Source: an uncultured Clostridia bacterium
Lineage (GTDB): Bacteria; Bacillota; Clostridia; Oscillospirales; Acutalibacteraceae
Direction of reading: 5' to 3'
Length of the DNA: 64,000 bases
Assembly (NCBI GenBank): GCA_947623175.1
Contig: CANQGK010000010.1
Location: 1 to 64,000, forward strand
The translations under genes were made by a program, and so were the position numbers. The notes below the pieces were generated by a model. The model made no database searches and was not told the origin of the DNA. It was given only the letters and a program-made list of their open reading frames with translations. This document shows, one piece after another, positions 1 through 64,000 of this stretch; position 1 is the first letter of the stretch, and each line of letters opens with the position of its first letter.

Positions 1-224
1 CAATGGGAATTAAAGGAGAAATCATCAGCACGCCAAGCCATAGCGAGGACAGCGTTTCTGTAATTTTGGACGATGGGGATTGTATTGTCGGCGATTTGGA
101 GCCTATCGACTTTTTGGACGCTTATGAAGATAATCCAAGGCTTGAAAAGGACTGGAGACGCATCATGAGCTATAAACCAAAGAGGATTTTATATGCCCAT
201 GTAAACGAAAAAGTAATGATATAG
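1..224 (+). CDS. MBL-fold metallo-hydrolase, C-terminal part (cut by window edge)
   Basis: Only the last ~74 codons are present; the frame is open to the left edge, so the true start is outside the window. The residues contain a TPSHSxDSVS stretch, then LDDGDCIVGDLEP and a closing KRILYAHVNEK. This is the C-terminal half of metallo-beta-lactamase-fold hydrolases, where the Asp of GDL and the final His are metal ligands. Substrate cannot be inferred. The gene ends just before the left end of the integrated mobilizable element. Its own terminator is probably the one now at 6924-6965, displaced by the insertion. Confidence 0.7.
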   Translation, partial: MGIKGEIISTPSHSEDSVSVILDDGDCIVGDLEPIDFLDAYEDNPRLEKDWRRIMSYKPKRILYAHVNEKVMI

Positions 225-296
225 TGTGATAGATATTCCTGCTGTTCGGGAAGTGAATCGGAACGATAAATTCCCATTTATCTAATCAATCCTCCG

Positions 297-316
297 AAAC
301 CCTTGTATTTTCAAGG
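297..316. other. Candidate left attachment core (attL)
   Basis: AAACCCTTGTATTTTCAAGG resembles AAACCCTTTATTTCCAAGG at 6821-6839: one indel and one substitution. Each is an imperfect inverted repeat (CCTTG/CAAGG type) around a short AT-rich centre, as expected for tyrosine-recombinase core sites. It lies about 80 bp beyond the integrase stop codon, the usual att position. Confidence 0.4.
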
Positions 317-353
317 AAAATCGGCATTTTAATACTCGTTCCTTATGTATTTT

Positions 354-375
354 CCCTTGTTTTTGCCCTTATGAG
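354..375 (+). repeat. Arm-type direct repeat, left copy
   Basis: A 22-bp sequence beginning CCCTTGT and containing TTTGCCCTTAT recurs in the same orientation at 6736-6757 with two mismatches. Both copies sit just inside the candidate att cores. This suits integrase arm-binding sites, although binding itself is inferred. Confidence 0.45.
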
Positions 376-398
376 CCGAAACAAGGGAAACTTTTTGT

Positions 399-1697
399 TT
401 AGGCTTCCCCGACCACCTTATCAAGCAGTCTTGCGGAAGTTCGTTTCGCTTCCCTCTTAGAGTGAGCGTAGATGTTCATTGTGGTACTTACGTCAGCGTG
501 TCCGAGCAGTTCCTGCACATCCTTTGGTGCTGCACCGTTGGAGAGCAGATTGCTGGTGAATGTGTGTCTCAGCATATGAAAATGGAAATCTTCAAATCCT
601 TCCAGTTTCTTTTTTGCTGACCTTGTCATAACACCAACCGTACTCGGCGACTCGTATGCTCCATCAGGTCTCAGGCAGACAAAGGATATTTCCTTGTATC
701 CGTCGGGTACTTCCTCGTTTCTCGGTAGGCTGTAGACTTCGTAGTAAGTACGGTCTTTCTCTTTGACCTCTTTGTAGTAGTTGAGGTGGTAGAGTTCGCC
801 ATACTTGAAGCGGTTCTTGTGCTGTTCCGTCTTTGCCTTTCTGAGAATGTCAGCCAGAGTGTCGCAGAAGTCCACGGTGCGGACTTTCTTGCGTTTGGTA
901 GCACCTATCTCTGTCTTGTGCCTTTGCCCGTTGTATCGCATACTGCGTCGCACTGTGAGGTACTGTCCGTCAAGGTTGATGTCCTGCCAAGTCAATGCAC
1001 ACGCTTCTCCGATACGAAGTCCTGTGTAATAGGCTATCTGCATCGGAAGTAATGCAGGATTGTCTTTCTTTTTCAGAAAGTCCTCCAACATCAGAAACTG
1101 CTGATGGTCAATGGTAGGAGCATTGTCAACTTCGCCGTCCTCGTCTGCAAACAGTTCGTATTCCTCTTTCTTTCCCCTCCATACCACATACTGCATAGGG
1201 TTAAAGGAAATCAGCTTCTTAGGGAATACCGCAAATCGGAACGCTCCCTGCAATACTGCTGAGAACAGTCTCAGATACCCTTTGCTGAGTGCCTTTGCTG
1301 TCGTTCCGTCAGGGTTTTGTCCTCCAAAAGTGAGAAAGTCCATAAATGCCTGTAAATGTTCCGCAGTGACCGTTTTCAGCTTTCTGTCCCCGATAGGATA
1401 TTTCTTTATCCTGTTCACTGTTCCCATATACGCCATCACTGTACCGTTGCTCAGATTGCCGGGTTTCAGTTCTTCCTCCACCCACATATCAAGCAGCATA
1501 CCCACAGTGGTGTTCTCAGGCTTTGCCACGAACTTCTTCGCTTCGTAGTCCTCCATTGCCTTGCGGAGCAGACTTTCTGTTTCAGCTTTGCTTTCTGTGC
1601 CTGCAAACTCACGCTGTACCATCTTTCCGCTTTCATCTTCTACATAGAAGCGGTAGTACCATTTCTTTCCTTTTTTTCTTACAGATCCTTTTGCCAT
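399..1697 (-). CDS. int: Tyrosine-type site-specific integrase of the IME
   Basis: A 432-residue Tn916-type integrase that would catalyse integration and excision of the element. The N-terminus (about 1-60) is the basic AP2-like arm-binding domain, followed by a SAM-like core-binding domain (about 65-165). The catalytic domain shows the full set: Arg228 in TGLRIGEA, His374 and Arg377 in HMLRHTF, His400 in LLGH, and nucleophile Tyr410 in MNIYAH. An insertion of about 50 residues (295-345) separates the Arg from the HxxR box, as in other Tn916-group enzymes. It is the leftmost gene and reads toward the proposed attL. Length and catalytic residues suggest it is functional. Confidence 0.95.
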
Positions 1698-1775
1698 TGA
1701 TAAATAGTCTCCTTTCTATCCGTGGCAATCGGAACTGTGACGTATGGTGTGCGTAAAGTAAATAGTGTCACATCC

Positions 1776-1799
1776 GCCGATTGTTTCATCGGCTTTTTT
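1776..1799 (+). terminator. Hairpin with T-run between integrase and repressor
   Basis: GCCGAT and ATCGGC arms flank a 6-nt loop and are followed by six Ts on the plus strand. Both neighbouring genes are on the minus strand, so it would stop antisense transcription entering the repressor. It could also act as a structural element in the repressor-integrase transcript. Confidence 0.4.
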
Positions 1800-1819
1800 G
1801 TTGTCAAAGAGCCACGGAA

Positions 1820-2470
1820 TTATTCTTTTTCGGCAAGCCTTGCTTCGGCTTCCGCTACTATCCCGAAAAGGTCTCCCATCTTCACAGCGGTACGACCTTC
1901 ATCGTAGATATGTAAAATTCCGTCTAAGAATCGTTTCATATCCTCAATCGGTGCTTCCATTTCTTTATGGTAAACTCGTTCCTTAATCGCTCCCGATTCA
2001 ATCGCATATCTCATAAGAGACTGTTTCAGTCCTTCATCTTCTGCAACACGGTCAACCTCTGTCATAGCATCGGAGAAGTGGTGGCAGAGAACGGAATACA
2101 AATCAATCATCTTTCCGAGGAATGTGGTAAGGAGCTGTTGGTGTGGTTCTCCATTCACAACCGTAGACACAGTATCAATGTACTTTCTGATATGTTCTTC
2201 CAAGTCTTTTTCGCAGAGCGTCTTGTTGTCATATTCCTTATCCTCCGAAAGACCTGTGAGCCATTCAGGAGTGGTAAGCAGTGCTTCTGCAAGTCCATTG
2301 ATAATCATTGTTCTCTTTGGGTCTACGCCGTCTGCTTCGTATCTCTGTATCGTTGACTTGTTCACTCCGATACGTTTGCCAAGCTCCGGCATTGTGAGAT
2401 TCAATTCTGTTCGACGTTCTTTTACTCGTTCACCGACCTGTTTTGCAGTGAATGTTATTTCTTTTTTCAA
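1820..2470 (-). CDS. XRE-family transcriptional repressor of the IME
   Basis: A protein of about 216 residues with an N-terminal helix-turn-helix (roughly residues 8-65: VGERVKERR, then GKRIGVNKSTIQRYE). The C-terminal part of about 140 residues has no recognised enzymatic motif. The TTG at 2470 was chosen because a perfect AGGAGGTG lies 6 bases upstream (2477-2484). The longer ATG reading starts upstream of that site. It is divergent from the excisionase gene, and the intergenic region carries three copies of one operator-like sequence overlapping promoters on both strands. This is the layout of a lambda-like immunity switch controlling excision. No LexA-type peptidase motif is visible, so how it is induced is unknown. 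Confidence 0.85.
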   Translation of the reverse strand: MKKEITFTAKQVGERVKERRTELNLTMPELGKRIGVNKSTIQRYEADGVDPKRTMIINGLAEALLTTPEWLTGLSEDKEYDNKTLCEKDLEEHIRKYIDTVSTVVNGEPHQQLLTTFLGKMIDLYSVLCHHFSDAMTEVDRVAEDEGLKQSLMRYAIESGAIKERVYHKEMEAPIEDMKRFLDGILHIYDEGRTAVKMGDLFGIVAEAEARLAEKE

Positions 2471-2494
2471 GGTTTTCACCTCCTGACGAATACA

Positions 2495-2628
2495 AGTATA
2501 GCACATCAAAACCTATTTTGCAACTGTTTTTCTGATAAAAATTAAAAAATGTCTTTAACGAGTTGTAAAATGAGTTGACAAAAGATGGCAAAATAAGTAT
2601 AATGATAATTGCAAAGTTGCAAAATGAG
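2495..2628. promoter_or_regulatory. Divergent promoters with three repressor-operator repeats
   Basis: Rightward promoter: TTGACA at 2575-2580, 17-bp spacer, TATAAT at 2598-2603, reading into the excisionase. Leftward promoter: TTGCAA then 17 bp then TATACT (complement of 2495-2500), reading into the repressor. The 14-mer AGTTGYAAAATGAG occurs at 2561-2574 and 2615-2628 on plus. A variant, AGTTGCAAAATAGG, is the complement of 2512-2525 and covers the repressor -35. The sites flank or overlap both promoters, suggesting repression of excision plus autoregulation. Confidence 0.75.
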
Positions 2629-2651
2629 TGTTTTGAAAGGAGAAATGTGTA

Positions 2652-2867
2652 ATGACAGCAATTAAAATGGGTTTAACTATCGAAGAAGCAGCGGAATGTA
2701 CGGGTATCGGTAGGAACACAATGCGAAAACTGGTGGACTGGGGCAAACTTCCTGTTCTGAAAGTCGGGCGAAAGACGATTATTCGCAGGGATACGTTGGA
2801 GCATTTTATGACGGTCAATCAGGGCAGGAATCTCCTCAATCTAAGCGATGTACGAAAAGTGGAATAA
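2652..2867 (+). CDS. xis: Excisionase-family DNA-binding protein
   Basis: A 71-residue winged-helix protein of the MerR/excisionase (helix-turn-helix 17) type: LTIEEAAECTGIGRNTMRKL is the recognition region, then LPVLKVGRKTIIRRDTLEHF. Such proteins bend att DNA and bias the integrase toward excision. AAGGAG lies 9 bases before the ATG. It is transcribed rightward from the consensus promoter at 2575-2603, under apparent control of the divergent repressor. The oriT-like region and relaxase gene follow. Confidence 0.88.
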   Translation: MTAIKMGLTIEEAAECTGIGRNTMRKLVDWGKLPVLKVGRKTIIRRDTLEHFMTVNQGRNLLNLSDVRKVE

Positions 2868-3110
2868 CCGTTCTCCAAAGCCCTCGGCGTTTGAGAGCGA
2901 AATACACCCCTCGCACAAATCTGCGATTTGTACTCTGGGTATTTCGCCCCTGCGGGGAGCCTGTATCACAACTTCGGACACCACCACCTCAGTTATGATA
3001 CAGAGGAAATTGCGGTGCAATTTCCATTGCTGTCCCACCAATCACCGATAGCTGTGACAGCCGCACCCGACAAGTCGGTTGCGTAATGAGTACGGTATTC
3101 TCAGCGAAGA
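2868..3110 (+). other. Candidate origin of transfer (oriT) region, non-coding
   Basis: There is no convincing gene in this ~250-bp stretch between xis and the relaxase. It is dense with inverted repeats: GCGAAATA 2897-2904 with TATTTCGC 2940-2947, enclosing ACAAATC 2915-2921 with GATTTGT 2925-2931; CCCC-TGC-GGGG 2947-2957; a perfect 9-bp pair 3005-3013/3017-3025; GCTGT-G-ACAGC near 3051-3061; and CCGAC-AA-GTCGG near 3068-3079. Clustered hairpins directly upstream of a relaxase are the usual form of an oriT. The nick site cannot be named from sequence alone. Confidence 0.6.
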
Positions 3111-3122
3111 AAGGAGCAAAGG

Positions 3123-4541
3123 TTGGCAAGACATTCGTTTATTCAGATGTCGAAGCTGCCCAATGTTAAGGGAAGAATCTCATATATCACGAGCCACGCC
3201 AAACAGGAAAACCTTTACGCCACCTATCGTACCGCCGACAATACCTTTTGGAAGAATCTTGCCAGGGAAAGTCAGCAGGAGTTCCAGCGAAGCGGAACAA
3301 CAGGGAAGTGTATCGAAGCAAGGGAGCTAATCATTGCTCTGCCGGAGATTTACACCACCTTTGACCCACAGCAAGTGCTTGAAGAATTTACGAATAAATT
3401 CCGACAGCAGTACGGAGTGGAATGTGTATCGGCTCTGCACCACAACAAACGCAAGACCAACTACCACATCCACCTCATATTCAGCGAAAGGAAACTGCTT
3501 CCCGAACCTGACATCAAGATTGCCACCAGAAGCGTATTTTTCGATGAAACAGGAAAAAGGGTACGAACCAAGAAAGAAATCACAGACGAAAACGGTCAAG
3601 TCCGAAAAGGCTGTACCGTTATCAAAAAGGGGGAAGTTTACGAAAGCCACTTATTCACAACCAAAGACGAGCGTTTCAAAAGTGAAGCGTTCATAGCAGA
3701 AGCAAAGGAAGTTTACACGGAACTTATCAATTCCCACATTTCAGATCCCGAGCAGCGACTGAAAGTGTTTGATAAGAACAGCGTGTATCTCCCGACAAAA
3801 AAGATAGGCAAGAACAACCCCAAGGCTGCCGAAATCGAAGCGGACAATACCGCAAGGCAGGAATGGAACATAACGGCGGATATGGCACTCATATCGGGAA
3901 TTGAAGAAACCAAGATACTGGAAATCAAGAAAGAGGAGATCCACCAAAAAGCAAGTCAGTCCATTAAAGAAAATGGCTGGCTGCCCAACCTATTCCGCAG
4001 TATCGTGAGCAAGGCAAAGGAATTTTTGCAGAACTTAATACGACAGACGGCACTACCGCCAAAGCCGGTACTCAATATGGATATGGCAGAGTTCCGCACA
4101 ATGCAAAAGCTGATGATACGGGTGCAGAACAGGGCAAGAGAAATCCGCAGCTTGCAGGAAGAAGTACCAAAGTTAAAGGCACAGCTTGCCGAAACAAAGG
4201 GAATATTCAAAGGTAAGGAGCGAAAGGCATTAGAAACGCAAATACAGCAGACGGAAGGCAAAATCTCCGCTATGCTTGAAGCAATACCCGATATTCTGAA
4301 AAGTGACGGTTATCCCGATGTGCAGGCATTTATGGCAACCTACCGCAAGGCAGAAGCCGTAGTTGACCATTACAACCGTGAGCTTGCCGAATGGGAACGC
4401 AAGGTCAAGGAAAGCCGCAGACCCGCCGAAAAAGAAAGGTATGCACCGCCCGAAAGAGAAAGTGTCCGTGACCAGCTTAGACGGTTGCAGGCAGAGGGCA
4501 AGCAGAAAACCAAGCACCGATCCCGTGACAGAGAAAGATAG
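3123..4541 (+). CDS. mobL: MobA/MobL-family relaxase
   Basis: A 472-residue conjugative relaxase that would nick oriT and pilot the strand during mobilization. The catalytic metal-binding motif is clear: ALHHNKRKTNYHIHLIF, with His115 and His117 forming the HxH pair and His107 close by. The N-terminal nuclease domain spans about 1-220. The C-terminal third (about 330-395) is a long charged coiled coil ending in a basic tail. The start is TTG 3123, supported by AAGGAG at 3111-3116; an internal ATG at 3147 is the alternative. No VirD4-like partner is encoded nearby, so mobilization must rely on a helper. It is probably cotranscribed with xis. Confidence 0.9.
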   Translation: MARHSFIQMSKLPNVKGRISYITSHAKQENLYATYRTADNTFWKNLARESQQEFQRSGTTGKCIEARELIIALPEIYTTFDPQQVLEEFTNKFRQQYGVECVSALHHNKRKTNYHIHLIFSERKLLPEPDIKIATRSVFFDETGKRVRTKKEITDENGQVRKGCTVIKKGEVYESHLFTTKDERFKSEAFIAEAKEVYTELINSHISDPEQRLKVFDKNSVYLPTKKIGKNNPKAAEIEADNTARQEWNITADMALISGIEETKILEIKKEEIHQKASQSIKENGWLPNLFRSIVSKAKEFLQNLIRQTALPPKPVLNMDMAEFRTMQKLMIRVQNRAREIRSLQEEVPKLKAQLAETKGIFKGKERKALETQIQQTEGKISAMLEAIPDILKSDGYPDVQAFMATYRKAEAVVDHYNRELAEWERKVKESRRPAEKERYAPPERESVRDQLRRLQAEGKQKTKHRSRDRER

Positions 4542-4612
4542 CTTTAACATCGAAAACAACACCGCAGGGCAGCACCCCTGCCTTGCGGGATTACATATAT
4601 TTTGACAGTAAA

Positions 4613-4646
4613 ACACCCTGCAAGATTTTGAAGTCTTGCAGGGTGT
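4613..4646. terminator. Strong hairpin between relaxase and anti-sigma gene
   Basis: A perfect 13-bp inverted repeat (4613-4625 with 4634-4646) with an 8-nt loop lies between convergent genes. The T-run is poor on plus and moderate (TTTT) on minus, so it mainly serves the leftward anti-sigma transcript but may act both ways. Confidence 0.65.
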
Positions 4647-4652
4647 CTGATA

Positions 4653-5426
4653 TCATTGTCTAAAGCCATTAGATGATATTGGTGATTCAACCGTAGATTC
4701 TACTCGTTCATCATACAAGAACATAAAGTAGCCATAGCTTTCATTTGCAATAAACTCTGTCAATTCGTCATAAGTGGCGTGTAGAGTAAAGTAATAATGA
4801 TAAGATTCTCCATCGGAAACAGTTTCATAGGCAACAACATATCCAATATTCGAAAGTCGTTCACACTCGTCTTGTACTTGGCTGCTATCTGATGATAACT
4901 GTTCATTGTTGTTGAACACATCAACGACTACACGATACAAAACACTATCTCCATATTCATTCATAGCTTCACTCAACGGTATCGAAAAATAAAATTTGCC
5001 GTTTTCGGGTGTTGCATACGAAGCAGATGGTGTTCCGTTTATACTAAACGAAGAAATCATAGTCTTTTCGCTTCCGTTAGGACTGTAGTTATTAGGATGA
5101 TTCCCAACATTATCATTTGCAGCAGCAGAAGAATTGTTACTCAAATCCGCATCGTTTTTAGATGTCTGAGTGTCTGCGTTAGTATTCAATTCATCTGGGT
5201 TAATATAATCTTTTTCGCCGATATTGATTGAATCATTTAATGTTGCAGGTGGCGTTGTGTCGAACATTCCTCCTTGCCACATACCGAATCCCAACAAGGC
5301 AACAAGGCACACACAGCACATCGAGGTTACTGTACGGGTAATGATTGTCCTATTCCTTTTTTTCTCGGCAGCATACTTATCTCTGCGTTCAAGCAGGCTA
5401 TTTACCATTTCTTCAGAATTCTTCAT
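4653..5426 (-). CDS. Membrane-anchored anti-sigma-like protein
   Basis: A protein of about 257 residues. A short cytoplasmic N-terminus (SEEMVNSLLERRDKYA) is followed by one transmembrane segment at about 29-50. A low-complexity Asn/Ser/Asp-rich linker comes next, then an extracytoplasmic domain of about 140 residues with no recognised fold. Start 5426 is preceded by GGAGGG; the gene overlaps the end of the upstream sigma gene by 14 bases. That coupling and the topology indicate an anti-sigma factor sensing an envelope signal. No zinc-binding HxxxCxxC motif is present, so it is not a classical ZAS anti-sigma. Function is inferred from context. Confidence 0.65.
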   Translation of the reverse strand: MKNSEEMVNSLLERRDKYAAEKKRNRTIITRTVTSMCCVCLVALLGFGMWQGGMFDTTPPATLNDSINIGEKDYINPDELNTNADTQTSKNDADLSNNSSAAANDNVGNHPNNYSPNGSEKTMISSFSINGTPSASYATPENGKFYFSIPLSEAMNEYGDSVLYRVVVDVFNNNEQLSSDSSQVQDECERLSNIGYVVAYETVSDGESYHYYFTLHATYDELTEFIANESYGYFMFLYDERVESTVESPISSNGFRQ

Positions 5427-5970
5427 AAATAAAGCCCTCCTTTTCAAGTTTTGATTTCAAAGACTGCTTTGCTCGGTAAAGAAGATCTTTTATTTGTCGG
5501 TCATTCTTTTTCAACACAATTGTCGCCTCTTTACTGGAAAAACCTTCAAAGAAAACAAGCCAAAGGATTGTTCTGTAATCGGTTGAAAGTTCAGAAAGAG
5601 CCTTATGGACTATGATTTTTCTTTCTTCTTTTATGTAGGATTGTTCAAGGCTCTGCTCCTCGCTCAAATAGTTTTCCATATCTTCGATGGGAGTATGGAG
5701 CATTTTTGAATTATGCCTTATATAATCAACCGCTACATTTCGTCCGATTGCATATAACCAAGACTTGAATGTGCTTTTACCGGAATATCTCGGCTTTTTG
5801 GTTATCAGCCGAAAGAAGGTATCTTCCGTCAGTTCCTCGGCAATGAAAATATTATTGACGTAACCGTTCAAATAAAGAATAAGACCATCTTTATAATCTT
5901 CAACGATTTCAGCTATCCCTTTGTCATCACCATCAAGGAAACGGCGGTAGCTACTTGCACCGTTGTCCAT
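5413..5970 (-). CDS. ECF-type RNA polymerase sigma factor
   Basis: A sigma-70 family factor of about 185 residues. Region 2 is at about 10-80 (AEELTEDTFFRLI and TFKSWLYAIGRNVAVDYIR). Region 4 is at about 120-175 (LSTDYRTILWLVFFEGFSSKEA and a DRQIKDLLYRAK recognition helix). Start 5970 is chosen because AAGGAG lies 7 bases upstream; longer readings to 6096 lack such a site. It is translationally coupled to the membrane protein downstream. The pair is cargo inside the IME and may control element or host envelope genes; targets are unknown. A near-palindrome (CTTTCC/GGAAAG type) around the Shine-Dalgarno could fold over it. Confidence 0.88.
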   Translation of the reverse strand: MDNGASSYRRFLDGDDKGIAEIVEDYKDGLILYLNGYVNNIFIAEELTEDTFFRLITKKPRYSGKSTFKSWLYAIGRNVAVDYIRHNSKMLHTPIEDMENYLSEEQSLEQSYIKEERKIIVHKALSELSTDYRTILWLVFFEGFSSKEATIVLKKNDRQIKDLLYRAKQSLKSKLEKEGFIYEEF

Positions 5971-6122
5971 TGACTTTCTCCTTTCCGAAAGGGATGTGTT
6001 TTTGTCCCTTTCACTTATTAGTCGTATGAGAATCGAAATAGTCGCACCTCTATTATAACATTTTCTGCAAAAATTTGCGCAAAAGATTAGCGGCAAGGAT
6101 TTTACCCCCTGCCGCCGTGTTC

Positions 6123-6269
6123 TTATTTTGCGAATTTTATCATAACCTCGTCAACGACATCGGTATATCTGCCTTGTGCTATCAGTTTGTTACGGAAAGC
6201 AAGCAGGGCATTGAAGATATGCCGCCGTTCTTCTGCTGTGAGATAAAGGTAATACTTCCGCTTTCTCAT
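6123..6269 (-). CDS. Small conserved mobile-element protein
   Basis: A 48-residue basic protein beginning MRKRKYYLYLTAEER, with a RNKLIAQGRYTDVVDEV core. Similar short ORFs occur beside mobilization genes in many clostridial elements; no function is established. Start 6269 follows GAGGTG with a 9-base spacer, and its ATG overlaps the TGA of the preceding tnpV by four bases, indicating coupled translation. A longer frame upstream (to 6338) lies within tnpV and is not preferred. Confidence 0.65.
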   Translation of the reverse strand: MRKRKYYLYLTAEERRHIFNALLAFRNKLIAQGRYTDVVDEVMIKFAK

Positions 6270-6646
6270 ACGAAGATCACCTCGGCGTTGATAGTTTCTG
6301 TAACCGCAGACCGCAGATTGTTCATTCTGCCGACCCATTCCATTTGGTTGTTTGCTTTCAGTTTTTCGGTAATGCCCTCACTCTTTGCTCGTTGTTGCAT
6401 AAGACGGTCAAACATTTCCTGTGCCTGTTCTTCAACATCGGCAAGGTGGGATTGTAGTTTGCCGCTTGTCAGCAGATTGGTGTAGAACACCTTTTTACGC
6501 TCACAGATATACCGCAAATGCCGCTGTCCCCATACGCCGATATGCCTTTCTTCTTTTTCGGCGGGTAACTCCAAACAAGGAATGTAATAATCGCCCTGCA
6601 ACTCATACCAAAGACCGTTTTGTTCGTTATAAATGTACTTTTCCAT
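6266..6646 (-). CDS. tnpV: TnpV-family transposon-encoded protein
   Basis: A protein of about 126 residues matching the TnpV family found in clostridial mobilizable transposons. Recognisable stretches are MEKYIYNEQNGLWYELQGDY, VWGQRHLRYIC, and a C-terminal WVGRMNNLRSAVTETI. Its biochemical role is unknown. The start at 6646 has GGAGG about 8 bases upstream; an in-frame extension to 6679 is unlikely. It forms a two-gene unit with the small ORF downstream and lies near the right end of the element. Confidence 0.8.
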   Translation of the reverse strand: MEKYIYNEQNGLWYELQGDYYIPCLELPAEKEERHIGVWGQRHLRYICERKKVFYTNLLTSGKLQSHLADVEEQAQEMFDRLMQQRAKSEGITEKLKANNQMEWVGRMNNLRSAVTETINAEVIFV

Positions 6647-6735
6647 TATGTAATCCTCCAAAATAATATATTCGCACATACATCACAGTTTCCCGATTGC
6701 CACATTCTGTTATATCTTGTTATCAGATTTTCTTG

Positions 6736-6757
6736 CCCTTGTGTTTGCCCTTATCAG
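6736..6757 (+). repeat. Arm-type direct repeat, right copy
   Basis: This is the second copy of the 22-bp sequence at 354-375, in the same orientation with two mismatches. It lies about 65 bp inside the candidate right core. The mirrored layout at both ends (core outside, arm repeat inside) is the main support for the proposed element borders. Confidence 0.45.
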
Positions 6758-6820
6758 CTTCCAAGGGAAGAATAAACATAAGTGAAATCGTATAATAAAT
6801 TAAGGTGAGCATTTTGCGAT

Positions 6821-6839
6821 AAACCCTTTATTTCCAAGG
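6821..6839. other. Candidate right attachment core (attR)
   Basis: AAACCCTTTATTTCCAAGG matches the left core at 297-316 apart from one indel and one substitution. Beyond it the character of the sequence changes to host-like terminators and the DUF2442 gene. The 430-bp gene-free stretch 6647-7076 otherwise holds only the right arm repeat, two hairpins and the promoter at 7026-7054. Confidence 0.4.
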
Positions 6840-6878
6840 CTTTTGGAGGATTTTATTAAAACCCTGTGAGGGTTAATA

Positions 6879-6903
6879 ACCACTTATAAAATTGTGGTTT
6901 TCA
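6879..6903. terminator. Weak hairpin, possible terminator
   Basis: AACCAC and GTGGTT arms around an AT-rich loop are followed by TTTTC. An AACCCT-GTG-AGGGTT stem lies just upstream. It is AT-rich and marginal. Confidence 0.35.
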
Positions 6904-6923
6904 AATTTTGATTTGTCGAATAA

Positions 6924-6965
6924 CCCCTTGAAAGAGGAATGAACCTTTTTCAAGGGGATTTTTTA
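6924..6965 (+). terminator. Rho-independent terminator, probably of the displaced MBL gene
   Basis: CCCCTTGAAA (6924-6933) pairs with TTTCAAGGGG (6948-6957), followed by a run of Ts. No plus-strand gene ends directly before it. In an empty site lacking the IME it would lie about 100-200 bp after the MBL-fold gene (stop at 224). Confidence 0.75.
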
Positions 6966-7025
6966 TTTCTCCCAATATTCGCAAACTACCCCGATTTCTC
7001 ATTCCTCAATATAATTATTGCCCTG

Positions 7026-7054
7026 TTGACAAAATCACGATACCGTGATATCAT
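7026..7054 (+). promoter_or_regulatory. Promoter with palindromic operator in the spacer
   Basis: TTGACA (7026-7031), a 17-bp spacer and TATCAT (7049-7054). Most of the spacer is the perfect inverted repeat ATCACG-ATAC-CGTGAT (7034-7049). A dimeric repressor there would block RNA polymerase. The obvious candidate is the HTH half of the protein encoded directly downstream. Confidence 0.75.
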
Positions 7055-7076
7055 CAGAATGATGGGAGATGCAAAG

Positions 7077-7517
7077 ATGTTCCTTAAGATTAAAACGGTA
7101 TATCCGCTTTCAAACTACCGCCTTAGCGTTCAGTTTTCCGAGGGATGCACGAAGCTGTACGACGTGGCACCGCTTTTTGAGAAAATCCCGGTTTTTGCAC
7201 AGTTGAAGGAATCGAATTTGTTTTCCGAAGTACAAACGGACGTCGGTGGTTATGGCGTCATTTGGAATGATGACATCGACCTTTCCTGCGATGAATTATG
7301 GGAAAACGGAGTAGCAGTTGACACGCCTTTTGACGGATTGATGGCATTCAGCGACGCCACGAAAATTTGGGGATTAAACGAAAGTACGCTGCGGAAAGCT
7401 ATAGCCTATGGAAAACTTGTAAACGGTGTAGACGTCTGCAAGTTCGGTAAGCAATGGATTATTTCCGCAGAGGCAATGCGACGTGAATACGGAGTCCCCA
7501 AAAAAGAACAAGATTAG
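7077..7517 (+). CDS. DUF2442 plus helix-turn-helix protein, antitoxin-like regulator
   Basis: A protein of about 146 residues with two parts. Residues 1-80 match DUF2442 (LKIKTVYPLSNYRLSVQFSE, YDVAPLFEKIPVF). Residues 85-146 are a small HTH module (FSDATKIWGLNESTLRKAI, then GKQWIISAEAMRREYG) common in clostridial antitoxin-like regulators. DUF2442 proteins are often paired with DUF4160 toxins; no such partner is visible here. Start 7077 is supported by GGGAG 8 bases upstream; the longer frame to 6939 runs through the promoter. The promoter palindrome suggests autorepression. A MITE starts 58 bp after the stop and may have displaced a partner gene. Confidence 0.7.
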   Translation: MFLKIKTVYPLSNYRLSVQFSEGCTKLYDVAPLFEKIPVFAQLKESNLFSEVQTDVGGYGVIWNDDIDLSCDELWENGVAVDTPFDGLMAFSDATKIWGLNESTLRKAIAYGKLVNGVDVCKFGKQWIISAEAMRREYGVPKKEQD

Positions 7518-7575
7518 GGTTTTGAAACTCGGAATGACTATTGTAAGCTTTAGCTCGACAACATGGTTCGGTCAA

Positions 7576-7850
7576 TAGTCAATGCAATCAGATTACAATG
7601 CGTTTTGCGTGGAACGACGTCCGCGCCCGCTTTGTCGCACGGTCTTACCATACGACAGTATGCTCGCAACCGTGCTTCGCGCGGAACACGAACGGCGTTC
7701 TCATGCAAAATCTTCGACCCGAGTCGGAGCGGATTTTTTCGTCCGGCAAGGAAGAGGACGCGGGAATACTGTCGTATTTCAAGGACGATGACACAGGCGG
7801 CGGAGAAATCCGTCCGCCTCGGGCGCATTGTAATCTGATTGCATTGACTA
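7576..7850 (+). mobile_element. MITE-like element, copy 1
   Basis: A 275-bp GC-rich unit with perfect 27-bp terminal inverted repeats starting TAGTCAATGCAATC, counting the TA at each outer end. It recurs at 8458-8737 (inverted) and 19041-19315 (same orientation). The TA at both ends fits a TA target duplication, as for Tc1/mariner-IS630-type elements. The interior has nested inverted repeats (GCACGGT/ACCGTGC around CATAC-GACA-GTATG; ATACGACAGTAT pairs with a distal ATACTGTCGTAT; a GGCGG/CCGCC stem near the right end). Open frames inside are by-products of GC content. No transposase is encoded. Confidence 0.9.
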
Positions 7851-7913
7851 AGCAAATGAAACTTTTAGATTGATAAAAAAATAAACAAATCTGAATTTAC
7901 GGAGGTGTCGGAT

Positions 7914-8402
7914 ATGACCGTTTCCAAAATTATGAACAAGATGATCGCCTTCTCAAACGGCAATCTTCACGATATCGACCACTTTATCCGCGTTTGGGCT
8001 TACGCCAAAACAATTGCGGAATCGGAGCGGTTGGATGAGGAAACGCAGTACATCCTTGAAGTTGCTGCAATTACCCACGATATTGCCTGCCCGCTCTGCC
8101 GCGAAAAGTACGGCAACGCCAACGGAAAACTCCAGGAAGCGGAAGGCGGGCCATTGGTAGAATCGTTCTTGAGCGACGCCGGTATGTGCGCACATCAGAT
8201 AGAGCGAATAAAATATCTCATAGGCCATCATCACACATTAACGGACATTGACGGTATGGATTATCAAATCCTTATAGAAGCGGATTATATCGTCAACGCT
8301 TCGGAAAACGGATATGACCGGAAGACCATAGAAAATTTTCTGAATCAATTCGTCAAAACAAATGCAGGGAAGCAGCTAATCAAAAGCATATTTTGCCTGT
8401 GA
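7914..8402 (+). CDS. HD-domain phosphohydrolase-like protein
   Basis: A 162-residue single-domain HD protein. Metal-binding residues are His23 (HDIDHFIRV), His55-Asp56 (ITHDIAC), the His105-107 cluster (GHHHTL) and Asp124 (IEADYIVNA), in the order expected for a competent HD phosphohydrolase. Substrate is unknown; such small HD proteins act on nucleotides or phosphate esters. Start 7914 has GGAGG 8 bases upstream; the GTG at 7905 overlaps that site and is rejected. The gene lies between two MITE copies in opposite orientation, so it is bounded by ~275-bp inverted repeats. Confidence 0.85.
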   Translation: MTVSKIMNKMIAFSNGNLHDIDHFIRVWAYAKTIAESERLDEETQYILEVAAITHDIACPLCREKYGNANGKLQEAEGGPLVESFLSDAGMCAHQIERIKYLIGHHHTLTDIDGMDYQILIEADYIVNASENGYDRKTIENFLNQFVKTNAGKQLIKSIFCL

Positions 8403-8457
8403 TAATTATTGTTTTTCGGAGAGATAATGAGGACGGCAAATCGAGGTTTGAAAGGGT

Positions 8458-8737
8458 TAGTCAATGCAATCAGATTACAATGCGCCCGAGGCGGACGGAT
8501 TTCTCCGCCGTCTGTGTCATCGTCCTTGAAATACGACAGTATTCCCGCGTCCTCTTCCTTGCCGGACGAAAAAATCCGCTCCGACTCGGGTCGAAGATTT
8601 TGCATGAGAACGCCGTTCGTGTTCCGCGCGAAGCACGGTTGAGAGCATACTGTCGTATGGTAAGACCGTGCGACAAAGCGGGCGCGGACGTCGTTCCGTT
8701 CCACGCAAAACGCATTGTAATCTGATTGCATTGACTA
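8458..8737 (-). mobile_element. MITE-like element, copy 2 (inverted)
   Basis: A 280-bp copy in the opposite orientation to copies 1 and 3. The extra length comes from a 5-bp tandem duplication (GGAAC repeated) near one end. Both 27-bp ends are intact. Removing the element and one TA gives GAAAGGGTTAAACTATG, joining a Shine-Dalgarno (AAAGGG) to the ATG at 8742 with a 7-base spacer. The insertion therefore split the ribosome-binding site from the following gene. Confidence 0.9.
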
Positions 8738-8741
8738 AACT

Positions 8742-9020
8742 ATGTATCCTATCAGAAAAATAAAGTGTAACGAAGTGGATGAGGCGCTTGCGCTTGCTTT
8801 AGAAGTCTTTATGCAGTTTGAAGCGCCCGATTATGCGCCGGAAGGTGTAACGACATTTAAGCGTGACATCGTTGAAAATGAGGAATTTATCAATAATTGC
8901 AGGCAGGGGATTTGTCCTGTATATGCGGCATTTGACGGTGATAAAATAGTATGTTGTGCGATAAATTCCGCTTTGTCGGGAAGTTACAAGCCAAATACAG
9001 AGCCAAGCGTTCAAGCGTAA
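8742..9020 (+). pseudogene. Truncated GNAT-family N-acetyltransferase remnant
   Basis: The 92 codons begin like GNAT acetyltransferases (RKIKCNEVDEALALALEVF, QFEAPDYAPEGVTTF, YAAFDGDKIVCCAI). Homology stops there, before the acetyl-CoA-binding Q/RxxGxG/A loop, and is replaced by an unrelated tail that ends inside a terminator hairpin. A full domain needs about 140 residues. In addition MITE copy 2 has separated the Shine-Dalgarno from the ATG, leaving no ribosome-binding site. The gene is broken at both ends and probably inactive. Confidence 0.75.
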
Positions 9021-9037
9021 AACTTGGACGCTTTTTT
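9005..9037 (+). terminator. Terminator overlapping the GNAT remnant stop
   Basis: AGCGTTCAAG (9006-9015) pairs with CTTGGACGCT (9023-9032) with one G:U, followed by six Ts. The stop codon of the acetyltransferase remnant falls in the loop. Confidence 0.8.
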
Positions 9038-9070
9038 CTTTTCCGAATATTGTATTGCATTAGCCATATA

Positions 9071-9102
9071 AAAAAGAAAACAGATGCTTTACACATCTGT
9101 TT
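9071..9102 (-). terminator. Leftward terminator outside the left inverted repeat
   Basis: AAACAGATG (9078-9086) and CATCTGTTT (9094-9102) form a stem with a 7-nt loop. Read on the minus strand it is followed by a T-rich run. It lies directly downstream of the leftward promoter at 9168-9196, so transcripts made in the present orientation of the invertible segment would stop here. Confidence 0.7.
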
Positions 9103-9114
9103 ATAAGGTAATGC

Positions 9115-9140
9115 TTCGTAGAGTATTCTCATTGACGATA
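9115..9140 (+). repeat. Inverted repeat, left arm (IRL)
   Basis: The 26 bases are the exact reverse complement of 10549-10574. Tyrosine recombinase crossover is presumed to occur within this repeat. Confidence 0.95.
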
Positions 9141-9167
9141 GAGAAAAAACTCAAAATAACAATTATA

Positions 9168-9196
9168 ATTATACATAGTGTTGTCGGATTTGTCAA
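9168..9196 (-). promoter_or_regulatory. Consensus sigma-A promoter inside the inverton, leftward
   Basis: On the minus strand TTGACA (complement of 9191-9196), a 17-bp spacer and TATAAT (complement of 9168-9173) give a perfect consensus. Transcription starts about 20 bp before IRL and now runs into the terminator at 9071-9102. After inversion the same promoter would read through the right repeat into the gene at 10592, giving a leader of about 60 nt. Confidence 0.9.
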
Positions 9197-9343
9197 GGTG
9201 CCGAATGAAATTCGTTTAAAAAAGTCGAAAACGCTTTCTTCGACACTTGCATTTATGAACTCTATGTATGAATTAGCAATATTTGGGTTCTGTTTTCAGT
9301 CACAATGTCCGTCAGCCAATCGTAAATGAAAGGTAGAAAAGAA

Positions 9344-10474
9344 ATGGCAAGAAAAGGTGAAAATATTTACAAAAGAAAAGACGGGCGTTGGGAGGGAAGA
9401 TATATCTCTTCTTATGACGGCAATGGCAAAGCAAAGTATAAATATCTGTATGCAAGGACTTACTCGGAAGTGAGAACAAAATTAGTCAAAGCTAAGAATG
9501 AAAATATATCCATCACAGAAAGCCGCACGGATAAGGAAAAATACGAGCTTTGGATAGCTGAATGGCTGAGGATAAAAAGAAACTATGTTAAAGAATCCAC
9601 CTATATCAGATACCGAAATACAATAGAAAATCACATCAAGCCGCAACTCGGAAAATACCCGATCAATAGGATAAGTTCAACATTGCTTGAAAACTTTGTT
9701 TCAGAAAAACTGCAAAACGGCAGATTGGACGGAAAGGGCGGGTTATCTCCTAAAACAATGACGGACATCGTTATCATTATCAAAGAGTCTTTAAAGTACG
9801 CACAATCATCGGGGATAACGATAATATGCAATTTTGATAGGATATCGTTGAAGAAACCCAATAAGGAAATGAGAGTATTAAGCGTTTCGGAGCAGCAGCG
9901 GCTGCTTGAAGTTCTCTTTGACGGATTTGACAGATATAAATTAGGAGTATTTCTTTGTATGTATACCGGAATACGCATAGGTGAATTGTGTGCCCTGAAA
10001 TGGAAGAATATATCTTTAAGCGAAAGGACATTAAAAATTGAGCAAACTATGCAACGCCTTCAAAATGAAGATATGAACGCCTCGTACAAGACAAAAATTT
10101 TAGTGACCGAGCCGAAAAGTGATGCGGCGTTAAGAATTATACCTCTGCCAGATTTTGTTATAGAAGCTGTAAAACCTTTTGTAAGCTCGCCCGACACATA
10201 TTTGTTATCGGGAGATTGTAAATCAATTGTCGAACCGCGAATAATGCAAAACAAATTTAAGAAATATTTGAAGGAAGCTCAAGTGGTTGATACAAATTTT
10301 CACACCTTGAGACACACCTTTGCTACAAGATGTATCGAATCGGGCTTTGACGCCAAAACACTAAGCGAGATTTTGGGGCATTCAAGCGTTAAAATCACTC
10401 TCGACCGCTATGTTCATTCATCAATGCAGTTAAAACGAAGTAATATGGAAAAGCTATCGCTTGTTATAACGTAG
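9344..10474 (+). CDS. Tyrosine recombinase, presumed invertase of the 26-bp repeats
   Basis: A protein of about 376 residues with a phage-type integrase architecture. It has an N-terminal AP2-like arm domain (about 5-50, GENIYKRKDGRWEGRYI), a SAM-like core-binding domain (about 65-165) and a catalytic domain. All catalytic residues are present: Arg211 (TGIRIGELCALKW), His320 and Arg323 (HTLRHTF), His346 (ILGHSS) and Tyr356 (LDRYVHSS). Start 9344 follows GAAAGG; an upstream in-frame ATG at 9326 is possible. It is the only gene between the perfect inverted repeats, with no excisionase, relaxase or cargo. A DNA-inversion role is therefore more likely than integration. A solo integrase remnant is the alternative. 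Confidence 0.92.
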   Translation: MARKGENIYKRKDGRWEGRYISSYDGNGKAKYKYLYARTYSEVRTKLVKAKNENISITESRTDKEKYELWIAEWLRIKRNYVKESTYIRYRNTIENHIKPQLGKYPINRISSTLLENFVSEKLQNGRLDGKGGLSPKTMTDIVIIIKESLKYAQSSGITIICNFDRISLKKPNKEMRVLSVSEQQRLLEVLFDGFDRYKLGVFLCMYTGIRIGELCALKWKNISLSERTLKIEQTMQRLQNEDMNASYKTKILVTEPKSDAALRIIPLPDFVIEAVKPFVSSPDTYLLSGDCKSIVEPRIMQNKFKKYLKEAQVVDTNFHTLRHTFATRCIESGFDAKTLSEILGHSSVKITLDRYVHSSMQLKRSNMEKLSLVIT

Positions 10475-10504
10475 TTTCCTATTCGCCGTCAAAATTATAG
10501 TCAC

Positions 10505-10549
10505 AAAAATCGGAACAGCCCTTATACAACAAGGGTTGTTCCGATTTTT
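10505..10549. terminator. Terminator of the recombinase gene at the right repeat
   Basis: A 19-bp stem with one mismatch (10505-10523 with 10531-10549) ends in TTTTT and touches the right inverted repeat. It insulates the downstream operon from recombinase transcription in the present orientation. After inversion it would lie at the far, left side. Confidence 0.88.
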
Positions 10550-10574
10550 ATCGTCAATGAGAATACTCTACGAA
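10549..10574 (-). repeat. Inverted repeat, right arm (IRR)
   Basis: Exact reverse complement of 9115-9140. It sits between the recombinase terminator and the Shine-Dalgarno (AAAGGAAGGA) of the gene at 10592. Confidence 0.95.
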
Positions 10575-10591
10575 TAAAGGAAGGATGGCAT

Positions 10592-10912
10592 ATGGGTAAT
10601 TATGAAGTTAACGAATTACCGGAACTCGACAAAGATAAGTTAATCGAAATACTTACCGATGAACTTCCCGTTTTGAGAGCAAAAATAGGCATTTCTCAGG
10701 ATGATATATCAAGTATTATCGGTATTTCTCGGCAAACATACAGCGGTATCGAAACAAAGAAAAGAAAAATGTCTTGGAACATCTTTCTGTCTTTAATATT
10801 GTTTTACGGCTATAATGAAAAAACAACCGATCTTGTCGAAGCTATCGGCGCATTTCCGCAAGAATTGAAGCAAACGTTTAATATAAACAGGCGAAGGAAA
10901 GAAGATAAGTAA
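10592..10912 (+). CDS. XRE-family HTH regulator, first gene of the phase-variable operon
   Basis: A 106-residue DNA-binding protein with a Cro/C1-type helix-turn-helix at about 27-85 (LRAKIGISQDDISSIIGISR, QTYSGIETKKRKMSWN). A short basic C-terminus follows. It is preceded by AAGGAAGGA. No promoter matching consensus is seen between the inverted repeat and the ATG, so expression likely depends on orientation of the invertible segment. Its stop overlaps the next start by one base (TAATG). It may autoregulate the operon; its target is unknown. Confidence 0.8.
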   Translation: MGNYEVNELPELDKDKLIEILTDELPVLRAKIGISQDDISSIIGISRQTYSGIETKKRKMSWNIFLSLILFYGYNEKTTDLVEAIGAFPQELKQTFNINRRRKEDK

Positions 10913-11505
10913 TGCCGCATTCAATAATAGAAATGAATTGTCCCGGTTGCGGGGCAAGGGTATCCACAGATCAAAAAGTGTGTGAGTGGTGTCATAAGCC
11001 GATCATAATAGCAACATTTAACAGCGTATATTCTATGCCGATGCCCGAAGTAAATAAATTTGCAGGGGCGTATCACAAGGCTTTGGCTGAAAATCCCGAT
11101 AATCGGGAATTAAATAATTCGGCGGCTATGTGCTATTTGAAACTCAAGCTCTATGATAAAGCGTTACCTGCTTTTGAAAAAGCTATGGAAGATAATTTCG
11201 ATAATTCCGAAACTTTCTTCTATGCGGCAATATGCCTTTTACAGGGAAAAAAAGCATTTTTGCATCAAAGACCTACGATCGATAAGATCTTGGAATACAT
11301 TAATGCGGCTCTTATGATCGAGCCTAAAGGTATTTATTATTATTTTCTTGCGTACATAAAATATGATTATTTTGCAAGGAAATTTTTTAAAACTTCTCCC
11401 ACCTATCAAGAAGCATTGACAATTGCGCAAGAGCAGGGATATTCTCCTTTTGACGCCGAGCAACTCTTTGAAATTCTTGGTGTGGATAGACCAAACGGGT
11501 TTTAA
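10912..11505 (+). CDS. Zinc-ribbon plus helical-repeat (TPR-like) protein
   Basis: A 197-residue soluble protein. Residues 9-31 form a zinc ribbon with two CxxC pairs (CPGCG and CEWCH). Residues about 45-150 look like TPR helices (NRELNNSAAMCYLKLKLYDK, ALPAFEKAMEDNFDNSETFF). It has no signal peptide or membrane segment. The architecture suggests a cytoplasmic adaptor. Zinc ribbons recur in genes accompanying SPFH or Psp-like membrane-stress proteins, consistent with the SPFH gene downstream. Its start overlaps the preceding stop by one base; an in-frame ATG at 10933 is the alternative start. Confidence 0.65.
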   Translation: MPHSIIEMNCPGCGARVSTDQKVCEWCHKPIIIATFNSVYSMPMPEVNKFAGAYHKALAENPDNRELNNSAAMCYLKLKLYDKALPAFEKAMEDNFDNSETFFYAAICLLQGKKAFLHQRPTIDKILEYINAALMIEPKGIYYYFLAYIKYDYFARKFFKTSPTYQEALTIAQEQGYSPFDAEQLFEILGVDRPNGF

Positions 11506-11560
11506 GAGATAGTGCCACAACTACTTTTAGAATATAAATTATTTAATCGGAGGATACAAA

Positions 11561-12229
11561 ATGGCTTGCATACAACTACACATAAAAGAACACTATAAAC
11601 ACTATCGGCACATTCAACGCCTGTGTAAAGGCAGAACCGAAGAGCAAAAGAAGGTAATTAAATATTTCTTAGGCAGCGGCGGCTGCTTGTCTGTCGGTAT
11701 GCCGGACGAGGAATACGAAGCGGCGGTTATGGCTAAAGCAAGAAGTATGGACTTTAAGCAGAAGGCTCTTAACAAGCTTGGAGTTGACGAATCTCAGGTA
11801 AATGAGATCGAACCGGTTCATTTTGAGGGTTATTATTTTGATAACCAGAAAACCTATGCTAAGCAGGGCAGAGATCGCAAATGGAGAAGTTCTGCATACC
11901 AGATCTCTTGGATCTTCTTCTCCGATATTCAGGTTTATGTTTATCAATACACTTTCAATATGGATCAGGAAGGCAAGAAGGAATCTACCGAAGAGTACTT
12001 CTATAAAGATATCACAAATTTCTCAACCTCTTCCGATACCGTAGAAAAAGAAGTACTCGATAAAATCAGCTGCAGCGGCGAGGCTACATATTCCCGTGAG
12101 AATGTTGATACTAATAGGTTTACTTTGGTTGTTCCCGGCGATAAATTTTACTGTTCTATGGAGCAGTCTGATTATACCGAGAAAGCTATCCAGGGTATGA
12201 AAGCGAAACTCAGAGAGAAAAAAGGATAA
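11561..12229 (+). CDS. Unknown protein of the phase-variable operon
   Basis: A 222-residue protein with no family I can name. It is soluble. The N-terminus is His/Tyr-rich (HIKEHYKHYRHIQRLCKGR). A central beta-rich part contains FEGYYFDN, SAYQISWIFFSD, IQVYVYQYTF and STEEYFYKDITNF, ending with FTLVVPGDKFYCSME. The alternating aromatic strands suggest a beta-sandwich or PH-like domain. GGAGG precedes the ATG. It lies in the same direction as its neighbours with a 55-bp gap, and is probably cotranscribed. Confidence 0.65.
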   Translation: MACIQLHIKEHYKHYRHIQRLCKGRTEEQKKVIKYFLGSGGCLSVGMPDEEYEAAVMAKARSMDFKQKALNKLGVDESQVNEIEPVHFEGYYFDNQKTYAKQGRDRKWRSSAYQISWIFFSDIQVYVYQYTFNMDQEGKKESTEEYFYKDITNFSTSSDTVEKEVLDKISCSGEATYSRENVDTNRFTLVVPGDKFYCSMEQSDYTEKAIQGMKAKLREKKG

Positions 12230-12294
12230 CAGAAGAAAGATTTGGCTAATATTCGTGTGGCAGTCTATTAGTCGGCGGTATGGAGGGCGATCCA

Positions 12295-12780
12295 ATGGAA
12301 ATGCCAAGTCGGGAAGAACAGATTATTGCTGAGAAATACGTTCTCGAAAGGTCTTTGGACAGACCTGACACAGACGCAAAAAAAGCAATAAAGAGCGTAG
12401 TTGTTTATTTGTTGTCGTCATCGGCAATAGGAATTTCTATGTTTTATCTGTTCTCTCGGCTTGGCGTTTTCGCATTGTTTCCCGATGCCGTAAACGGATT
12501 TAGGGAGGCGCATGGCATTTGGTTCGGTTTTATTTTTGTTGCTTTGGTTTATGCTCTTATCGGAATATTTTGCTTGAAGAAAGCAATAATCGGCTGCATA
12601 AAGCTGTATCAGCACTATGCTCCGGAAGAAATCAGACGTCGATGCCTATTCAAGCCCACCTGTTCCGAATATGCAATATTGGCAATTGAAAAATACGGTT
12701 TATTTATAGGTTTGATAAAAACATACATCAGGCTTTTCAAAAAATGCAAAGGAAACATTTATCGAATAGATTATCCTTGA
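12295..12780 (+). CDS. Membrane protein with C-terminal YidD-like domain
   Basis: A protein of about 161 residues. Two transmembrane helices lie at about 32-55 and 75-100. The C-terminal part resembles YidD, the membrane-protein insertion efficiency factor: IKLYQHYAPEE, CLFKPTCSEYAILAIEKYG, and a closing KKCKGNIYRIDYP keeping the two Cys positions. Canonical YidD is 70-90 residues, lacks these N-terminal helices and sits in the rnpA-yidD-yidC locus near the origin. This is a divergent, fused and relocated version. Start 12295 was chosen for GGAGG 7 bases upstream; an in-frame ATG at 12280 overlaps it. It may assist insertion or anchoring of the other membrane components encoded here. Confidence 0.75.
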   Translation: MEMPSREEQIIAEKYVLERSLDRPDTDAKKAIKSVVVYLLSSSAIGISMFYLFSRLGVFALFPDAVNGFREAHGIWFGFIFVALVYALIGIFCLKKAIIGCIKLYQHYAPEEIRRRCLFKPTCSEYAILAIEKYGLFIGLIKTYIRLFKKCKGNIYRIDYP

Positions 12781-12847
12781 TTTTGAAAATCATGCCGACA
12801 TACCAAGCTTTGAAGTGAAAATTCTTTAATTGACAAGGAGGATTTTA

Positions 12848-14011
12848 ATGTCTCTATTTAACAAAAACCCTAACGAGGCGGCTTTTGCCGGTGGTAAGAA
12901 GCATTGGGCTGATGTAATTAAAAACACAGGTCCCGGTGAACTTTTGATTTGGCGTCAACCGGAAGAAGATTTCAATACCAATTCTACACTGATTGTTATG
13001 CCCGGTGAAGAAGCGATCTTCGTTAAAGGCGGCACAGTAGCGCGGGTATTTGAAAACGGAACATATAAGCTCTCGACAGAAAACTATCCGTTTATCGGCC
13101 GCCTCAGGAATGCTTTTACCGGAGGAATAAGTACCTTTAATTGCGTTGTGTATTTTGTTCGCAAGGCAGACAGTAAGGAAATTCGATGGGGAACGGAAAC
13201 TCCGATCCAAGTCAGAGATAAAGTTTGGGGAGTACGAACCGACGCAAAAGTAAGAGGCGCATATAAGGTAAGAATTGAAAATCCCGCCAAGTTCTTAGAG
13301 AAGTTAATCGGTAACAATATTCCGTTCCAATTCCAAGAAGAACTTGAGAAATACTTTGCAAGCGAGTTTCAAGGAAAGATAAAATCCGCTGTTTCAAAGT
13401 TTTTGAACGGATTGGAACAAGAACTTATAGGTATTGACGCCTATATGGACGAGCTCTCCGAAAGTATCGAACCCTACATAGATGACATTGTCGGCGATTA
13501 CGGTCTGAAATGTGTAAAATTCTCTTTGGCAGGATTGGATATTGATACAACAAAGTATGACGCTCTTGATGCCTCACAAATTGAATTGATTGCAAGGCAA
13601 AGAGGATACCAGGGCGATAAAGCCGGATTGGATATTCTTGGTACTGATTGGGCAAGGGTACAAGGCATCAATGTTTTGAGAGATCTTGCAAACAATCCCG
13701 GTGCAGGCGGTGTTGCTGCTGCCGGTGCAGGAATGGGTATGGGAATAGGAGCCGCCGGAGCATTCGGTTCGATAGCGCAGCAAGTGTTCACCCCCGCAAA
13801 TAACGGTTTCGCCCCTCAGCAACCTTCTAATCCTACACAAAACGCTCCTTCCGGCAGATTTACTCAGAATGGGGCTACAACTGCTACTTCTACAGACAAT
13901 GCTGAAGATCCTGTGGAAGTATTGGGAAAACTCAAAAAGTTATTGGATGCAGGTCTGATCGAGCAGGCGGAATATGACGCAAAAAAAGCCGAAATACTCG
14001 GAAGAATGTGA
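12848..14011 (+). CDS. SPFH-domain protein with C-terminal SHOCT domain
   Basis: A protein of about 387 residues. Residues about 15-250 form an SPFH/band-7 domain of the 'virion core protein' type (WADVIKNTGPGELLIWRQPE, MPGEEAIFVKGG, IRWGTETPIQVRDKVWGVRT), like B. subtilis YdjI. A Gly/Ala-rich flexible linker spans about 275-310, then a Gln/Asn-rich stretch. The end is a SHOCT motif (PVEVLGKLKKLLDAGLIEQA, EYDAKKAEILGRM). There is no transmembrane helix; such proteins oligomerise at the membrane through partners. YdjI-type proteins act with PspA/LiaH-like membrane-stress systems, so a membrane-protection role is a reasonable inference. AAGGAGG precedes ATG 12848. Confidence 0.88.
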   Translation: MSLFNKNPNEAAFAGGKKHWADVIKNTGPGELLIWRQPEEDFNTNSTLIVMPGEEAIFVKGGTVARVFENGTYKLSTENYPFIGRLRNAFTGGISTFNCVVYFVRKADSKEIRWGTETPIQVRDKVWGVRTDAKVRGAYKVRIENPAKFLEKLIGNNIPFQFQEELEKYFASEFQGKIKSAVSKFLNGLEQELIGIDAYMDELSESIEPYIDDIVGDYGLKCVKFSLAGLDIDTTKYDALDASQIELIARQRGYQGDKAGLDILGTDWARVQGINVLRDLANNPGAGGVAAAGAGMGMGIGAAGAFGSIAQQVFTPANNGFAPQQPSNPTQNAPSGRFTQNGATTATSTDNAEDPVEVLGKLKKLLDAGLIEQAEYDAKKAEILGRM

Positions 14012-14021
14012 GGTTTTAATT

Positions 14022-14702
14022 ATGAACAAAAAATCTATTCTTTACATACTGCTTGATTTGATTTTTCTCGCAGTTTTTAATACCGTATTTTTTGTCTTGG
14101 GAGGCACAGAACATTCTGCCTCGGTTTGGATTTCGTATGGATTTATACATTTTGCTTACTTGATGATACTTGCTACTCCTTTTCTTGTTCGCAAAAGCAG
14201 CAGCGCTTCGGTTTTTGGATTTTCTCTGTACTCAGCGTCAACAGTCTACTTTTTTGTGGAATTTGCAGTTGGATTGATATTTATTTTTATCGGCAGCGAT
14301 TCTTTTAAGGCGTCTTTGGCGATTCAAGTTATAATTGCGGGTATTTATGCCATATTGCTCGTTTCTAATTTGATTGCAAATGAGGATACGGCTGATAATA
14401 TTGAACGACACGAGGATGAGGTCGCATACATTAAAAATGCCGCCTCAAGAGTAAAGCTGCTTGTAGGTAAAGCATCCGAAAAAAGCGCGAACAAGGAAAT
14501 TGAAAAAGCATACGACCTGCTTCATTCGAGTCCGACTAGTTCGATTTCCACGGTTAAATCTCTTGAGGAACAGATAAATAATAAGGTTGCCGAACTCGAA
14601 AATGTTGTTGCTTCAAATAATACGACGGCGATCATTACTATTTCGGGTGAACTTATTGCAATGACCGAGGAACGCAACAGAAAACTCGGAATGGAAAATT
14701 AA
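14022..14702 (+). CDS. Four-TM membrane protein with cytoplasmic coiled coil
   Basis: A protein of about 226 residues. Four predicted transmembrane helices lie within residues 5-125 (YILLDLIFLAVFNTVFFVLG, WISYGFIHFAYLMILATPFL, and two more). A soluble C-terminal half of about 100 residues is rich in Glu/Lys heptads (ANKEIEKAYDLL, VKSLEEQINNKVAELENVV), likely a coiled coil. No enzyme motif is seen. It starts 10 bp after the SPFH gene and ends the operon, so it is the likely membrane anchor or partner of the SPFH-SHOCT protein. Family assignment is not possible by eye. Confidence 0.7.
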   Translation: MNKKSILYILLDLIFLAVFNTVFFVLGGTEHSASVWISYGFIHFAYLMILATPFLVRKSSSASVFGFSLYSASTVYFFVEFAVGLIFIFIGSDSFKASLAIQVIIAGIYAILLVSNLIANEDTADNIERHEDEVAYIKNAASRVKLLVGKASEKSANKEIEKAYDLLHSSPTSSISTVKSLEEQINNKVAELENVVASNNTTAIITISGELIAMTEERNRKLGMEN

Positions 14703-14842
14703 TATCCGCATTGACTACACTGTTTGACAAATCGGGCGTTTTAATACTCTATCCGTGGTAGAATCGGCGAAAATCAACCGCCGGTTCGTGTTCATTCTCA
14801 TCAGTTTCGGATATACTGAAGCCATGAAAGGAGGTGCCCGAT

Positions 14843-15457
14843 ATGGATCAAATCAAAATCGGAAAATTCATAGCCTTTTGCAGAAAGGAGCAGGGATTAA
14901 CCCAAGCCGCACTTGCCGAGAAGCTCGGTATAAGCGACCGGGCGGTCTCAAAATGGGAAACGGGGAAATCCATGCCCGATTCGGGAATTATGACGGAGCT
15001 GTGCGATTTTTTGAAAATAAATCTAAACGAACTCCTGTCGGGCGAAAGAATTATGGCAGAAGCTTATGACAAACGGGCAGAGGAAAATCTTTTAGCAATG
15101 AAACGGGAGCTTGAAGAAAAGAACCGTCAGATGTTGAGAACGGAATATCCGTTAGTTCTTCCGTCGGTTTTTGCCGGAATCATTATGGTATTTATGGCTT
15201 CTTTTGTCTCAATGCCCGGATGGCTGCGTGCGGCGCTTATTGCGTTCGCTCTTGTGATGATTTTTGCAGTCGCTTTTATTGCGGTGGGCATTGAGCAGAA
15301 AGTCGGATACTATGTCTGCCAAAATTGCGGTCACAGATACGTGCCGACATACCGGCAAACCAATCTCGCCCCGCACGCTGGCAGGACAAGATACATGAAA
15401 TGCCCGAAATGCGGAAAACGAACCTGGCAAAGAAAAGTCCTGACAAAGGAAGAATAA
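14843..15457 (+). CDS. XRE regulator with two TM helices and a zinc ribbon
   Basis: A 204-residue membrane-tethered regulator. The N-terminal HTH (about 5-60) contains IAFCRKEQGLTQAALAEKLG and DRAVSKWETGKSMPD. A short helical linker follows, then two transmembrane helices at about 100-145. A C-terminal zinc ribbon (CQNCGH, CPKCGKRTWQRK) completes it. This HTH-TM-zinc-ribbon layout is common in Firmicutes next to envelope-related genes. ATG 14843 is preceded by AAAGGAGG. It lies 140 bp downstream of the SPFH operon and is followed by a strong terminator, so it may be a separate unit sensing the envelope. Confidence 0.82.
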   Translation: MDQIKIGKFIAFCRKEQGLTQAALAEKLGISDRAVSKWETGKSMPDSGIMTELCDFLKINLNELLSGERIMAEAYDKRAEENLLAMKRELEEKNRQMLRTEYPLVLPSVFAGIIMVFMASFVSMPGWLRAALIAFALVMIFAVAFIAVGIEQKVGYYVCQNCGHRYVPTYRQTNLAPHAGRTRYMKCPKCGKRTWQRKVLTKEE

Positions 15458-15481
15458 ATTCAATTTCACCGATAACAAGAC

Positions 15482-15516
15482 TAAAAGGGGAATCCCACAG
15501 CGGGGTTTCCCTTTTT
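15482..15516 (+). terminator. Rho-independent terminator
   Basis: An AAAAGGGGAATCCC arm pairs with GGGGTTTCCCTTTT around a 5-nt loop, ending in Ts, 25 bp after the stop of the HTH gene. Confidence 0.85.
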
Positions 15517-15527
15517 AAAAACAGTTT

Positions 15528-15592
15528 GTTTCGAAAATCAAGCCTATTTTATCGAATTGTGGGTTTCGCTTCGGGGGTATGTGTGGTATCAT
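15528..15592 (+). promoter_or_regulatory. Promoter region of the BNR operon with AraC-site candidate
   Basis: The 27-bp sequence 15528-15554 (contains TTTCGAAAATCAAGCCT) recurs in reverse complement at 19375-19400 in the promoter of the araC-type gene, with one indel and about one mismatch. A -10-like TATCAT lies at 15587-15592 with no good -35, typical of an activator-dependent promoter. The shared sequence is the best candidate operator for the AraC regulator encoded at 19434. Confidence 0.65.
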
Positions 15593-15625
15593 GCGCTCAT
15601 AAAGTATTTACGGAGGAACGACAGC

Positions 15626-16939
15626 ATGATCGATCTTAAGAGAGCTAAGGAATGCCGCATAAAGCGGGCGAATACCGATTGGTGGATAAGCGAACGGGCT
15701 ATAGTCGCCGATAACGGCATGACCTATATCGTTTATGTAACCGATATGGGGGAAATACATATCAAGGAAATGGACGCCAAGTGCAGCCGCACTCCGAGCC
15801 GCGACCGTCGGCTGTGCACGCTTAACTATAACTATGCGGATGAGCATAACGCCCCGTCGCTGTGCATAACCGAGGACGGGCGAATTTTTGTAGCCTATAC
15901 GGGGCACTACGTGCAGGGACTTCGCTATCGGGTGACCGAAAGACCTTACGACATTTCCTCCTTCGGACCGGAAAGGCTTATTTCGTATAACGGTACCGTT
16001 ACCTATGCGCAGATGTTTGAGAACCGTAAGCGCGGCGAATTGTGGCTTTTTACCCGTGTGAATGGAATAAGCTGGCAATTTCGCTGCTCACGCGACGGGG
16101 GAGAGACCTGGAGCGATCCCAAAACCTTTATACATTCCGACGCCGGCGGGCTGTTTTATACCTATATCCGCAAGCAGACCGTTACGACCGAGCACGGCGT
16201 CGACGAACAGTGGTTTTTCGCCCTTTACGGGCATCCGCGAATATCTGCCGATCATAGGATCAGAAGCGGTATATTCGACTCCGACGGTCATTTGCTGTCG
16301 ACGGCGGGTATGCCGCTCCCTTACGAGCTGTTCGGTGAGGATAAGGGTGCGATACCGCTTGAGCTTTTGGACACGGTGTACGATGCGCCGGCAGGTACGA
16401 CGGTGCGGCTGTTGGACGTATCTCCGACCGTGCCGCTGCGCGTCGGATTTCTTCCCTTTGTGCTCGACCGTGACGACGCGCCCTCGCCGGAAAAAGCCTA
16501 CTATTGCTCGGCGGTGTTTCGCGAGGGAAAATGGCAAATATCGGAGCCTATCTGCCCCGCCGGTGAATTTTTAGCGCGGGACGTCACGGACGGATCCCAG
16601 ACCTATGTGGGCGGTATGGCTTATTATTATGGCGTCGGGGCGGCGGGACTGCACCCAAATGACATAGTCGAGACCGAGACGGATCGGATTTATATCGCTC
16701 GCTTCGACGGACAAGACCGTGTCTTAGAGGCTTACCGCTCGGCAGACGGCGGAAGGACCTATATCCCGGAGCAAACGGTTCGCAGGACCTCGGAAGACGC
16801 GGGTATAAAGCTTTGGCGGCCGATCGTGCCGATACACGCACAGGATAATATGCCGGTCTATTGGCATGAGGGCGTTTACCGCGCTCACACGGGCGGCTGG
16901 CACAGCGATGCTGTCATGCTTGTGGAGTATGACGATTGA
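15626..16939 (+). CDS. BNR-repeat beta-propeller protein, putative polysaccharide lyase or sialidase-like
   Basis: A protein of about 437 residues with no signal peptide or membrane helix, hence cytoplasmic. Asp-box-like repeats (CSRDGGETWSDP, RSADGGRTYIPE) and the pattern of short beta strands indicate a propeller of the BNR_4 type. That fold includes sialidases and several oligosaccharide lyases or hydrolases. Conserved polar stretches include ADEHNAPSLCI, VAYTGHY and ALYGHP. Start 15626 follows GGAGG; the upstream extension is non-coding. It is the first gene of an operon with two sugar-type oxidoreductases. The likely role is processing a modified, perhaps acidic, sugar or oligosaccharide. 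The exact reaction is not determined. Confidence 0.65.
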   Translation: MIDLKRAKECRIKRANTDWWISERAIVADNGMTYIVYVTDMGEIHIKEMDAKCSRTPSRDRRLCTLNYNYADEHNAPSLCITEDGRIFVAYTGHYVQGLRYRVTERPYDISSFGPERLISYNGTVTYAQMFENRKRGELWLFTRVNGISWQFRCSRDGGETWSDPKTFIHSDAGGLFYTYIRKQTVTTEHGVDEQWFFALYGHPRISADHRIRSGIFDSDGHLLSTAGMPLPYELFGEDKGAIPLELLDTVYDAPAGTTVRLLDVSPTVPLRVGFLPFVLDRDDAPSPEKAYYCSAVFREGKWQISEPICPAGEFLARDVTDGSQTYVGGMAYYYGVGAAGLHPNDIVETETDRIYIARFDGQDRVLEAYRSADGGRTYIPEQTVRRTSEDAGIKLWRPIVPIHAQDNMPVYWHEGVYRAHTGGWHSDAVMLVEYDD

Positions 16940-16950
16940 GAGGGTGCAGT

Positions 16951-17898
16951 ATGAAAGTTTGTTTTATAGGTGCCTGCGGGCATTGGCAGCAGGCGTATAA
17001 CCTTTTGAAAAGCCGCAAGGACATAATTTTTAGCGGGTTCGCGCCGGGAAGTGAGCATGAGCCTCAACGATTGCCGTCCGGAGCTGAGATGCCGCTCTAT
17101 GACGACTACAAGACTATGCTTGACTGTGTAAAGCCGGAGCTTGCGATAGTGTCGCCGGTATTCGGGCTCACCGGCAGGGTAATCTTAGACTGCGCCGCCC
17201 GAAAGATCGACGTTTTTTCCGAAAAACCGGTGGCGGCATCTATCACAGAGCTCACGGCGGTGCGCGATGCGGTCAAGGCAAGTGAAATTCGCTTTTGCGC
17301 TATGCATTATCTACGTTTTGCACCGGCATTTTACAATGCCGCCAAAATGGTGCGCGAGGGCGCGATCGGCGAAGTAAAGCTGATTACCGCCCAAAAGAGT
17401 TATAAATTCGGTCAGCGCCCCGAATGGTACCGCGACCGCTCGCTCTACGCGGGCACCATCCCGTGGGTAGGCATACACGCGATCGATTGGATCTCAGCTT
17501 TCACCGGCAGGCGCTTTTTGAGTGTTACGGCGCAAAGTGACAGGCAAAGCCCCGAAATGACTGCAATTTGCGGCTTCACGCTTGAGGGCAATCTACCCGC
17601 CGCCGCGAATATCGATTATTACCGCCCGGCAGGGGCGCCTTCCCATGGCGATGATCGGGTGAGATGCGTAGGCGAAAAGGGGATAATCGAGGTTACGGAC
17701 GACCGAGTGTCATTGCTTAACGCCGACGGCGCATTTTCCTATAGCTTTACGGAAGCGCCGGATCCGCTGGAGCTTTTTTTAGAGCACAAGGATGTAATCT
17801 CGCCGCAGGAGATATTCCATATCACCGCAGCGGCGCTGTGCGCGCGTGAAGCGGCAGACAGCGGAAGGCAGGTAAATATCAGCGAGGTGGGCATATGA
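16951..17898 (+). CDS. Gfo/Idh/MocA-family oxidoreductase
   Basis: A protein of about 315 residues. It has an N-terminal Rossmann fold (VCFIGACGHWQQAYNLL, a variant of GxGxxG) and the family hallmark EKPVA at about residue 92 (DVFSEKPVAASI). The catalytic-domain segment WVGIHAIDWISAFTG carries the conserved Asp/His pattern. These enzymes oxidise, reduce or epimerise sugars and inositols with NAD(P). Start 16951 is 11 bp after the BNR gene stop. Its end overlaps the next oxidoreductase by four bases, so the two are translationally coupled. Substrate is unknown, presumably the product of the BNR-protein reaction. Confidence 0.85.
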   Translation: MKVCFIGACGHWQQAYNLLKSRKDIIFSGFAPGSEHEPQRLPSGAEMPLYDDYKTMLDCVKPELAIVSPVFGLTGRVILDCAARKIDVFSEKPVAASITELTAVRDAVKASEIRFCAMHYLRFAPAFYNAAKMVREGAIGEVKLITAQKSYKFGQRPEWYRDRSLYAGTIPWVGIHAIDWISAFTGRRFLSVTAQSDRQSPEMTAICGFTLEGNLPAAANIDYYRPAGAPSHGDDRVRCVGEKGIIEVTDDRVSLLNADGAFSYSFTEAPDPLELFLEHKDVISPQEIFHITAAALCAREAADSGRQVNISEVGI

Positions 17899-19043
17899 AG
17901 ATACTGTTGGTAGGAGCGGGCGGTTATGCCGCGCTTTATGTTGACCTATTGCTTAAAGGCAGGATTCCCGACGCGGATTTGGAAGGCATCGTCGAGCCGT
18001 ATATGGAGCGGTGCGTTTTTCGTGACAAAGTTTTCGCCGCAAAGGTTCCGGTGTACGCCACTATAGGAGAATTTTACAGCCGCCACTCGGCGGAGCTTGC
18101 GGTGATTTCCACCCCGCCGTTCCTGCATCGTGAACAGTGTATCGAAGCGCTTTCTCACGACTCGAACGTCCTTTGCGAAAAGCCTGTTGCCCCCACCGTG
18201 GAAGAGGCGTGGGAAATGCTTGCCGCCGAGGAACGGTACGGCAGATTTATCGCTGTCGGGTACCAATGGTACTTTTCCGACGCTATACAGTCGCTAAAGC
18301 AGGATGTGCTCGACGGCTTACTTGGCAAGCCTATATCACTTAAGACGGCGATCAGCTGGCCGCGCGACCGCGCGTATTACCAAAGGGGCGGCGGCTGGGG
18401 CGGCAAAATAACTTATAAAGACCGTCCGGTTTTTGACTCCGTCGCTTCCAACGCCTGCGCCCATTTTCTGCATAATATGCTCTTTTTGCTGGGAGAGCGT
18501 ATGGACGTTTCGGCGCGCGTCGACTCGTTCGAGGCCGAATGCTACCGCGCAAACGACATTGAGAGCTTTGATACTTGCTCGATAGCGATGAAGGCGGGCG
18601 GCGCCTCTCTTTACTTCGCCGCGACGCATGCCGCCGACAGAAATCGGGATCCCGAGTTTGTCTATAGGTTCGAGCGGGCGGTAGTGACCTTTACCCAAAG
18701 CGAGCATACGGGTATCACGGCAGTTTTTGATGACGGCAGCGTAAAGAATTACGGCGATCCGTTTGCCGACGATTTTAAGAAGCTTGCGGACTGCATAGCC
18801 GCCGTGCGAGAGGGAAGACGCCCGATCTGCACGGTTGCGACCGCTCTGCCGCATACCGAGCTGATAGGCGATATCCACGCGAAAACGCCGATTAGAACAT
18901 TTGCGCCCGATTTTCTTCGTGCCCGTACGGATACGGAAGGCGTTTACGTAGAAGGACTGTACGAACGGCTTTACGAAGCATACGACCGCACATGTCTTCT
19001 CTCAAAAACTCACAGCGACATTTTTGCTTCGACAGTCGAATAG
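17895..19043 (+). CDS. Gfo/Idh/MocA-family oxidoreductase, stop codon supplied by a MITE
   Basis: A 382-residue NAD(P)-dependent oxidoreductase: ILLVGAGGYAALYVDLLLKG Rossmann motif, CEKPVAPTVEEAW hallmark, and an alpha/beta substrate domain with FDSVASNACAHFLHNMLF. It overlaps the preceding paralogue (ATGA). The stop TAG is the first three bases of MITE copy 3. Removing the MITE and one TA gives GAATAAGCGG, so the original stop was TAA at the same codon and the protein is unchanged. The operon terminator lies 8 bp beyond the MITE. It probably acts with the first oxidoreductase in a two-step sugar conversion. Confidence 0.85.
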   Translation: MKILLVGAGGYAALYVDLLLKGRIPDADLEGIVEPYMERCVFRDKVFAAKVPVYATIGEFYSRHSAELAVISTPPFLHREQCIEALSHDSNVLCEKPVAPTVEEAWEMLAAEERYGRFIAVGYQWYFSDAIQSLKQDVLDGLLGKPISLKTAISWPRDRAYYQRGGGWGGKITYKDRPVFDSVASNACAHFLHNMLFLLGERMDVSARVDSFEAECYRANDIESFDTCSIAMKAGGASLYFAATHAADRNRDPEFVYRFERAVVTFTQSEHTGITAVFDDGSVKNYGDPFADDFKKLADCIAAVREGRRPICTVATALPHTELIGDIHAKTPIRTFAPDFLRARTDTEGVYVEGLYERLYEAYDRTCLLSKTHSDIFASTVE

Positions 19044-19315
19044 TCAATGCAATCATATTACAATGCGTTTTGCGTGGAACGACGTCCGCGCCCGCTTTGT
19101 CGCACGGTCTTACCATACGACAGTATGCTCTCAACCGTGCTTCGCGCGGAACACGAACGGCGTTCTCATGCAAAATCTTCGACCCGAGGTGGAGCGGATT
19201 TTTTCGTCCGGCAAGGAAGAGGACGCGGGAATACTGTCGTATTTCAAGGACGATGACACAGGCGGCGGAGAAATCCGTCCGCCTCGGGCGCATTGTAATC
19301 TGATTGCATTGACTA
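19041..19315 (+). mobile_element. MITE-like element, copy 3
   Basis: A 275-bp copy in the same orientation as copy 1. The left repeat has one mismatch (AATCATATT instead of AATCAGATT), and the interior differs at only a few positions (for example CGAGGTGGAG versus CGAGTCGGAG). It inserted at the TA of the upstream gene's stop codon. This demonstrates the TA target duplication directly and places the element inside an otherwise intact operon end. Confidence 0.9.
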
Positions 19316-19322
19316 AGCGGAC

Positions 19323-19354
19323 AAACCCTCGGGAACGGATTTCCCGGGGGTTTT
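19323..19354 (+). terminator. Terminator of the BNR-oxidoreductase operon
   Basis: AACCCTCGGGAA pairs with TTTCCCGGGGGTT around a 4-nt loop, followed by Ts. It is now separated from the last gene by MITE copy 3. Confidence 0.8.
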
Positions 19355-19374
19355 CTGTAATTGATACTCTGCCG

Positions 19375-19415
19375 CGATAAACAGGCTTGATTTTCGAAAC
19401 GGTATTTTGTATAAT
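19375..19415 (+). promoter_or_regulatory. araC promoter overlapped by shared operator
   Basis: TTGATT (19387-19392), a 17-bp spacer and TATAAT (19410-19415). The operator-like sequence 19375-19400, the reverse complement of 15528-15554, covers the -35. Binding there would repress the regulator's own gene while activating the operon 3.7 kb upstream. Confidence 0.72.
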
Positions 19416-19433
19416 AACAAGGGGGGTGGAGGT

Positions 19434-20222
19434 ATGTTCTATTCAAACGAAAACAGCGCCTTTCGGCTGACGGGCGTTTACGAGGTAAGCCGCCGTCGAC
19501 AAAATAATGTGGCGGCTGTAGGTCGGCTTCACACGTCGATCGCTTACCGTATAAAGGGCGAAAGCACCTTTTACTGCGGAGATAAGACTTTGTTGGTGCC
19601 GACGGGCAGTATTATATTCATACCCGCTCATGTAGACTATATACGTACCAGCACCGACGAGCGCCTTTTTATCCTTCATTTGCAATGCACTTCGGCGCTT
19701 GCGGACAATGTGCAGGTGATTGAGAATGCAGAAGCCTTTGAGCCTTTTTTCCGAAAGCTTTTGTCGGTTTGGGAGTTTGGAGATGCTCGCGCGTACAACC
19801 GTGCGATGGAAATTTTATACTCCCTGTTTGCCGCCTTGCAGGAAGCGGATGACGAACAGCCGGAATCCGTGCCGGAGACTATTCGTCCGGGCGTGCAAAT
19901 GCTTAAAAGTCGATACAGAGATTGCTCTCTGCGGATTGCCGAGCTTGCCGACGCCTGCTTCATAAGCGAGGTGTATTTTCGCAAGCTATACCGACGCCGA
20001 TTCGGCGAAACGCCCCACGATACCCTTATTTCTCTGCGCTTTCAGTGCGCATGTGAGCTGCTCCTTTCCGGCTACTATTCGCAGGAAGAAGCGGCGCGGG
20101 CGGCGGGCTTTTCGGACGTCAAGTATTTTCGCACGGCTTTTAAAAAGCGCTTAGGGCTTACTCCCGCAGAATTTTTGGCAAAACATCGCACAACGGAGTC
20201 GGATATTAACAGTGAAATTTAA
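19434..20222 (+). CDS. AraC-family transcriptional regulator
   Basis: A protein of about 262 residues. The N-terminal cupin-like ligand domain (about 15-130) contains STFYCGDKTLLVPTGSIIFI and the characteristic PAHVDY. The C-terminal pair of HTHs (about 160-255) contains LRIAELADACFISEVYFRKL, then AARAAGFSDVKYFRTAFKKR and LGLTPAEF. ATG 19434 follows a purine-rich GGAGG. It is transcribed in the same direction as the BNR operon from its own promoter. The shared upstream sequence makes it the likely sugar-responsive activator of that operon; the effector is unknown. Confidence 0.9.
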   Translation: MFYSNENSAFRLTGVYEVSRRRQNNVAAVGRLHTSIAYRIKGESTFYCGDKTLLVPTGSIIFIPAHVDYIRTSTDERLFILHLQCTSALADNVQVIENAEAFEPFFRKLLSVWEFGDARAYNRAMEILYSLFAALQEADDEQPESVPETIRPGVQMLKSRYRDCSLRIAELADACFISEVYFRKLYRRRFGETPHDTLISLRFQCACELLLSGYYSQEEAARAAGFSDVKYFRTAFKKRLGLTPAEFLAKHRTTESDINSEI

Positions 20223-20301
20223 CAGGAAAAATTCACAAATACTTGAAAATATTATTAATTTATGATACAATAGTCAAAAATGAAGGAAATCGGTGATTTT
20301 T

Positions 20302-20733
20302 ATGAAATCGGTAAAAACATTTTTATTTATTATTTTTACTTTGTTAATCTTATCGTCTTGCGGTGCGAATGAAAATGCTTTGTTGGATTTGGAAAGGGAT
20401 ATTGCGCAGCCTCAAAATTTTTCTTTTGAAACAGAGCGTACGGAATACGGCAATGACGTAAAAGCAATATCGTATTTGATAACCGACACTTCTAATGAGG
20501 AAGTTACATTTGCAACCGAAGCGTTTGAGTTACAATATAAAACCGATGACGGATGGAAAATAGTTGCGTTTAAAAAAGATACTGAATTTAACGAGCTTGC
20601 TACGGTTTTAAAACCCGGCGAAAGCGCTAAAGGAGAAATACAATTGGAAAAATATTACAATTTACCCCTGTCTTCGGGCGAATATAGAATAGTTAAGGAG
20701 TTATATGCGTCAAACGTCTTTAAAGTAAATTAA
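20302..20733 (+). CDS. Lipoprotein with Ig-like domain
   Basis: A small secreted lipoprotein of about 143 residues. The signal peptide is FLFIIFTLLILSSC with lipobox LSSC, so Cys becomes the lipidated residue. The remaining ~120 residues are beta-rich (VKAISYLITDTSNEEVTFAT, LATVLKPGESAKGEI, SGEYRIVKELY) and resemble bacterial Ig-like domains that end in LPxGxYR(I/V)-type strands. It stands alone with its own terminator. A GTG at 20293 is an alternative start closer to the AAGGAA site. Confidence 0.7.
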   Translation: MKSVKTFLFIIFTLLILSSCGANENALLDLERDIAQPQNFSFETERTEYGNDVKAISYLITDTSNEEVTFATEAFELQYKTDDGWKIVAFKKDTEFNELATVLKPGESAKGEIQLEKYYNLPLSSGEYRIVKELYASNVFKVN

Positions 20734-20764
20734 ATCCGTTCGATTCCAATTTAACTAATTTAAA

Positions 20765-20810
20765 AAAATACCCCCCGAAAGAGGATTTTGCCTTTTTCGA
20801 GGGGTATTTT
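20765..20810. terminator. Terminator between convergent genes
   Basis: An AAAATACCCC...CGAAA arm pairs with TTTCG...GGGGTATTTT. It is A/T-flanked on both sides and can serve the lipoprotein gene and the convergent DUF4097 gene. Confidence 0.8.
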
Positions 20811-20826
20811 AACTTTCAATAAAGTT

Positions 20827-21786
20827 TCATTCTATTTTTATTTTAATATCGCCTGTATCGGTGATGATCTCACATCTGCCGCCGGTTACGGTTTTGGGAA
20901 CGTCTACGCTTCCCGTATCGCTTTCTGTGATAAACACCTTATCGGAAAGCAGACTGCCCGTGACGTCTCCCGTATCGGTTTCGGCAAAAATTTCGGCGGC
21001 GTCGCAAGAGGAGAATTTCACACTGCCCGTGCTTCTTTTTACGGAAAATTTTTCTTCGGCTATCGTGTTATTTATGGAAATATCACCCGTGCTTCCGTTT
21101 GAAATAAGGTTTTTGCACCGTATATCCGATAAAATGGTTTCGCCCGTTGATACACCGACTGTTAGGTCTCCGGCGCAAGCTACGCCCGAGGCGGTCACTT
21201 TGCCGGTGGTGACGTTAAGGACAAGAGAGCCTGCGGAGATATTTTCCGTATAAATATCCCCCGTAGTTGTTTTTATTTTGAGCGTTTCGGAAACGGAGCC
21301 GTAAAACCGAACGTCACCTGTGCTCAGAGAAATATCGGCATTTTTGAAGGTGAACATATGCGGTATTTCGATATCCCCGATATCTTCATCGACAAGCAGG
21401 GAAGTATAATCGCTTTTCGGAAGATAAAGAGTTACCTTAGAAGAATCAAAACCGAGTCCGATATAGTAGTACCAGGATTTTGGATTTGTGTTTATAACAA
21501 GAGTATTATTTTCGACGGTAACGGAATGCTTTGCGTCTTTATCCTCGTGGCACACTACTTCGCATTTACCGTCATCCGAAAGGGCAAAAACGATGTCCGC
21601 GGCGTCGGTATTAAGGGAAATACCATCAAACGCTTCGCCGACTTCGTAAGTATTTGTTTCATATTTTGTAGTGGATAGCTTGGTAAAATCCCATTTGAGA
21701 ATTGTCATTACGCCTGCAAAGAGGACGCATCCGCAAACTATGAGAGAAGCCGCCGTAATAAGCCATACTTTTGTTGTTTTTCGCAT
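20827..21786 (-). CDS. DUF4097-family beta-repeat protein
   Basis: A 319-residue protein with one N-terminal transmembrane anchor (about 7-29). A right-handed beta-helix-like series of repeats follows, recurring on the TGD motif (LSTGDVRFYG, TTTGDIYTEN, GSTGDISINN, TDTGDVTGS, TDTGDIKIKI). This is the DUF4097 adhesin-like family. It is the last gene of the PadR-DUF1700-DUF4097 operon, and its ATG overlaps the stop of the DUF1700 gene. The role is unknown; the trio is widespread in Firmicutes and linked to envelope stress. Confidence 0.85.
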   Translation of the reverse strand: MRKTTKVWLITAASLIVCGCVLFAGVMTILKWDFTKLSTTKYETNTYEVGEAFDGISLNTDAADIVFALSDDGKCEVVCHEDKDAKHSVTVENNTLVINTNPKSWYYYIGLGFDSSKVTLYLPKSDYTSLLVDEDIGDIEIPHMFTFKNADISLSTGDVRFYGSVSETLKIKTTTGDIYTENISAGSLVLNVTTGKVTASGVACAGDLTVGVSTGETILSDIRCKNLISNGSTGDISINNTIAEEKFSVKRSTGSVKFSSCDAAEIFAETDTGDVTGSLLSDKVFITESDTGSVDVPKTVTGGRCEIITDTGDIKIKIE

Positions 21787-22391
21787 TACGCTTCCTCCTT
21801 TTTGATGAAGTGGTTTTTGATCGCTGTTACCGCTTTCTTGGTAAGTACCGATATGCCCTTTGTTACCGACTTACAACCGTAAAACGCAAAGACGGAAAGC
21901 CCGGCGCAAACAATTCCCAGGGCGAGTATGGCAATACCGGAAAAAGTGTTGCCGCCCGCGACAGAAATAACGCAGGTAAGAACACTGTAGAGCGGACAAA
22001 CGGCAAGAGATATAAAAACCGCCCACAAAGATATAATCACAGCCCACAAAGAAATATAAAACGAGAGTATTACGGCGAATGCGGCGATAAGCAGGGAAAG
22101 CCATATCGGCGATCCGAGGACCAAAAGCACGATTTCGCCCGCGCTCGGCCGTTTTTTGGATTTGATTTTTTCCTTTGCGATTTTCGCAAGGGGTATTTCC
22201 GCGACCGTTTGTCTGACGATTTCATCGACGCCGCCTACCGCCGAAACCGCTTCTTCCTCGGAAAGCCCCTCTTCGATTTGATCGTCGATCATTTCGCCGT
22301 AAAATGCCAAACGTTCCTCAATATCGCCCTGCGGCAATCCGGACAAGCCTTTGCGCAGCTTAGTAAGAAATTCTTGTTTATTCATGCCCAT
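21786..22391 (-). CDS. DUF1700 membrane protein
   Basis: A 201-residue membrane protein. The cytoplasmic N-terminus has the DUF1700 signature (KQEFLTKLRKGLSGLPQGDI, EERLAFYGEMIDDQIEEGLS, EEEAVSAVGGVDEIVRQ). Three or four transmembrane helices follow in residues about 85-180. It overlaps padR upstream by 14 bases and the DUF4097 gene downstream, showing coupled translation. It is likely a membrane partner of the DUF4097 protein. Confidence 0.88.
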   Translation of the reverse strand: MGMNKQEFLTKLRKGLSGLPQGDIEERLAFYGEMIDDQIEEGLSEEEAVSAVGGVDEIVRQTVAEIPLAKIAKEKIKSKKRPSAGEIVLLVLGSPIWLSLLIAAFAVILSFYISLWAVIISLWAVFISLAVCPLYSVLTCVISVAGGNTFSGIAILALGIVCAGLSVFAFYGCKSVTKGISVLTKKAVTAIKNHFIKKEEA

Positions 22392-22695
22392 CCTCCTTAG
22401 TTACAAATTGATAGATAGATAAAATTTCTTTCCACTCAACCTTAAAATCCTCTATGCGCTTAAGCCCTTCGGCGGTAATGCGGTAATATTTCCGAAGTCT
22501 GCCGTCATGCTCCGCGGTGCGGACGGTCAGCATACGGGCGGATTCAAGGCGTTTTAAAATGGTATATAAGGTCGATTCCGAAAGCTCGATATACGGCTTC
22601 ATATCCTTTATTATCTTATACCCGTAAGAATCCTCGTTTTTAATCGCCGCCAAAACGCAGACGTCCAAGAGGCCCCGCTTCAATTGAATGTCCAT
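22378..22695 (-). CDS. PadR-family transcriptional regulator
   Basis: A 105-residue winged-helix repressor: KRGLLDVCVLAAIKNEDSYG, YKIIKDMKPYIELSESTLYT, LKRLESARMLTVRT and YYRITAEGLKRIEDF are the standard PadR elements. It heads the operon with DUF1700 and DUF4097. AAAGGAGG precedes its ATG, and a palindrome overlapping the -10 suggests autorepression. Confidence 0.92.
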   Translation of the reverse strand: MDIQLKRGLLDVCVLAAIKNEDSYGYKIIKDMKPYIELSESTLYTILKRLESARMLTVRTAEHDGRLRKYYRITAEGLKRIEDFKVEWKEILSIYQFVTKEDGHE

Positions 22696-22709
22696 ACTAT
22701 GCCTCCTTT

Positions 22710-22748
22710 TACGATATACATCGTATCACGAAGTATTGTTTTTGTCAA
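22710..22748 (-). promoter_or_regulatory. padR operon promoter with PadR operator
   Basis: On minus, TTGACA (complement of 22743-22748), a 17-bp spacer and TACGAT (complement of 22720-22725). The perfect inverted repeat TACGAT-ATAC-ATCGTA (22710-22725) includes the -10, positioning PadR to block its own promoter. Confidence 0.8.
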
Positions 22749-22828
22749 TAGTTTTTTTAAAATATATTGAAAAAGGCAGCAACGGTGACTTTGAAATGCG
22801 CAACGATGGCTTTGAATGCCCGATTGCA

Positions 22829-22857
22829 TTGATTAATCGGTTGAGCTGTGGTACAAT
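22829..22857 (+). promoter_or_regulatory. Promoter of the DMT transporter gene
   Basis: TTGATT (22829-22834), a 17-bp spacer and TACAAT (22852-22857), about 40 bp before the ATG at 22896. Confidence 0.7.
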
Positions 22858-22895
22858 TATAATGTTAAATTTAAAATTTCGGAAAGAAGAACAGA

Positions 22896-23924
22896 ATGAA
22901 AGCGATTATTTATGCGCTGCTTGCCGCTGCGTTTTACGCGATTAACGTGCCCTTTTCCAAACTGCTGTTAGAACATGTGGGAGCCGCGACGATGGCGGCG
23001 CTCTTGTATCTCGGCGCGGGGATCGGTATAGGTATTATATCCCTTTTTCACCGTGAGGAAAAACGCGAAAAGCTGAATAAGAAAGACTTGCCCTTTGTTA
23101 TCGGAATGATTGTCTTGGATATTGCCGCCCCGATTTTATTAATGTTGGGCATAAGCTGCGGTTCGTCCTCCAATGCGTCGCTCCTCGGTAATTTCGAGAT
23201 AGTTGCCACTACGGTTATCGCCCTTGTGATTTTTAAGGAAGCGGTATCGCGGCGGTTGTGGACTGCCATAGGACTGATAACGCTGTCCGGCATTTTGCTG
23301 TCTTTTGAGGGAACGGGCAGCTTTCGGTTTTCCTACGGTTCACTGTTTGTACTGTCGGCTACGGTATGCTGGGGCTTTGAAAATAACTGTACGAGGATGA
23401 TTTCTTCAAAGAGTACATATGAGATAGTCATTCTGAAGGGCGTTTTTTCGGGGCTCGGCTCGCTGATTATCGCCTTTATCAAGCGGGAAGCCATGCCGCA
23501 ATTTATCTATATTATCTTTGCCTTGCTTTTGGGCTTTGTCGCCTACGGTTTGAGTATCTTTTTGTATGTGCGGGCGCAAAATACACTCGGAGCGGCGAAG
23601 ACAAGCGCCTACTATGCGGTCGCTCCGTTTATCGGAGTTTTGCTTTCCTTTGTCTTTTTGCGTGAGAAAATTACGGGGATGTATCTTATTGCCCTTGCCG
23701 TGATGATCGCGGGCAGCGCGTTGACGGTCGCCGACACGCTGAATCGGCGGCATGCACATTCGCACAGCCATACATTTACTCACACCCACGACGGCAGTAC
23801 GCATACTCATACCGTCACGCACTCGCACGAACATAACCATTACGGCGCCGATGAAAAACATGAACATCACCATTCGAAAAAGAGACTGACGCGTGAATTA
23901 AATAATCAACCGACTTGCAATTAA
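22896..23924 (+). CDS. EamA/DMT-family transporter with histidine-rich tail
   Basis: A 342-residue drug/metabolite-type exporter with ten predicted transmembrane helices in two EamA halves (about 1-135 and 145-285). It has the family-typical ISCGSSSNASLLGNFEIV and a second-half GAAKTSAYYAVAPFIGVLLS. The unusual part is the C-terminal tail from about residue 288, with more than twenty His residues as alternating HxH units (HAHSHSHTFTHTH, HEHNHYG, HEHHHSKK). Such tails bind Zn, Ni or Co, so metal or metal-complex transport, or metal-dependent control, is plausible. It is monocistronic with its own promoter and terminator. Confidence 0.88.
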   Translation: MKAIIYALLAAAFYAINVPFSKLLLEHVGAATMAALLYLGAGIGIGIISLFHREEKREKLNKKDLPFVIGMIVLDIAAPILLMLGISCGSSSNASLLGNFEIVATTVIALVIFKEAVSRRLWTAIGLITLSGILLSFEGTGSFRFSYGSLFVLSATVCWGFENNCTRMISSKSTYEIVILKGVFSGLGSLIIAFIKREAMPQFIYIIFALLLGFVAYGLSIFLYVRAQNTLGAAKTSAYYAVAPFIGVLLSFVFLREKITGMYLIALAVMIAGSALTVADTLNRRHAHSHSHTFTHTHDGSTHTHTVTHSHEHNHYGADEKHEHHHSKKRLTRELNNQPTCN

Positions 23925-23966
23925 AAATACCCCCCTGAGATAATCACTTTCTCAAGGGGGTATTTT
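23924..23966. terminator. Bidirectional terminator between convergent genes
   Basis: AAAATACCCCCCTGAGA pairs with TCTCAAGGGGGTATTTT around an 8-9 nt loop. It serves the DMT transporter and rhuM. Confidence 0.85.
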
Positions 23967-23973
23967 AAAGCGG

Positions 23974-25047
23974 TTATTTGTCGGCTTTGCCTTTTTTCGA
24001 GTTTGAGGATATGGATTTTGCTTTTCTTTCAAGCTCCAGAATATACCTGTCAAAATCGGACATAAAAAGCCTATCCTGTATAATACGGTATTTTTCAAAT
24101 TCCGTCTCGGCGTGGAGCTTAGCAATTTCGGCAGAAACTTTGCCGGAGTCTTTTAAAATTCCAAATTCAAACATTTCAATAAAACGGTTGAGTCTCGTCT
24201 CCCAATCCTGCATTGTCAATGGAATATGACGCAATGTCATACTCTCGGCAAAATCGAGATAAGCGGATACCATTCTGTCGAGTTGTCCAATTTCTTCTTC
24301 GGAGAGATAATTTTTTGCAACGATGACGTCACTTTTTTTAATTTTCCCTTTTGGAGCGTCAGCCCAAGTAGTTAATCCCATATGTTTTTTTGTATGGTCG
24401 GCTCGCTCAACAATCAATTCTGCCGCGGTATGACCGTGAATTGCAAAGTGCATTTTGTTTTGAACGGTTGCATAAAATCGTTTTGTTGCGGCAGACATAG
24501 GATCGTAATCAATAGCAGTCGCATAAAGATCGGTTACTTTTTGATAGAATTTTCTTTCACTTGCACGTATTTCTCTGATACGCTCAAGTTGTTCTTCAAA
24601 ATACTCTTCGGTCAGATAGGTTCCGCGTTTTATACGCTCGACATCCATTATCCAACCTTTAATTGTGTAGTCCTTTGCTATTGTGTTTACCCATTTGCGG
24701 AACTGTACGGCTCTTTCCGAATTAACCTTAAAGCCTACCGAAATAATCATTTCCAATGAGTAATGATTGGTATTATAACTCTTTCCGTCTTCGGCAGTTA
24801 TTAGAAATTTTCTAATAACTGAATCACGCCGCAATTCGCTGTCTTTAAAGATTTTATTGATATGATAGTTGATAGTAGGTATTTCTACGTCATACAACGT
24901 AGCCATCATCTTTTGAGTCAACCAGATATTCTCATCTTCATATCGCATTTCGACACTGCTTTCCTCGCCGCCGACGGAGGCGACGTAGGTGAGATATTCC
25001 GCGGCGCTTGAACGGATCGTTATTTCGTTCTTCTTACTTTTCGCCAT
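23974..25047 (-). CDS. rhuM: RhuM-family protein
   Basis: A protein of about 357 residues of the RhuM family, named from Salmonella SPI-3 but widespread in bacteria. Typical stretches are IWLTQKMMATLYDVEIPTIN, SLEMIISVGFKVNSERAVQF, RKWVNTIAKDYTIKGW and HAIHG-type motifs in NKMHFAIHGHTAAELIV. The biochemical function is not established; homologues often lie beside restriction and defence genes. An ATG at 25095 would add 16 residues; 25047 is preferred because AAGGG lies 9 bases upstream. It stands alone here, so defence function cannot be argued from neighbours. Confidence 0.85.
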   Translation of the reverse strand: MAKSKKNEITIRSSAAEYLTYVASVGGEESSVEMRYEDENIWLTQKMMATLYDVEIPTINYHINKIFKDSELRRDSVIRKFLITAEDGKSYNTNHYSLEMIISVGFKVNSERAVQFRKWVNTIAKDYTIKGWIMDVERIKRGTYLTEEYFEEQLERIREIRASERKFYQKVTDLYATAIDYDPMSAATKRFYATVQNKMHFAIHGHTAAELIVERADHTKKHMGLTTWADAPKGKIKKSDVIVAKNYLSEEEIGQLDRMVSAYLDFAESMTLRHIPLTMQDWETRLNRFIEMFEFGILKDSGKVSAEIAKLHAETEFEKYRIIQDRLFMSDFDRYILELERKAKSISSNSKKGKADK

Positions 25048-25205
25048 ATTTGCAACCCTTCCCTTAGTTTGATAGGATTTATAATCAAATGCCATATGTT
25101 ATTTTCCGTTCTGTCATAATTTCCGTGCATATAGTGTACCATATTTTCTGTAGATTTTCAATCATTGCGCCGGCAAGCGAGAGAAAAATTTTAAAAAATT
25201 TTGAT

Positions 25206-25226
25206 TTCGGCGTAGTATTCGCCGAA
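25206..25226. other. Palindrome upstream of ECF sigma gene
   Basis: TTCGGCG (25206-25212) and CGCCGAA (25220-25226) flank TAGTATT, about 40 bp before the sigma gene start. It could be an operator or a leader hairpin. It lies in the 220-bp gap between rhuM and the sigma gene, which holds nothing else obvious. Confidence 0.4.
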
Positions 25227-25268
25227 AAAAAGGTAGTATATAGTTGAAGCCGGAAAGGAGGCGGTGAG

Positions 25269-25814
25269 ATGATCAATGACGAAAAAATCATAGAGCTGTT
25301 TTTTGAGCGCTCCGAGCAAGCTATACGTGAGTTGGATGAAAAGTACGGAAAAATTTTTCGTTCTCTTTCCTACAATATCACCGGCAGTACGCAGGACGCG
25401 GAGGAATGCCTTAACGATGCTTATTTAGGCGTCTGGAACGCAATCCCGCCGCAAAAGCCGGATATGCTTTTGCCGTATGCCTGTAAAATTGTGCGCAACG
25501 TTTCACTGAAGCGTTATTACAGAGAAGAGGCGGCAAAACGCAACAGCCGTTGTACTCTTGCTTTGGGGGAAATAGAAGGCTGTATAGCCGACCGCAGCAC
25601 GGTGGACGCCGAGATAGACGCCGGCGAATTGACCCGTGTTATTAAGGCTTTCATAGATAAGCTTGATGCCGAAAACCGTGTTATATTTATGCGGCGCTAT
25701 TGGTTTTATGACAGCTGTAAGGATATAGCCGAGCTTGTGGGGCTTTCGGAGAAAAACGTCTCCGTCCGGCTGACGCGTATTCGCCAAAAATTAAAAAATT
25801 ATTTATCGGAATGA
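25269..25814 (+). CDS. ECF-type RNA polymerase sigma factor
   Basis: A 181-residue sigma factor. Region 2 (about 20-90) contains FRSLSYNITGSTQDAEECLN, DAYLGVWN and KIVRNVSLKRYYRE. Region 4 (about 120-178) contains ENRVIFMRRYWFYDSCKDIA and the recognition helix EKNVSVRLTRIRQKLKNYL. ATG 25269 follows GGAGGCGGTGAG. Its stop is adjacent to the membrane-anchored protein gene downstream, forming a sigma/anti-sigma operon. Confidence 0.92.
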   Translation: MINDEKIIELFFERSEQAIRELDEKYGKIFRSLSYNITGSTQDAEECLNDAYLGVWNAIPPQKPDMLLPYACKIVRNVSLKRYYREEAAKRNSRCTLALGEIEGCIADRSTVDAEIDAGELTRVIKAFIDKLDAENRVIFMRRYWFYDSCKDIAELVGLSEKNVSVRLTRIRQKLKNYLSE

Positions 25815-25825
25815 GAGGTATTTGT

Positions 25826-26725
25826 ATGAACGCGAAAAAGTTCTCGGATTCTTTGGGCGAGCTTGACGCAAAATACGTCGATGAAGCTCTTAATTACAAA
25901 AAGAAAACCAAAAAAACGATTTGGATAAGCGCGGCCGCCGCCGCGGCATGCTTATTGCTTATAGGCGCCGCCGTAATTTCAAAGCCGGTGAAAAAAATTG
26001 AAAACAAGGATGGCGCAAATCTTCCGTCAACATCCGAAACGCAAGACAATACGCCCGTACATTACAGCAGTCTTATGTCGACGAGCAACAAGTCAAATGA
26101 AGAAGCCCTTAAGCTCTTTTCGGAGTCGGGATACATGATGGATATCACAAAATTTGAGGAATCCGATCTATTGCAGAATCATTGCTGTATGATTATAGAG
26201 GGCACCGTCGAAAAGCTTTACGTCAAGCATTATAATTACGATATCAAAAGCGATAAGTTTGAAGAAGGCGGAGTTTTGCACGGCAAGACCGATACCGTCG
26301 TTTACGAAGTCGCCGTAGATAAAAGCTGGTACGGCGAGAATTTGAGCGGAAAAACCGTTTTGATCGAAGACTCGGCCTATTTTGCCGATCCGACTTTGGC
26401 GATAAAGGAGGGGGGAAGGTATGTATTGCCAATTTACAAATGCGGCGATAAAATTCTTACGCCCGGGGATGAATATGCGGACGGAAATATCATGCGCGAA
26501 ACCACCTACAGTACGATTTATCCCTATCACCCTCAAATAGCGGTCGCAAGCGACGGTTCGTATTTGGTTTCCGAGGATTGGACTTCCCTTATAAACGATT
26601 ACGCAAAAAAGGTAATTATCGACGACATGGATAACGATAATTATTGGAAGGATAAAGTCTACTCGCTGGACGAAGACCTTTTCGCAAGCCAAATGAACGA
26701 TTTGATTGAGAAGGTTTTGGAATAA
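25826..26725 (+). CDS. Membrane-anchored anti-sigma-like protein
   Basis: A protein of about 299 residues. The cytoplasmic N-terminus (FSDSLGELDAKYVDEALNYK) is a known start of clostridial anti-sigma proteins encoded after ECF factors. A single transmembrane helix lies at about 35-53, then a Ser/Asn-rich linker and an extracytoplasmic domain (about 90-299). The domain includes CCMIIEGTVEKLYV and VAVDKSWYGENLSGKTVLI, an OB-like pattern seen in lipoproteins. It is assigned from order and topology; the signal is unknown. Confidence 0.75.
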   Translation: MNAKKFSDSLGELDAKYVDEALNYKKKTKKTIWISAAAAAACLLLIGAAVISKPVKKIENKDGANLPSTSETQDNTPVHYSSLMSTSNKSNEEALKLFSESGYMMDITKFEESDLLQNHCCMIIEGTVEKLYVKHYNYDIKSDKFEEGGVLHGKTDTVVYEVAVDKSWYGENLSGKTVLIEDSAYFADPTLAIKEGGRYVLPIYKCGDKILTPGDEYADGNIMRETTYSTIYPYHPQIAVASDGSYLVSEDWTSLINDYAKKVIIDDMDNDNYWKDKVYSLDEDLFASQMNDLIEKVLE

Positions 26726-26743
26726 TAGCGGATATGTATATAT

Positions 26744-26779
26744 CGAACACGGCAGTCGGGTAACCGGCTGCCGTGTTCG
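26744..26779. terminator. Bidirectional terminator
   Basis: A near-perfect 16-bp stem (26744-26759 with 26764-26779) with a GTAA-type loop lies between convergent genes. Confidence 0.85.
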
Positions 26780-26793
26780 TTGTAAATTTAAAT

Positions 26794-27879
26794 TTATTTT
26801 ATAAACCGGTTATCGGTTTGCTTTAAAAGGGGAGCTATTTTTATTTTCGCTATCCAATTGAAGGGATATTCGAAAGGCTTGAGCGAGAGTATGAAGGTGA
26901 TGATCACGGCTATCGCCATCATTTTGTAAACGCCGAAATTGTCAAAGAAGGGGAGCTTGAACCATTCATATTCGGTTTCGCAAAAATATAAAAAGCGGTG
27001 GATAATATAGACCTGAAGGGTTCTTGACCCGAATTTGGTGAAGAAGGTTTTTGTGCGGGGCACGAGGGTTAAAAATGCGGCGCAAAGAATTGCGGCAACG
27101 ATATAAAATATTAAGCGGTTTACCCACATTACGGGCGCGGCGGTGAAAAGCTTAAGCTTTGCGCCTTTATAATTATAGGAGCATTCGATTATCCTGGTAG
27201 CGATAATGTCATATTTGAAAAAGGCGAACGCCAAAAAGGAGAGGATAACCGCTAAGGATAAAAGCCGCGTCCATACGTTTCGGTATTTAAAAAGCCAATC
27301 TTTTTTGAAATAATATCCCGCCATAAAGAATGGGAAATGGTTGACCGCTCTGCAAATACTTAAAAAACCGCCCGCTTTTTGATCGTAGCCGACAAGCAGA
27401 CCCGCCATAAAAGCGCCGATAATAACAACAGGAACCTTAAATTTTGAAACGAAGGGCAAAACCGTAAACCAAAGTATCATACTCAAAAGATACCACAAAG
27501 CCGGACGGGGTACAAATATGCTGATTTGAATATCTTTATCTCCCAAAACGAAGTATTCGAACAAGGTCATAGCCGCCTGGGCAAATACGTAATACATGAT
27601 GTAGGTGAAGAGACGCTGATATTTTACGGTACCGTCCTTGCCGATATAGCTTTTGGCAAAATAGCCCGACATGAATATAAAGCAGGACATGTGAAAGGAA
27701 TTTAACAATATCCAAATAGCTTTTGCACTGTCGTGGGCGGATTTAAGCGGCGCTATCGAATGCGCCAAAACCACAAACAGTATAAGAATAAATTTGGCAT
27801 TGTCAAAAAAATAATCTCTGCCCTTGTCATCGGTGTATTTAGAAAGCTTGCTCGGTACAGGTTCGGATATACCCATCAT
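26794..27879 (-). CDS. Acyltransferase 3 family membrane protein
   Basis: A 361-residue protein with about ten transmembrane helices. The N-terminal active-site region is typical of acyltransferase 3 (DYFFDNAKFILILFVVLAHS, with the catalytic-type His). Such proteins O-acetylate surface polysaccharides or membrane lipids. It is the last gene of a minus-strand cluster with an epimerase, a CDP-glycerol phosphotransferase and a cytidylyltransferase. It therefore probably decorates the surface polymer made by them. Confidence 0.85.
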   Translation of the reverse strand: MMGISEPVPSKLSKYTDDKGRDYFFDNAKFILILFVVLAHSIAPLKSAHDSAKAIWILLNSFHMSCFIFMSGYFAKSYIGKDGTVKYQRLFTYIMYYVFAQAAMTLFEYFVLGDKDIQISIFVPRPALWYLLSMILWFTVLPFVSKFKVPVVIIGAFMAGLLVGYDQKAGGFLSICRAVNHFPFFMAGYYFKKDWLFKYRNVWTRLLSLAVILSFLAFAFFKYDIIATRIIECSYNYKGAKLKLFTAAPVMWVNRLIFYIVAAILCAAFLTLVPRTKTFFTKFGSRTLQVYIIHRFLYFCETEYEWFKLPFFDNFGVYKMMAIAVIITFILSLKPFEYPFNWIAKIKIAPLLKQTDNRFIK

Positions 27880-27896
27880 AAATTCTCCCGTTTTAA

Positions 27897-28934
27897 TTAT
27901 TTTGCCATACAGGCGATCATACGCTCGTAAATTTCGGAGAGACCGCCAGGATACAGCACCCTCCAGCCGAGGGATTTAAGCTTGGAAGTGTCGAGATCCA
28001 TATAAAGCGTCGACAGGTAACCGTTGGCAGCGGCGTCCTGTATGTCGAAATTAACCTTGATTTCGGCTTTTTTTGCCAACATATACGCCATTTCGGCTAT
28101 AGAGCAATAGGTGTCCTCGTCGGCAAGGTTATAAGCGTCGCCGGGCTTGCCCGAGAGCATTACGGTAAGAATTGCGGCGGCGGCGTCTGCGGTATAAAGG
28201 TAGTCGCGCTCGGTCTCGCCATTTGTTTTTAAAACGATATCCTGCTTTTCGAGTATACATCTGCCGAAATAGGCGAAAATTCGGTTGTCGTTATAGTCGA
28301 CTCCCGGACCGAAGGTCTGGGTGAGGCGGGCGATCATCACCGGAACGCCGTATTCGGAAGCAAAAGCCGCGCATAACGCTTCGCATTGCTGTTTGCCTAT
28401 GGGGTAGCTGTTGCGTATATCGAGGGAAGAGAGGGCGCCCGCGTCGGTTTCGGTTACTTTGTGACCCTTTTCGGGGTGTCCGTAGGCTTCCATGCTCGAA
28501 AGATACACCATACCCTCACAGCTCTTATTTCGGGCGAGTTTTAACAGGTTTAAAGTGCCCTCGAACGCGGTTATAATGGTCTCTACCGGCTGTTCGATAA
28601 AAGCCTTGCTTGCCGTTTGGCTGGCGCCGTGAATTATGAAATCGACTTTACCGTCAATTTGCGGTAAATTTTCTACCGTACCGACAATAAGCTTTAAGCT
28701 TTTACCGACGGAAAATTTTTGTTCGGCTTTGTTGATATCGCGCACCAATGCCAAAACGGTGAGGTCAAGCCCTCTTTTCTCGTTTGCGTAAAGCAGGGCG
28801 TTTACGACGGTGGAGCCGATAAGCCCCGTGGCGCCGGTAACCAAAACGGTTTTTTCGCGTAAGCGCTCCCAATCGATAAACTCGGCGGAACAGATATTTT
28901 CCAAATCTTCCTTTATAATCTCGTTTTTTATCAT
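27897..28934 (-). CDS. NAD-dependent epimerase/dehydratase (SDR family)
   Basis: A 345-residue extended-SDR enzyme. The Rossmann motif TGATGLIGS is at about residues 33-41. The active site has Ser/Tyr/Lys, with YLSSMEAYG and the YPIGK (YxxxK) motif. These enzymes act on nucleotide sugars. It lies between the acyltransferase and the glycerophosphotransferase genes and likely supplies or modifies a sugar for the same surface polymer. Confidence 0.85.
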   Translation of the reverse strand: MIKNEIIKEDLENICSAEFIDWERLREKTVLVTGATGLIGSTVVNALLYANEKRGLDLTVLALVRDINKAEQKFSVGKSLKLIVGTVENLPQIDGKVDFIIHGASQTASKAFIEQPVETIITAFEGTLNLLKLARNKSCEGMVYLSSMEAYGHPEKGHKVTETDAGALSSLDIRNSYPIGKQQCEALCAAFASEYGVPVMIARLTQTFGPGVDYNDNRIFAYFGRCILEKQDIVLKTNGETERDYLYTADAAAAILTVMLSGKPGDAYNLADEDTYCSIAEMAYMLAKKAEIKVNFDIQDAAANGYLSTLYMDLDTSKLKSLGWRVLYPGGLSEIYERMIACMAK

Positions 28935-28955
28935 TGAAGTCTCCGTTTCTGCAGC

Positions 28956-30806
28956 TTAGCCCTCTTCGAGGGTGTTGTCGTCGATTATTTCCTCGGGTTC
29001 GAGCGAAATAAAGCTGAGCTGCTCGTTTATAAGGCGCATTTTACGGTCGCGCTCCTTAATTTCTTCGCTATATTTTTCGGGAATTTTGCCGAGCAGGAAC
29101 CAATCGATTACCCGGTCGGAGGAATTGCTGTCTATAACGTCAAAATTCCTCGCAACGTATTCCTCGACCTTGTTAAATTCAAAATCCTTGTTTTTAATGG
29201 CGGCAAGAAGCTCGTCAAAGGTATTGCACACCTTGCCGGGCGCCGCGAGGCGGTAATCGTGATGAAAGCCGCGGGAAATCGAATATTGCATTTCGTCAAA
29301 GGCGAAGAAGAGCATCGGCTTATGCATAAGCGAAAATTCATAAATGCAGGACGAATAGTCGGTAATCAGCAAATCGGTTATATAGAAAAGATTGTTGATA
29401 TCCGGGTAATTCGTCAAATCGAGAAATTTGTCGGCATAGCGGCTGATAGGCACCGGCGCGCTTATCCACGGGTGCATTTTAAAGAGAACGACGTATTCGT
29501 CGCCGCACAAATCGTAGAGCTTGTCAAAATCCATAATTTCATACGGATAATGGGCGTCTGGGCGGTTATTGCCCCTGAAGGTGGGAGCAAAGAGAATGAC
29601 CTTTTTGCCCCTGCAAATGGGAAATTGCTCGTAAAGCTCGCGGGTTTTGGCTTCTCTGTGCGCTTTGTCAAGATATTTGTCCATACGCGGCATGCCCGTC
29701 GGCAAAATTCTTTCGATATTGACGCCCCACGCTTCCGAAAAGGCGTTGGCTACCCGCTTGGAGCCGCAGATGCCGTAGGTGTATATGCGGTGACCGATAA
29801 AGGGGGCGGAAGCCGCAAGATGACCCCAACGGCTGTATCCGACGGCTTTGAAGCCTATACCCGCATGCCAAAGATTGATTATGGTGGTGTTTTTCAAATC
29901 TATTTTAATTCGTGTAAACGCCGGAACGTAATTATCGACAAAAATAATATTTGCCATAGCGACGTATTTCATAAGAAGGCGCTGATTGTTGAAGCGCTGC
30001 CAAATATTATAAAGGTCGGGTTTATCGGCAAACCAGGAAAAGCTCAAAACGTTAAAGTTCTTGTCGAGTCCGCGTTCTCTTAGGCGCTTTTCAACCGCTT
30101 TAAGGTTGGACGCCATATTATAATTGGACTCTGAGAGGAAAAGGACGGTATTTTTGTTGTTTTTATACCTTCTGCGGTAATGGTAATACATTTTTTGCAT
30201 AAGCTTAAAGGCATATTTTTTCTTGAGCGCTTTAAACTTATTTTTTTGGCTTGTTATAAATTGACCCTTTTTCTTCGGTGTGTAAATATTGCCTAAGCCG
30301 GCTTCTTTTGCGTGCAGAATGTGGATAACGAAGGGGAGGGTTTCCGCCCATTCCTTTACGAGGAAGGTCACGGCATATACCTTTCTTCTGGCTTTGCCGC
30401 TGTAAAGGAAGTTGCGCGAGCAATCGTCAAACCGTAAAGCGAGGTTAACGTCGGTTTCGGCTACGGCTAATATTTGAGTATCGCTGCAGATAACGAGCGA
30501 ATAATTTCCCGTGGGAAGACAGGCGGCATTGCCGATATTGGTAACGTTCAGCGAGAGTCGGTAGATATCGCCGTTTACGGATTCTTCGCTGAATATCGCT
30601 TTTGCCTCATAAGCTCCGTTGACTGCGTAAAAATCAAGCGGCTTATTTTTGTCGATTTCGGGGGAAAATTCGACCTTTACGTCCAAAAAGAGGGTAACCC
30701 TTTCCCACTTGATATTTACTACCGTTGCGTTTAAAAGCTGACTTTCCGTAAGATTTTGCATATAAATAATATTTTTTGAATTTTCCGTACCGGAAACACC
30801 GTTCAT
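28956..30806 (-). CDS. CDP-glycerol:poly(glycerophosphate) glycerophosphotransferase-like protein
   Basis: A protein of about 616 residues. The N-terminal 200 residues are a beta-rich extension. The C-terminal ~380 residues are the TagB/TagF (Glyphos_transf) fold, with IINLWHAGIGFKAVGYSRWG, ILPTGMPRMDKYL, ILFAPTFRGN, LFKMHPW and LITDYSSCIYEFSLM, all hallmark segments. It transfers glycerol- or ribitol-phosphate from a CDP donor to a growing polymer at the inner membrane face. Start 30806 is chosen for AAGGAG upstream; a longer frame reaches 30851. It pairs with the cytidylyltransferase gene upstream. Confidence 0.88.
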   Translation of the reverse strand: MNGVSGTENSKNIIYMQNLTESQLLNATVVNIKWERVTLFLDVKVEFSPEIDKNKPLDFYAVNGAYEAKAIFSEESVNGDIYRLSLNVTNIGNAACLPTGNYSLVICSDTQILAVAETDVNLALRFDDCSRNFLYSGKARRKVYAVTFLVKEWAETLPFVIHILHAKEAGLGNIYTPKKKGQFITSQKNKFKALKKKYAFKLMQKMYYHYRRRYKNNKNTVLFLSESNYNMASNLKAVEKRLRERGLDKNFNVLSFSWFADKPDLYNIWQRFNNQRLLMKYVAMANIIFVDNYVPAFTRIKIDLKNTTIINLWHAGIGFKAVGYSRWGHLAASAPFIGHRIYTYGICGSKRVANAFSEAWGVNIERILPTGMPRMDKYLDKAHREAKTRELYEQFPICRGKKVILFAPTFRGNNRPDAHYPYEIMDFDKLYDLCGDEYVVLFKMHPWISAPVPISRYADKFLDLTNYPDINNLFYITDLLITDYSSCIYEFSLMHKPMLFFAFDEMQYSISRGFHHDYRLAAPGKVCNTFDELLAAIKNKDFEFNKVEEYVARNFDVIDSNSSDRVIDWFLLGKIPEKYSEEIKERDRKMRLINEQLSFISLEPEEIIDDNTLEEG

Positions 30807-30893
30807 AATCAAATCTCCTTGCCGTTTAAGACCTTTTTCGTTTTGGCGCACGAAAAGCGTTGTCGGCTGTTATAAATAAAAATTTAACGCTTA

Positions 30894-31613
30894 TTAAAAA
30901 TACAATTGCTGATTTTCGCGCGCGTCGTAAAGTGCACGGAAAGTGTAAAAATCGTCCGGTGTGGTAATTTTCATATTTTCGTAATTGCCCATTATACAAT
31001 AGGTGTCGTATCCGTATTGCTGCATAAGCGTACAGGAATCGATCATATTCGTATAGCCCTCGGATATAGCCTTGCGCTGTGCGGATATAATATCCTTTAA
31101 GCGGAAGCTTTGCGGAGCCTTGGCAATGTATGAGCGGTTACGGTCGGGCACGGTTATTATTTTGTTATCTTCGTTTACTATAACGACGGTTTCTTTGGAT
31201 CTGACGCAGGTTATGGCTGAGCCGTGCTCCTTTACCGACTCAATATTAAGCGTCAGTTCCTCGGGGGTGATAAGCGGGCGAACCCCGTCGTGTATGAGCA
31301 CGATATCGTCGCCGCTTTCGCTTATTTCCTCAGCCGCAACCAGGCCGTTGAATATCGAAAGCTGACCGGTAGCGCCGCCGGGAACGATTTTTTTGATTTT
31401 GTCAAGGCGATATCTTGATTGAAGATCCTTCATGTGGTCGATCCAATCCTCGATGCAAACGACGATTATGGAGTCGATATCGGGATGATTTTGAAAAATT
31501 TCAATGGTGTGAACAATAATGGATTTGCCGTGAACCAGCAAAAATTGCTTCGGCTTGTCCTTTGAATTCATGCGTGTACCGGAACCTCCGGCAAAAATAA
31601 CGGCTGTATTCAT
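30894..31613 (-). CDS. IspD/TarI-family cytidylyltransferase
   Basis: A 239-residue nucleotidyltransferase: AVIFAGGSGTRM, KPKQFLLVHGKSIIVHTI, LIHDGVRPLITPE and APQSFRLKDI are the IspD/TarI signatures. IspD makes CDP-methylerythritol; TarI makes CDP-ribitol for teichoic acid. The position beside a CDP-polyol phosphotransferase favours the TarI-like role. No TarJ reductase is adjacent, so the alditol substrate is uncertain. Confidence 0.85.
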   Translation of the reverse strand: MNTAVIFAGGSGTRMNSKDKPKQFLLVHGKSIIVHTIEIFQNHPDIDSIIVVCIEDWIDHMKDLQSRYRLDKIKKIVPGGATGQLSIFNGLVAAEEISESGDDIVLIHDGVRPLITPEELTLNIESVKEHGSAITCVRSKETVVIVNEDNKIITVPDRNRSYIAKAPQSFRLKDIISAQRKAISEGYTNMIDSCTLMQQYGYDTYCIMGNYENMKITTPDDFYTFRALYDARENQQLYF

Positions 31614-31728
31614 ATATTAAAACTCCCATTTGGTTTATATATTTTTCTACAGTATATTACCATATAATTGTAAAAAAATCAATAAAAATGATGATTTTTG
31701 TACGTTTTTGTAATATAAAACATATACG

Positions 31729-33492
31729 TCAGCTCAACTGATTTGCCATTTCGTAAAATCGGTAATAAATTCCTTTTGCCGCAAGGAGCTGTTCGTGGGT
31801 GCCTTCTTCGGTAATTCCCTCGTCGCTGAGCACCAAAATACGGTCGGAATTGCGTATTGTTGAGAGGCGGTGGGCGATTGTGATCGTGGTTCTGCCTTCG
31901 GCTAATTTTACAAGCGCCTTGGCTACCGTAAACTCACTCTCGTTGTCGAGGGCGCTCGTCGCTTCGTCGAGAATTATGATCGGCGGATTTTTAAGAAATA
32001 CCCGCGCGATGCTTATTCTTTGCTTTTGTCCGCCCGAAAGCTTTACGCCGCGTTCGCCCACATAAGTATTATAACCGTTTTTGAGCTCGCGAATAAATTC
32101 GTCCGCTCCGGCTTTTTTGGCGGCTTCGACCACTTCTTCCATAGAAGTGCCGGGCTTGCCGTAGGATATATTTTCATACACCGTTCCTGAAAAAAGATAG
32201 ACGTCCTGCTGTACCATACCTATGTTGTCGCGCAAGGATTTAAGGGTATAGCTTTTAATATTTTTGCCGTCAAGCAAAATTTCACCCTCCGTAACGTCGT
32301 AAAAGCGGGGAATAAGGTTGCAAAGTGTGGTTTTTCCTCCGCCCGACGGTCCGACAAAGGCAATTTTTTCGCCGGCGGCTATTTTGAGATTAAGATTTTT
32401 AAATACCTTGTTGTGATCGTCCGGATACTCGAAGGATACGTTTTTAAACTCAATATCGCCGCGCGTGTTTTCAAGCGCTGTCGCGCCCGGCTCGTCGAAA
32501 ATATCGATATCCGCCTCCATTATTTGCAAAAAGCGCTCTATGCCGGTAAGTCCGCGCTGAAATTGCTCGGCAAACTCGATAATTCGGCGAATGGTTGCGA
32601 TAAAGGTTGTAACGTATAAAAGATAGGCTACAAGATCGCCCGGCGTTATGTACCGTTTTATCATAAAAATACTTCCGGCAATCACTACCGACGAATACAT
32701 AATACCGTCAAACATACGGGTGGTGGTGGAAAATTTGCCCATGTATTTGTACGAAAGCTTTTTAATTGAGAAAAATTTCTTATTATCGGTTTCAAATTTT
32801 TCCTGTTCGATATCTTCGTTTGCAAACGCCTTTACGACCTTTTGTCCCAAAAGCGAATCTTCGATTCTCGCGTTTAATTCGCCGATCATACTGCGCTGTT
32901 TGCGGAAGGCTTCGCGCATTTTACGGTTAAGCGCGCTGCATATAAGCACCATGACCGGTATGATGACAAAGATAAGCACGGTGAGCGGAACGTTTATGGT
33001 TATAAGAATAATAAACGAAACGACACCTTTTACGGCGGCAATAAAAAATTCCTCGGGGCAGTGGTGCGAAAATTCGGTAACGTCGAAAAGATCGTTTGTA
33101 ATCCGCCCCATAATCTGACCGATTTTTGTGTTGTTGAAATAGGAATCCGAGAGCTTCTGAAGGTGCGCGTAGGCGTCACGCCTCATATCGGTTTCGATTT
33201 TTGTGCCCATAACGTGCCCTATATATGCCATATAATAATAGGCGGCGGAATCTATTATGCGCAGCAAAAAATATAAAATGCCCACTTTAAGAATAAAATC
33301 TATCGAAAGCGCGGCAAGGTCGTTTATTCCCGCATTTGTAATCGTTCGCATAATAAGCGGCAGAATTATTTCGCAAACCGTCGTAAGCGACGCGCAAAAC
33401 AGATCGAAAATCACGGTGGGCAAATACTTTTTGTAATAAGGCAAAAATTTAAGTATTAACTCACCCGAAGAATATTTCTTTTCTTTGTCCAT
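31729..33492 (-). CDS. ABC transporter, fused permease and ATP-binding protein
   Basis: A half-transporter exporter of about 587 residues. Six transmembrane helices lie in the N-terminal ~310 residues. The nucleotide-binding domain has Walker A (GPSGGGKTT), Q-loop, signature LSGGQKQR, Walker B (IIILDEATSALD) and the H-loop (IAHRLST). It resembles MsbA/BmrA-type lipid or drug exporters. ATG 33492 (MDKEKK) is preferred; the open frame continues upstream into a terminator. It may work as a homodimer, as there is no second half beside it. Confidence 0.9.
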   Translation of the reverse strand: MDKEKKYSSGELILKFLPYYKKYLPTVIFDLFCASLTTVCEIILPLIMRTITNAGINDLAALSIDFILKVGILYFLLRIIDSAAYYYMAYIGHVMGTKIETDMRRDAYAHLQKLSDSYFNNTKIGQIMGRITNDLFDVTEFSHHCPEEFFIAAVKGVVSFIILITINVPLTVLIFVIIPVMVLICSALNRKMREAFRKQRSMIGELNARIEDSLLGQKVVKAFANEDIEQEKFETDNKKFFSIKKLSYKYMGKFSTTTRMFDGIMYSSVVIAGSIFMIKRYITPGDLVAYLLYVTTFIATIRRIIEFAEQFQRGLTGIERFLQIMEADIDIFDEPGATALENTRGDIEFKNVSFEYPDDHNKVFKNLNLKIAAGEKIAFVGPSGGGKTTLCNLIPRFYDVTEGEILLDGKNIKSYTLKSLRDNIGMVQQDVYLFSGTVYENISYGKPGTSMEEVVEAAKKAGADEFIRELKNGYNTYVGERGVKLSGGQKQRISIARVFLKNPPIIILDEATSALDNESEFTVAKALVKLAEGRTTITIAHRLSTIRNSDRILVLSDEGITEEGTHEQLLAAKGIYYRFYEMANQLS

Positions 33493-33552
33493 AAAAATCA
33501 CCGAAAGTATGAATATATAAAAATGTACCGTAAATCTTTTCGGTTTGCGCCT

Positions 33553-33600
33553 GTTTAAAAAAAGAAAATCGGCTGTCCGTATTTTGAAAGGACAGCCCTT
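33553..33600 (-). terminator. Terminator of the secA-prohibitin-queH unit
   Basis: On minus, GGGCTGTCC and GGACAGCC form a stem followed by a T-rich run (TTTTCTTTTTTT), just past the queH stop. Confidence 0.85.
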
Positions 33601-33617
33601 ATTTTCTAAAACGCAAA

Positions 33618-34181
33618 TCAAAAAGCAAATTTTATTTTATCACGTTCTATTTGTTTTAAGTATCGGTCCTCTTCCGAAAAAATGCACCCGCAGTATTTTT
33701 GCATATAAAGCCCGCTTTCACGCGCCCTTTGGTTTCCGAGCCTGAAATTCGGTCTGAAGTCACGGTAAAGAAACTCGACGTTATATTCCTTTGCATAACG
33801 TTTTGCAGCTTCGACGATGGCTTCGTGGTTTTGGTATACGCTTGCAAGCAGGGTAGTGGTAAAGCGGGTATAACCGTTTTCCGATGCGAATTTTGCAGTC
33901 GCTTTGAGTCGGTGTTCGTAGCAATACCGGCATCGGTGCTCGATATCGTCGGAAACGCTGCGCACAAATTCCCGCAAGCCGTAATTTTCACTCACAATCA
34001 CCTGCATATTTATGTTTTTGCCATGTTCTATAAGGCAGTCGCGCCGCGCTTCGTATTCCTTAAAGGGATGAATATTAGGATTGTACCAAAAGGCGACGGG
34101 CTCTATGCCTTCCTGTCGTAAAGGCTCCACGCAGGAGACGGAGCAGGGGGCGCAGCAGCAGTGAAGTAAAACCTTATCCAT
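33618..34181 (-). CDS. queH: Epoxyqueuosine reductase QueH
   Basis: A 187-residue Fe-S enzyme for the last step of queuosine synthesis in tRNA, the non-cobalamin alternative to QueG. Cys-rich motifs are intact: LHCCCAPCS at the N-terminus, HRCRYCYEHR in the middle and YCGCIFSE near the C-terminus, supplying cluster and metal ligands. It starts 3 bp after the prohibitin-like gene. Other queuosine genes are not in the window. Confidence 0.92.
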   Translation of the reverse strand: MDKVLLHCCCAPCSVSCVEPLRQEGIEPVAFWYNPNIHPFKEYEARRDCLIEHGKNINMQVIVSENYGLREFVRSVSDDIEHRCRYCYEHRLKATAKFASENGYTRFTTTLLASVYQNHEAIVEAAKRYAKEYNVEFLYRDFRPNFRLGNQRARESGLYMQKYCGCIFSEEDRYLKQIERDKIKFAF

Positions 34182-34183
34182 AA

Positions 34184-34981
34184 TCAGTTTTTACCCGTAA
34201 CGCCGTCGATATCGAGTATGTAATCGCCGTCACCCATAACCGACGGCAGCTTACCGTCCCATTTGTTCCACTTGATATATTCGACGTAGTCGGGCGATTT
34301 TGCGAGGGCGTCCTGTATCATTTTAATACTTTTTGCCTCGGCTTCCGCCTGGGTTACCTTTTGCTCGGCTTCGATTTCGATTCTTGCGAGGTCCTGCTCG
34401 GCTTTAAGCGCGTTTTGCTGTGCGGTCTGCTTGGCTTCGACGGCAGCGTTGAACTCTTCCGAAAAATCGAAGTTTACAATATTGAAAATTTCTACGGAAA
34501 TGCCGTATTCGCCTATTTTATCGCTTAAAGCGTCCTTTATTTGAGTGCCGACGTTCTGTCTTTTGGTAATGAGCTCTTCGGCGGTGTACTGCGCGGTAAC
34601 CGCCTTAATGCTTTCCTGTATGGCGGGGGTTATTATCACCGTTTCGTAATTTACCCCCACGTTTTTGTAAAGGGAAGCCGAGGCGTTGTTTTCAACCCGA
34701 TAGTTTACGGCGACCACGTAAGAAATTATCTGCAAATCCTTAGAGGACGCCGAGCCCTCGGTTTCGATTTTTTGGGTGCGGTTGTTTACCTGTACTACCG
34801 ATTGCACAAAGGGCGCCTTTATGTGCATTCCTTCCGACAATACCTTGTCCGATACGGCGCCGAGAGTTACCACGACGCCGGTATTGCCAGCCTCAACGAC
34901 CGTTATCGAGGAAACGGCAAGCAGGGCGACGGCAAGCAGTATAACGCCTGCCAATATGAGTTTTTTAACGTTTTTAGTCAT
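34184..34981 (-). CDS. Prohibitin/SPFH-family membrane protein
   Basis: A 265-residue band-7 protein. The N-terminal transmembrane segment (about 8-28) is followed by an SPFH domain (VEAGNTGVVVTLGAVSDKVL, EGMHIKAPFV). An Ala/Glu-rich coiled coil lies at about 180-220 (AKQTAQQNALKAEQDLARIE). It resembles HflC/prohibitins that scaffold membrane proteases. It lies between secA and queH. It is a different type from the SPFH-SHOCT protein at 12848, which lacks a membrane segment. Confidence 0.9.
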   Translation of the reverse strand: MTKNVKKLILAGVILLAVALLAVSSITVVEAGNTGVVVTLGAVSDKVLSEGMHIKAPFVQSVVQVNNRTQKIETEGSASSKDLQIISYVVAVNYRVENNASASLYKNVGVNYETVIITPAIQESIKAVTAQYTAEELITKRQNVGTQIKDALSDKIGEYGISVEIFNIVNFDFSEEFNAAVEAKQTAQQNALKAEQDLARIEIEAEQKVTQAEAEAKSIKMIQDALAKSPDYVEYIKWNKWDGKLPSVMGDGDYILDIDGVTGKN

Positions 34982-35000
34982 GCTTATTCTCCGTATTTTC

Positions 35001-37730
35001 TTAATCCAAATCCTTACCGCAGCAGCGCTTGTATTTTTTGCCGCTTCCGCAAGGGCAGGGGGCGTTTTTGCTTACGACGCCCTTGCCACGTACGGTTAAG
35101 GGCTTATCGCCGGCGTTGGTTTCCTCTGCTACCTTTTCGCGCTTGACCTCTTCGTCGCGCTTTAAGCGAACGGTAAGCACGAGCCTTGCGGTTTGCTCGC
35201 GGATGGTTTCGGTCATTTTTTCAAACATATCAAAGCTGTCGTTGCGGTATTCAATAACCGGATCATGCTGACCGTAAGCGCGCAGTCCTATACCTTGGCG
35301 AAGCTGGTCCATAGCGTCGATATGATCCATCCAATTGGTATCGACGCTTCTAAGCAGCATAACGCGCTCGATTTCGCGCATTAAATCGTAACCGAATTCC
35401 GCCTCGCGAGCTTCGTACTTTGCGCGCGCCTCTGCCTTCAGGCTGTCGGCAACCTCTTCGCGAGAAGTATCGCCCAATTCTTGCGAAGTAAAATGAAGAT
35501 CGTCGGGATCGGTTATCCAGCCGGCAAAGTATTCGCGCATGCCCTTTAAATCCCAATTGTCGTGAACCGCATCGTCCGCCAGATAAATATTGCAATAAGC
35601 GTCGACGGTATCGTCTATCATTTTAAGTATGGTATCCTTGATGTTTTCACCGTCAAGTACCTTGTTGCGCTGTGAATAGATGATTTCACGCTGTTTGTTC
35701 ATAACGTCGTCATATTGAAGCACGCTCTTACGAATGGCAAAATTCATGCCTTCCTTCTTTTTCTGCGCGCCTTCGATAGTGCGTGAAAGCATGCCGCTCT
35801 CAAGCGGAACGTTTTCGTCGACTTTAAGAGTATCCATGACGGAGGATACGCGTTCGCCGCCGAACAGCCGCATAAGATCGTCCTCGAGCGATACAAAGAA
35901 CTGCGTCTTGCCCGGATCTCCCTGACGTCCGGCACGGCCTCTCAGCTGATTGTCGATTCGGCGTGAATCATGCCGCTCGGTACCGATTATCGCAAGACCG
36001 CCGGCGTTTCGTACCTTTTCGGCTTCGGGAGCGATTTCCGCCTTGTATTTGTCGTAGTATTCCTTGTATTTTTCTCTTGCCGAGATAATATCGCCGTCGT
36101 CGGTCTCGGCAAAGCCGGTAGCTTCGGTTATGACGTCTTCGTTTATGCCGTCGTGACGAAGGGCGGCTTTTGCGAGATATTCGGCGTTACCGCCGAGCAT
36201 AATATCGGTACCGCGGCCCGCCATGTTGGTGGCTATCGTAACCGCGCCGAACATACCCGCCTGGGCTATAATTTCGGCTTCTTTTTCGTGGTGCTTTGCA
36301 TTCAGCACGTTATGGGCGACGCCGCGCTTTTTAAGCATGGCGGAGAGCAATTCCGATTTTTCTATCGTGACCGTGCCCACAAGCACCGGCTGACCGTTTT
36401 TGTGACATTCGATGATTTTATCGATGACCGCGCCGAATTTAGCCTTTTCGGTTTTGTAAACGACGTCGTTTTCGTCGGTACGGATAAGGGGCTTGTTGGT
36501 GGGGATCTCGATTACGTCCAAACGGTATATTTCTTTAAATTCGGTCTCCTCGGTCATGGCGGTACCGGTCATACCCGAAAGCTTGTTGTAAAGGCGGAAG
36601 AAATTCTGGAAGGTGATCGTGGCGAGAGTTTTGGACTCTTTGGCTACCTGCACGCCCTCTTTTGCCTCGATCGCCTGATGGAGCCCTTCGTTGTAGCGCC
36701 TGCCGTACATAAGGCGGCCGGTGAACTCGTCGACGATTATAACCTCGCCGTCCTTTACGACGTAGTCGACGTCGCGCTGCATAATGCCGTAGGCTCTTAT
36801 CGCCTGGTTGATATGATGCGCTATGGCGATGTTTTCGGTATCGTTAAGGTTATCGATATTAAAATACCGCTCCGCCTTTTCGACGCCGCTCGGAGTCAGG
36901 GTAACCGTGCGCGCCTTTTCGTCTACGACGTAGTCGCCGTCGTAATTGGTAACGTCGTCCGTAGCTTTATCGTCCATTTCCTTGATTTTGAACATTTTAA
37001 GGGTTCGAGCAAAGCTGTTGGCTTTGATATACAGATCGGTGGATTTATCGCTCTGACCCGAAATGATGAGCGGGGTACGCGCTTCGTCGATGAGAATCGA
37101 GTCGACCTCGTCGACTATAGCGAAATTATGCTCGCGCTGAACCTTTTGTTCTCTGTAAATGACCATATTGTCGCGCAGATAATCGAAGCCGAGCTCGTTA
37201 TTGGTGCAGTAGGTGATATCGGCGTCGTAGGCGGCTTTTTTGTCGTCGTGCTCCATCCCATGAATGATAAGACCCACGCTCAGCCCCATAAACCGGTAAA
37301 GCTTGCCCATCCACTCGGAGTCGCGCTTGGCAAGATAATCGTTTACCGTCACGATGTGTACGCCCTTGCCCGTAAGCGCGTTGAGATAGGCGGGAAGGGT
37401 GGCGACGAGGGTTTTACCTTCACCGGTTTTCATCTCGGCAATTCTGCCCTGGTGGAGTATAATACCGCCGATTACCTGAACGGGGAAGTGGCGCATCCCG
37501 AGCACGCGGTCTGCGGCTTCGCGGCAGGCGGCAAAAGCCTCGGGGAGAATATCGTCGGTAGTCTCGCCGGTAGTAAGGCGGGTTTTAAATTCCTCTGTTT
37601 TGGCTTTGAGCTGTGCGTCGGAAAGGGCGCGGTATTCGTCCTCAAGCGCCAGCACCTTTGTAACCAAAGGTTCGATTCTTTTGATTTCTTTTTTACTGTA
37701 ATCGCCGAAAATGGCTTTTAATAAACCCAT
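35001..37730 (-). CDS. secA: Preprotein translocase ATPase SecA
   Basis: A 909-residue SecA, the motor of Sec export. Present are Walker A ([13 protein letters not shown]), DEAD-type Walker B ([14 protein letters not shown]), the helicase motif [26 protein letters not shown], and the C-terminal zinc SEC-C motif ([13 protein letters not shown]). Length is normal. The antisense strand contains a 583-codon open frame that is only a shadow. It is the first gene of a minus-strand unit with the prohibitin-like gene and queH. Confidence 0.97.
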
Positions 37731-37763
37731 AAGTTTAACCTCTTACATAGAAAATTTTATAAT

Positions 37764-38714
37764 TTATTTTAAAGTGATTGTATCGTTTTTTTGAATAAGT
37801 CCGCTTGTCAAAGTTAAATTTTCCTCTTTGTCGATAAAAACGGCTTCGGTATTTTCGGTATTTTCGATAATTTCGAGCCCCCGCGCGGTACCCGTGAGCA
37901 TGCAAACGGTAGACAGCGCGTCGCAGTCAAAGGAGCTGTCGCCTATAACGGTGACGCTTAACAATTCGTTTTGTACGCCGTAGCCCGTAGCGGGATCTAT
38001 AATGTGATGATAGATTTTACCGTCCGATTTAATAAAACGCTCGTAAATGCCCGAGGTGACGGCGGATTTATCTCTTAAGACCAATACCGCCGAGATTTCG
38101 TCGTCGTAAAAGGGGCGCTTAATGCCGATTTTGTAATCCCTGCCGAAAACGACAACGTTTCCACCGAGGTTTATAATGCCCTCGCCGACGCCTTTTTCGG
38201 CAAAATATTCCTTAAGCCTGTCGGCAATGTATCCCTTGGCAAGAGAGCCCAAATCGATTTTTTTACCGTTTAAATTGACTTTGTTCTTGTCGATCTCAAT
38301 GCTCTGGTAATCGACGTTTTTGAGCGCTTCGGCTATTTCGTCGCGCGAGGGAATTACCTGATTTTTAAAATCCCACAGCTCGCTTACCGGGCAGACGGTA
38401 ATATCAAATTTGCCGTCCGAAATTTTCGAATAGTAAAGCGAGCGGTCGATTATTTTAAGTGTATCATCGGATATTTCGGTAAATCCGCTTGTGCGGTTGA
38501 GGGTATAAACGTCGCTGTTTTTCACCGTTCGGCTTAAAAGCTTTTCGTAATCGGAGCAAAGCGAAAAAGCTTCGTCAAGCAGCGCCTTATCGCAATCGGC
38601 GGTAAGGGTGGCGACGGTGTCGAGCACAAAGCGGGTTTCGCTTATATCATTATTTCTGTCACACCCGCAAAGGGATAACAGCAGAACCAATAAACAAACA
38701 GGAACTTTTTTCAT
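37764..38714 (-). CDS. apbE: FAD:protein FMN transferase (ApbE), lipoprotein
   Basis: A 316-residue flavinyltransferase. The N-terminal lipoprotein signal ends in LLLSLCGC, so it is extracytoplasmic. Family motifs are SEISDGKFDITVCPVSELWDF-like (ISDGKFDITVCPVSELW), IDLGSLAKGYIADRL, INLGGNVVVFG and HHIIDPATGYGV. ApbE attaches FMN to Thr of redox proteins such as Rnf or Nqr subunits or extracellular electron-transfer proteins. It is divergent from a NusG domain II protein, a frequent neighbour of ApbE in Firmicutes. Confidence 0.93.
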   Translation of the reverse strand: MKKVPVCLLVLLLSLCGCDRNNDISETRFVLDTVATLTADCDKALLDEAFSLCSDYEKLLSRTVKNSDVYTLNRTSGFTEISDDTLKIIDRSLYYSKISDGKFDITVCPVSELWDFKNQVIPSRDEIAEALKNVDYQSIEIDKNKVNLNGKKIDLGSLAKGYIADRLKEYFAEKGVGEGIINLGGNVVVFGRDYKIGIKRPFYDDEISAVLVLRDKSAVTSGIYERFIKSDGKIYHHIIDPATGYGVQNELLSVTVIGDSSFDCDALSTVCMLTGTARGLEIIENTENTEAVFIDKEENLTLTSGLIQKNDTITLK

Positions 38715-38781
38715 ACTTCTAAGTATACCATACTTTTAATTTTTGTAAAGATGTGGTATAATTTTTTTTAATAAAAAGTTT

Positions 38782-39117
38782 TTGCGAAAAGAGGCGTCGG
38801 ATATAAAAAAGGGTGATAAAATTATAACAGCAGTCGTATTGCTTACTGCCGTTATACTTATATTTGTAATCAATTTTTCGAATATCTCGGGTAAAACCGT
38901 CGTAATAAAATCGGAAAATGAAATTTTGTATGAGGTAAGCCTTTCAAAAAATCGGGTTATCGAGCTTGACGGCAATACCGTGGAAATAAAAAACGGCTGT
39001 GTCGACGTTACAAAGGCCGACTGTAAAAATCAAATTTGCGTAAAGCATAAAAAAATTTCCAAAAAAGGGGAGAGCATCGTTTGCCTGCCCAACAGAGTGA
39101 TCGTGGAAATTAAATAG
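38782..39117 (+). CDS. NusG domain II-containing membrane-anchored protein
   Basis: A 111-residue protein with one transmembrane helix (about 14-34) and an external NusG domain II-like beta domain containing VDVTKADCKNQICVKHKKIS and KGESIVCLPNRVIVEI. The paired Cys in CKNQIC and the later IVC are typical. The TTG start is uncertain: no Shine-Dalgarno is visible, and a TATAAT at about 38757 implies a very short leader. It is divergent from apbE, and such proteins accompany flavinylated redox systems. Confidence 0.78.
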   Translation: MRKEASDIKKGDKIITAVVLLTAVILIFVINFSNISGKTVVIKSENEILYEVSLSKNRVIELDGNTVEIKNGCVDVTKADCKNQICVKHKKISKKGESIVCLPNRVIVEIK

Positions 39118-39135
39118 GAGCAAAATTAAAAACTA

Positions 39136-40206
39136 TCACAAAATTATAAGCTCCTTCGGGCCTTCGGTTAAATTTTCGCATCCGTCGGCGGTTATTACCG
39201 CCAAGTCCTCGATTCTTACGCCGAATTCGTTCTCAATATAGATCCCGGGCTCTACAGTCATTATCATGCCGGGCTGTAAAAGGGTTTCGTCACGCGTGTT
39301 GCATGCGGGATTTTCGTGTATTTCGAGTCCTACGCTGTGCCCGAGACCGTGACCGAAGCAGTTGCCGAAGCCGGCGTTCGCGATAAAGTCTCTTGCGATT
39401 TTATCGACCTCGCGGCATTTTGCGCCGGGTTTAAGGGCGTTCAAAGCCATACTTTGCGCCGCAAGCACCGTTTCGTAAACCGAGCGCTGCTTGTCCGTCA
39501 CGTAGCCAACGGCGACGGTTCTTGTCATATCGGAACGGTAACCGTTTACCACAGCGCCGAAATCCATAGTTACAAAATCGCCCTTTTCTATCACTTTGTC
39601 GCCGGGTACGCCGTGCGGCAGGGAGGAATTTTTTCCCGAAACCACGATAAAATCAAAGGATACGCCCTCGCTGCCGAGCCTTCGCATAAAAAATTCCATA
39701 TCGAGCATTACCTCTTTTTCGGTGACGCCGGCGGTTATTTTGTTTAAAATGTAATCGAAGGTTTTATCGGTAAGCGCCTGCGCCTTTTTTATGCTTTCAA
39801 TTTCGGGCTGTGTTTTTATACTGCGCAAATTTCCGATTTTTTCGGACAATTTGCCGCTGTCGGATATCTTGAAATCGGCAAGACCTTTGGTTATGCCGTT
39901 AAATTCCGCTACGGTTACGCAGTCGGTCTCGCATAAAACGGTTTTAATACCATGCTTTTGCAAAAGCGCGGTTAATTGGCGGTAAAGCTTTTCACAGAGT
40001 ATCACTTCGGCGCTTTTTACGGTTTTCTTCGCTTTTTCGTAATATCTGAAATCTATAAGCAGATAGGCGGCGTCCTTTGTAATCAGAACAGTTCCCGCGG
40101 AAGAGCGCATACCCGTAAAGTAAAAGCGGTTGTTATCGTCAAAAATTATCGCCGCTTCATCCGGTTCCAAAAAATTTTGTATTTGTTTTATTCTATCGTC
40201 GTTCAT
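39136..40206 (-). CDS. M24-family aminopeptidase (Xaa-Pro aminopeptidase type)
   Basis: A 356-residue metallopeptidase. The N-terminal creatinase-like domain (about 1-125) is followed by the pita-bread catalytic domain. Metal ligands lie in MDFGAVVNGYRSDMTRT (two Asp), GHGLGHSVGLEIHE (His), MTVEPGIYIE (Glu) and GVRIEDL (Glu). Cytoplasmic, it would trim Xaa-Pro N-termini. It overlaps the upstream symporter gene by 14 bases. Confidence 0.92.
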   Translation of the reverse strand: MNDDRIKQIQNFLEPDEAAIIFDDNNRFYFTGMRSSAGTVLITKDAAYLLIDFRYYEKAKKTVKSAEVILCEKLYRQLTALLQKHGIKTVLCETDCVTVAEFNGITKGLADFKISDSGKLSEKIGNLRSIKTQPEIESIKKAQALTDKTFDYILNKITAGVTEKEVMLDMEFFMRRLGSEGVSFDFIVVSGKNSSLPHGVPGDKVIEKGDFVTMDFGAVVNGYRSDMTRTVAVGYVTDKQRSVYETVLAAQSMALNALKPGAKCREVDKIARDFIANAGFGNCFGHGLGHSVGLEIHENPACNTRDETLLQPGMIMTVEPGIYIENEFGVRIEDLAVITADGCENLTEGPKELIIL

Positions 40207-41533
40207 TTTTTCTTACCTTCATATCAATAATTTTGTCCGACAGTAAAAAAATTACCGGCAGGTTTATACATAACATAATTCCGTTAAAAATTCCCGATAG
40301 GCGAAAGGCAAGCCCCGTGTTTGCCGCCGCGCCCAAAATACAGCCAAAGGGGTACAATTTCAAAAATATTCTTTTGCCCTTCTTGCCGAACAGAAACGAA
40401 GCGCAAATATCTCCGTAGAGCGCCCAGCCGATAACGCTCGAAAAGGCGAAAAAGCAGAGCATGACCGACAACAGCACGGGCGCCGCTTTGCCGTAGGATA
40501 AAAAAAGCGCATTGCCGACGAGCCGAGCGGAAGCTGCGGCTCCGTATTCTATATTAACCCCACCGCAAAGAATTGTCAATGCCGTAACGGTGCAAATAAT
40601 GAGCGTATCGGCAAAAACCTCGAAAATACCGAATAATCCCTGCCTTGTGATATCCGCGTCGACAGCCGACGCATGCGCCATCGCCGATGTTCCGAGTCCC
40701 GCTTCGTTCGAAAAAACGCCGCGAGACGCTCCGGTCAAAATGCAGGTTATAACGGATCCTACGCATCCTCCCGTTACCGCTCTCGGGTTAAACGCGCCCG
40801 TAAAAATCATTTTAAAAGCGCGCGGCAGAAAATCTATATTTGAGATTATCACTCCCACCGACAGCGCGATATACGATAGCGCCATTACCGGCATTATTTT
40901 TTCGGTAACGGCGCCTATGCGTTTTGCTCCGCCGCTTGTAATAACCGCCGTAAGCAGGCAAAATACAATTCCGAGCGACAGTCTTACCAAATAATTATCG
41001 CTTACCGAAAGTATCGCTGCGTTGGTTTGAGTAAGATTTCCCGTGCAAAATACCGCCGGCAGAGCGCAAAAGGCGAAAATACCGCTTAAAATTTTCAGCC
41101 TTTCGGGCAGTAGATTTTTTATACAATACATAGGCCCGCCGACGTATTTTTCGCCGCGGTATTCGCGAGAAAGTATGCCGAGGGTTATTTCGGTGTATTT
41201 TATTATCATACCCAAAAGCGCGCTCACCCACATCCAGAAAATCGCTCCCGCGCCGCCCAACGAAATCGCTCCCGCAACCCCCGCTATATTGCCCGTTCCC
41301 ACCGTAGCCGAGAGAGCGGTGCAAGCCGACTGCAGGGAGGTAAAGCCACTGTTTTTGTCCTTTTTTGCGGTGGCGGCTTTTATAATAAGCTTTAACGACG
41401 CGGGGAAATGCGTAAACTGTAAAAACCTGCTCTTTACGGTCAAATAAGCGCCGCAAATTATAAGCAGCGCAAACGGGAGCATCCCCGAAATCAGCTTTTC
41501 CGAAAAATCCCAAAATCCCTTCAAGTATATCAC
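40193..41533 (-). CDS. Sodium:alanine symporter family (AGCS) transporter
   Basis: A 446-residue amino-acid:cation symporter with about ten transmembrane helices and the AGCS signature region GTGNIAGVAGAISLGGAGAI, FWMWVSALLGM. It would import alanine or glycine with sodium. The start is GTG 41533 or TTG 41524; GGTGAT lies just before the latter. It overlaps the peptidase gene by 14 bases, suggesting coupled peptide degradation and amino-acid uptake. Confidence 0.92.
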   Translation of the reverse strand: MIYLKGFWDFSEKLISGMLPFALLIICGAYLTVKSRFLQFTHFPASLKLIIKAATAKKDKNSGFTSLQSACTALSATVGTGNIAGVAGAISLGGAGAIFWMWVSALLGMIIKYTEITLGILSREYRGEKYVGGPMYCIKNLLPERLKILSGIFAFCALPAVFCTGNLTQTNAAILSVSDNYLVRLSLGIVFCLLTAVITSGGAKRIGAVTEKIMPVMALSYIALSVGVIISNIDFLPRAFKMIFTGAFNPRAVTGGCVGSVITCILTGASRGVFSNEAGLGTSAMAHASAVDADITRQGLFGIFEVFADTLIICTVTALTILCGGVNIEYGAAASARLVGNALFLSYGKAAPVLLSVMLCFFAFSSVIGWALYGDICASFLFGKKGKRIFLKLYPFGCILGAAANTGLAFRLSGIFNGIMLCINLPVIFLLSDKIIDMKVRKNERR

Positions 41534-41694
41534 CGTAAATATAATACTTTAAGGGAAATATTTTTATTACAATAATAAAGAACCGAAAGTAAATAAAAAA
41601 GGAATTTTTAGCTTGCTTTTTAAAGCTTTATATGCTACTATGCAAATTGTAAAGCGAAAGCTTTAAATTTTTTTAAATGTCAGGCGGTATTTTT

Positions 41695-43551
41695 ATGAGT
41701 CGAGAAATTGTAACCTGCGGCGTTCCTTTTGAAGATCCAAACGTAAAAGAAATACTCAAAACAATTAAAAAAGACGGTTTTACGGCGGTGCAGATTTATA
41801 TGCATTGGAATCGCTTTGAAGCCGAGGGCAGGGGAAAATTCGATTTTTCCTACTATGACAAGGACGTTAGGCTTATTAAGGAAGCCGGACTTAAATTTGT
41901 TCCTTTTTTCCTTATGGGGCCCAAATACGCGGCGCCCGAATGGTGGATAAAGGATAAAAATTTTGTTCCGCTCAAATGTCTGGAGCATAATACCGAATGT
42001 CCGATAGATTCGATTTGGAACCCGGCGTTCAGAGCGGAGGTCGACCGCGTGATAAAGGCGTTTTCCGAGCATTATCTGCCTATGGACGTAATCGAATCCT
42101 TTATGCCGGGCATATGCGGCGACTACGGCGAAGCGATTTATCCGGTGCACGGAAATTGGCCCGGCGCATATCATTCACATACCGGTATGTGGTGCGGCGG
42201 CGACGACGCCAAAGAGTCGTTCAGGAAGGCTATAGAAGCAAAATATACGGATATCGGGGCTTTAAACGCCGCCTGGCGTTCACATTACGGCGCGTTTGGC
42301 GAAATCGATACCTTTTTGCGGCATAAGTCGCCCTCAAGAACGGCGTGGTTCGACCTTGTCGAATGGTATCGAGGCTCGATGACCGAGTACGTCGATTTTT
42401 GGATGAAGACCGCACGGAAATATTTTCCGGACACGACGCTTTATCTTTGTACCGGCGGCATTGAAACGCCCGAGCACGGCTCGCTTTTCAGCGACCAGGC
42501 GAAAACTTGCGCAAAATACGGCGCGGGCCTTAGGCTTACAAACGAAAAAAACGACTTTTTCTCAAACTTTTTCGATTGCAACGCTTATATGAGAAGCGCA
42601 TGCGACCATTACGGCGCGTTTTTGGGGCTCGAACCGGTAGGACCGATGACCAAAGAGGGGATAGGCTCGCGCATTTTAGGCTCCGCTTTTTACGGCAATA
42701 ATCAGATATTTTTCTATTTTAACAATATTTATCCGGATAATGATATGAACGGCGAAAACGCCGAGATTTTCCGCAAGTATATCCATTTGATCGACAAGCG
42801 CCGAAACGATAAAAAGGTAGCCGTTTTATGGCCGACTTACGTCGGAATTACCGAGGGCGGCATTCCCGAAAGGATACGCCCCACCGCCAAGTTTATAAGA
42901 CAGCGAACCGACTACCGCTTTGTCAATGAAAATATGGTGGCCGACGGCGTGCTCGACAATATATCCTTGCTTGTTTTACCTTGCGAGTTGTTTACCCGCC
43001 GCGACGTCGCGGATAAGATATGCGAGTGGGTTTATAACGGCGGCATTCTTTTCACCTGCGGCAAGGTTACCGATTTGGAGCTTGAGCCGATTGAAAAATT
43101 CGATAAAATGATCGGCTTGACCGACGAGACCGACTTTAGGGAAGGCTTTGTAACCTACGAAATAAACAAGGATATTCCCTTTGAGAGCTTTGCAAAGCAC
43201 GACGTCTTTAACGACACGACGGGTATTACCGCCATAGCCGACGACGCGGTTGCGCTGGCGTATTCGAAGGGCTTTGACATGGAAGGGTATCCCGGTATGT
43301 ATAACTGCCCGCTTTACTCCGCCTTTTACAGGAATTACGGAAAGGGCAGGGCAATCACCTATTTCGGCACCGTTACGCTCGAATACGACCCGCAGGATAT
43401 TTTCGGCAGGGTTTATTTTGACGATTTGCTTGACGACGTTCTTAAAAACTATTCGAAGGATCTGCGTATAAAGGGCGACGAAATTGTACGGGGCGAAATT
43501 AACGGCGAAATTTACGCATTATGCCCGGGCGGCGAAATTAAAAAGGTTTAA
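41695..43551 (+). CDS. GH42/GH14-like glycoside hydrolase
   Basis: A protein of about 618 residues without a signal peptide. The N-terminal TIM barrel (about 1-380) contains DGFTAVQIYMHWNRFE, FDFSYYDKDVRLIKEAGLKF, PGICGDYGEAIYP (putative acid/base Glu) and ALNAAWRSHYGAF. A C-terminal amidotransferase-like domain (about 385-560) resembles the beta-galactosidase trimerisation domain. This architecture fits cytoplasmic GH42 beta-galactosidases or family-14-like hydrolases. Substrate is unproven. Start 41695 follows AGGCGG. It is divergent from the symporter across a 160-bp AT-rich gap containing two AAAGCTTTA-type palindromes. Confidence 0.8.
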   Translation: MSREIVTCGVPFEDPNVKEILKTIKKDGFTAVQIYMHWNRFEAEGRGKFDFSYYDKDVRLIKEAGLKFVPFFLMGPKYAAPEWWIKDKNFVPLKCLEHNTECPIDSIWNPAFRAEVDRVIKAFSEHYLPMDVIESFMPGICGDYGEAIYPVHGNWPGAYHSHTGMWCGGDDAKESFRKAIEAKYTDIGALNAAWRSHYGAFGEIDTFLRHKSPSRTAWFDLVEWYRGSMTEYVDFWMKTARKYFPDTTLYLCTGGIETPEHGSLFSDQAKTCAKYGAGLRLTNEKNDFFSNFFDCNAYMRSACDHYGAFLGLEPVGPMTKEGIGSRILGSAFYGNNQIFFYFNNIYPDNDMNGENAEIFRKYIHLIDKRRNDKKVAVLWPTYVGITEGGIPERIRPTAKFIRQRTDYRFVNENMVADGVLDNISLLVLPCELFTRRDVADKICEWVYNGGILFTCGKVTDLELEPIEKFDKMIGLTDETDFREGFVTYEINKDIPFESFAKHDVFNDTTGITAIADDAVALAYSKGFDMEGYPGMYNCPLYSAFYRNYGKGRAITYFGTVTLEYDPQDIFGRVYFDDLLDDVLKNYSKDLRIKGDEIVRGEINGEIYALCPGGEIKKV

Positions 43552-43571
43552 AAAATACCGTAAATATACGA

Positions 43572-43610
43572 CCCCCGGTGCGGCTTTAATTTACGAAGCC
43601 GCACCGGGGG
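43572..43610. terminator. Strong bidirectional terminator
   Basis: A perfect 15-bp GC-rich stem (43572-43586 with 43596-43610) lies between the convergent hydrolase and hydro-lyase genes, with Ts after it on plus. Confidence 0.93.
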
Positions 43611-43615
43611 AATTT

Positions 43616-44146
43616 TTAATGCACAAATAAATTGCTGCCGTCCGAATCTATGGCAACCGTCAGCGGAAAATCCTTAAATTCCAATTTTTTTACCGATTCA
43701 CATCCCAAATCGTCAAAGGCGATGACCTTACAGCTTGTAATGCTGAGCGCCGCCAAGGCTCCCGCGCCGCCTATGGCGCAGAGATAAACCGCGCCGTTGC
43801 GCTTTATCGCTTCGATAACCTCGGGGCTGCGTTCGCCCTTTCCGACGGTAGCGCATAATCCCATATCCAAAAGCTTTGGGGTATATACGTCCATTCTGCC
43901 GGAGGTGGTGGGCCCGCAGCTGCCTATGGGCAAATTGTCTGGAGTGGGAGTAGGGCCCGCGTAATAAATCACCGCGTTTTTAATATCAAACGGAAGGGCT
44001 TTGCCGGCGTTTATAAGTTCGAAAATACGCTTGTGCGCGGCGTCGCGCGCGGTATAAACCGTACCCGAGAGATAAACCTTATCGCCCACTTTTAAATCCT
44101 TACAGTAACTTTTAAGTTCTTTTGTGTCAATATAATATTCTTTCAT
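43616..44146 (-). CDS. Fe-S hydro-lyase beta subunit (fumarase/tartrate dehydratase type)
   Basis: A 176-residue class I fumarase C-terminal-type subunit: LSGTVYTARDAAHKRIFEL, VIYYAGPTPTPDNLPIGSCG and GPTTSGRMDVYTPKLLDMGL match the family. The beta subunit completes the substrate site; the alpha subunit with the 4Fe-4S ligands should be encoded nearby but is not seen. It overlaps the upstream coiled-coil gene by four bases (ATGA). The alpha partner may lie elsewhere on the chromosome. Confidence 0.9.
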   Translation of the reverse strand: MKEYYIDTKELKSYCKDLKVGDKVYLSGTVYTARDAAHKRIFELINAGKALPFDIKNAVIYYAGPTPTPDNLPIGSCGPTTSGRMDVYTPKLLDMGLCATVGKGERSPEVIEAIKRNGAVYLCAIGGAGALAALSITSCKVIAFDDLGCESVKKLEFKDFPLTVAIDSDGSNLFVH

Positions 44147-44691
44147 TCCGATATGCTCGCATATACTTCGGCAAAGTCGGTTTTGGCGGCTTCGACGGCG
44201 TCGTTATTGGCGGAAATTTGCGTACGTATTTTATCAAGTGAAGAAATAAGCCCGTCGACCTTTGAGCTGAAATCATTCGCTATCTTATTGATGCTCTCGC
44301 GAAGCTGTGAAAGCGCCTCGTGAGATTCTTCGATTGTCGACAGGTTGCGGTTTACTTCCTCGCGGGTTTTTGCGGCGTTTTCCTCCGAATTGTTCATAAC
44401 GGTCAAAGCGTTGGTCTGCGCCGAGAGATACAGTTTTCCGATATTTTCCGAAATGAGATCTATTTCCGAGTATTTTGCATTGAAATCGTCGATCTTTTTA
44501 TTTAATTCGGCGTTTTCCGAAGCCAAGGTGTCATAGCTTTCCTTTGAAGCCTTAAGCATTCTTTCGAGCTCCTCGAGCTTTTCGTTTAAAGCGGCTTCCT
44601 TGGCGTCAAAATCGGCCTGGGTATCCTTTATGTATTTAAGGACGTCCTTGGTATCAAACCCGAAAAGACTTTTTTTAAAACCTACAGACAT
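44143..44691 (-). CDS. Coiled-coil protein with DivIVA-like N-terminus
   Basis: A protein of about 182 residues. The N-terminal FGFDTKDVLKYIKDTQADFD resembles the start of DivIVA-like proteins. The rest is almost entirely coiled coil (EEKLEELERMLKAS-type heptads to the C-terminus). It has no membrane segment. Start 44691 follows AAGGAAGAG. It is translationally coupled to the hydro-lyase gene, a pairing with no obvious functional link. A role in cell-shape or polar organisation is a guess from the N-terminus. Confidence 0.65.
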   Translation of the reverse strand: MSVGFKKSLFGFDTKDVLKYIKDTQADFDAKEAALNEKLEELERMLKASKESYDTLASENAELNKKIDDFNAKYSEIDLISENIGKLYLSAQTNALTVMNNSEENAAKTREEVNRNLSTIEESHEALSQLRESINKIANDFSSKVDGLISSLDKIRTQISANNDAVEAAKTDFAEVYASISE

Positions 44692-44803
44692 TTTTACTCT
44701 TCCTTTGCTTTTTAATTGGAAACTGTAACAAAAACATATTATCATAAAACGCCGCTGTTGGCAAGAAAATTTTTGAAAACCGCAAAAGAGGTTTAATATT
44801 TAA

Positions 44804-44832
44804 TTGAAAAATGGGGAAAAGTGTGATAAAAT
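44804..44832 (+). promoter_or_regulatory. Promoter of pcrA
   Basis: TTGAAA (44804-44809), a 17-bp spacer and TAAAAT (44827-44832), about 30 bp before the start. Confidence 0.65.
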
Positions 44833-44862
44833 TTATTAAAAGAAAAAATGACGGAGTATTTT

Positions 44863-47208
44863 ATGGATTTTTTGACCCTCAGGAAAAGTATTATTAAAAA
44901 GTATTTTGCAAATTTGAACGACCGCCAATTTGAGGCGGTAACTGCTGTTAACGGCCCGCTGTTGGTTTTGGCGGGCGCCGGAAGCGGCAAAACCACCGTG
45001 CTTGTAAACCGGATTTTAAATATCGTAAAGTTCGGCGACGCCTATCACAGCGCTTACATACCTCCCAATACGGACGCCGATATTAAGGCGGGGGAGGATT
45101 ATTTGAGCGGCGACGGCGATTGTTTTCCCGAAGACGTTTTTTCGGTTTTCCCCGCAAAGCCCTGGCAAATTCTCGCCATTACCTTTACGAATAAGGCGGC
45201 GGACGAGCTGAAGGAACGCATTGCCGCAAAGCTTAAGGAGCAGGCTTACGACATCTGGGCTGGCACCTTTCATTCGGTTTGCGGTAAAATTTTACGCCGA
45301 AACGCCGATTTGTTGGGCTATACCTCGCATTTTACCATTTACGATACCGACGACCAGAAAAACCTTATAAAGGATATCATGCGCCGAAATAATATCGACG
45401 AAAAATTCGTACCCTATAAAACGGTGCTCTCGGCAATTTCCGCCGCCAAGGATAAGCTTATAGACCCCGAGGAATTCGCCGCAGATACGGGTGACGATTA
45501 CCGCCAAAAGCTTATTGCCGAGCTTTATAAGCTTTATCAAAAAAGTCTGAAAGCCGCAGACGCTATGGATTTTGACGATATGATCGTAAAAACGGTTGAA
45601 TTGCTTCAAAATAACGACGACGTACTCGAATATTACGCGAATAAATTCCGCTACGTTTTGGTTGACGAGTATCAGGATACCAACTACGCGCAGTATAAGC
45701 TTGTAAGCCTTTTGGCGTCGGGCAAAAACAATATCTGCGTCGTGGGCGACGACGATCAGAGCATTTACCGCTTCCGTGGGGCGACTATAGAAAATATTCT
45801 TAATTTTGAGGACGAATACCATGACGTAAAAACCGTAAGGCTCGAACAGAATTACCGCTCCACCGCGAATATCCTCAACGCCGCGAACCGCGTTATAGCC
45901 AATAACATGGGGCGCAAAAGCAAAACTCTTTGGACCGATAACGAACAGGGCGAAAAAATCACCGTATATACCGCTTCCGACGAGCGGGAGGAAGCGCGCT
46001 TTGTCGCGGACTGCATTCTGGAAAACGTGCGCCGCGGCACCGAATTTTCCGACCATGCCGTCCTTTATCGTATGAACGCGCAGTCGAACGCGGTTGAAAA
46101 CGTTTTTGCGCGAAGCGGAATTTCCTACAAGGTTATAGGCGGAACCCGCTTTTACGACCGCAAGGAAATCAAGGACGTATTGGCGTATTTGCACCTTATA
46201 AACAACAATAACGACGATTTACGCTTAAAACGCATTATCAACGAACCGAAACGCGGAATAGGCACGACCACCGTAAACCGTGCGGCGGAGATTGCCGCGC
46301 AGTTGGGAATTTCGCTCTTTGAAGTCTTTAAATCCGCGGACGAATACGCCGTAATTTCACGTTCGAGCGCAAAATTAATTAACTTTTGTCAAATTATGGA
46401 GACACTTACCGAAATGTCCGACAACGTTTCAATAACCGAACTGTTCGAAAAAATGCTCGAGTTTACGGGCTATTTGTCGGCGCTCGAAGCCGAGGGCGAG
46501 CAGTCGCGGGAAAGGGTGGAAAACGTAAAGGAATTTCTTTCGAATATTACCCAATACGAGCTTGAAAACGACGAACCCACCCTTTCGGACTTTTTGGAGC
46601 AAATCGCCCTCATAAGCGATATAGATTCGCTTGAAAGCGACAATAACAAGGTAGTTCTCATGACGGTACATTCGGCTAAAGGGCTCGAATTCAACAACGT
46701 TTTCATAATCGGCGCGGAGGAAGGGATTTTCCCTGGTAATCAGTCTATTTACGCGGGGCCCGAGGAAATCGAGGAGGAGCGACGCCTTGCCTACGTTGCG
46801 ATAACCCGCGCAAAAAAGACACTTGCGATAACCAACTGTTCGTCGCGTATGATGTTCGGCTCTACCAACAGAAATAAGCCCTCGCGGTTTATTTCGGAAT
46901 TGCCGGACGAGGTTTGCGAATTTGCTTCTTCTTACGGTAAAATCAATATATCACAGCCTTCTTACTCGCAGTTTGGCGCGCCGAAGTCGGGTGCTATGAA
47001 AAACTCGTTTGTTTCGGCGGCTTCTCCCGCCGCGAAGCCGGTCAATACCACGGTTTACTCCGTAGGTCAGCAGGTGACACACAAAACCTTCGGCAAGGGT
47101 ATTATTTTATCGATAACTCCTGCGGGAAACGATTCCATGCTCGAAATCGCCTTTGACGACGTCGGTACCAAAAAAATAATGGCAAATTACGCAAAATTAA
47201 CAATTTAG
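44863..47208 (+). CDS. pcrA: UvrD/PcrA-type superfamily 1 DNA helicase
   Basis: A 3'-5' helicase of about 781 residues. It has the Q motif (LNDRQFEAVTAVNGPLLVLA), Walker A (GAGSGKTT), motif II (VDEYQDTNYAQY), motif III (GDDDQSIYRFRGA), QNYRST, and motif VI (LAYVAITRAKK). The C-terminal Tudor-like domain (VGQQVTHKTFGKGIILSI) is the PcrA RNA-polymerase contact module. Start 44863 follows GGAG; an ATG at 44848 lies before that site. An insertion of about 40 residues near residue 60 (acidic, DADIKAGEDYL) is unusual. Confidence 0.95.
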   Translation: MDFLTLRKSIIKKYFANLNDRQFEAVTAVNGPLLVLAGAGSGKTTVLVNRILNIVKFGDAYHSAYIPPNTDADIKAGEDYLSGDGDCFPEDVFSVFPAKPWQILAITFTNKAADELKERIAAKLKEQAYDIWAGTFHSVCGKILRRNADLLGYTSHFTIYDTDDQKNLIKDIMRRNNIDEKFVPYKTVLSAISAAKDKLIDPEEFAADTGDDYRQKLIAELYKLYQKSLKAADAMDFDDMIVKTVELLQNNDDVLEYYANKFRYVLVDEYQDTNYAQYKLVSLLASGKNNICVVGDDDQSIYRFRGATIENILNFEDEYHDVKTVRLEQNYRSTANILNAANRVIANNMGRKSKTLWTDNEQGEKITVYTASDEREEARFVADCILENVRRGTEFSDHAVLYRMNAQSNAVENVFARSGISYKVIGGTRFYDRKEIKDVLAYLHLINNNNDDLRLKRIINEPKRGIGTTTVNRAAEIAAQLGISLFEVFKSADEYAVISRSSAKLINFCQIMETLTEMSDNVSITELFEKMLEFTGYLSALEAEGEQSRERVENVKEFLSNITQYELENDEPTLSDFLEQIALISDIDSLESDNNKVVLMTVHSAKGLEFNNVFIIGAEEGIFPGNQSIYAGPEEIEEERRLAYVAITRAKKTLAITNCSSRMMFGSTNRNKPSRFISELPDEVCEFASSYGKINISQPSYSQFGAPKSGAMKNSFVSAASPAAKPVNTTVYSVGQQVTHKTFGKGIILSITPAGNDSMLEIAFDDVGTKKIMANYAKLTI

Positions 47209-47257
47209 CAACAGATTTTATAATTTATAATGATATATTATTTCTCGGGTGAATTAC

Positions 47258-48061
47258 ATGACTGTCGCAACAAACGCTATAAAATATACCGCCAAAGCCT
47301 CTCTTAAGGGTAAATGGCTTAAGTCGATCATTACCGCCGTTATACCCGTTTTCTGCGCATGGATTAATCTCTATACCGCTTCGCTTACTGAGCTTTTTGC
47401 GGGATCGGTTTTTTCAAACCTCTTACTCGCTTTGATGACGGCGTTTTTCCTCTTTCCGGTGAGCCTCGGCTGTCTGCGCTTTTTTTGGCGGTTGATATTT
47501 GAGTGTGACGATAATCCGGTTTCGATATTTTATTATTTTTCTTCGAAAAAGCTCTATCGCAAAACCCTTAAGCTTTTGCTGTCGTTAATAATAAAGCTGT
47601 TGCCTTTGGGGTGCTTGCTTTTTTTGCCGTCGGTAATTATATGGGCGCTGTCGCAGAATTATTTGTTTGAGCTTATGAAGCTGCCTATTCCTTTATGGAC
47701 GAGAAATTTGACCTATGCCATTCATTTTACACGGGTTTTGGCGCTGTGTATTCTTTTGCTTAACGCCGTGAAGTATTATATAGCACCGGTGCTTTTTGTA
47801 GCCGACGAGAATATGGAGGTCGCCAAAGCTCTGCGTATGTCGTCGGTAATTTCCAAAAACACCTCCTTTGACTTTATATACCTTATATTCAGCTTTGCGG
47901 GCTGGATAATATTATCCTTTTTTGCAATTCCTTTGCCCTTTACGCTGCCATACATCATAACCGCCTACGCGGTTCACGTGAGATACGCCATAACCGAGTA
48001 CAATCAGAGTATAGAGCAGATAAATTCCTCCAAATACCCTTTCTTCAGCGTAGGTGCGTAA
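47258..48061 (+). CDS. Multi-pass membrane protein, DUF975-like
   Basis: An integral membrane protein of about 267 residues with five or six transmembrane helices. The segments KYTAKASLKGKWLKSIITAV and YYIAPVLFVADENMEVAKAL, RMSSVISK recall DUF975 proteins (membrane proteins of unknown role). Start 47258 is preceded by GGGTGA. It lies between pcrA and maf, ending one base before the maf start. Confidence 0.65.
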   Translation: MTVATNAIKYTAKASLKGKWLKSIITAVIPVFCAWINLYTASLTELFAGSVFSNLLLALMTAFFLFPVSLGCLRFFWRLIFECDDNPVSIFYYFSSKKLYRKTLKLLLSLIIKLLPLGCLLFLPSVIIWALSQNYLFELMKLPIPLWTRNLTYAIHFTRVLALCILLLNAVKYYIAPVLFVADENMEVAKALRMSSVISKNTSFDFIYLIFSFAGWIILSFFAIPLPFTLPYIITAYAVHVRYAITEYNQSIEQINSSKYPFFSVGA

Positions 48062-48062
48062 T

Positions 48063-48644
48063 ATGAAAAAGAAGGTTGTATTGGCTTCCGCTTCGCCTCG
48101 AAGACGCGAGCTTTTAAAGCTGATTTTCGATGAATTTACCGTATGTGTTTCCGACGTCGAGGAAACGGTACCCGACGGTATTTCACCTTGTGATACTCCC
48201 GAATATTTAGCCCGACTTAAAGCGGAGGATATCGCGAAAAAATATCCCGAATCGTTAGTTTTGGGCGCGGATACGGTGGTTTTGGCGGGCGGTAAAATTT
48301 TGGGCAAGCCAAAAACTCAAGCCGACGCTTTCGCAATGCTTAAATTGCTTTCGGGCAGAACTCATAAGGTAATTACGGGCTGCGCCGCGGTCTATGAGGG
48401 TAAAACCTATTCGTTCGGCGTCCGCACCGACGTCGAGTTTTTCGACCTTACCGACAGCGAAATAAACAATTACATTAAAACCGGCGAACCCTTTGACAAA
48501 GCCGGCGGCTACGGCATACAGTCAAAAGGGGCGGTTTTTGTCAAAAAAATAAACGGCGATTATTATAACGTAGTGGGATTGCCCGTCTCGGCATTGAAAA
48601 AATTTACGGAAAAAATAATACCGGATTTTGCGTCGATATTTTGA
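48063..48644 (+). CDS. maf: Maf-family nucleotide pyrophosphatase
   Basis: A protein of about 193 residues: VVLASASPRRRELLKLI at the N-terminus, VLGADTVVLAGGKILGKP, LLSGRTHKVITG and AGGYGIQSKGA are the Maf signatures. It hydrolyses dTTP/UTP or modified NTPs as housecleaning and is linked to septum inhibition. ATG 48063 directly follows the preceding stop. Confidence 0.95.
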   Translation: MKKKVVLASASPRRRELLKLIFDEFTVCVSDVEETVPDGISPCDTPEYLARLKAEDIAKKYPESLVLGADTVVLAGGKILGKPKTQADAFAMLKLLSGRTHKVITGCAAVYEGKTYSFGVRTDVEFFDLTDSEINNYIKTGEPFDKAGGYGIQSKGAVFVKKINGDYYNVVGLPVSALKKFTEKIIPDFASIF

Positions 48645-48650
48645 TACATA

Positions 48651-48685
48651 AGGCAGAAGGGTGATTTTTCACAATTCTGCCTTTT
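48651..48685 (+). terminator. Terminator after maf
   Basis: An AGGCAGAA-GGTGA arm pairs with TCAC-TTCTGCCT around a T-rich loop, followed by TTTT. Confidence 0.85.
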
Positions 48686-48739
48686 CTGCTTAAAGCTTTA
48701 AAATTTCCCAAGTATACTTGTCTTTGTGAGGTGATTTTT

Positions 48740-50575
48740 TTGGAAAATTACAAAAGAAACGAAAAGCTGCAGGCTTTAAAAAACAAAGCCAACCGTTTGC
48801 CGTTACAGCCGGGCGTTTATATTATGAAAAACAAGGACGGCGACATTATTTATATCGGTAAAGCGAAGGCGCTTAAGAACCGCGTCACCCAATATTTCGG
48901 CGCGGGCAATCAGCATACCGAAAAGGTAAAACAAATGGTATCAAACGTGGATAATTTTGAATATATAATCTGTTCGAGCGAATTTGAAGCGCTTATCCTC
49001 GAAAACTCGCTTATCAAGCAAAATCAGCCGAAGTACAATATTTTGCTTAAGGACGACAAGGGTTATTTTTACATTAAAATCACCGACGATAAATGGAAAC
49101 GGATAGAAACCGCAAAATCCACAGACAAAAAGGGCGAGTTTATAGGCCCGTATAATTCGGGCTATATCGTAAAGCAAACGGTCGAAGAGGCGCGAAGAAT
49201 TTTTAAATTGCCCGACTGCAACCGCGATTTTGATAAAATAAGCCGTCCATGCCTTAATTATCATATAGGTCTTTGCGACGCTCCCTGCAGGGGTAAAATA
49301 CCCCTTGAGGAATATCTGCAAACCGTGGCGGAGGCACGAGAGTTTATAAAAAACGGCGAGAATGAATCGGTATCGGTGGAGACTTTGCAAAACCGCATGA
49401 ACGAAGCGGCGGAAAATCTGGAATTTGAAACCGCCGCAAAATTGCGCGACCGCATAAACGCCATAAAAAAAATACGCGAAAAGCAAAGAGTGGTAAGCAT
49501 CGCCTACAAAGCGCAGGACGTCATAGCGACCGCTTTTATCGGCGAGACGGCATGCGTGGAAATTCTGATTTTCCGAAATTACAAGCTTTGCGACAAGCAG
49601 CATTTTTTTATCGACGGTTTTTCGGACAGAAAATCGGTCTACAACGAATTTTTGCAAAGGTATTATGTAAACAAAGAGGATATTCCTCCGCGTATTTTAA
49701 TCGACGAGGAAGCCGAAGAATTTGAGCTTATCGAAAAATGGCTTTCCCAAAAAGCCGATAAAAAGGTAGCCTTAATCAACCCGAAGCAGGGCGATCAGTT
49801 AAAAATTCTTGATATGTGCGTAAACAATGCGGCGGAAAATTTATCCGAAAAAACCGAACGCACCGGACGTGAAATGTCGGCTTTAAACGAGCTTGCGGGA
49901 TTGCTCGGACTGCCGATTACGCCACGTTATATCGAATCGTACGATATTTCAAATACAGCCGGCAGCAACAACGTAGCCGGTATGATCGTTTTTAAGGACG
50001 GGCGCCCCTATAAGCCGTTTTACCGCAAATTTAAAATAAAGGGCTTTTCGGGCCAGGACGATTACCGCTCCATGGAGGAGGTATTGGATCGCAGATTTTG
50101 CGAATACGAAAAAGGGGAGGACGAATGCTTTTCCCATTTACCCGACCTTATTTTATTGGACGGCGCCAAAGGGCAGATTTCCGCCGTACTGCCGGTTTTG
50201 AAAAAGCATAATATAGACCTGCCGGTATTCGGTATGGTTAAGGATTCGAAGCATCGCACCCGCGCGATAGCCACTACCGGCGCCGATATATCGATAAAAT
50301 CCAACCGCAAAGCCTTTACTTTGGTTACAAATATACAGGACGAGGTTCACCGCTTCGCCATATCCTTTCATAAGGCGCAGGCTTCAAAAAATATGCTTAA
50401 ATCCGAGCTTTTTGAAATTGACGGCATAGGCAAGGCAAAAGCCGCCGCGCTTATAAAGCACTTTAAAAGCATGAAAAAAATAAGGGAGGCTGATATTGCC
50501 GCATTACGGGAAGTAAAGGGTATATCCGAGGATTTAGCGGGTAAAATATACGATTTTTTCCGCCAAAATTCGTAA
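48740..50575 (+). CDS. uvrC: Excinuclease ABC subunit C
   Basis: A protein of about 611 residues. The N-terminal GIY-YIG nuclease (PGVYIMKNKDGDIIYIGKAK) is followed by a UVR motif (about 205-240), the RNase H-like nuclease domain (SYDISNTAGSNNVAGMIVF, LILLDGAKGQISA) and C-terminal helix-hairpin-helix motifs. It makes the 3' and 5' incisions in nucleotide excision repair. TTG 48740 is chosen because GAGGTG lies 6 bases before; a GTG at 48731 is part of that site. Confidence 0.96.
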   Translation: MENYKRNEKLQALKNKANRLPLQPGVYIMKNKDGDIIYIGKAKALKNRVTQYFGAGNQHTEKVKQMVSNVDNFEYIICSSEFEALILENSLIKQNQPKYNILLKDDKGYFYIKITDDKWKRIETAKSTDKKGEFIGPYNSGYIVKQTVEEARRIFKLPDCNRDFDKISRPCLNYHIGLCDAPCRGKIPLEEYLQTVAEAREFIKNGENESVSVETLQNRMNEAAENLEFETAAKLRDRINAIKKIREKQRVVSIAYKAQDVIATAFIGETACVEILIFRNYKLCDKQHFFIDGFSDRKSVYNEFLQRYYVNKEDIPPRILIDEEAEEFELIEKWLSQKADKKVALINPKQGDQLKILDMCVNNAAENLSEKTERTGREMSALNELAGLLGLPITPRYIESYDISNTAGSNNVAGMIVFKDGRPYKPFYRKFKIKGFSGQDDYRSMEEVLDRRFCEYEKGEDECFSHLPDLILLDGAKGQISAVLPVLKKHNIDLPVFGMVKDSKHRTRAIATTGADISIKSNRKAFTLVTNIQDEVHRFAISFHKAQASKNMLKSELFEIDGIGKAKAAALIKHFKSMKKIREADIAALREVKGISEDLAGKIYDFFRQNS

Positions 50576-50599
50576 AATTCACAATTTATTAACTTTTTG

Positions 50600-50628
50600 T
50601 TGACAAAAAAATCCTCTTGTGCTAATAT
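50600..50628 (+). promoter_or_regulatory. Promoter of the lysine-riboswitch transcript
   Basis: TTGACA (50600-50605), a 17-bp spacer and TAATAT (50623-50628), directly before the riboswitch aptamer. Confidence 0.85.
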
Positions 50629-50633
50629 AAACT

Positions 50634-50794
50634 CGATAGAGGCGCGGTAAGTCATGAGTATTACCCTTATTTTTTGACGTACAGGTCGGGGTAGGAAAGG
50701 GAATACCGCCGAAATGATGTGCGTTCTGTTCGGCGCACATTGTTGGTTTACCGCAAAATATGCTGTAAACTGTCACTTTTGTGGAGAGCTATCG
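50634..50794 (+). ncRNA. Lysine riboswitch (L box) aptamer
   Basis: Conserved L-box blocks appear in order: AGAGGCGC, GAGTA, GGAAAGGGAATACCGCCGAA, the variable stem CGGCGCACA, ACTGTCA and GGAGAGCTATC. The closing P1 stem pairs CGATAG (50634-50639) with CTATCG (50789-50794). Lysine binding should stabilise the aptamer and allow the downstream terminator to form, shutting off the carrier gene. Confidence 0.93.
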
Positions 50795-50810
50795 GTGGGG
50801 TTTGAAATTT

Positions 50811-50843
50811 CCGTGATCGCTCTTTGGCGTTCACGGTTTTTTT
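50811..50843 (+). terminator. Riboswitch-controlled terminator
   Basis: CCGTGA (50811) pairs with TCACGG (to 50836), with an inner CGC/GCG pair, followed by seven Ts. It lies between the aptamer and the gene start, as expected for transcriptional attenuation. Confidence 0.88.
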
Positions 50844-50869
50844 ATATTTTAAAATAGGAGGAGTTAAAA

Positions 50870-52654
50870 ATGAAAAGCAGTTCCTTAAAAAAATTGTTTG
50901 TCGCACTGTCCTTGGTATTCGTGGTCTGCCTTTGCGGCGTTTTGGGCTTTACCGCCTTTGCCGATGACACGGGCGAGGTTTCCGAAGCGCAGTCGGAGGA
51001 ATATTCGCTTGCCGACGAGGGAAACGCGCAGGAATATATCGACGGCTACGCGGACAATTTGAACGAGGACCCGAATTTCGACGAAAATCTCAAAACGGCG
51101 CTCGGCACCGTAAGAAAATCGGTAGGCTCATACGCTACAGTCTGGTCCTTGGTACCGCCGGTTATCGCTATCGTGCTCGCGCTTATCACAAAGGAGGTTT
51201 ATTCCTCGCTGTTCGTCGGTATTCTTGCGGGCGGACTTATCTATTCGGGCTTTAATCTCGAAACGACTATGACGCATGTATTCAAAGACGGATTTATCGG
51301 AAGCGTATCCGATTCGTACAACGTAGGTATTATTATATTCTTGGTATTGCTCGGCGCCATGGTCGCTATGATGAACAAGGCGGGCGGTTCCGCCGCTTTC
51401 GGAAAATGGGCGGCGAAGCATATTAAATCAAGAGTATCGGCGCAAATCGCCACTATGATTTTGGGCGTGCTCATATTTATAGACGATTATTTCAATTGTC
51501 TTACGGTAGGCTCGGTTATGCGCCCGATCACCGATAAAAATAAGGTTTCCCGCGCAAAGCTTGCATATATCATAGACGCCACCGCCGCGCCGGTATGCAT
51601 TATAGCGCCGATATCCTCCTGGGCTGCAGCAGTCGCCGGCTTTGCAAACAGCGCGGGTGCAAAAAACGGCATTTCCCTTTTTATAAGCGCTATTCCCTTC
51701 AATTTTTACGCTTTGCTGACTATTGTCATGATTATCTTCCTGGCAGTTGCAAGGCTTGACTACGGCCCTATGAAACGGCATGAAATAAACGCCGAAAACG
51801 GCGATATTTTCACTACCAAAATGCAGGAAGCCGCAGAAGAAATGACCGTAAACGAAAAGGGTAAGGTATGCGATCTTGTGATTCCGGTTGCAGTCCTTAT
51901 CGTCGCCTGCGTATTCGGTATGATTTATTCCGGCGGATTTTTCGATCCTTCGGCGAGTGACGAATACTTAAATTTCATCACCGCGTTTTCCGCAAGCGAT
52001 GCGTCGGTAGGTCTTGTATTCGGTTCGTTTATCGCCCTTATCTTCAGCGTGATTTATTTCCTTGCAAGAAGAGTTATTTCCTTTAAGCAGATTATGGAAT
52101 GTGTTCCCGAGGGCTTCAAAGCGATGGTTCCCGCCATTATGATTTTGGTAAGCGCTTGGACTCTTAAGTCTATGACCGACAGCCTCGGTGCCAAGATCTT
52201 CATTTCGCAGCTTGTTGAAGGCAACGCCGGCGCGCTTATGAGCTTTCTGCCCGCAATCATATTCCTTATCGCGGTAGGACTTTCTTTCTCGACCGGAACG
52301 TCCTGGGGTACCTTCGGTATTCTTATCCCGATAGTTTTAAGCGTTTTCGGCGCTACGAGCGGCAATATTACGATCGTTGCGATTTCTGCTTGTATGGCAG
52401 GCGCGGTTTGCGGCGACCATTGCTCACCGATTTCCGATACCACGATTATGGCGTCCGCCGGCGCGCAGTGCGACCATATAAACCACGTTTCAACTCAATT
52501 GCCTTACGCTTTGACCGTAGCCGCGGTATCCTTTGTAAGCTACATCATAGCCGGATTTATTCCGAATTGGTTTATTTCATTGCCGATAGCTATTGTGCTG
52601 ATGTTAGCCACACTCTTTGTTATCAAGGCAATTTCCCTAAAAAAGGCAAAATAA
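50870..52654 (+). CDS. NhaC-family carrier, probable lysine transporter (LysW type)
   Basis: A 594-residue NhaC-type sodium/proton-coupled carrier with about twelve transmembrane helices; family segments include CGDHCSPISDTTIMASAGAQ and FSTGTSWGTFGILIPI. The lysine riboswitch upstream marks it as a lysine transporter rather than a plain antiporter. The N-terminus is odd: a cleavable-looking signal peptide (FVALSLVFVVCLCGVLGFTA) is followed by about 60 acidic residues before the first carrier helix. The extracellular acidic domain may help capture a cationic substrate. AGGAGG precedes the ATG. Confidence 0.9.
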   Translation: MKSSSLKKLFVALSLVFVVCLCGVLGFTAFADDTGEVSEAQSEEYSLADEGNAQEYIDGYADNLNEDPNFDENLKTALGTVRKSVGSYATVWSLVPPVIAIVLALITKEVYSSLFVGILAGGLIYSGFNLETTMTHVFKDGFIGSVSDSYNVGIIIFLVLLGAMVAMMNKAGGSAAFGKWAAKHIKSRVSAQIATMILGVLIFIDDYFNCLTVGSVMRPITDKNKVSRAKLAYIIDATAAPVCIIAPISSWAAAVAGFANSAGAKNGISLFISAIPFNFYALLTIVMIIFLAVARLDYGPMKRHEINAENGDIFTTKMQEAAEEMTVNEKGKVCDLVIPVAVLIVACVFGMIYSGGFFDPSASDEYLNFITAFSASDASVGLVFGSFIALIFSVIYFLARRVISFKQIMECVPEGFKAMVPAIMILVSAWTLKSMTDSLGAKIFISQLVEGNAGALMSFLPAIIFLIAVGLSFSTGTSWGTFGILIPIVLSVFGATSGNITIVAISACMAGAVCGDHCSPISDTTIMASAGAQCDHINHVSTQLPYALTVAAVSFVSYIIAGFIPNWFISLPIAIVLMLATLFVIKAISLKKAK

Positions 52655-52684
52655 TTTGAATAATTTAAATTTTTGCTTGACATT

Positions 52685-52830
52685 TTCAGATTTTGTTGTA
52701 TAATAAACGGGAATGAAGTAGAACACACTGTGTCCTCACCCCGAGAAGCTGTTCGAAAGGGTATATAAGATTTCCTTTATTTACGGTATTCTTATGCGTG
52801 GACATTTTTGTGTCCACGCATTTTTAAATT
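52685..52830 (+). promoter_or_regulatory. infC operon promoter and structured leader (L20-leader type)
   Basis: A TTGACA-16-TATAAT promoter lies at about 52678-52705. A leader of about 120 nt carries GAACAC/GTGTTC-like stems and the CCCCGAGAAGC segment. An attenuator hairpin follows near 52793-52825 (GCGTGGACA with TGTCCACGC, then Ts). Ribosomal protein L20 autoregulates infC-rpmI-rplT through such leaders in Firmicutes. Assignment rests on position and terminator; covariation was not tested. Confidence 0.75.
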
Positions 52831-52849
52831 TATCTGGAGGTGCATCAAT

Positions 52850-53368
52850 ATCAGCAGTAAAGAACTCGCCGTAAACGGAGACATTAAGTTTAAAGAGGTC
52901 CGCACAATTTCCGATGACGGTTCACAGTTGGGAATACTCCCGCTTTCTAAGGCTTTGGAGCAAGCTTACGCCAAGGATTTGGATTTGGTTTGCATTTCTC
53001 CGAATGCTCAGCCGCCCGTTTGCAAAATTATGGATTACGGCAAATACCGTTTCGAACAGGCCAAGCGCGAAAAAGAAGCTAAAAAAAATCAAAAAACTAT
53101 GGAAGTTAAGGAAATTCGGTTAGGTCTTACTATCGACGTTCATGATTTTGAGACAAAAGGCAGGCATGCCCTGCGCTTTTTGGAGGACGGTAATAAGGTA
53201 AAGGTATCCATTCGTTTCAGGGGAAGAAAATTGGGGCATCCCGAGATCGGCCTTGATACGATGAATCGTTTTGCCCTTTACTGTGCGGAAAAATCTACCG
53301 TTGAAAAAGCTGCTAAAATGGACGGTCGCAATATGATCATGATATTGGCGCCGAAAACAGGTAAATAA
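52850..53368 (+). CDS. infC: Translation initiation factor IF-3 with apparent ATC start
   Basis: An IF-3 of about 172 residues: SSKELAVNGDIKFKEVRTIS, DGSQLGILPLSKALEQAY, NAQPPVCKIMDYGKYRFEQA, the basic linker KREKEAKKNQK and the C-terminal domain are all present. No ATG, GTG or TTG lies at the right place. The frame has ATC at 52850, 7 bases after a perfect GGAGGTG (52836-52842). Non-AUG starts are the established way IF-3 controls its own translation (AUU in E. coli). It heads the rpmI-rplT operon. Confidence 0.93.
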   Translation: MSSKELAVNGDIKFKEVRTISDDGSQLGILPLSKALEQAYAKDLDLVCISPNAQPPVCKIMDYGKYRFEQAKREKEAKKNQKTMEVKEIRLGLTIDVHDFETKGRHALRFLEDGNKVKVSIRFRGRKLGHPEIGLDTMNRFALYCAEKSTVEKAAKMDGRNMIMILAPKTGK

Positions 53369-53397
53369 AACAGTTACAAATTTAAGGAGGATTTAAA

Positions 53398-53595
53398 ATG
53401 CCTAAGATTAAAACACACAGCGGCGCTAAAAAGCGCTTTAAGCTTACAAAAACCGGTAAGGTAAAAAGAGCTCATGCTTTCAAGTCACACATCCTTAATA
53501 AGAAAACGACAAAACGCAAGAGAAACCTTCGTAAAACCGTTACCGCCGACGTAACAAACGTAGCTAAGGTTAAGAAAATGATTCCGTACAAATAA
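53398..53595 (+). CDS. rpmI: Ribosomal protein L35 (bL35)
   Basis: A 65-residue basic protein: [20 protein letters not shown] and [20 protein letters not shown] match bL35 along its length. AAGGAGG precedes the ATG. It is the second gene of infC-rpmI-rplT. Confidence 0.97.
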
Positions 53596-53621
53596 GAAGT
53601 ATACTGTGGAGGTAAATTATA

Positions 53622-53981
53622 ATGGCACGTGTTAAAGGTGCGTTAGCAACACGCAAAAGAAGAAAAAAGGTCTTAAAGCTTGCCAAGGGTTATTTCGGCG
53701 CAAAGTCAAAGCTCTTTAAAACCGCTAAAGAAGCCGTGATGAAATCCGGCAATTATGCATATATCGGCCGTAAACAGAAAAAACGCGACTTCCGTCGCCT
53801 GTGGATCACCCGCATTTCTGCCGCTTGCAAGCTTAACGATATAAACTACTCGACGTTCATCAACGGTCTTAACAAAGCCGGCGTTTCAATCAACCGCAAG
53901 ATGATGGCAGATTTGGCCGTTAACGATCCCGACGGTTTTTCGTCTCTTGTTAAAACCGCTAAAAAAGCTTTAGAAAAATAA
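53622..53981 (+). CDS. rplT: Ribosomal protein L20 (bL20)
   Basis: A 119-residue protein with full-length bL20 features ([50 protein letters not shown]). It is an assembly protein of the large subunit and the expected feedback regulator of this operon through the leader upstream of infC. Confidence 0.97.
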
Positions 53982-53988
53982 CTTTATA

Positions 53989-54020
53989 TCGCCCGGATTT
54001 TACTTTCGGGCGACTTTTTA
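53989..54020 (+). terminator. Terminator of the infC operon
   Basis: TCGCCCG (53989-53995) pairs with CGGGCGA (54007-54013), followed by a T-run. Confidence 0.9.
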
Positions 54021-54044
54021 ATTTTAAAAGGTTCGGCGATTAAG

Positions 54045-54827
54045 TTGAAGGATTATAAAATCATAGCAAGTCGGGAAAATTCGCTTATCAAGCTTATTTC
54101 CGCTTTACAGACCTCCGCAAAAAAGCGCAGAGAACAGCGCCTTTTCGTTATCGAAGGACTGCGTATTTGTGCGGACGCGTATGAAAACGGAATTAGGTTT
54201 GATAAACTGATTGTATCCGAAACGGCTTTTTCAAAGTACGAAAAAGAATTGTCGTTATTTTCCGAAAATGCCGATGAACGTATAAAAATTCCCGATAACC
54301 TTTTTTTGAAAATAGCCGATACCTCATCGCCGCAGGGAATTATGGCATTAGCCGAAATTCCCGATAACGACATAAAAAAAATCGATAATACCGGCAGATA
54401 TATAGCCCTTGAGAATGTCGCAGATCCCGCTAATTTGGGCGCCGTTTCGCGCACGGCGGAAGCGCTCGGGGTATCGGGCTTAATTCTCTCCGCCGGCGGA
54501 TGCGACCCTTACTCGCCGAAAGCGCTGAGGGCCTCCATGGGTACCCTGCTTCGTATCCCTATAATAATACTCGACGATTTTCCGCGGCAAATAAAAGAGC
54601 TTCCCTTAAAAACCTATTCCTGCGTTGTGGACAAAACGGCGGAAAGTATTACGGATATTGGATTTTCCGACGGCTGCGCGGTCATAATCGGCAACGAAGC
54701 CAACGGAATTACCGCAGAAACGCAAAAAATATCGGATAAGCTGATAACCATAAAAATGCCCGGTACGGCGCAGTCGCTTAACGCCGCCGCCGCCGCGGCA
54801 ATTTCAATTTGGGAAATGATGAAATGA
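54045..54827 (+). CDS. TrmH-family RNA 2'-O-methyltransferase (SpoU, RlmB-like)
   Basis: A 260-residue SPOUT methyltransferase. The N-terminal substrate-binding domain (about 1-105) resembles L30e. The C-terminal knotted domain carries the three motifs: ALENVADPANLGAVSRTAEA, IIGNEANGI and IKMPGTAQSLNAAAAAAISI. It modifies rRNA or tRNA using SAM; exact target not determined. The start is TTG 54045 with a weak Shine-Dalgarno. Its stop overlaps dprA (ATGA). Confidence 0.9.
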   Translation: MKDYKIIASRENSLIKLISALQTSAKKRREQRLFVIEGLRICADAYENGIRFDKLIVSETAFSKYEKELSLFSENADERIKIPDNLFLKIADTSSPQGIMALAEIPDNDIKKIDNTGRYIALENVADPANLGAVSRTAEALGVSGLILSAGGCDPYSPKALRASMGTLLRIPIIILDDFPRQIKELPLKTYSCVVDKTAESITDIGFSDGCAVIIGNEANGITAETQKISDKLITIKMPGTAQSLNAAAAAAISIWEMMK

Positions 54828-56098
54828 CAAAATATTATATTTGGCTGCAACTCTGCCTTAACTTCGGAAATTCGAATATAGCGGATATCATGGACAGGTT
54901 TTCGACTCCCGAAAACCTATATAATGCCGCAAAAGCGGAGATTAAAGCCTCGGGGCTTTTTACCCCGGGGGAGTTTAAGCGTATCAGTTCAACCGATCTT
55001 TCCCGTGCTGAAGAAATTATTGATACCTGTAAAAAATCCGATATCGAAATAATTACTTACGGTTCTCAAGAATATCCGTTTTGCCTGTCGGTAATAGAAA
55101 ATCCGCCGCTTGTTTTGTATGTAAAGGGCAAGCTTCCGGATTTTGACAACATACCCTCCGTAGCCGTGGTAGGGCCGCGCAAGGTATCGGATTTCGGCAA
55201 ACGGGCGGCATTTTCGTTAAGCTATCGGCTTGCTATGGCGGGGATGATCGTCGTGAGCGGAGGAGCTATGGGCTGTGACACCTACGCGCATGCCGGCGCG
55301 CTTAAGGCACAGGGTGTTACCGCGCTTGTAATGGGCTGCGGAATTTTGAGCAAATACCTTCCCGAAAACGAAGCTATGCGCAAGGCGGTCTGCGAACGCG
55401 GCTGTCTTATAAGCGAATACCCGCCCGATACAGAGCCTACGAGATACACTTTCCCTATAAGAAACCGTATAATGTCGGCGTTTTCTAACGGAACGGTCGT
55501 AATCGAAGCGGGTGAGAAAAGCGGAGCGCTTATTACCGCGCGTCACGCTTTGGAGCAGGGAAGAGACGTTTTCGTAATTCCCCATTCGCCCGAAGATAAA
55601 AGCTTTTTGGGCTCAAACGCCCTGCTTCGCGACGGCGCAAAGCCGCTTTTGGACGCTTCGGATATATTCGGCGAATATATCTCGCGCTTCCCGGATAAAA
55701 TCGATATCGCAAGGGCATATTCAAACAAAATATTACCCGACCACAAAACGGATAATATCTACGCCGAAAAAGAAAACGAAAAAGAAAATATTCAAATTAA
55801 AACGGAAATCAAAAAACAAAATACCCGAACCGTAAAGCAACACAAAGCGCAAAATGCCGGTTCGGAAAAGCAAAATACCGAAAAAACGCCTTTAAAGGAA
55901 AAAAAGGAAAAAATTTTTGACGAAAGTCTTTCCTTTGAAGCAAAAATGGTATATAATCATTTAGATAAGCAAAAATTTTTACCAGAAGAAATCCGCGACA
56001 CGGGGCTTTCGAACGGACAGATCATGTCTGCCCTTACCGAGCTCGAAATGGAATTTCTCATAAGAGCGGTTCCCGGCGGATTTTACGAAAAATGTTAG
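54824..56098 (+). CDS. dprA: DNA-processing protein DprA
   Basis: A protein of about 424 residues that would load RecA on incoming single-stranded DNA. The N-terminal helical domain is followed by the Rossmann core (SVAVVGPRKVSDFGKRAAFS, SGGAMGCDTYAHAGALKAQG, RYTFPIRNRIMSAFSNGTVV, EAGEKSGALITARHAL). A Lys/Glu/Gln-rich low-complexity linker at about 315-370 leads to a winged-helix DML1-like C-terminus. The long charged linker is unusual in length. ATG 54824 overlaps the preceding stop; it is followed by topA, the common dprA-topA order. Confidence 0.93.
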   Translation: MTKYYIWLQLCLNFGNSNIADIMDRFSTPENLYNAAKAEIKASGLFTPGEFKRISSTDLSRAEEIIDTCKKSDIEIITYGSQEYPFCLSVIENPPLVLYVKGKLPDFDNIPSVAVVGPRKVSDFGKRAAFSLSYRLAMAGMIVVSGGAMGCDTYAHAGALKAQGVTALVMGCGILSKYLPENEAMRKAVCERGCLISEYPPDTEPTRYTFPIRNRIMSAFSNGTVVIEAGEKSGALITARHALEQGRDVFVIPHSPEDKSFLGSNALLRDGAKPLLDASDIFGEYISRFPDKIDIARAYSNKILPDHKTDNIYAEKENEKENIQIKTEIKKQNTRTVKQHKAQNAGSEKQNTEKTPLKEKKEKIFDESLSFEAKMVYNHLDKQKFLPEEIRDTGLSNGQIMSALTELEMEFLIRAVPGGFYEKC

Positions 56099-56121
56099 AA
56101 AAAAATAAACGGAGGAGTAGT

Positions 56122-58206
56122 ATGTCAAAGCTTTTAATAGTTGAGTCGCCTACCAAGGTAAAAAGTATTCAAAAGTATTTAGGCTCCGATTACAAGGTAA
56201 TGGCCTCGATGGGGCATGTACGAGACCTGCCGAAATCAAAACTCGGTGTTGACGTAAATAATAATTTTGAGCCGCAATATATAAATATGCCGGATAAAAA
56301 GGATTTGATCAAATCCTTGAACAATGCGGCGAAGGAATGCGACGAGGTTTACCTCGCAACCGACCCGGATAGAGAGGGAGAGGCAATTTCGTGGCATCTT
56401 GCGCAGATTTTGGCGCTCGATATGAACGCGCAAAACCGCGTAACCTTTAACGAGATTACCAAAACGGGGGTTACCGCCGGCATTAAGGCGCCGCGAAAAA
56501 TAAATCTTGATTTGGTGGACGCACAGCAGGCGCGCCGCGTGCTTGACCGAATAGTGGGATACAAATTAAGTCCCTTTCTCTGGAAAAAGGTCAAAAGCGG
56601 GCTCTCCGCGGGGCGCGTTCAGACGGTGGCGCTTCGCCTTATTGTAGAGCGCGAGCGCGAAATCGAAAAATTCGTATCCGAAGAATTTTGGTCGGTGGAC
56701 GCAAAATTGGCGAAGAGCAGAAAAACCTTTTTCTCCAAGCTTTACGGCTATGCGAACGGTGAAAAAATCGAAAAAATCGAAAACGGCGATAAAGCACATG
56801 CCATAGTCGACTCCCTTTCAAACGCGGAATATACCGTAAGTGAAATCAAAAAGGGCAAGCGTAACCGCCAGCCGGCTCCGCCCTTTATAACCTCGACGCT
56901 CCAGCAGGAGGCTTCGCGTAAATTGGGCTTTACCGGTCAGCGTACAATGCGCATTGCTCAACAGCTTTACGAAGGCGTCGAAATCGCGGGCACGGGGGTT
57001 ACCGGTCTTATTACCTATATGCGTACCGATTCGCTGCGCATTTCCCAAGAGGCGCGAACCGCCGCAAACGCTTATATAAGCGAGCATTTCGGCCCGAAAT
57101 ATTTACCCGCGACCCCCCGATATTTCAAGACAAAAAGCGGCGCGCAGGATGCACACGAAGCCATAAGGCCTACCGTTATCGACCTTACGCCGGATGCGGT
57201 CAAAAACTCACTTACCGCCGAACAGTATAAGCTTTATAAGCTTATCTGGGAGCGCTTTATCGCCTCCTTGATGGCAGTATGCGTGCAAAATACAGTTAAC
57301 GTCAATATAACCGCCGGAGATTATTTGTTTAAAGCAAGCGGTTATACCGTAAGCTTCGACGGCTTTACCGCCCTTTACGAGGAGGGTAAGGACGAAGAGA
57401 GCGAGGGGCAGGTTTCCCTGCCCGATATGGAGGTGGGCGATAAGCTGAAGCTTTGCGAGCTTACCCCCAATCAGCACTTCACCCAGCCGCCGGCGCGCTA
57501 TACCGAGCCCACGCTTATAAAAGCGCTCGATGAAAACGGCATTGGCAGACCCTCCACCTATGCGCCGATTATTTCGAATATTCTCGGACGCGATTATATC
57601 GAAAGAGAGAAAAAATCGCTTAAACCCACCAAGCTCGGAATGGTGGTCGTCGATTTGTTGGTTGAATATTTCAAGCGGATTTTCGACGTTAAATTTACCG
57701 CCGATCTTGAAAAACAGCTTGATAAAATCGGCGCCGGCGAATTTAATTGGATAGACACTATTTCTAAATTTTACGAGGATTTTGACAGCCATTACAAAAA
57801 GGCGGAAGCCTCGCTTGACGGCAAAAGGGTTAAGGTGCCCGACGTCGAAACCGACGTTATATGCGAAAAATGCGGAAGCAAAATGGTTATTAAATCGGGG
57901 CGCTACGGCAAGTTTTTGGCATGTCCCAATTACCCTGACTGCAAAAACGCAAAGCCGGTTCCCGAGGACGAGGTTAAACAGCCTTGTCCCAAATGCGGCG
58001 CAAAGCTTATCAAGCGTATTTCCAAAAAGGGAAAAAAATTCTACGGCTGCTCCAATTATCCCGAATGCGATTTTGCATCCCCCGGTATTCCCACGGGTGA
58101 AAAATGTCCGGAATGCGGCGGTTATATAATCGCCGGAATGCGTGGACGCAATTACTGTATGAATTCCGATTGCCCCACAAGAAAAAAGAAAACGGCTAAG
58201 TCGTAA
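56122..58206 (+). CDS. topA: DNA topoisomerase I
   Basis: A type IA topoisomerase of about 694 residues. The N-terminal Toprim domain ([33 protein letters not shown]) is followed by the active-site segment [14 protein letters not shown] with the catalytic Tyr. Three C-terminal zinc fingers follow ([24 protein letters not shown]). ATG 56122 follows GGAGGAG. It relaxes negative supercoils. Confidence 0.97.
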
Positions 58207-58220
58207 GGGTTAAGCAAATT

Positions 58221-59522
58221 ATGAAAACGATTAAGGTTATTGGCGCCGGTCTTGCGGGATGTGAAGCGGCTTGGCAGCTTGCAAACATGGGTATAAAGGT
58301 CGAGCTTATCGATATGAAGCCGATAAAAATGACTCCGGCGCACCACAGCGATAATTTTGCCGAGTTGGTTTGCTCCAATTCGCTCAAAGCCGCCCGTATC
58401 GATTCCGCCGCAGGACTTTTAAAGGAGGAAATGCGCCGTTTCGGTTCGGTTTGTCTTGACGCGGCGGATAAATGCACCGTTGCGGCAGGCGGCGCTTTGG
58501 CGGTCGACCGTGATATTTTTTCGCGGCTTATCACCGAAAAAATCAAAAATCATCCGAACATTGAGGTAAAAAGCGAAATCGTAAAGACAATTCCGTTTGG
58601 TACGCCGGTTATAATTGCCACAGGTCCACTTACCGATACGGATTTGGCGGATGATATTAAGAAGACCTGCAGATCCGAAAATTTAAGCTTTTTCGACGCG
58701 GCGGCGCCTATCGTTACCGCCGAAAGCGTCGATATGTCAAAAGCATTTTTTGCCTCGCGCTACGGCAAGGGAACCGACGATTATATTAACTGTCCGTTTA
58801 ATAAGGACGAATACGAGCTTTTTCATACCGAGCTTGTGAACGCAAAGACGGCTCCGCTTAAGGATTTCGATACCGACTTCAGCGTTTACGAGGGTTGTAT
58901 GCCCATAGAGGTTTTGGCAAAAAGGGGAAAGGATTCGATACGCTTCGGTCCCTTAAAGCCGGTAGGACTTACCGATCCCGGCACCGGTCACAGACCCTGG
59001 GCGGCGGTTCAGCTAAGGCGGGAAAATAAGGACGGCAGTCTTTATAACCTTGTGGGATTTCAGACAAATTTAAAATTTCCCGAACAAAAGAGAGTTTTTT
59101 CGCTGATACCCGGGCTTCAAAACGCCGAATTTGTACGTTACGGCGTTATGCACCGAAACACGTTTATAAATTCCCCTAAAGTGCTTAATAAAAATTTATC
59201 ACTTAAAATTGACGAAAATATATTTTTTGCCGGTCAGATTACGGGTGTGGAGGGCTATATGGAATCCGCCGCAAGCGGAATAATCGCCGGTATTAACGCG
59301 GCGGCATTACTTAATAATACGGCGCCTCTTTGCCTGCCGGAATTTACTATGACGGGCGCATTGCTCGGTTACATTACCGACGAATCGGTTAAGAATTTTC
59401 AGCCTTTGGGGGCAAATTTCGGTATTTTACCTCCGCTTGATATTAAAATTAAGGATAAACGCGAACGTTACGCCGCGTTGTCGCAACGTTCGCTCGATTG
59501 GTTTTGTGACAAGAAGTTTTAA
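58221..59522 (+). CDS. trmFO: Methylenetetrahydrofolate-tRNA-(uracil-5)-methyltransferase TrmFO
   Basis: A 433-residue FAD enzyme that forms m5U54 in tRNA using methylenetetrahydrofolate. It has the [20 protein letters not shown] dinucleotide fold, [19 protein letters not shown], and the conserved [17 protein letters not shown] near the C-terminus. Full length. It follows topA, a standard Firmicute order. Confidence 0.96.
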
Positions 59523-59539
59523 ATAAAGGAGTTATTCTT

Positions 59540-60547
59540 ATGAGAGTTGTTGTGGATGCATACGGCGGCGATAATGCGCCTTTGGAGATTGTAAAGGGCG
59601 CGGCGGCGGCATCGAAAGAATATAACGCCAAAATTACCCTCACCGGGCAAAGGCGGGAAATCGAAAAAATCATATCCGATAATGCGCTCGAATTTTCGGG
59701 TGAGCTTAAGATTATCGATACAAACGACGTTATTTCTATGCACGACGAGCCGACTTCACTTTTAAAAGCGCATAAGGAAAGCTCTATGGCGTTGGCCTTT
59801 AAGGAGCTGTGCGAGGAGCGGGCGGACGCCTTTGTATCCGCCGGTTCTACCGGAGCCGTGGTAGTGGGCGGCACCTTAATGGTAAAGCGGATCAAAGGAA
59901 TAAAAAGGCCCGCCTTGGCGGGATTGATACCCTCGCCGAAGGGTCATTATATGCTTATGGATATGGGCGCAAATTCGGAATGCCGCCCCGAAATGTTAAA
60001 GCAATTCGGGATTATGGCGAGCGTCTATTTAAGCAAGGTGGAGGGAATAGAAAATCCGAAGATAGGGCTTTTAAATATCGGCGTCGAGGATTCCAAGGGC
60101 ACACAGCTCCATAAGGACAGCTATACGCTGCTTAAGGAGGCGCCCATAAATTTTGTCGGAAATATAGAATCGCGCGAAATGCCGAAGGGCGAATGCGACG
60201 CGGTAATTACCGACGGTTTTACCGGAAATATCGCCTTAAAGCTTATCGAAGGAACGGCGGTCACCTTTTTCAAAATGATAAAGCAGGTGCTTTATAAAAG
60301 TATTCCGAATAAGCTTGCCGCGCTGGTTATAAAAAAGGATTTATACGGCCTTAAAAGTATGATGGACAGCTCGGAGGTAGGCGGCGCGCCGCTTTTGGGC
60401 GTCAGAAAAACGGTTATAAAAGCACACGGCAGTTCGGATGCAAAGGCTATAAAAAACGCCGTTCGTCAGGCGATTGACTTTACGCAAAACGGGGTAATCG
60501 AGACTATTTCCGAAACGCTCGCGCAGGAAATTTCAAACGAGGAATAA
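59540..60547 (+). CDS. plsX: Phosphate acyltransferase PlsX
   Basis: A 335-residue acyl-ACP:phosphate acyltransferase: VVVDAYGGDNAPLEIVKGAA, SAGSTGAVVVGG, LMDMGANSECRPEMLKQFG, and DGFTGNIALKLIEG are family signatures. It makes acyl-phosphate for phospholipid synthesis. In many relatives acpP follows directly; here rnc follows after 4 bp with no acyl-carrier gene. Confidence 0.96.
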   Translation: MRVVVDAYGGDNAPLEIVKGAAAASKEYNAKITLTGQRREIEKIISDNALEFSGELKIIDTNDVISMHDEPTSLLKAHKESSMALAFKELCEERADAFVSAGSTGAVVVGGTLMVKRIKGIKRPALAGLIPSPKGHYMLMDMGANSECRPEMLKQFGIMASVYLSKVEGIENPKIGLLNIGVEDSKGTQLHKDSYTLLKEAPINFVGNIESREMPKGECDAVITDGFTGNIALKLIEGTAVTFFKMIKQVLYKSIPNKLAALVIKKDLYGLKSMMDSSEVGGAPLLGVRKTVIKAHGSSDAKAIKNAVRQAIDFTQNGVIETISETLAQEISNEE

Positions 60548-60551
60548 TTAC

Positions 60552-61232
60552 ATGAAAGCTTTAGAAGAAAAATTGGGATATGAATTTAAAAACGCCGATC
60601 TGCTCATTAACGCGCTTACCCATTCGTCCTATGCAAACGAAGCGCGAAACGGCATGTCTTCAAACGAGAGACTCGAATTTTTGGGCGACGCCGTCTTATC
60701 GGTTATAGTTTCGGATTATCTATTTAAGCATTATCCCAATATACCCGAGGGCGAGCTTACTAAGCTTCGAGCGTCGCTCGTATGCGAAAAATCGCTTTGC
60801 GGATTTTCGAGAGAATTGGAATTGGGAAAATTTTTGATGCTCGGCAAAGGCGAGGACAGGGGAGGCGGCAGGGAACGCGACTCGATATTGGCGGACGCTT
60901 TTGAAGCGCTTTTGGCGGCAATGTATCTTGACGGCGGTATGGAAATCGCCAAGAAGCATGTTTTGCGATTTGTTTTGCCCGAGCTCAAAAAAAAGGACGA
61001 GGCGGTTTTTAAAGACTATAAGACCGCTTTGCAGGAAATAATTCAGCGCAACCCCGAGGAATCGGTCACATATATATTGACAGGGCAATCGGGGCCAGAT
61101 CATGACAAGCTTTTTGAGATGGAGGTTCATCTTAATTCCAACGTGATAGGGAAGGGCGTCGGCAAAAGCAAAAAAAGCGCCGAGCAAATGGCGGCAAAGC
61201 AGGCGCTTATACTTATGGGTGAGGAAATATGA
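60552..61232 (+). CDS. rnc: Ribonuclease III
   Basis: A 226-residue double-strand RNase. The catalytic signature is NERLEFLGDAVLSVIVSDYL and the second acidic site lies in DAFEALLAAMYLDGG. The C-terminal dsRNA-binding domain is at about 155-224. Its stop overlaps the radical SAM gene (ATGA). Confidence 0.97.
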   Translation: MKALEEKLGYEFKNADLLINALTHSSYANEARNGMSSNERLEFLGDAVLSVIVSDYLFKHYPNIPEGELTKLRASLVCEKSLCGFSRELELGKFLMLGKGEDRGGGRERDSILADAFEALLAAMYLDGGMEIAKKHVLRFVLPELKKKDEAVFKDYKTALQEIIQRNPEESVTYILTGQSGPDHDKLFEMEVHLNSNVIGKGVGKSKKSAEQMAAKQALILMGEEI

Positions 61233-62224
61233 GTGCAAAACACTCAAATATTTCGATATTTGTCCCGCATATCGGCTGTCCGAATAAATGCAGCTTTTGC
61301 GATCAGCGCCATATTACGGGAAATTCCCATGCACCGGGAACGGCGGACATAAAAAAAGCCGTAAATACGGCGGTAAATTCGGTTAATTTCAACCCCGCAA
61401 CCACCGAAATCGCCTTTTTCGGGGGAAGCTTCACCGCAATTAACCGCAGGTATATGGTGAATTTGCTCGAATGTGCGGCCGAATTTGTAAAGGAAGGCTC
61501 GGTAAAAGGAATACGAATTTCCACACGCCCCGACGCAATCGATGACGAAATACTGTCACTGCTTAAAAAATACTCGGTTACCGCAATCGAGCTCGGCGCA
61601 CAGTCGCTTAACGATAGGGTACTTAAGCTTAATAACCGCGGTCATACGGCGGCAGACGTTTTTGCCGCTTCAAAGCTTATTAAGGACTACGGCTTCGAAT
61701 TAGGACTTCAGATGATGACCGGTCTTTACGGCGACGACGATGCTTCCGCTCTCAAAACGGCGGAAAAATGTATTGAAATCGCTCCGGATACTATGCGCAT
61801 TTATCCGACGATAGTTTTAAAGGATACCGATTTGGCGGCGCTTTATTACGATAACAAATATAAGCCGCAAACCCTCGCCGATGCCGTGACGCTCGCGTCT
61901 GAGCTTTATACCGACTTTACGGATAACGGCATAAAAGTAATAAGGCTCGGACTTCATTCGATAGAAAAGGACGCGTACGTAGCAGGGCCCTGGCATCCCG
62001 CGTTCAGCGAAATCTGTTTATCTCAAATTATGCTTAAAAAAGCGCTTAGATTACTTGATGCCAAGGGTGATTACCTGATTTTCGTCAATCCTTCCGACGT
62101 ATCCAAAATGACGGGGCAGAAACGAAGCAATCTATTATATCTTGCCGGTCTCGGCTATAACTGTAGGGTTAAACCGAAGCCGGAAATTACGAATTTTGAG
62201 TTAGAAATTGTAAGGGATGTGTAA
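61229..62224 (+). CDS. Elp3-like radical SAM protein
   Basis: A 331-residue radical SAM enzyme. The cluster motif is CPNKCSFCDQ (CxxxCxxC) near residue 14; FFGGSFTAIN, STRPDAIDDEI and ELGAQSLNDRVLKLNNRGHT follow. The acetyltransferase domain of true Elp3 is absent. It is the short Elp3-like form regularly found between rnc and smc in Clostridia. Substrate is unknown, perhaps tRNA. Confidence 0.9.
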   Translation: MSAKHSNISIFVPHIGCPNKCSFCDQRHITGNSHAPGTADIKKAVNTAVNSVNFNPATTEIAFFGGSFTAINRRYMVNLLECAAEFVKEGSVKGIRISTRPDAIDDEILSLLKKYSVTAIELGAQSLNDRVLKLNNRGHTAADVFAASKLIKDYGFELGLQMMTGLYGDDDASALKTAEKCIEIAPDTMRIYPTIVLKDTDLAALYYDNKYKPQTLADAVTLASELYTDFTDNGIKVIRLGLHSIEKDAYVAGPWHPAFSEICLSQIMLKKALRLLDAKGDYLIFVNPSDVSKMTGQKRSNLLYLAGLGYNCRVKPKPEITNFELEIVRDV

Positions 62225-62229
62225 CCTTA

Positions 62230-64000
62230 ATGCTGTTAACCTCTATAGAAATACAGGGCTTTAAATCCTTTGCCGATAAGACGGTTTTAAAATTCGGTAA
62301 GGGCATTACCGCGGTTGTAGGGCCTAACGGAAGCGGAAAAAGCAATATTTCCGACGCGGTTCGTTGGGTTTTGGGCGAGCAGTCTACCAAAAGTCTTCGC
62401 GGGCAGTCTATGGAGGACGTTATCTTCGGGGGTACCGAAACGCGACGCCCACACGGCTTTTGCGAAGTTACCCTCAACATCGACAATGCCGACCGTTCGC
62501 TTAATTTCGATAATGACAAGGTAGCCGTTACCCGCCGTTTTTATCGTTCGCACGAAAGCGAATACGCCATTAACGGTATTTCGGTAAGGCTTAAGGATAT
62601 ACACGAGCTGTTTATGGACACCGGGCTTGGCAGAGACGGCTATTCCATGATAGGTCAGGGCAAAATAGACAATATCATCAGCTCAAAATCGGGCGAACGA
62701 CGGGATATTTTTGAGGAAGCTTCGGGTATTTCAAAATATCGCTACCGCAAAACCGAGGCGGAAAAAAAGCTTGCCGCGGCGGAGGATAATCTGCTGAGGC
62801 TTCACGATATCGCGGACGAGCTTAAAGCCCGCGTAGGCCCGCTCGAACAGCAGAGCAAAAAAGCACAGCGGTTTTTGGAGCTGTCCGAAGAAAAAAAGGA
62901 ACTCGAAATCGGGCTTTGGCTTTACGCGCTCAATAATTCCAAGGACGCGCTTCGCAACCAGGAAAGCAAGATAGCGGCGGCGGAATTGGCATACCGTGAA
63001 ATCGAAGAGGCGTTGGCGGACTTTGACCGTAAGGCGGAGGAAAACACCGCCTATTTTGCAAAGCTCACCTCCGATATAGAGGGTGAACGACTTAATATTT
63101 CCTCTACCAACGAAGAAATATTGAAGCTCGGCGCGCAAATAACGGTTTTAAACAATAATATCGCCCATAATAACGAGGATATCGCCCGTTTAAAGGATGA
63201 AAAGGAAACCCTTTCGCGCTCCGATGCGGACGCGTTTGTGAAAATAGAAGAAAAAAAGGTGGAAATACTAAACCGCGAAAACGAAAAATCGCAGCTTGAC
63301 GCCAAGCTGCGTTCGCTCGAGTCCGAGCTTTCACAGCTGCTCAGCGACAGCGACAGTATTTCCGAAAAAATAGAAACGCAAATTCGCGCCCTTAACACTC
63401 TTTCTTCGGTAGGCGCCGATATTCGCGTGCGCAAGGTTACCGCCGATACCGCCATTACGGAAATCAATCTTCGCGCGCAAATGTCAAACGAGCAGATAAA
63501 TACCTACAACCGCGAAATCGAAAAGCTTGACGGCGAATTGCAGGAAACAGGCAAGCTGCTCGACGAGCTTAACGAGACTATAAACAGCAATTCAAATTCC
63601 TTAAAGGGCTACGAAATGCGGCTTGACTCACGCGTTAAAGTCGCCGACGAATTGAAAACGGAGCTTAATACCGTACAGCTTGACATTGAAGCTAAGCGCC
63701 GCAGAGCGCAGATTTTAAAGGAACTTGAAAACAATATGGAGGGCTTTGCGCATTCCGTTAAGGAGGTTATGTCGCAAAGCGCCGCCGGATTGTTAAAGGG
63801 CATCTGCGGCCCCGTATCAAAGCTTATCAAGGTGGAAAAGCGTTACGGCATCGCGGTTGAAACGGCTCTCGCCGCCGCGATACAAAACGTTGTCACCGAA
63901 ACCGAAGCCGATGCGAAACGGGCAATAAATTACCTTAAAAGCTCAAACGCGGGCCGCGCTACATTTTTGCCTATAGCCACCATCAAAGCCCGCGAATTTA
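62230..64000 (+). CDS. smc: Chromosome segregation ATPase SMC, N-terminal part (runs off window)
   Basis: 590 codons are present. Walker A is in VVGPNGSGKSNISDAVRWVL near residue 32; the N-lobe continues with FMDTGLGRDGYSMIGQGKID and GERRDIFEEASGISKYRYRK. A long coiled coil runs from about 170 to 500, then the start of the hinge domain (LLKGICGPVSKLIKVEKRYG, IAVETALAAAIQNVV). The remaining coiled coil and C-lobe lie beyond 64000. ATG 62230 begins 6 bp after the radical SAM gene. Confidence 0.96.
   Translation, partial: MLLTSIEIQGFKSFADKTVLKFGKGITAVVGPNGSGKSNISDAVRWVLGEQSTKSLRGQSMEDVIFGGTETRRPHGFCEVTLNIDNADRSLNFDNDKVAVTRRFYRSHESEYAINGISVRLKDIHELFMDTGLGRDGYSMIGQGKIDNIISSKSGERRDIFEEASGISKYRYRKTEAEKKLAAAEDNLLRLHDIADELKARVGPLEQQSKKAQRFLELSEEKKELEIGLWLYALNNSKDALRNQESKIAAAELAYREIEEALADFDRKAEENTAYFAKLTSDIEGERLNISSTNEEILKLGAQITVLNNNIAHNNEDIARLKDEKETLSRSDADAFVKIEEKKVEILNRENEKSQLDAKLRSLESELSQLLSDSDSISEKIETQIRALNTLSSVGADIRVRKVTADTAITEINLRAQMSNEQINTYNREIEKLDGELQETGKLLDELNETINSNSNSLKGYEMRLDSRVKVADELKTELNTVQLDIEAKRRRAQILKELENNMEGFAHSVKEVMSQSAAGLLKGICGPVSKLIKVEKRYGIAVETALAAAIQNVVTETEADAKRAINYLKSSNAGRATFLPIATIKAREF

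Follow-up and report, generated by a model that had tools for sequence, protein, structure and literature searches.

A putative self-contained promoter inverton, assembled in the OFF orientation, and its relatives across Clostridia

Introduction

Is the six-gene operon that begins at position 10592 of this DNA controlled by an invertible switch lying directly upstream? The initial annotation of the window (the whole 64,000-nucleotide stretch analyzed, from an uncultured Clostridia bacterium of the family Acutalibacteraceae) had proposed a promoter inverton that carries its own recombinase and is now OFF. The genome (2.38 Mb in 54 contigs, 94% complete) is assembled with this segment in one orientation, OFF. 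Perfect parts alone would be insufficient for the switch reading; it is the comparison across relatives that supports it, and we therefore describe the parts and then the relatives.

Results

Perfect inverted repeats enclose a recombinase gene and an outward promoter

The segment is 1.46 kb long, and the recombinase gene and the promoter lie inside it. Its GC content is 37%, versus 45% for the window. The following features define its ends and its gene.

9115-9140: left inverted repeat and putative recombination site (repeat comparison and genome scan)
10549-10574: right inverted repeat and putative recombination site (repeat comparison and genome scan)
9326-10474, plus strand: tyrosine recombinase (Phage_integrase, E=1.8e-26; SAM-like core-binding domain)

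The perfect 26-bp inverted repeats that had been read at the two ends are complementary at 26 of 26 positions, with a spacing of 1408 nt. In the surrounding 3-kb region, no exact inverted repeat whose two copies begin over 1 kb from each other is longer; 200 dinucleotide shuffles of this region yielded a maximum of 15 nt. The 24-nt core of the repeat has no further copy in the 2.38-Mb genome with up to three mismatches allowed. By eye, the site reads TCGTAGAG-TATTCTC-ATTGACGA, an asymmetric 7-nt core between two imperfect arms. Because the core is asymmetric, recombination would be expected to cause inversion rather than deletion.

A single intact tyrosine recombinase had been claimed between the repeats, and the ORF is indeed full length. 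Family alignment suggests that translation probably starts at Met7, at about 9344. Residues R217, K264, H326, R329, H352, and Y362 are invariant among 24 aligned sequences; we take them to be the catalytic R-K-H-R-H-Y set, which is thus complete. The protein matches the Phage_integrase domain, with no match to the resolvase (serine recombinase) domain, and closely resembles those of phages (phrog_1, E=6e-68). Its scores against the FimB/FimE-type invertase models NF007370 and NF007371 (19.1 and 21.4 bits) fall below the cutoffs of 221 and 222. Judged by these matches, it belongs to the integrase type and would function as an invertase does.

The location of this gene raises the possibility that the segment flips but that the relevant control is that of the recombinase itself, and not of the operon. 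The gene does lie inside the segment, behind a 186-nt leader. However, this leader holds no inward promoter scoring at least 10/12 (the best scores 9/12), and the sequence upstream of the gene within the segment would be unaltered by a flip. We consider this explanation extremely unlikely.

Putative insulating terminators at both ends of the segment

A promoter and several terminator-like hairpins surround the repeats.

9168-9196, minus strand: outward promoter, TTGACA-17-TATAAT (12/12 consensus match)
9224-9244, minus strand: weak terminator-like hairpin directly upstream of the promoter (folding z -0.64)
9078-9102, minus strand: leftward terminator outside the left repeat (folding z -4.96)
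9005-9033, plus strand: rightward terminator outside the left repeat (terminator and folding scan)
10505-10549, both strands: bidirectional terminator inside the right end (19-nt arms; folding)

The promoter runs from 9196 to 9168 on the minus strand and points out of the left end, toward the leftward terminator at 9102 to 9078; both had been annotated, the terminator at 9071-9102, and both were recovered. The hairpin at 9224-9244 might be an insulator, which is doubtful given a folding z of only -0.64. The hairpin at 10505-10549, between the recombinase gene and the right repeat, is preceded by an A-run and followed by a T-run and folds at -27.7 and -28.4 kcal/mol on the two strands (z -9.2 and -8.3). 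This strong bidirectional terminator was absent from the initial annotation, which had also overlooked the rightward terminator at 9005-9033, the second terminator to the left of the segment.

The right repeat is followed by a ribosome-binding site and a six-gene operon

Six codirectional ORFs lie downstream of the right repeat, in the layout first annotated (a Shine-Dalgarno sequence, the ATG at 10592, and the operon).

10575-10591, plus strand: 17-nt gap with the Shine-Dalgarno sequence AAAGGAAGGA
10592-10912, plus strand: gene 1, XRE-type helix-turn-helix regulator (Pfam)
10912-11505, plus strand: gene 2, TPR protein (Pfam) with a zinc-ribbon-like N-terminus (CxxC pairs by eye)
11561-12229, plus strand: gene 3, no Pfam family, rare (Pfam; relatives search)
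12280-12780, plus strand: gene 4, YidD domain (Pfam) with N-terminal hydrophobic segments (by eye)
12848-14011, plus strand: gene 5, SPFH/Band_7_1 protein with a SHOCT tail (Pfam)
14022-14702, plus strand: gene 6, no Pfam family

By eye, gene 6 has the look of a membrane protein whose C-terminal half is charged. Homologs of gene 1 also take the first target position in other cassettes, and the flanks retrieved for the XRE homologs L060 to L066 gave no recombinase match. With PADLOC, gene 1 gave only weak helix-turn-helix matches, and the six other proteins tried gave none. Apart from itself, gene 3 matched 1 of 198 relatives (E<=1e-5) and 1 of 391 genomes of the class (E<=1e-6). As a clue to operon function gene 3 was set aside, the matches being distant and the operon neighbors unrecognizable in short stretches. 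A search with genes 1 and 3 of the operon found no close relative beside an empty site.

The 17-nt gap is too short to fit a promoter, which excludes one between 10575 and 10591. After a flip, the -10 element would end 53 nt inside the outer repeat edge, to which the gap adds 17 nt; by this arithmetic the expected RNA start would lie about 60 to 65 nt ahead of the ATG at 10592. Every part of an on/off switch was found at the position originally noted.

We infer from this arrangement that the enzyme is catalytically active, that the promoter is used, and that the segment switches in this strain, as follows. The recombinase would cut and rejoin the two identical end sites, inverting the 1.46-kb segment. 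In the assembled orientation, the promoter would fire leftward into the terminator at 9078-9102, and the bidirectional terminator at 10505-10549 would stop read-through from the recombinase gene into the operon, leaving the six genes OFF. In the flipped orientation, the promoter would stand about 60 nt ahead of the XRE gene and the operon would be ON. A promoter-like site at 11416-11445 (10/12), within gene 2, could drive genes 3 to 6 independently of the switch.

The cassette architecture recurs among relatives of the recombinase

Relatives were surveyed at 85 places: 26, a further 57 new ones (6 of 63 were duplicates), and two of three loci, the third being the same as L032. Eight were set aside for short flanks. 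Of the remaining 77, which have both flanks, 57 have enclosing inverted repeats (repeat score of at least 16) and 20 fall below this threshold. As controls, 37 of 5,852 mismatched left/right flank pairs scored as repeats, as did none of nine ICE integrases (2 of 11 matches, both fragments, were excluded). Among plasmid and phage-collection loci (15 matches, 12 of them retrieved), enclosing repeats were present at 10 of the 12 examined; among 78 viral-contig loci, they were present at 8 of the 24 checked.

Further counts refer to 58 cassettes, namely, these 57 and L036, whose contig begins at the arm. Both L036 and L037 contain a second right-arm copy; the inner one was selected manually. L039 (score 14) was likewise entered manually, solely in the comparison of homologous target sides. 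The near-duplicates L079/L101 (one genome) and L071/L072 (one genus) were retained, and the program's first-gene assignments, which for this window gave gene 2, were left out.

The repeat arm pairs are perfect in 43 of the 58. An outward promoter of at least 11/12 occurs in 28 and is missing in 30, and an inward one occurs in 3; a 12/12 promoter points outward in 18 cassettes and inward in none. Outer terminators lie on the promoter side in 27 cassettes, on the other side in 7, on both sides in none, and on neither in 24 (hypergeometric P=0.009). In L031, the terminator called on the target side is by eye a leader hairpin, and a by-eye terminator opposite was missed. Gene starts close outside the nonpromoter end recur among relatives.

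The promoter itself is conserved. In L154, the nearest cassette, a 39-nt promoter block is identical at 37 of 39 positions versus 66% for the recombinase gene (67% for the recombinase), and the left site differs by a single mismatch. The promoter sequence CAACACTRTGTATAATNATA is retained in four distinct loci. In viral contigs, the repeat of the present cassette had no match, and relaxed repeat and promoter patterns matched L154 alone.

These recurring features bear on the alternative that the segment is a mobile element, such as a small integrative element or prophage relic, that has inverted-repeat ends and a tyrosine recombinase, with the promoter and target layout being incidental. The kinship with phage integrases noted above, the low GC content of the cassette, and the presence of family members at unrelated loci are in its favor. 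In two IMG/VR contigs, L157 and L158 (identical in their overlap), a relative also has phage-like neighbors; one arm is present, and a flank shares about 80% identity with that on the terminator side of L147. These contigs were rejected as the opposite-orientation partner of L147, as their left side is phage-like and they have a single arm only. The genome holds two inverted sites only, those of this segment. A mobile element would leave unexplained the recurring outward promoters at one end, the one-sided terminators, and the nearby gene starts, and we regard it as unlikely.

Both arrangements occur across relatives

Among pairs of loci with homologous outward genes, 18 have these genes on opposite sides of the recombinase and 35 on the same side; the pairs are nonindependent clusters of a few gene families and include nontarget neighbors. 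L034, L035, and L038 have a signal peptidase/camelysin operon on the promoter side; in L036, L037, L039, and L067 it is on the other side. A second gene family is on the promoter side in L082 and on the other side in L079/L101, L105, L112, and L125. Promoters in this group score 9 (L034, L035, L036, L037, and L067), 10 (L038, L082, and L105), 6 (L112), or 8 (L125) and are strong only in L079/L101 (12) and L039 (11). Because they are mostly weak, the ON and OFF labels of opposite-side cassettes are assigned by side alone, and our confidence in a promoter inverton is set slightly lower.

L154 has a Shine-Dalgarno sequence and an ATG directly past the promoter-side repeat; as read from its sequence, it is in the ON arrangement. 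On its contig, tail-type gene sequence follows recombinase residue 355 and the target is limited to 22 residues, and the contig may be chimeric. In genome G159, one contig (C21) runs through a terminator hairpin and stops with the final base of the repeat, and another (C17) starts with the first base of the repeat. This break is as expected if both orientations were present among the reads. The break site also holds an additional repeat copy, which might itself have troubled the assembler.

Records of named strains were searched for the same locus in the opposite orientation. For the cassette of Enterococcus raffinosus, four records, one of them that of the query itself, span the locus (93 to 100%) with all pieces on one strand, and a fifth matches the left flank only. 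Among the matches listed for the cassettes of Er676, E. faecalis, and Vescimonas, no second record reached 80% coverage; one such search returned the best 30 of 147 records, 146 being partial matches.

Among the 34 cassettes that have an outer terminator, 27 appear by its position to be in the OFF arrangement. A promoter of at least 11 is present in 1 of the 7 with a far-side terminator versus 16 of the 27 with a promoter-side terminator. The excess of OFF among these classifiable relatives, together with the single orientation, OFF, seen here, could mean that this is a former switch now locked OFF, with a dead recombinase or dead sites and an operon that is silent or driven from the 10/12 site within gene 2. 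Perfect repeat arms, a full-length recombinase with every catalytic residue, and a promoter block better conserved than the adjoining gene argue against such decay, which we consider very unlikely.

We conclude that, as was first proposed, the element is very probably a promoter inverton that carries its own recombinase and was assembled in the OFF orientation. Enclosing repeats in most relatives, the outward direction of good promoters, one-sided terminators, targets on both sides, and the arrangement of L154 all support this reading. The initial annotation had set against it a single orientation in all relatives together with a constitutive promoter in 10575-10592; relatives differ in orientation, and the gap offers 17 nt.

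Discussion

Promoter invertons as such are already known. In the Hin switch, the recombinase gene and an outward promoter lie within the flipping segment, and the enzyme is a serine recombinase. In the fim switch, tyrosine-recombinase promoter inversion acts on a short, promoter-only segment of 296 bp, and the recombinases are encoded outside it. The present element resembles fim in combining a tyrosine recombinase with promoter inversion, but its recombinase is inside the segment. It differs from Hin in having a tyrosine recombinase and a different site anatomy, and so would work like Hin without being a Hin. Hin, the flagellar switch of Salmonella, is named in two reports (PMC5903667 and PMC11868660), the first of which also mentions the Escherichia coli fim switch.

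Closer in lineage is RecV of Clostridioides difficile, also a tyrosine recombinase of Clostridia that acts on inverted repeats in ON/OFF control; as described in PMC5903667, this one recombinase serves several segments and is encoded outside them, whereas each cassette here carries its own. The same text describes a putative invertible segment in Providencia stuartii in which inverted repeats likewise delimit a segment enclosing a recombinase ORF. That segment adjoins a fimbrial, and thus surface-structure, locus, spans 844 bp with 14-bp imperfect repeats, and belongs to another phylum, and the available text describes no family of such cassettes (PMC5903667). Inverton group 139, paired with invertase group 35, also comprises Clostridia invertons linked to nearby tyrosine recombinases, and orientation changes were measured; two examples of group 139 cover about 0.25 kb, with no room for a recombinase gene (PMC11892184).

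The family described here occurs in Clostridia and some enterococci, ahead of many unrelated operons. Its targets include adhesins, matrix-fiber-like genes, an EssC-like secretion ATPase, a restriction-modification methylase, a dynamin-like gene, and signaling genes; the present target is the XRE-YidD-SPFH operon. We lean toward the view that these cassettes are a portable, autonomous phase-switch module of about 1.4 kb that combines a recombinase with the two sites belonging to it, an outward-facing promoter, and terminators that insulate it, and which has spread sporadically in Clostridia and into enterococci to front unrelated operons. Because each has its own site sequences, several cassettes could coexist in one genome, and two different ones here suggest side-by-side working. 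A portable, recombinase-containing family of Clostridia serving unrelated operons was not found in the literature searched. At least one published survey removed invertible regions containing or overlapping coding sequence (PMC8748976), and surveys that exclude gene-containing invertible segments would overlook such cassettes.

If this view is correct, phase variation in Clostridia would run partly via a plug-in cassette that confers random ON/OFF control on an operon. To the known targets, surface polysaccharides and pili, this would add secretion, restriction, signaling, and membrane-related genes. The cassettes would also provide a sequence signature with which to locate switches in uncultured bacteria and would supply many recombinase/site pairs of differing specificity.

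Anatomy of the query cassette

The initial annotation had described a self-contained promoter inverton upstream of a six-gene operon, lying in the OFF orientation, i.e., with its outward promoter facing away from the operon. The features in and around this cassette in the window are as follows.

399-1697, ICE-type integrase (the stretch 399-4541 also has an XRE gene)
3123-4541, relaxase-like ORF, named by eye
7563-7873, 8393-8731, and 18892-19303, three copies of a ~300-nt repeat element with similar six-frame peptides
7905-8402, HD-domain ORF
9005-9033, terminator pointing toward the cassette from the left
9115-9140 and 10549-10574, inverted repeats
9196-9168, minus strand, outward promoter
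9326-10474, tyrosine recombinase ORF
10592, ATG of the first operon gene
11416-11445, promoter-like site (10/12)
50629-50799, lysine riboswitch (104.8 bits)

The anatomy proposed for the cassette was correct as a whole. The 26-bp repeats are indeed perfect, being complementary at 26/26 positions; in 200 dinucleotide shuffles of the surrounding 3 kb, an equally distant pair reached no more than 15 nt. The 24-nt repeat core occurs only at these two sites in the query genome when up to three mismatches are allowed. The gene described as an intact tyrosine recombinase is one; from the family alignment, translation likely begins at Met7, and R217, K264, H326, R329, H352, and Y362 are invariant in 24 sequences. 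The outward promoter called exact matches consensus at 12/12 positions with a 17-nt spacer, the claimed leftward terminator is present directly beyond the left repeat, and only 17 nt with a Shine-Dalgarno sequence separate the right repeat from the ATG. Two features had been overlooked: the terminator at 9005-9033 and a hairpin abutting the right repeat, between it and the recombinase gene. This hairpin has 19-nt arms, with an A-run before and a T-run after; its folding energy is −27.7 kcal/mol (z = −9.2) on one strand and −28.4 kcal/mol (z = −8.3) on the other.

In the mechanism that we propose, the encoded recombinase would exchange strands at an asymmetric site core, and the product would be an inversion of the segment. 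The outward promoter would then be used for target transcription, with the whole operon under its control. In the OFF orientation, the hairpin beside the right repeat would keep recombinase transcripts out of the operon.

The GC content of the cassette (37%) and operon (40%) compared to that of the window (45%) fits acquisition. Some 5 kb to the left of the cassette, the stretch 399-4541 is an integrative element or what remains of one. Two of the ~300-nt copies, possibly a MITE or intergenic repeat, form an inverted pair around the HD-domain ORF.

Recombinase relatives enclosed by inverted repeats

Judged by homology and enclosing repeats, the query locus belongs to a cassette family and is not a singleton. 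Recombinase matches at E ≤ 1e-60 were found in 21/198 relatives, 43/391 genomes drawn from the class, and 10/70 genomes of the genus, with the query genome counted each time. We tested 85 places for enclosing inverted repeats, 77 of which had enough flank; 57 of the 77 had repeats scoring at least 16, and the remaining 20 were without such repeats at that threshold. As a control, left flanks were paired with right flanks taken from other loci; 37 of 5,852 such combinations scored at least 16, some of them between closely related sites. Among nine ICE-type integrases, none scored above 11 for enclosing repeats. The 57 loci together with locus L036 make up the 58 cassettes analyzed here, in which the repeat arms are perfect in 43 and have a median length of 25 nt. 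Enclosing repeats scoring at least 16 were also present at 10/12 loci in plasmid and phage collections, including plasmids of Vescimonas and Enterococcus as well as contigs from human faeces, and at 8/24 loci on viral contigs.

The query genome itself has a second recombinase relative, 45% identical and on a different contig, enclosed by perfect 25-nt repeats of another sequence. This second cassette (L031; G000:C3:70154-89266) precedes a TetR gene and a gene for a 2259-aa VWA/DUF7601 protein and is in the OFF arrangement by eye. A Vescimonas fastidiosa plasmid (NZ_AP023417), from a named, cultured isolate, carries a cassette with 29-nt repeats near genes for a dockerin protein and an S26 signal peptidase. 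An enterococcal counterpart, in E. raffinosus (NZ_CP081847), has 18-nt flanking repeats and precedes an HTH gene and accessory secA2/secY2 genes.

Promoters and terminators across the family

Outward promoters matching at least 11 of 12 consensus positions were found in the leader, between repeat and recombinase, of 28/58 cassettes, compared to inward ones in 3/58; the other 30 cassettes were without an outward one. Perfect promoters were outward in 18 cassettes and inward in none, and the outward excess was significant by a sign test on discordant loci (P = 1.6e-6). In 16 of the 28 cassettes with outward promoters, the distance from the end of the −10 element to the outer edge of the repeat is 51-62 nt. 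In the cassette closest to that of the query, L154, 37 positions of the 39-nt promoter block are identical, compared to 66% for the recombinase gene and 75/125 for the remainder of the leader; such a pattern would be expected of an element under selection.

A terminator was detected immediately beyond the repeat on the promoter side in 27 cassettes, the far side in 7, both sides in 0, and neither in 24 (P = 0.009). Of the 34 cassettes in which an outer terminator could be detected, 27 look OFF, which counts against flipping. A promoter score of at least 11 was found in 16/27 cassettes with a promoter-side terminator versus 1/7 with a far-side terminator (P = 0.09); without L031, which has a terminator match on its target side, the far-side group is 0/6 (P = 0.02). 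Strong outward promoters thus tend to accompany cassettes that look OFF. Strongly driven ON states could be costly and rare, or the far-side group could be of a different design.

Both arrangements among relatives

Cassettes were labeled ON when the target lies on the promoter side and OFF otherwise. For homologous outward-facing genes, 35 locus pairs agree in side and 18 differ; these pairs group into a small number of gene families, and some involve neighbors that are not targets. In L034, L035, and L038, the promoter side carries an operon encoding signal peptidase S26 and camelysin-like proteins, to which TasA is related; in L036, L037, L039, and L067, this operon type is on the far side. 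One camelysin match in these operons falls below the curated cutoff. For a second gene family, the promoter-side case is L082, and the far-side cases are L079/L101, L105, L112, and L125. The sigma-70 promoter match is poor in most of these leaders (9 in L034-L037 and L067; 10 in L038, L082, and L105; 6 in L112; 8 in L125; 12 in L079/L101; 11 in L039), so that their ON and OFF labels rest on side and terminator.

The clearest ON-arrangement counterpart of the query locus would be L154. It has a 12/12 promoter and a repeat with a single-base difference from that of the query, and past the promoter-side repeat there is no terminator but instead AGAGGAAGGATTAAATG and a gene start, 22 residues of which resemble, by eye, the N terminus of the XRE target of L147. 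The contig turns into a tail-type gene past recombinase residue 355 and may be chimeric at that point. By these comparisons, both arrangements exist within the cassette family. In L153, a human faecal contig (MT836507) with 27-nt flanking repeats, a terminator seen by eye just outside the 3′ side of the recombinase perhaps marks another ON arrangement.

Indirect signs for and against flipping

In genome G159, contig C17 and the left repeat share their first base, and C21 stops at the final base of another repeat copy, preceded by a terminator hairpin. From graph behavior, a de Bruijn assembly would break exactly at the repeat if both orientations were among the reads; the break could also stem from the additional copy of the repeat there. 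At one E. raffinosus locus, all matching pieces in four E. raffinosus records, the one used for the search and three others, lie on one strand, indicating one orientation and counting against flipping.

L036 (1459-1524) and L037 (10191-10312) carry a second right-arm copy in direct orientation, 43-44 and 101 nt farther out, start to start. The arms of L086 and L111 are very long (166 and 119 nt), and genes homologous to one L112 protein and one L100 protein, respectively, begin outside both ends; here, a flip could swap targets instead of switching ON and OFF. On the related viral contigs of L173, L175, and L176, the sequence just downstream of a distant family member contains short homologous stretches that are oppositely oriented and may represent an invertible phage segment. 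In L157/L158, a family member sits beside phage-like genes, and a single arm joins a flank ~80% identical to the terminator flank of L147; a phage may be using the same type of site for integration here, which would hint at the origin of the cassettes.

Target genes

Flanking proteins (30, from 17 loci) were searched against Pfam; some matches were below the curated cutoff, and several proteins had none. The target flank was chosen by eye at some loci, and L046 has outward genes on both flanks. The families found at different loci were VWA and adhesin-like; signal peptidase with camelysin; zinc-ribbon and GDSL/VWA; LytTR response regulator with GHKL kinase; YidD; subtilase; dynamin; Eco57I-type methylase; GGDEF; trypsin-FHA; cohesin/dockerin; and FtsK/SpoIIIE-FHA, resembling EssC of type VII secretion.

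The operon in the window encodes, in order, XRE, TPR/zinc-ribbon, no-family, YidD, SPFH, and membrane-like proteins. In B. subtilis, SPFH proteins of the same family are found with PspA-type membrane-stress operons, and by analogy we would guess at a membrane-protection role. A second Band_7_1 (SPFH) gene lies outside the operon, at G000:C3:24444-25046. One XRE type is the first target gene in the window and in L040, L053, L145, L147, and L161, each time on the OFF side; a regulator in this position could feed back on the switch. The promoter-like site at 11416-11445 may give genes 3-6 a basal supply.

Relation to known invertons

Promoter invertons are an established kind of element. A segment enclosing a recombinase is described in Providencia stuartii, and Hin is named as a recombinase inside its own segment (PMC5903667). 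A survey of a defined gut community ties Clostridia inverton group 139 to tyrosine recombinase group 35, and two group-139 examples given there with coordinates span ~0.25 kb (PMC11892184). Another survey dropped invertible regions holding or overlapping coding sequence (PMC8748976). Open-licence PMC titles and abstract openings, among the matches listed, contained no description of a Clostridia-wide family of recombinase-containing promoter cassettes.

At the level of sequence, our comparison shows the cassette parts, their conservation, and both arrangements among relatives. It supports reading the query locus as a self-contained promoter inverton, and flipping is predicted for the query strain. 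As a finding, the cassette family outranks the single locus, whose interest is moderate.
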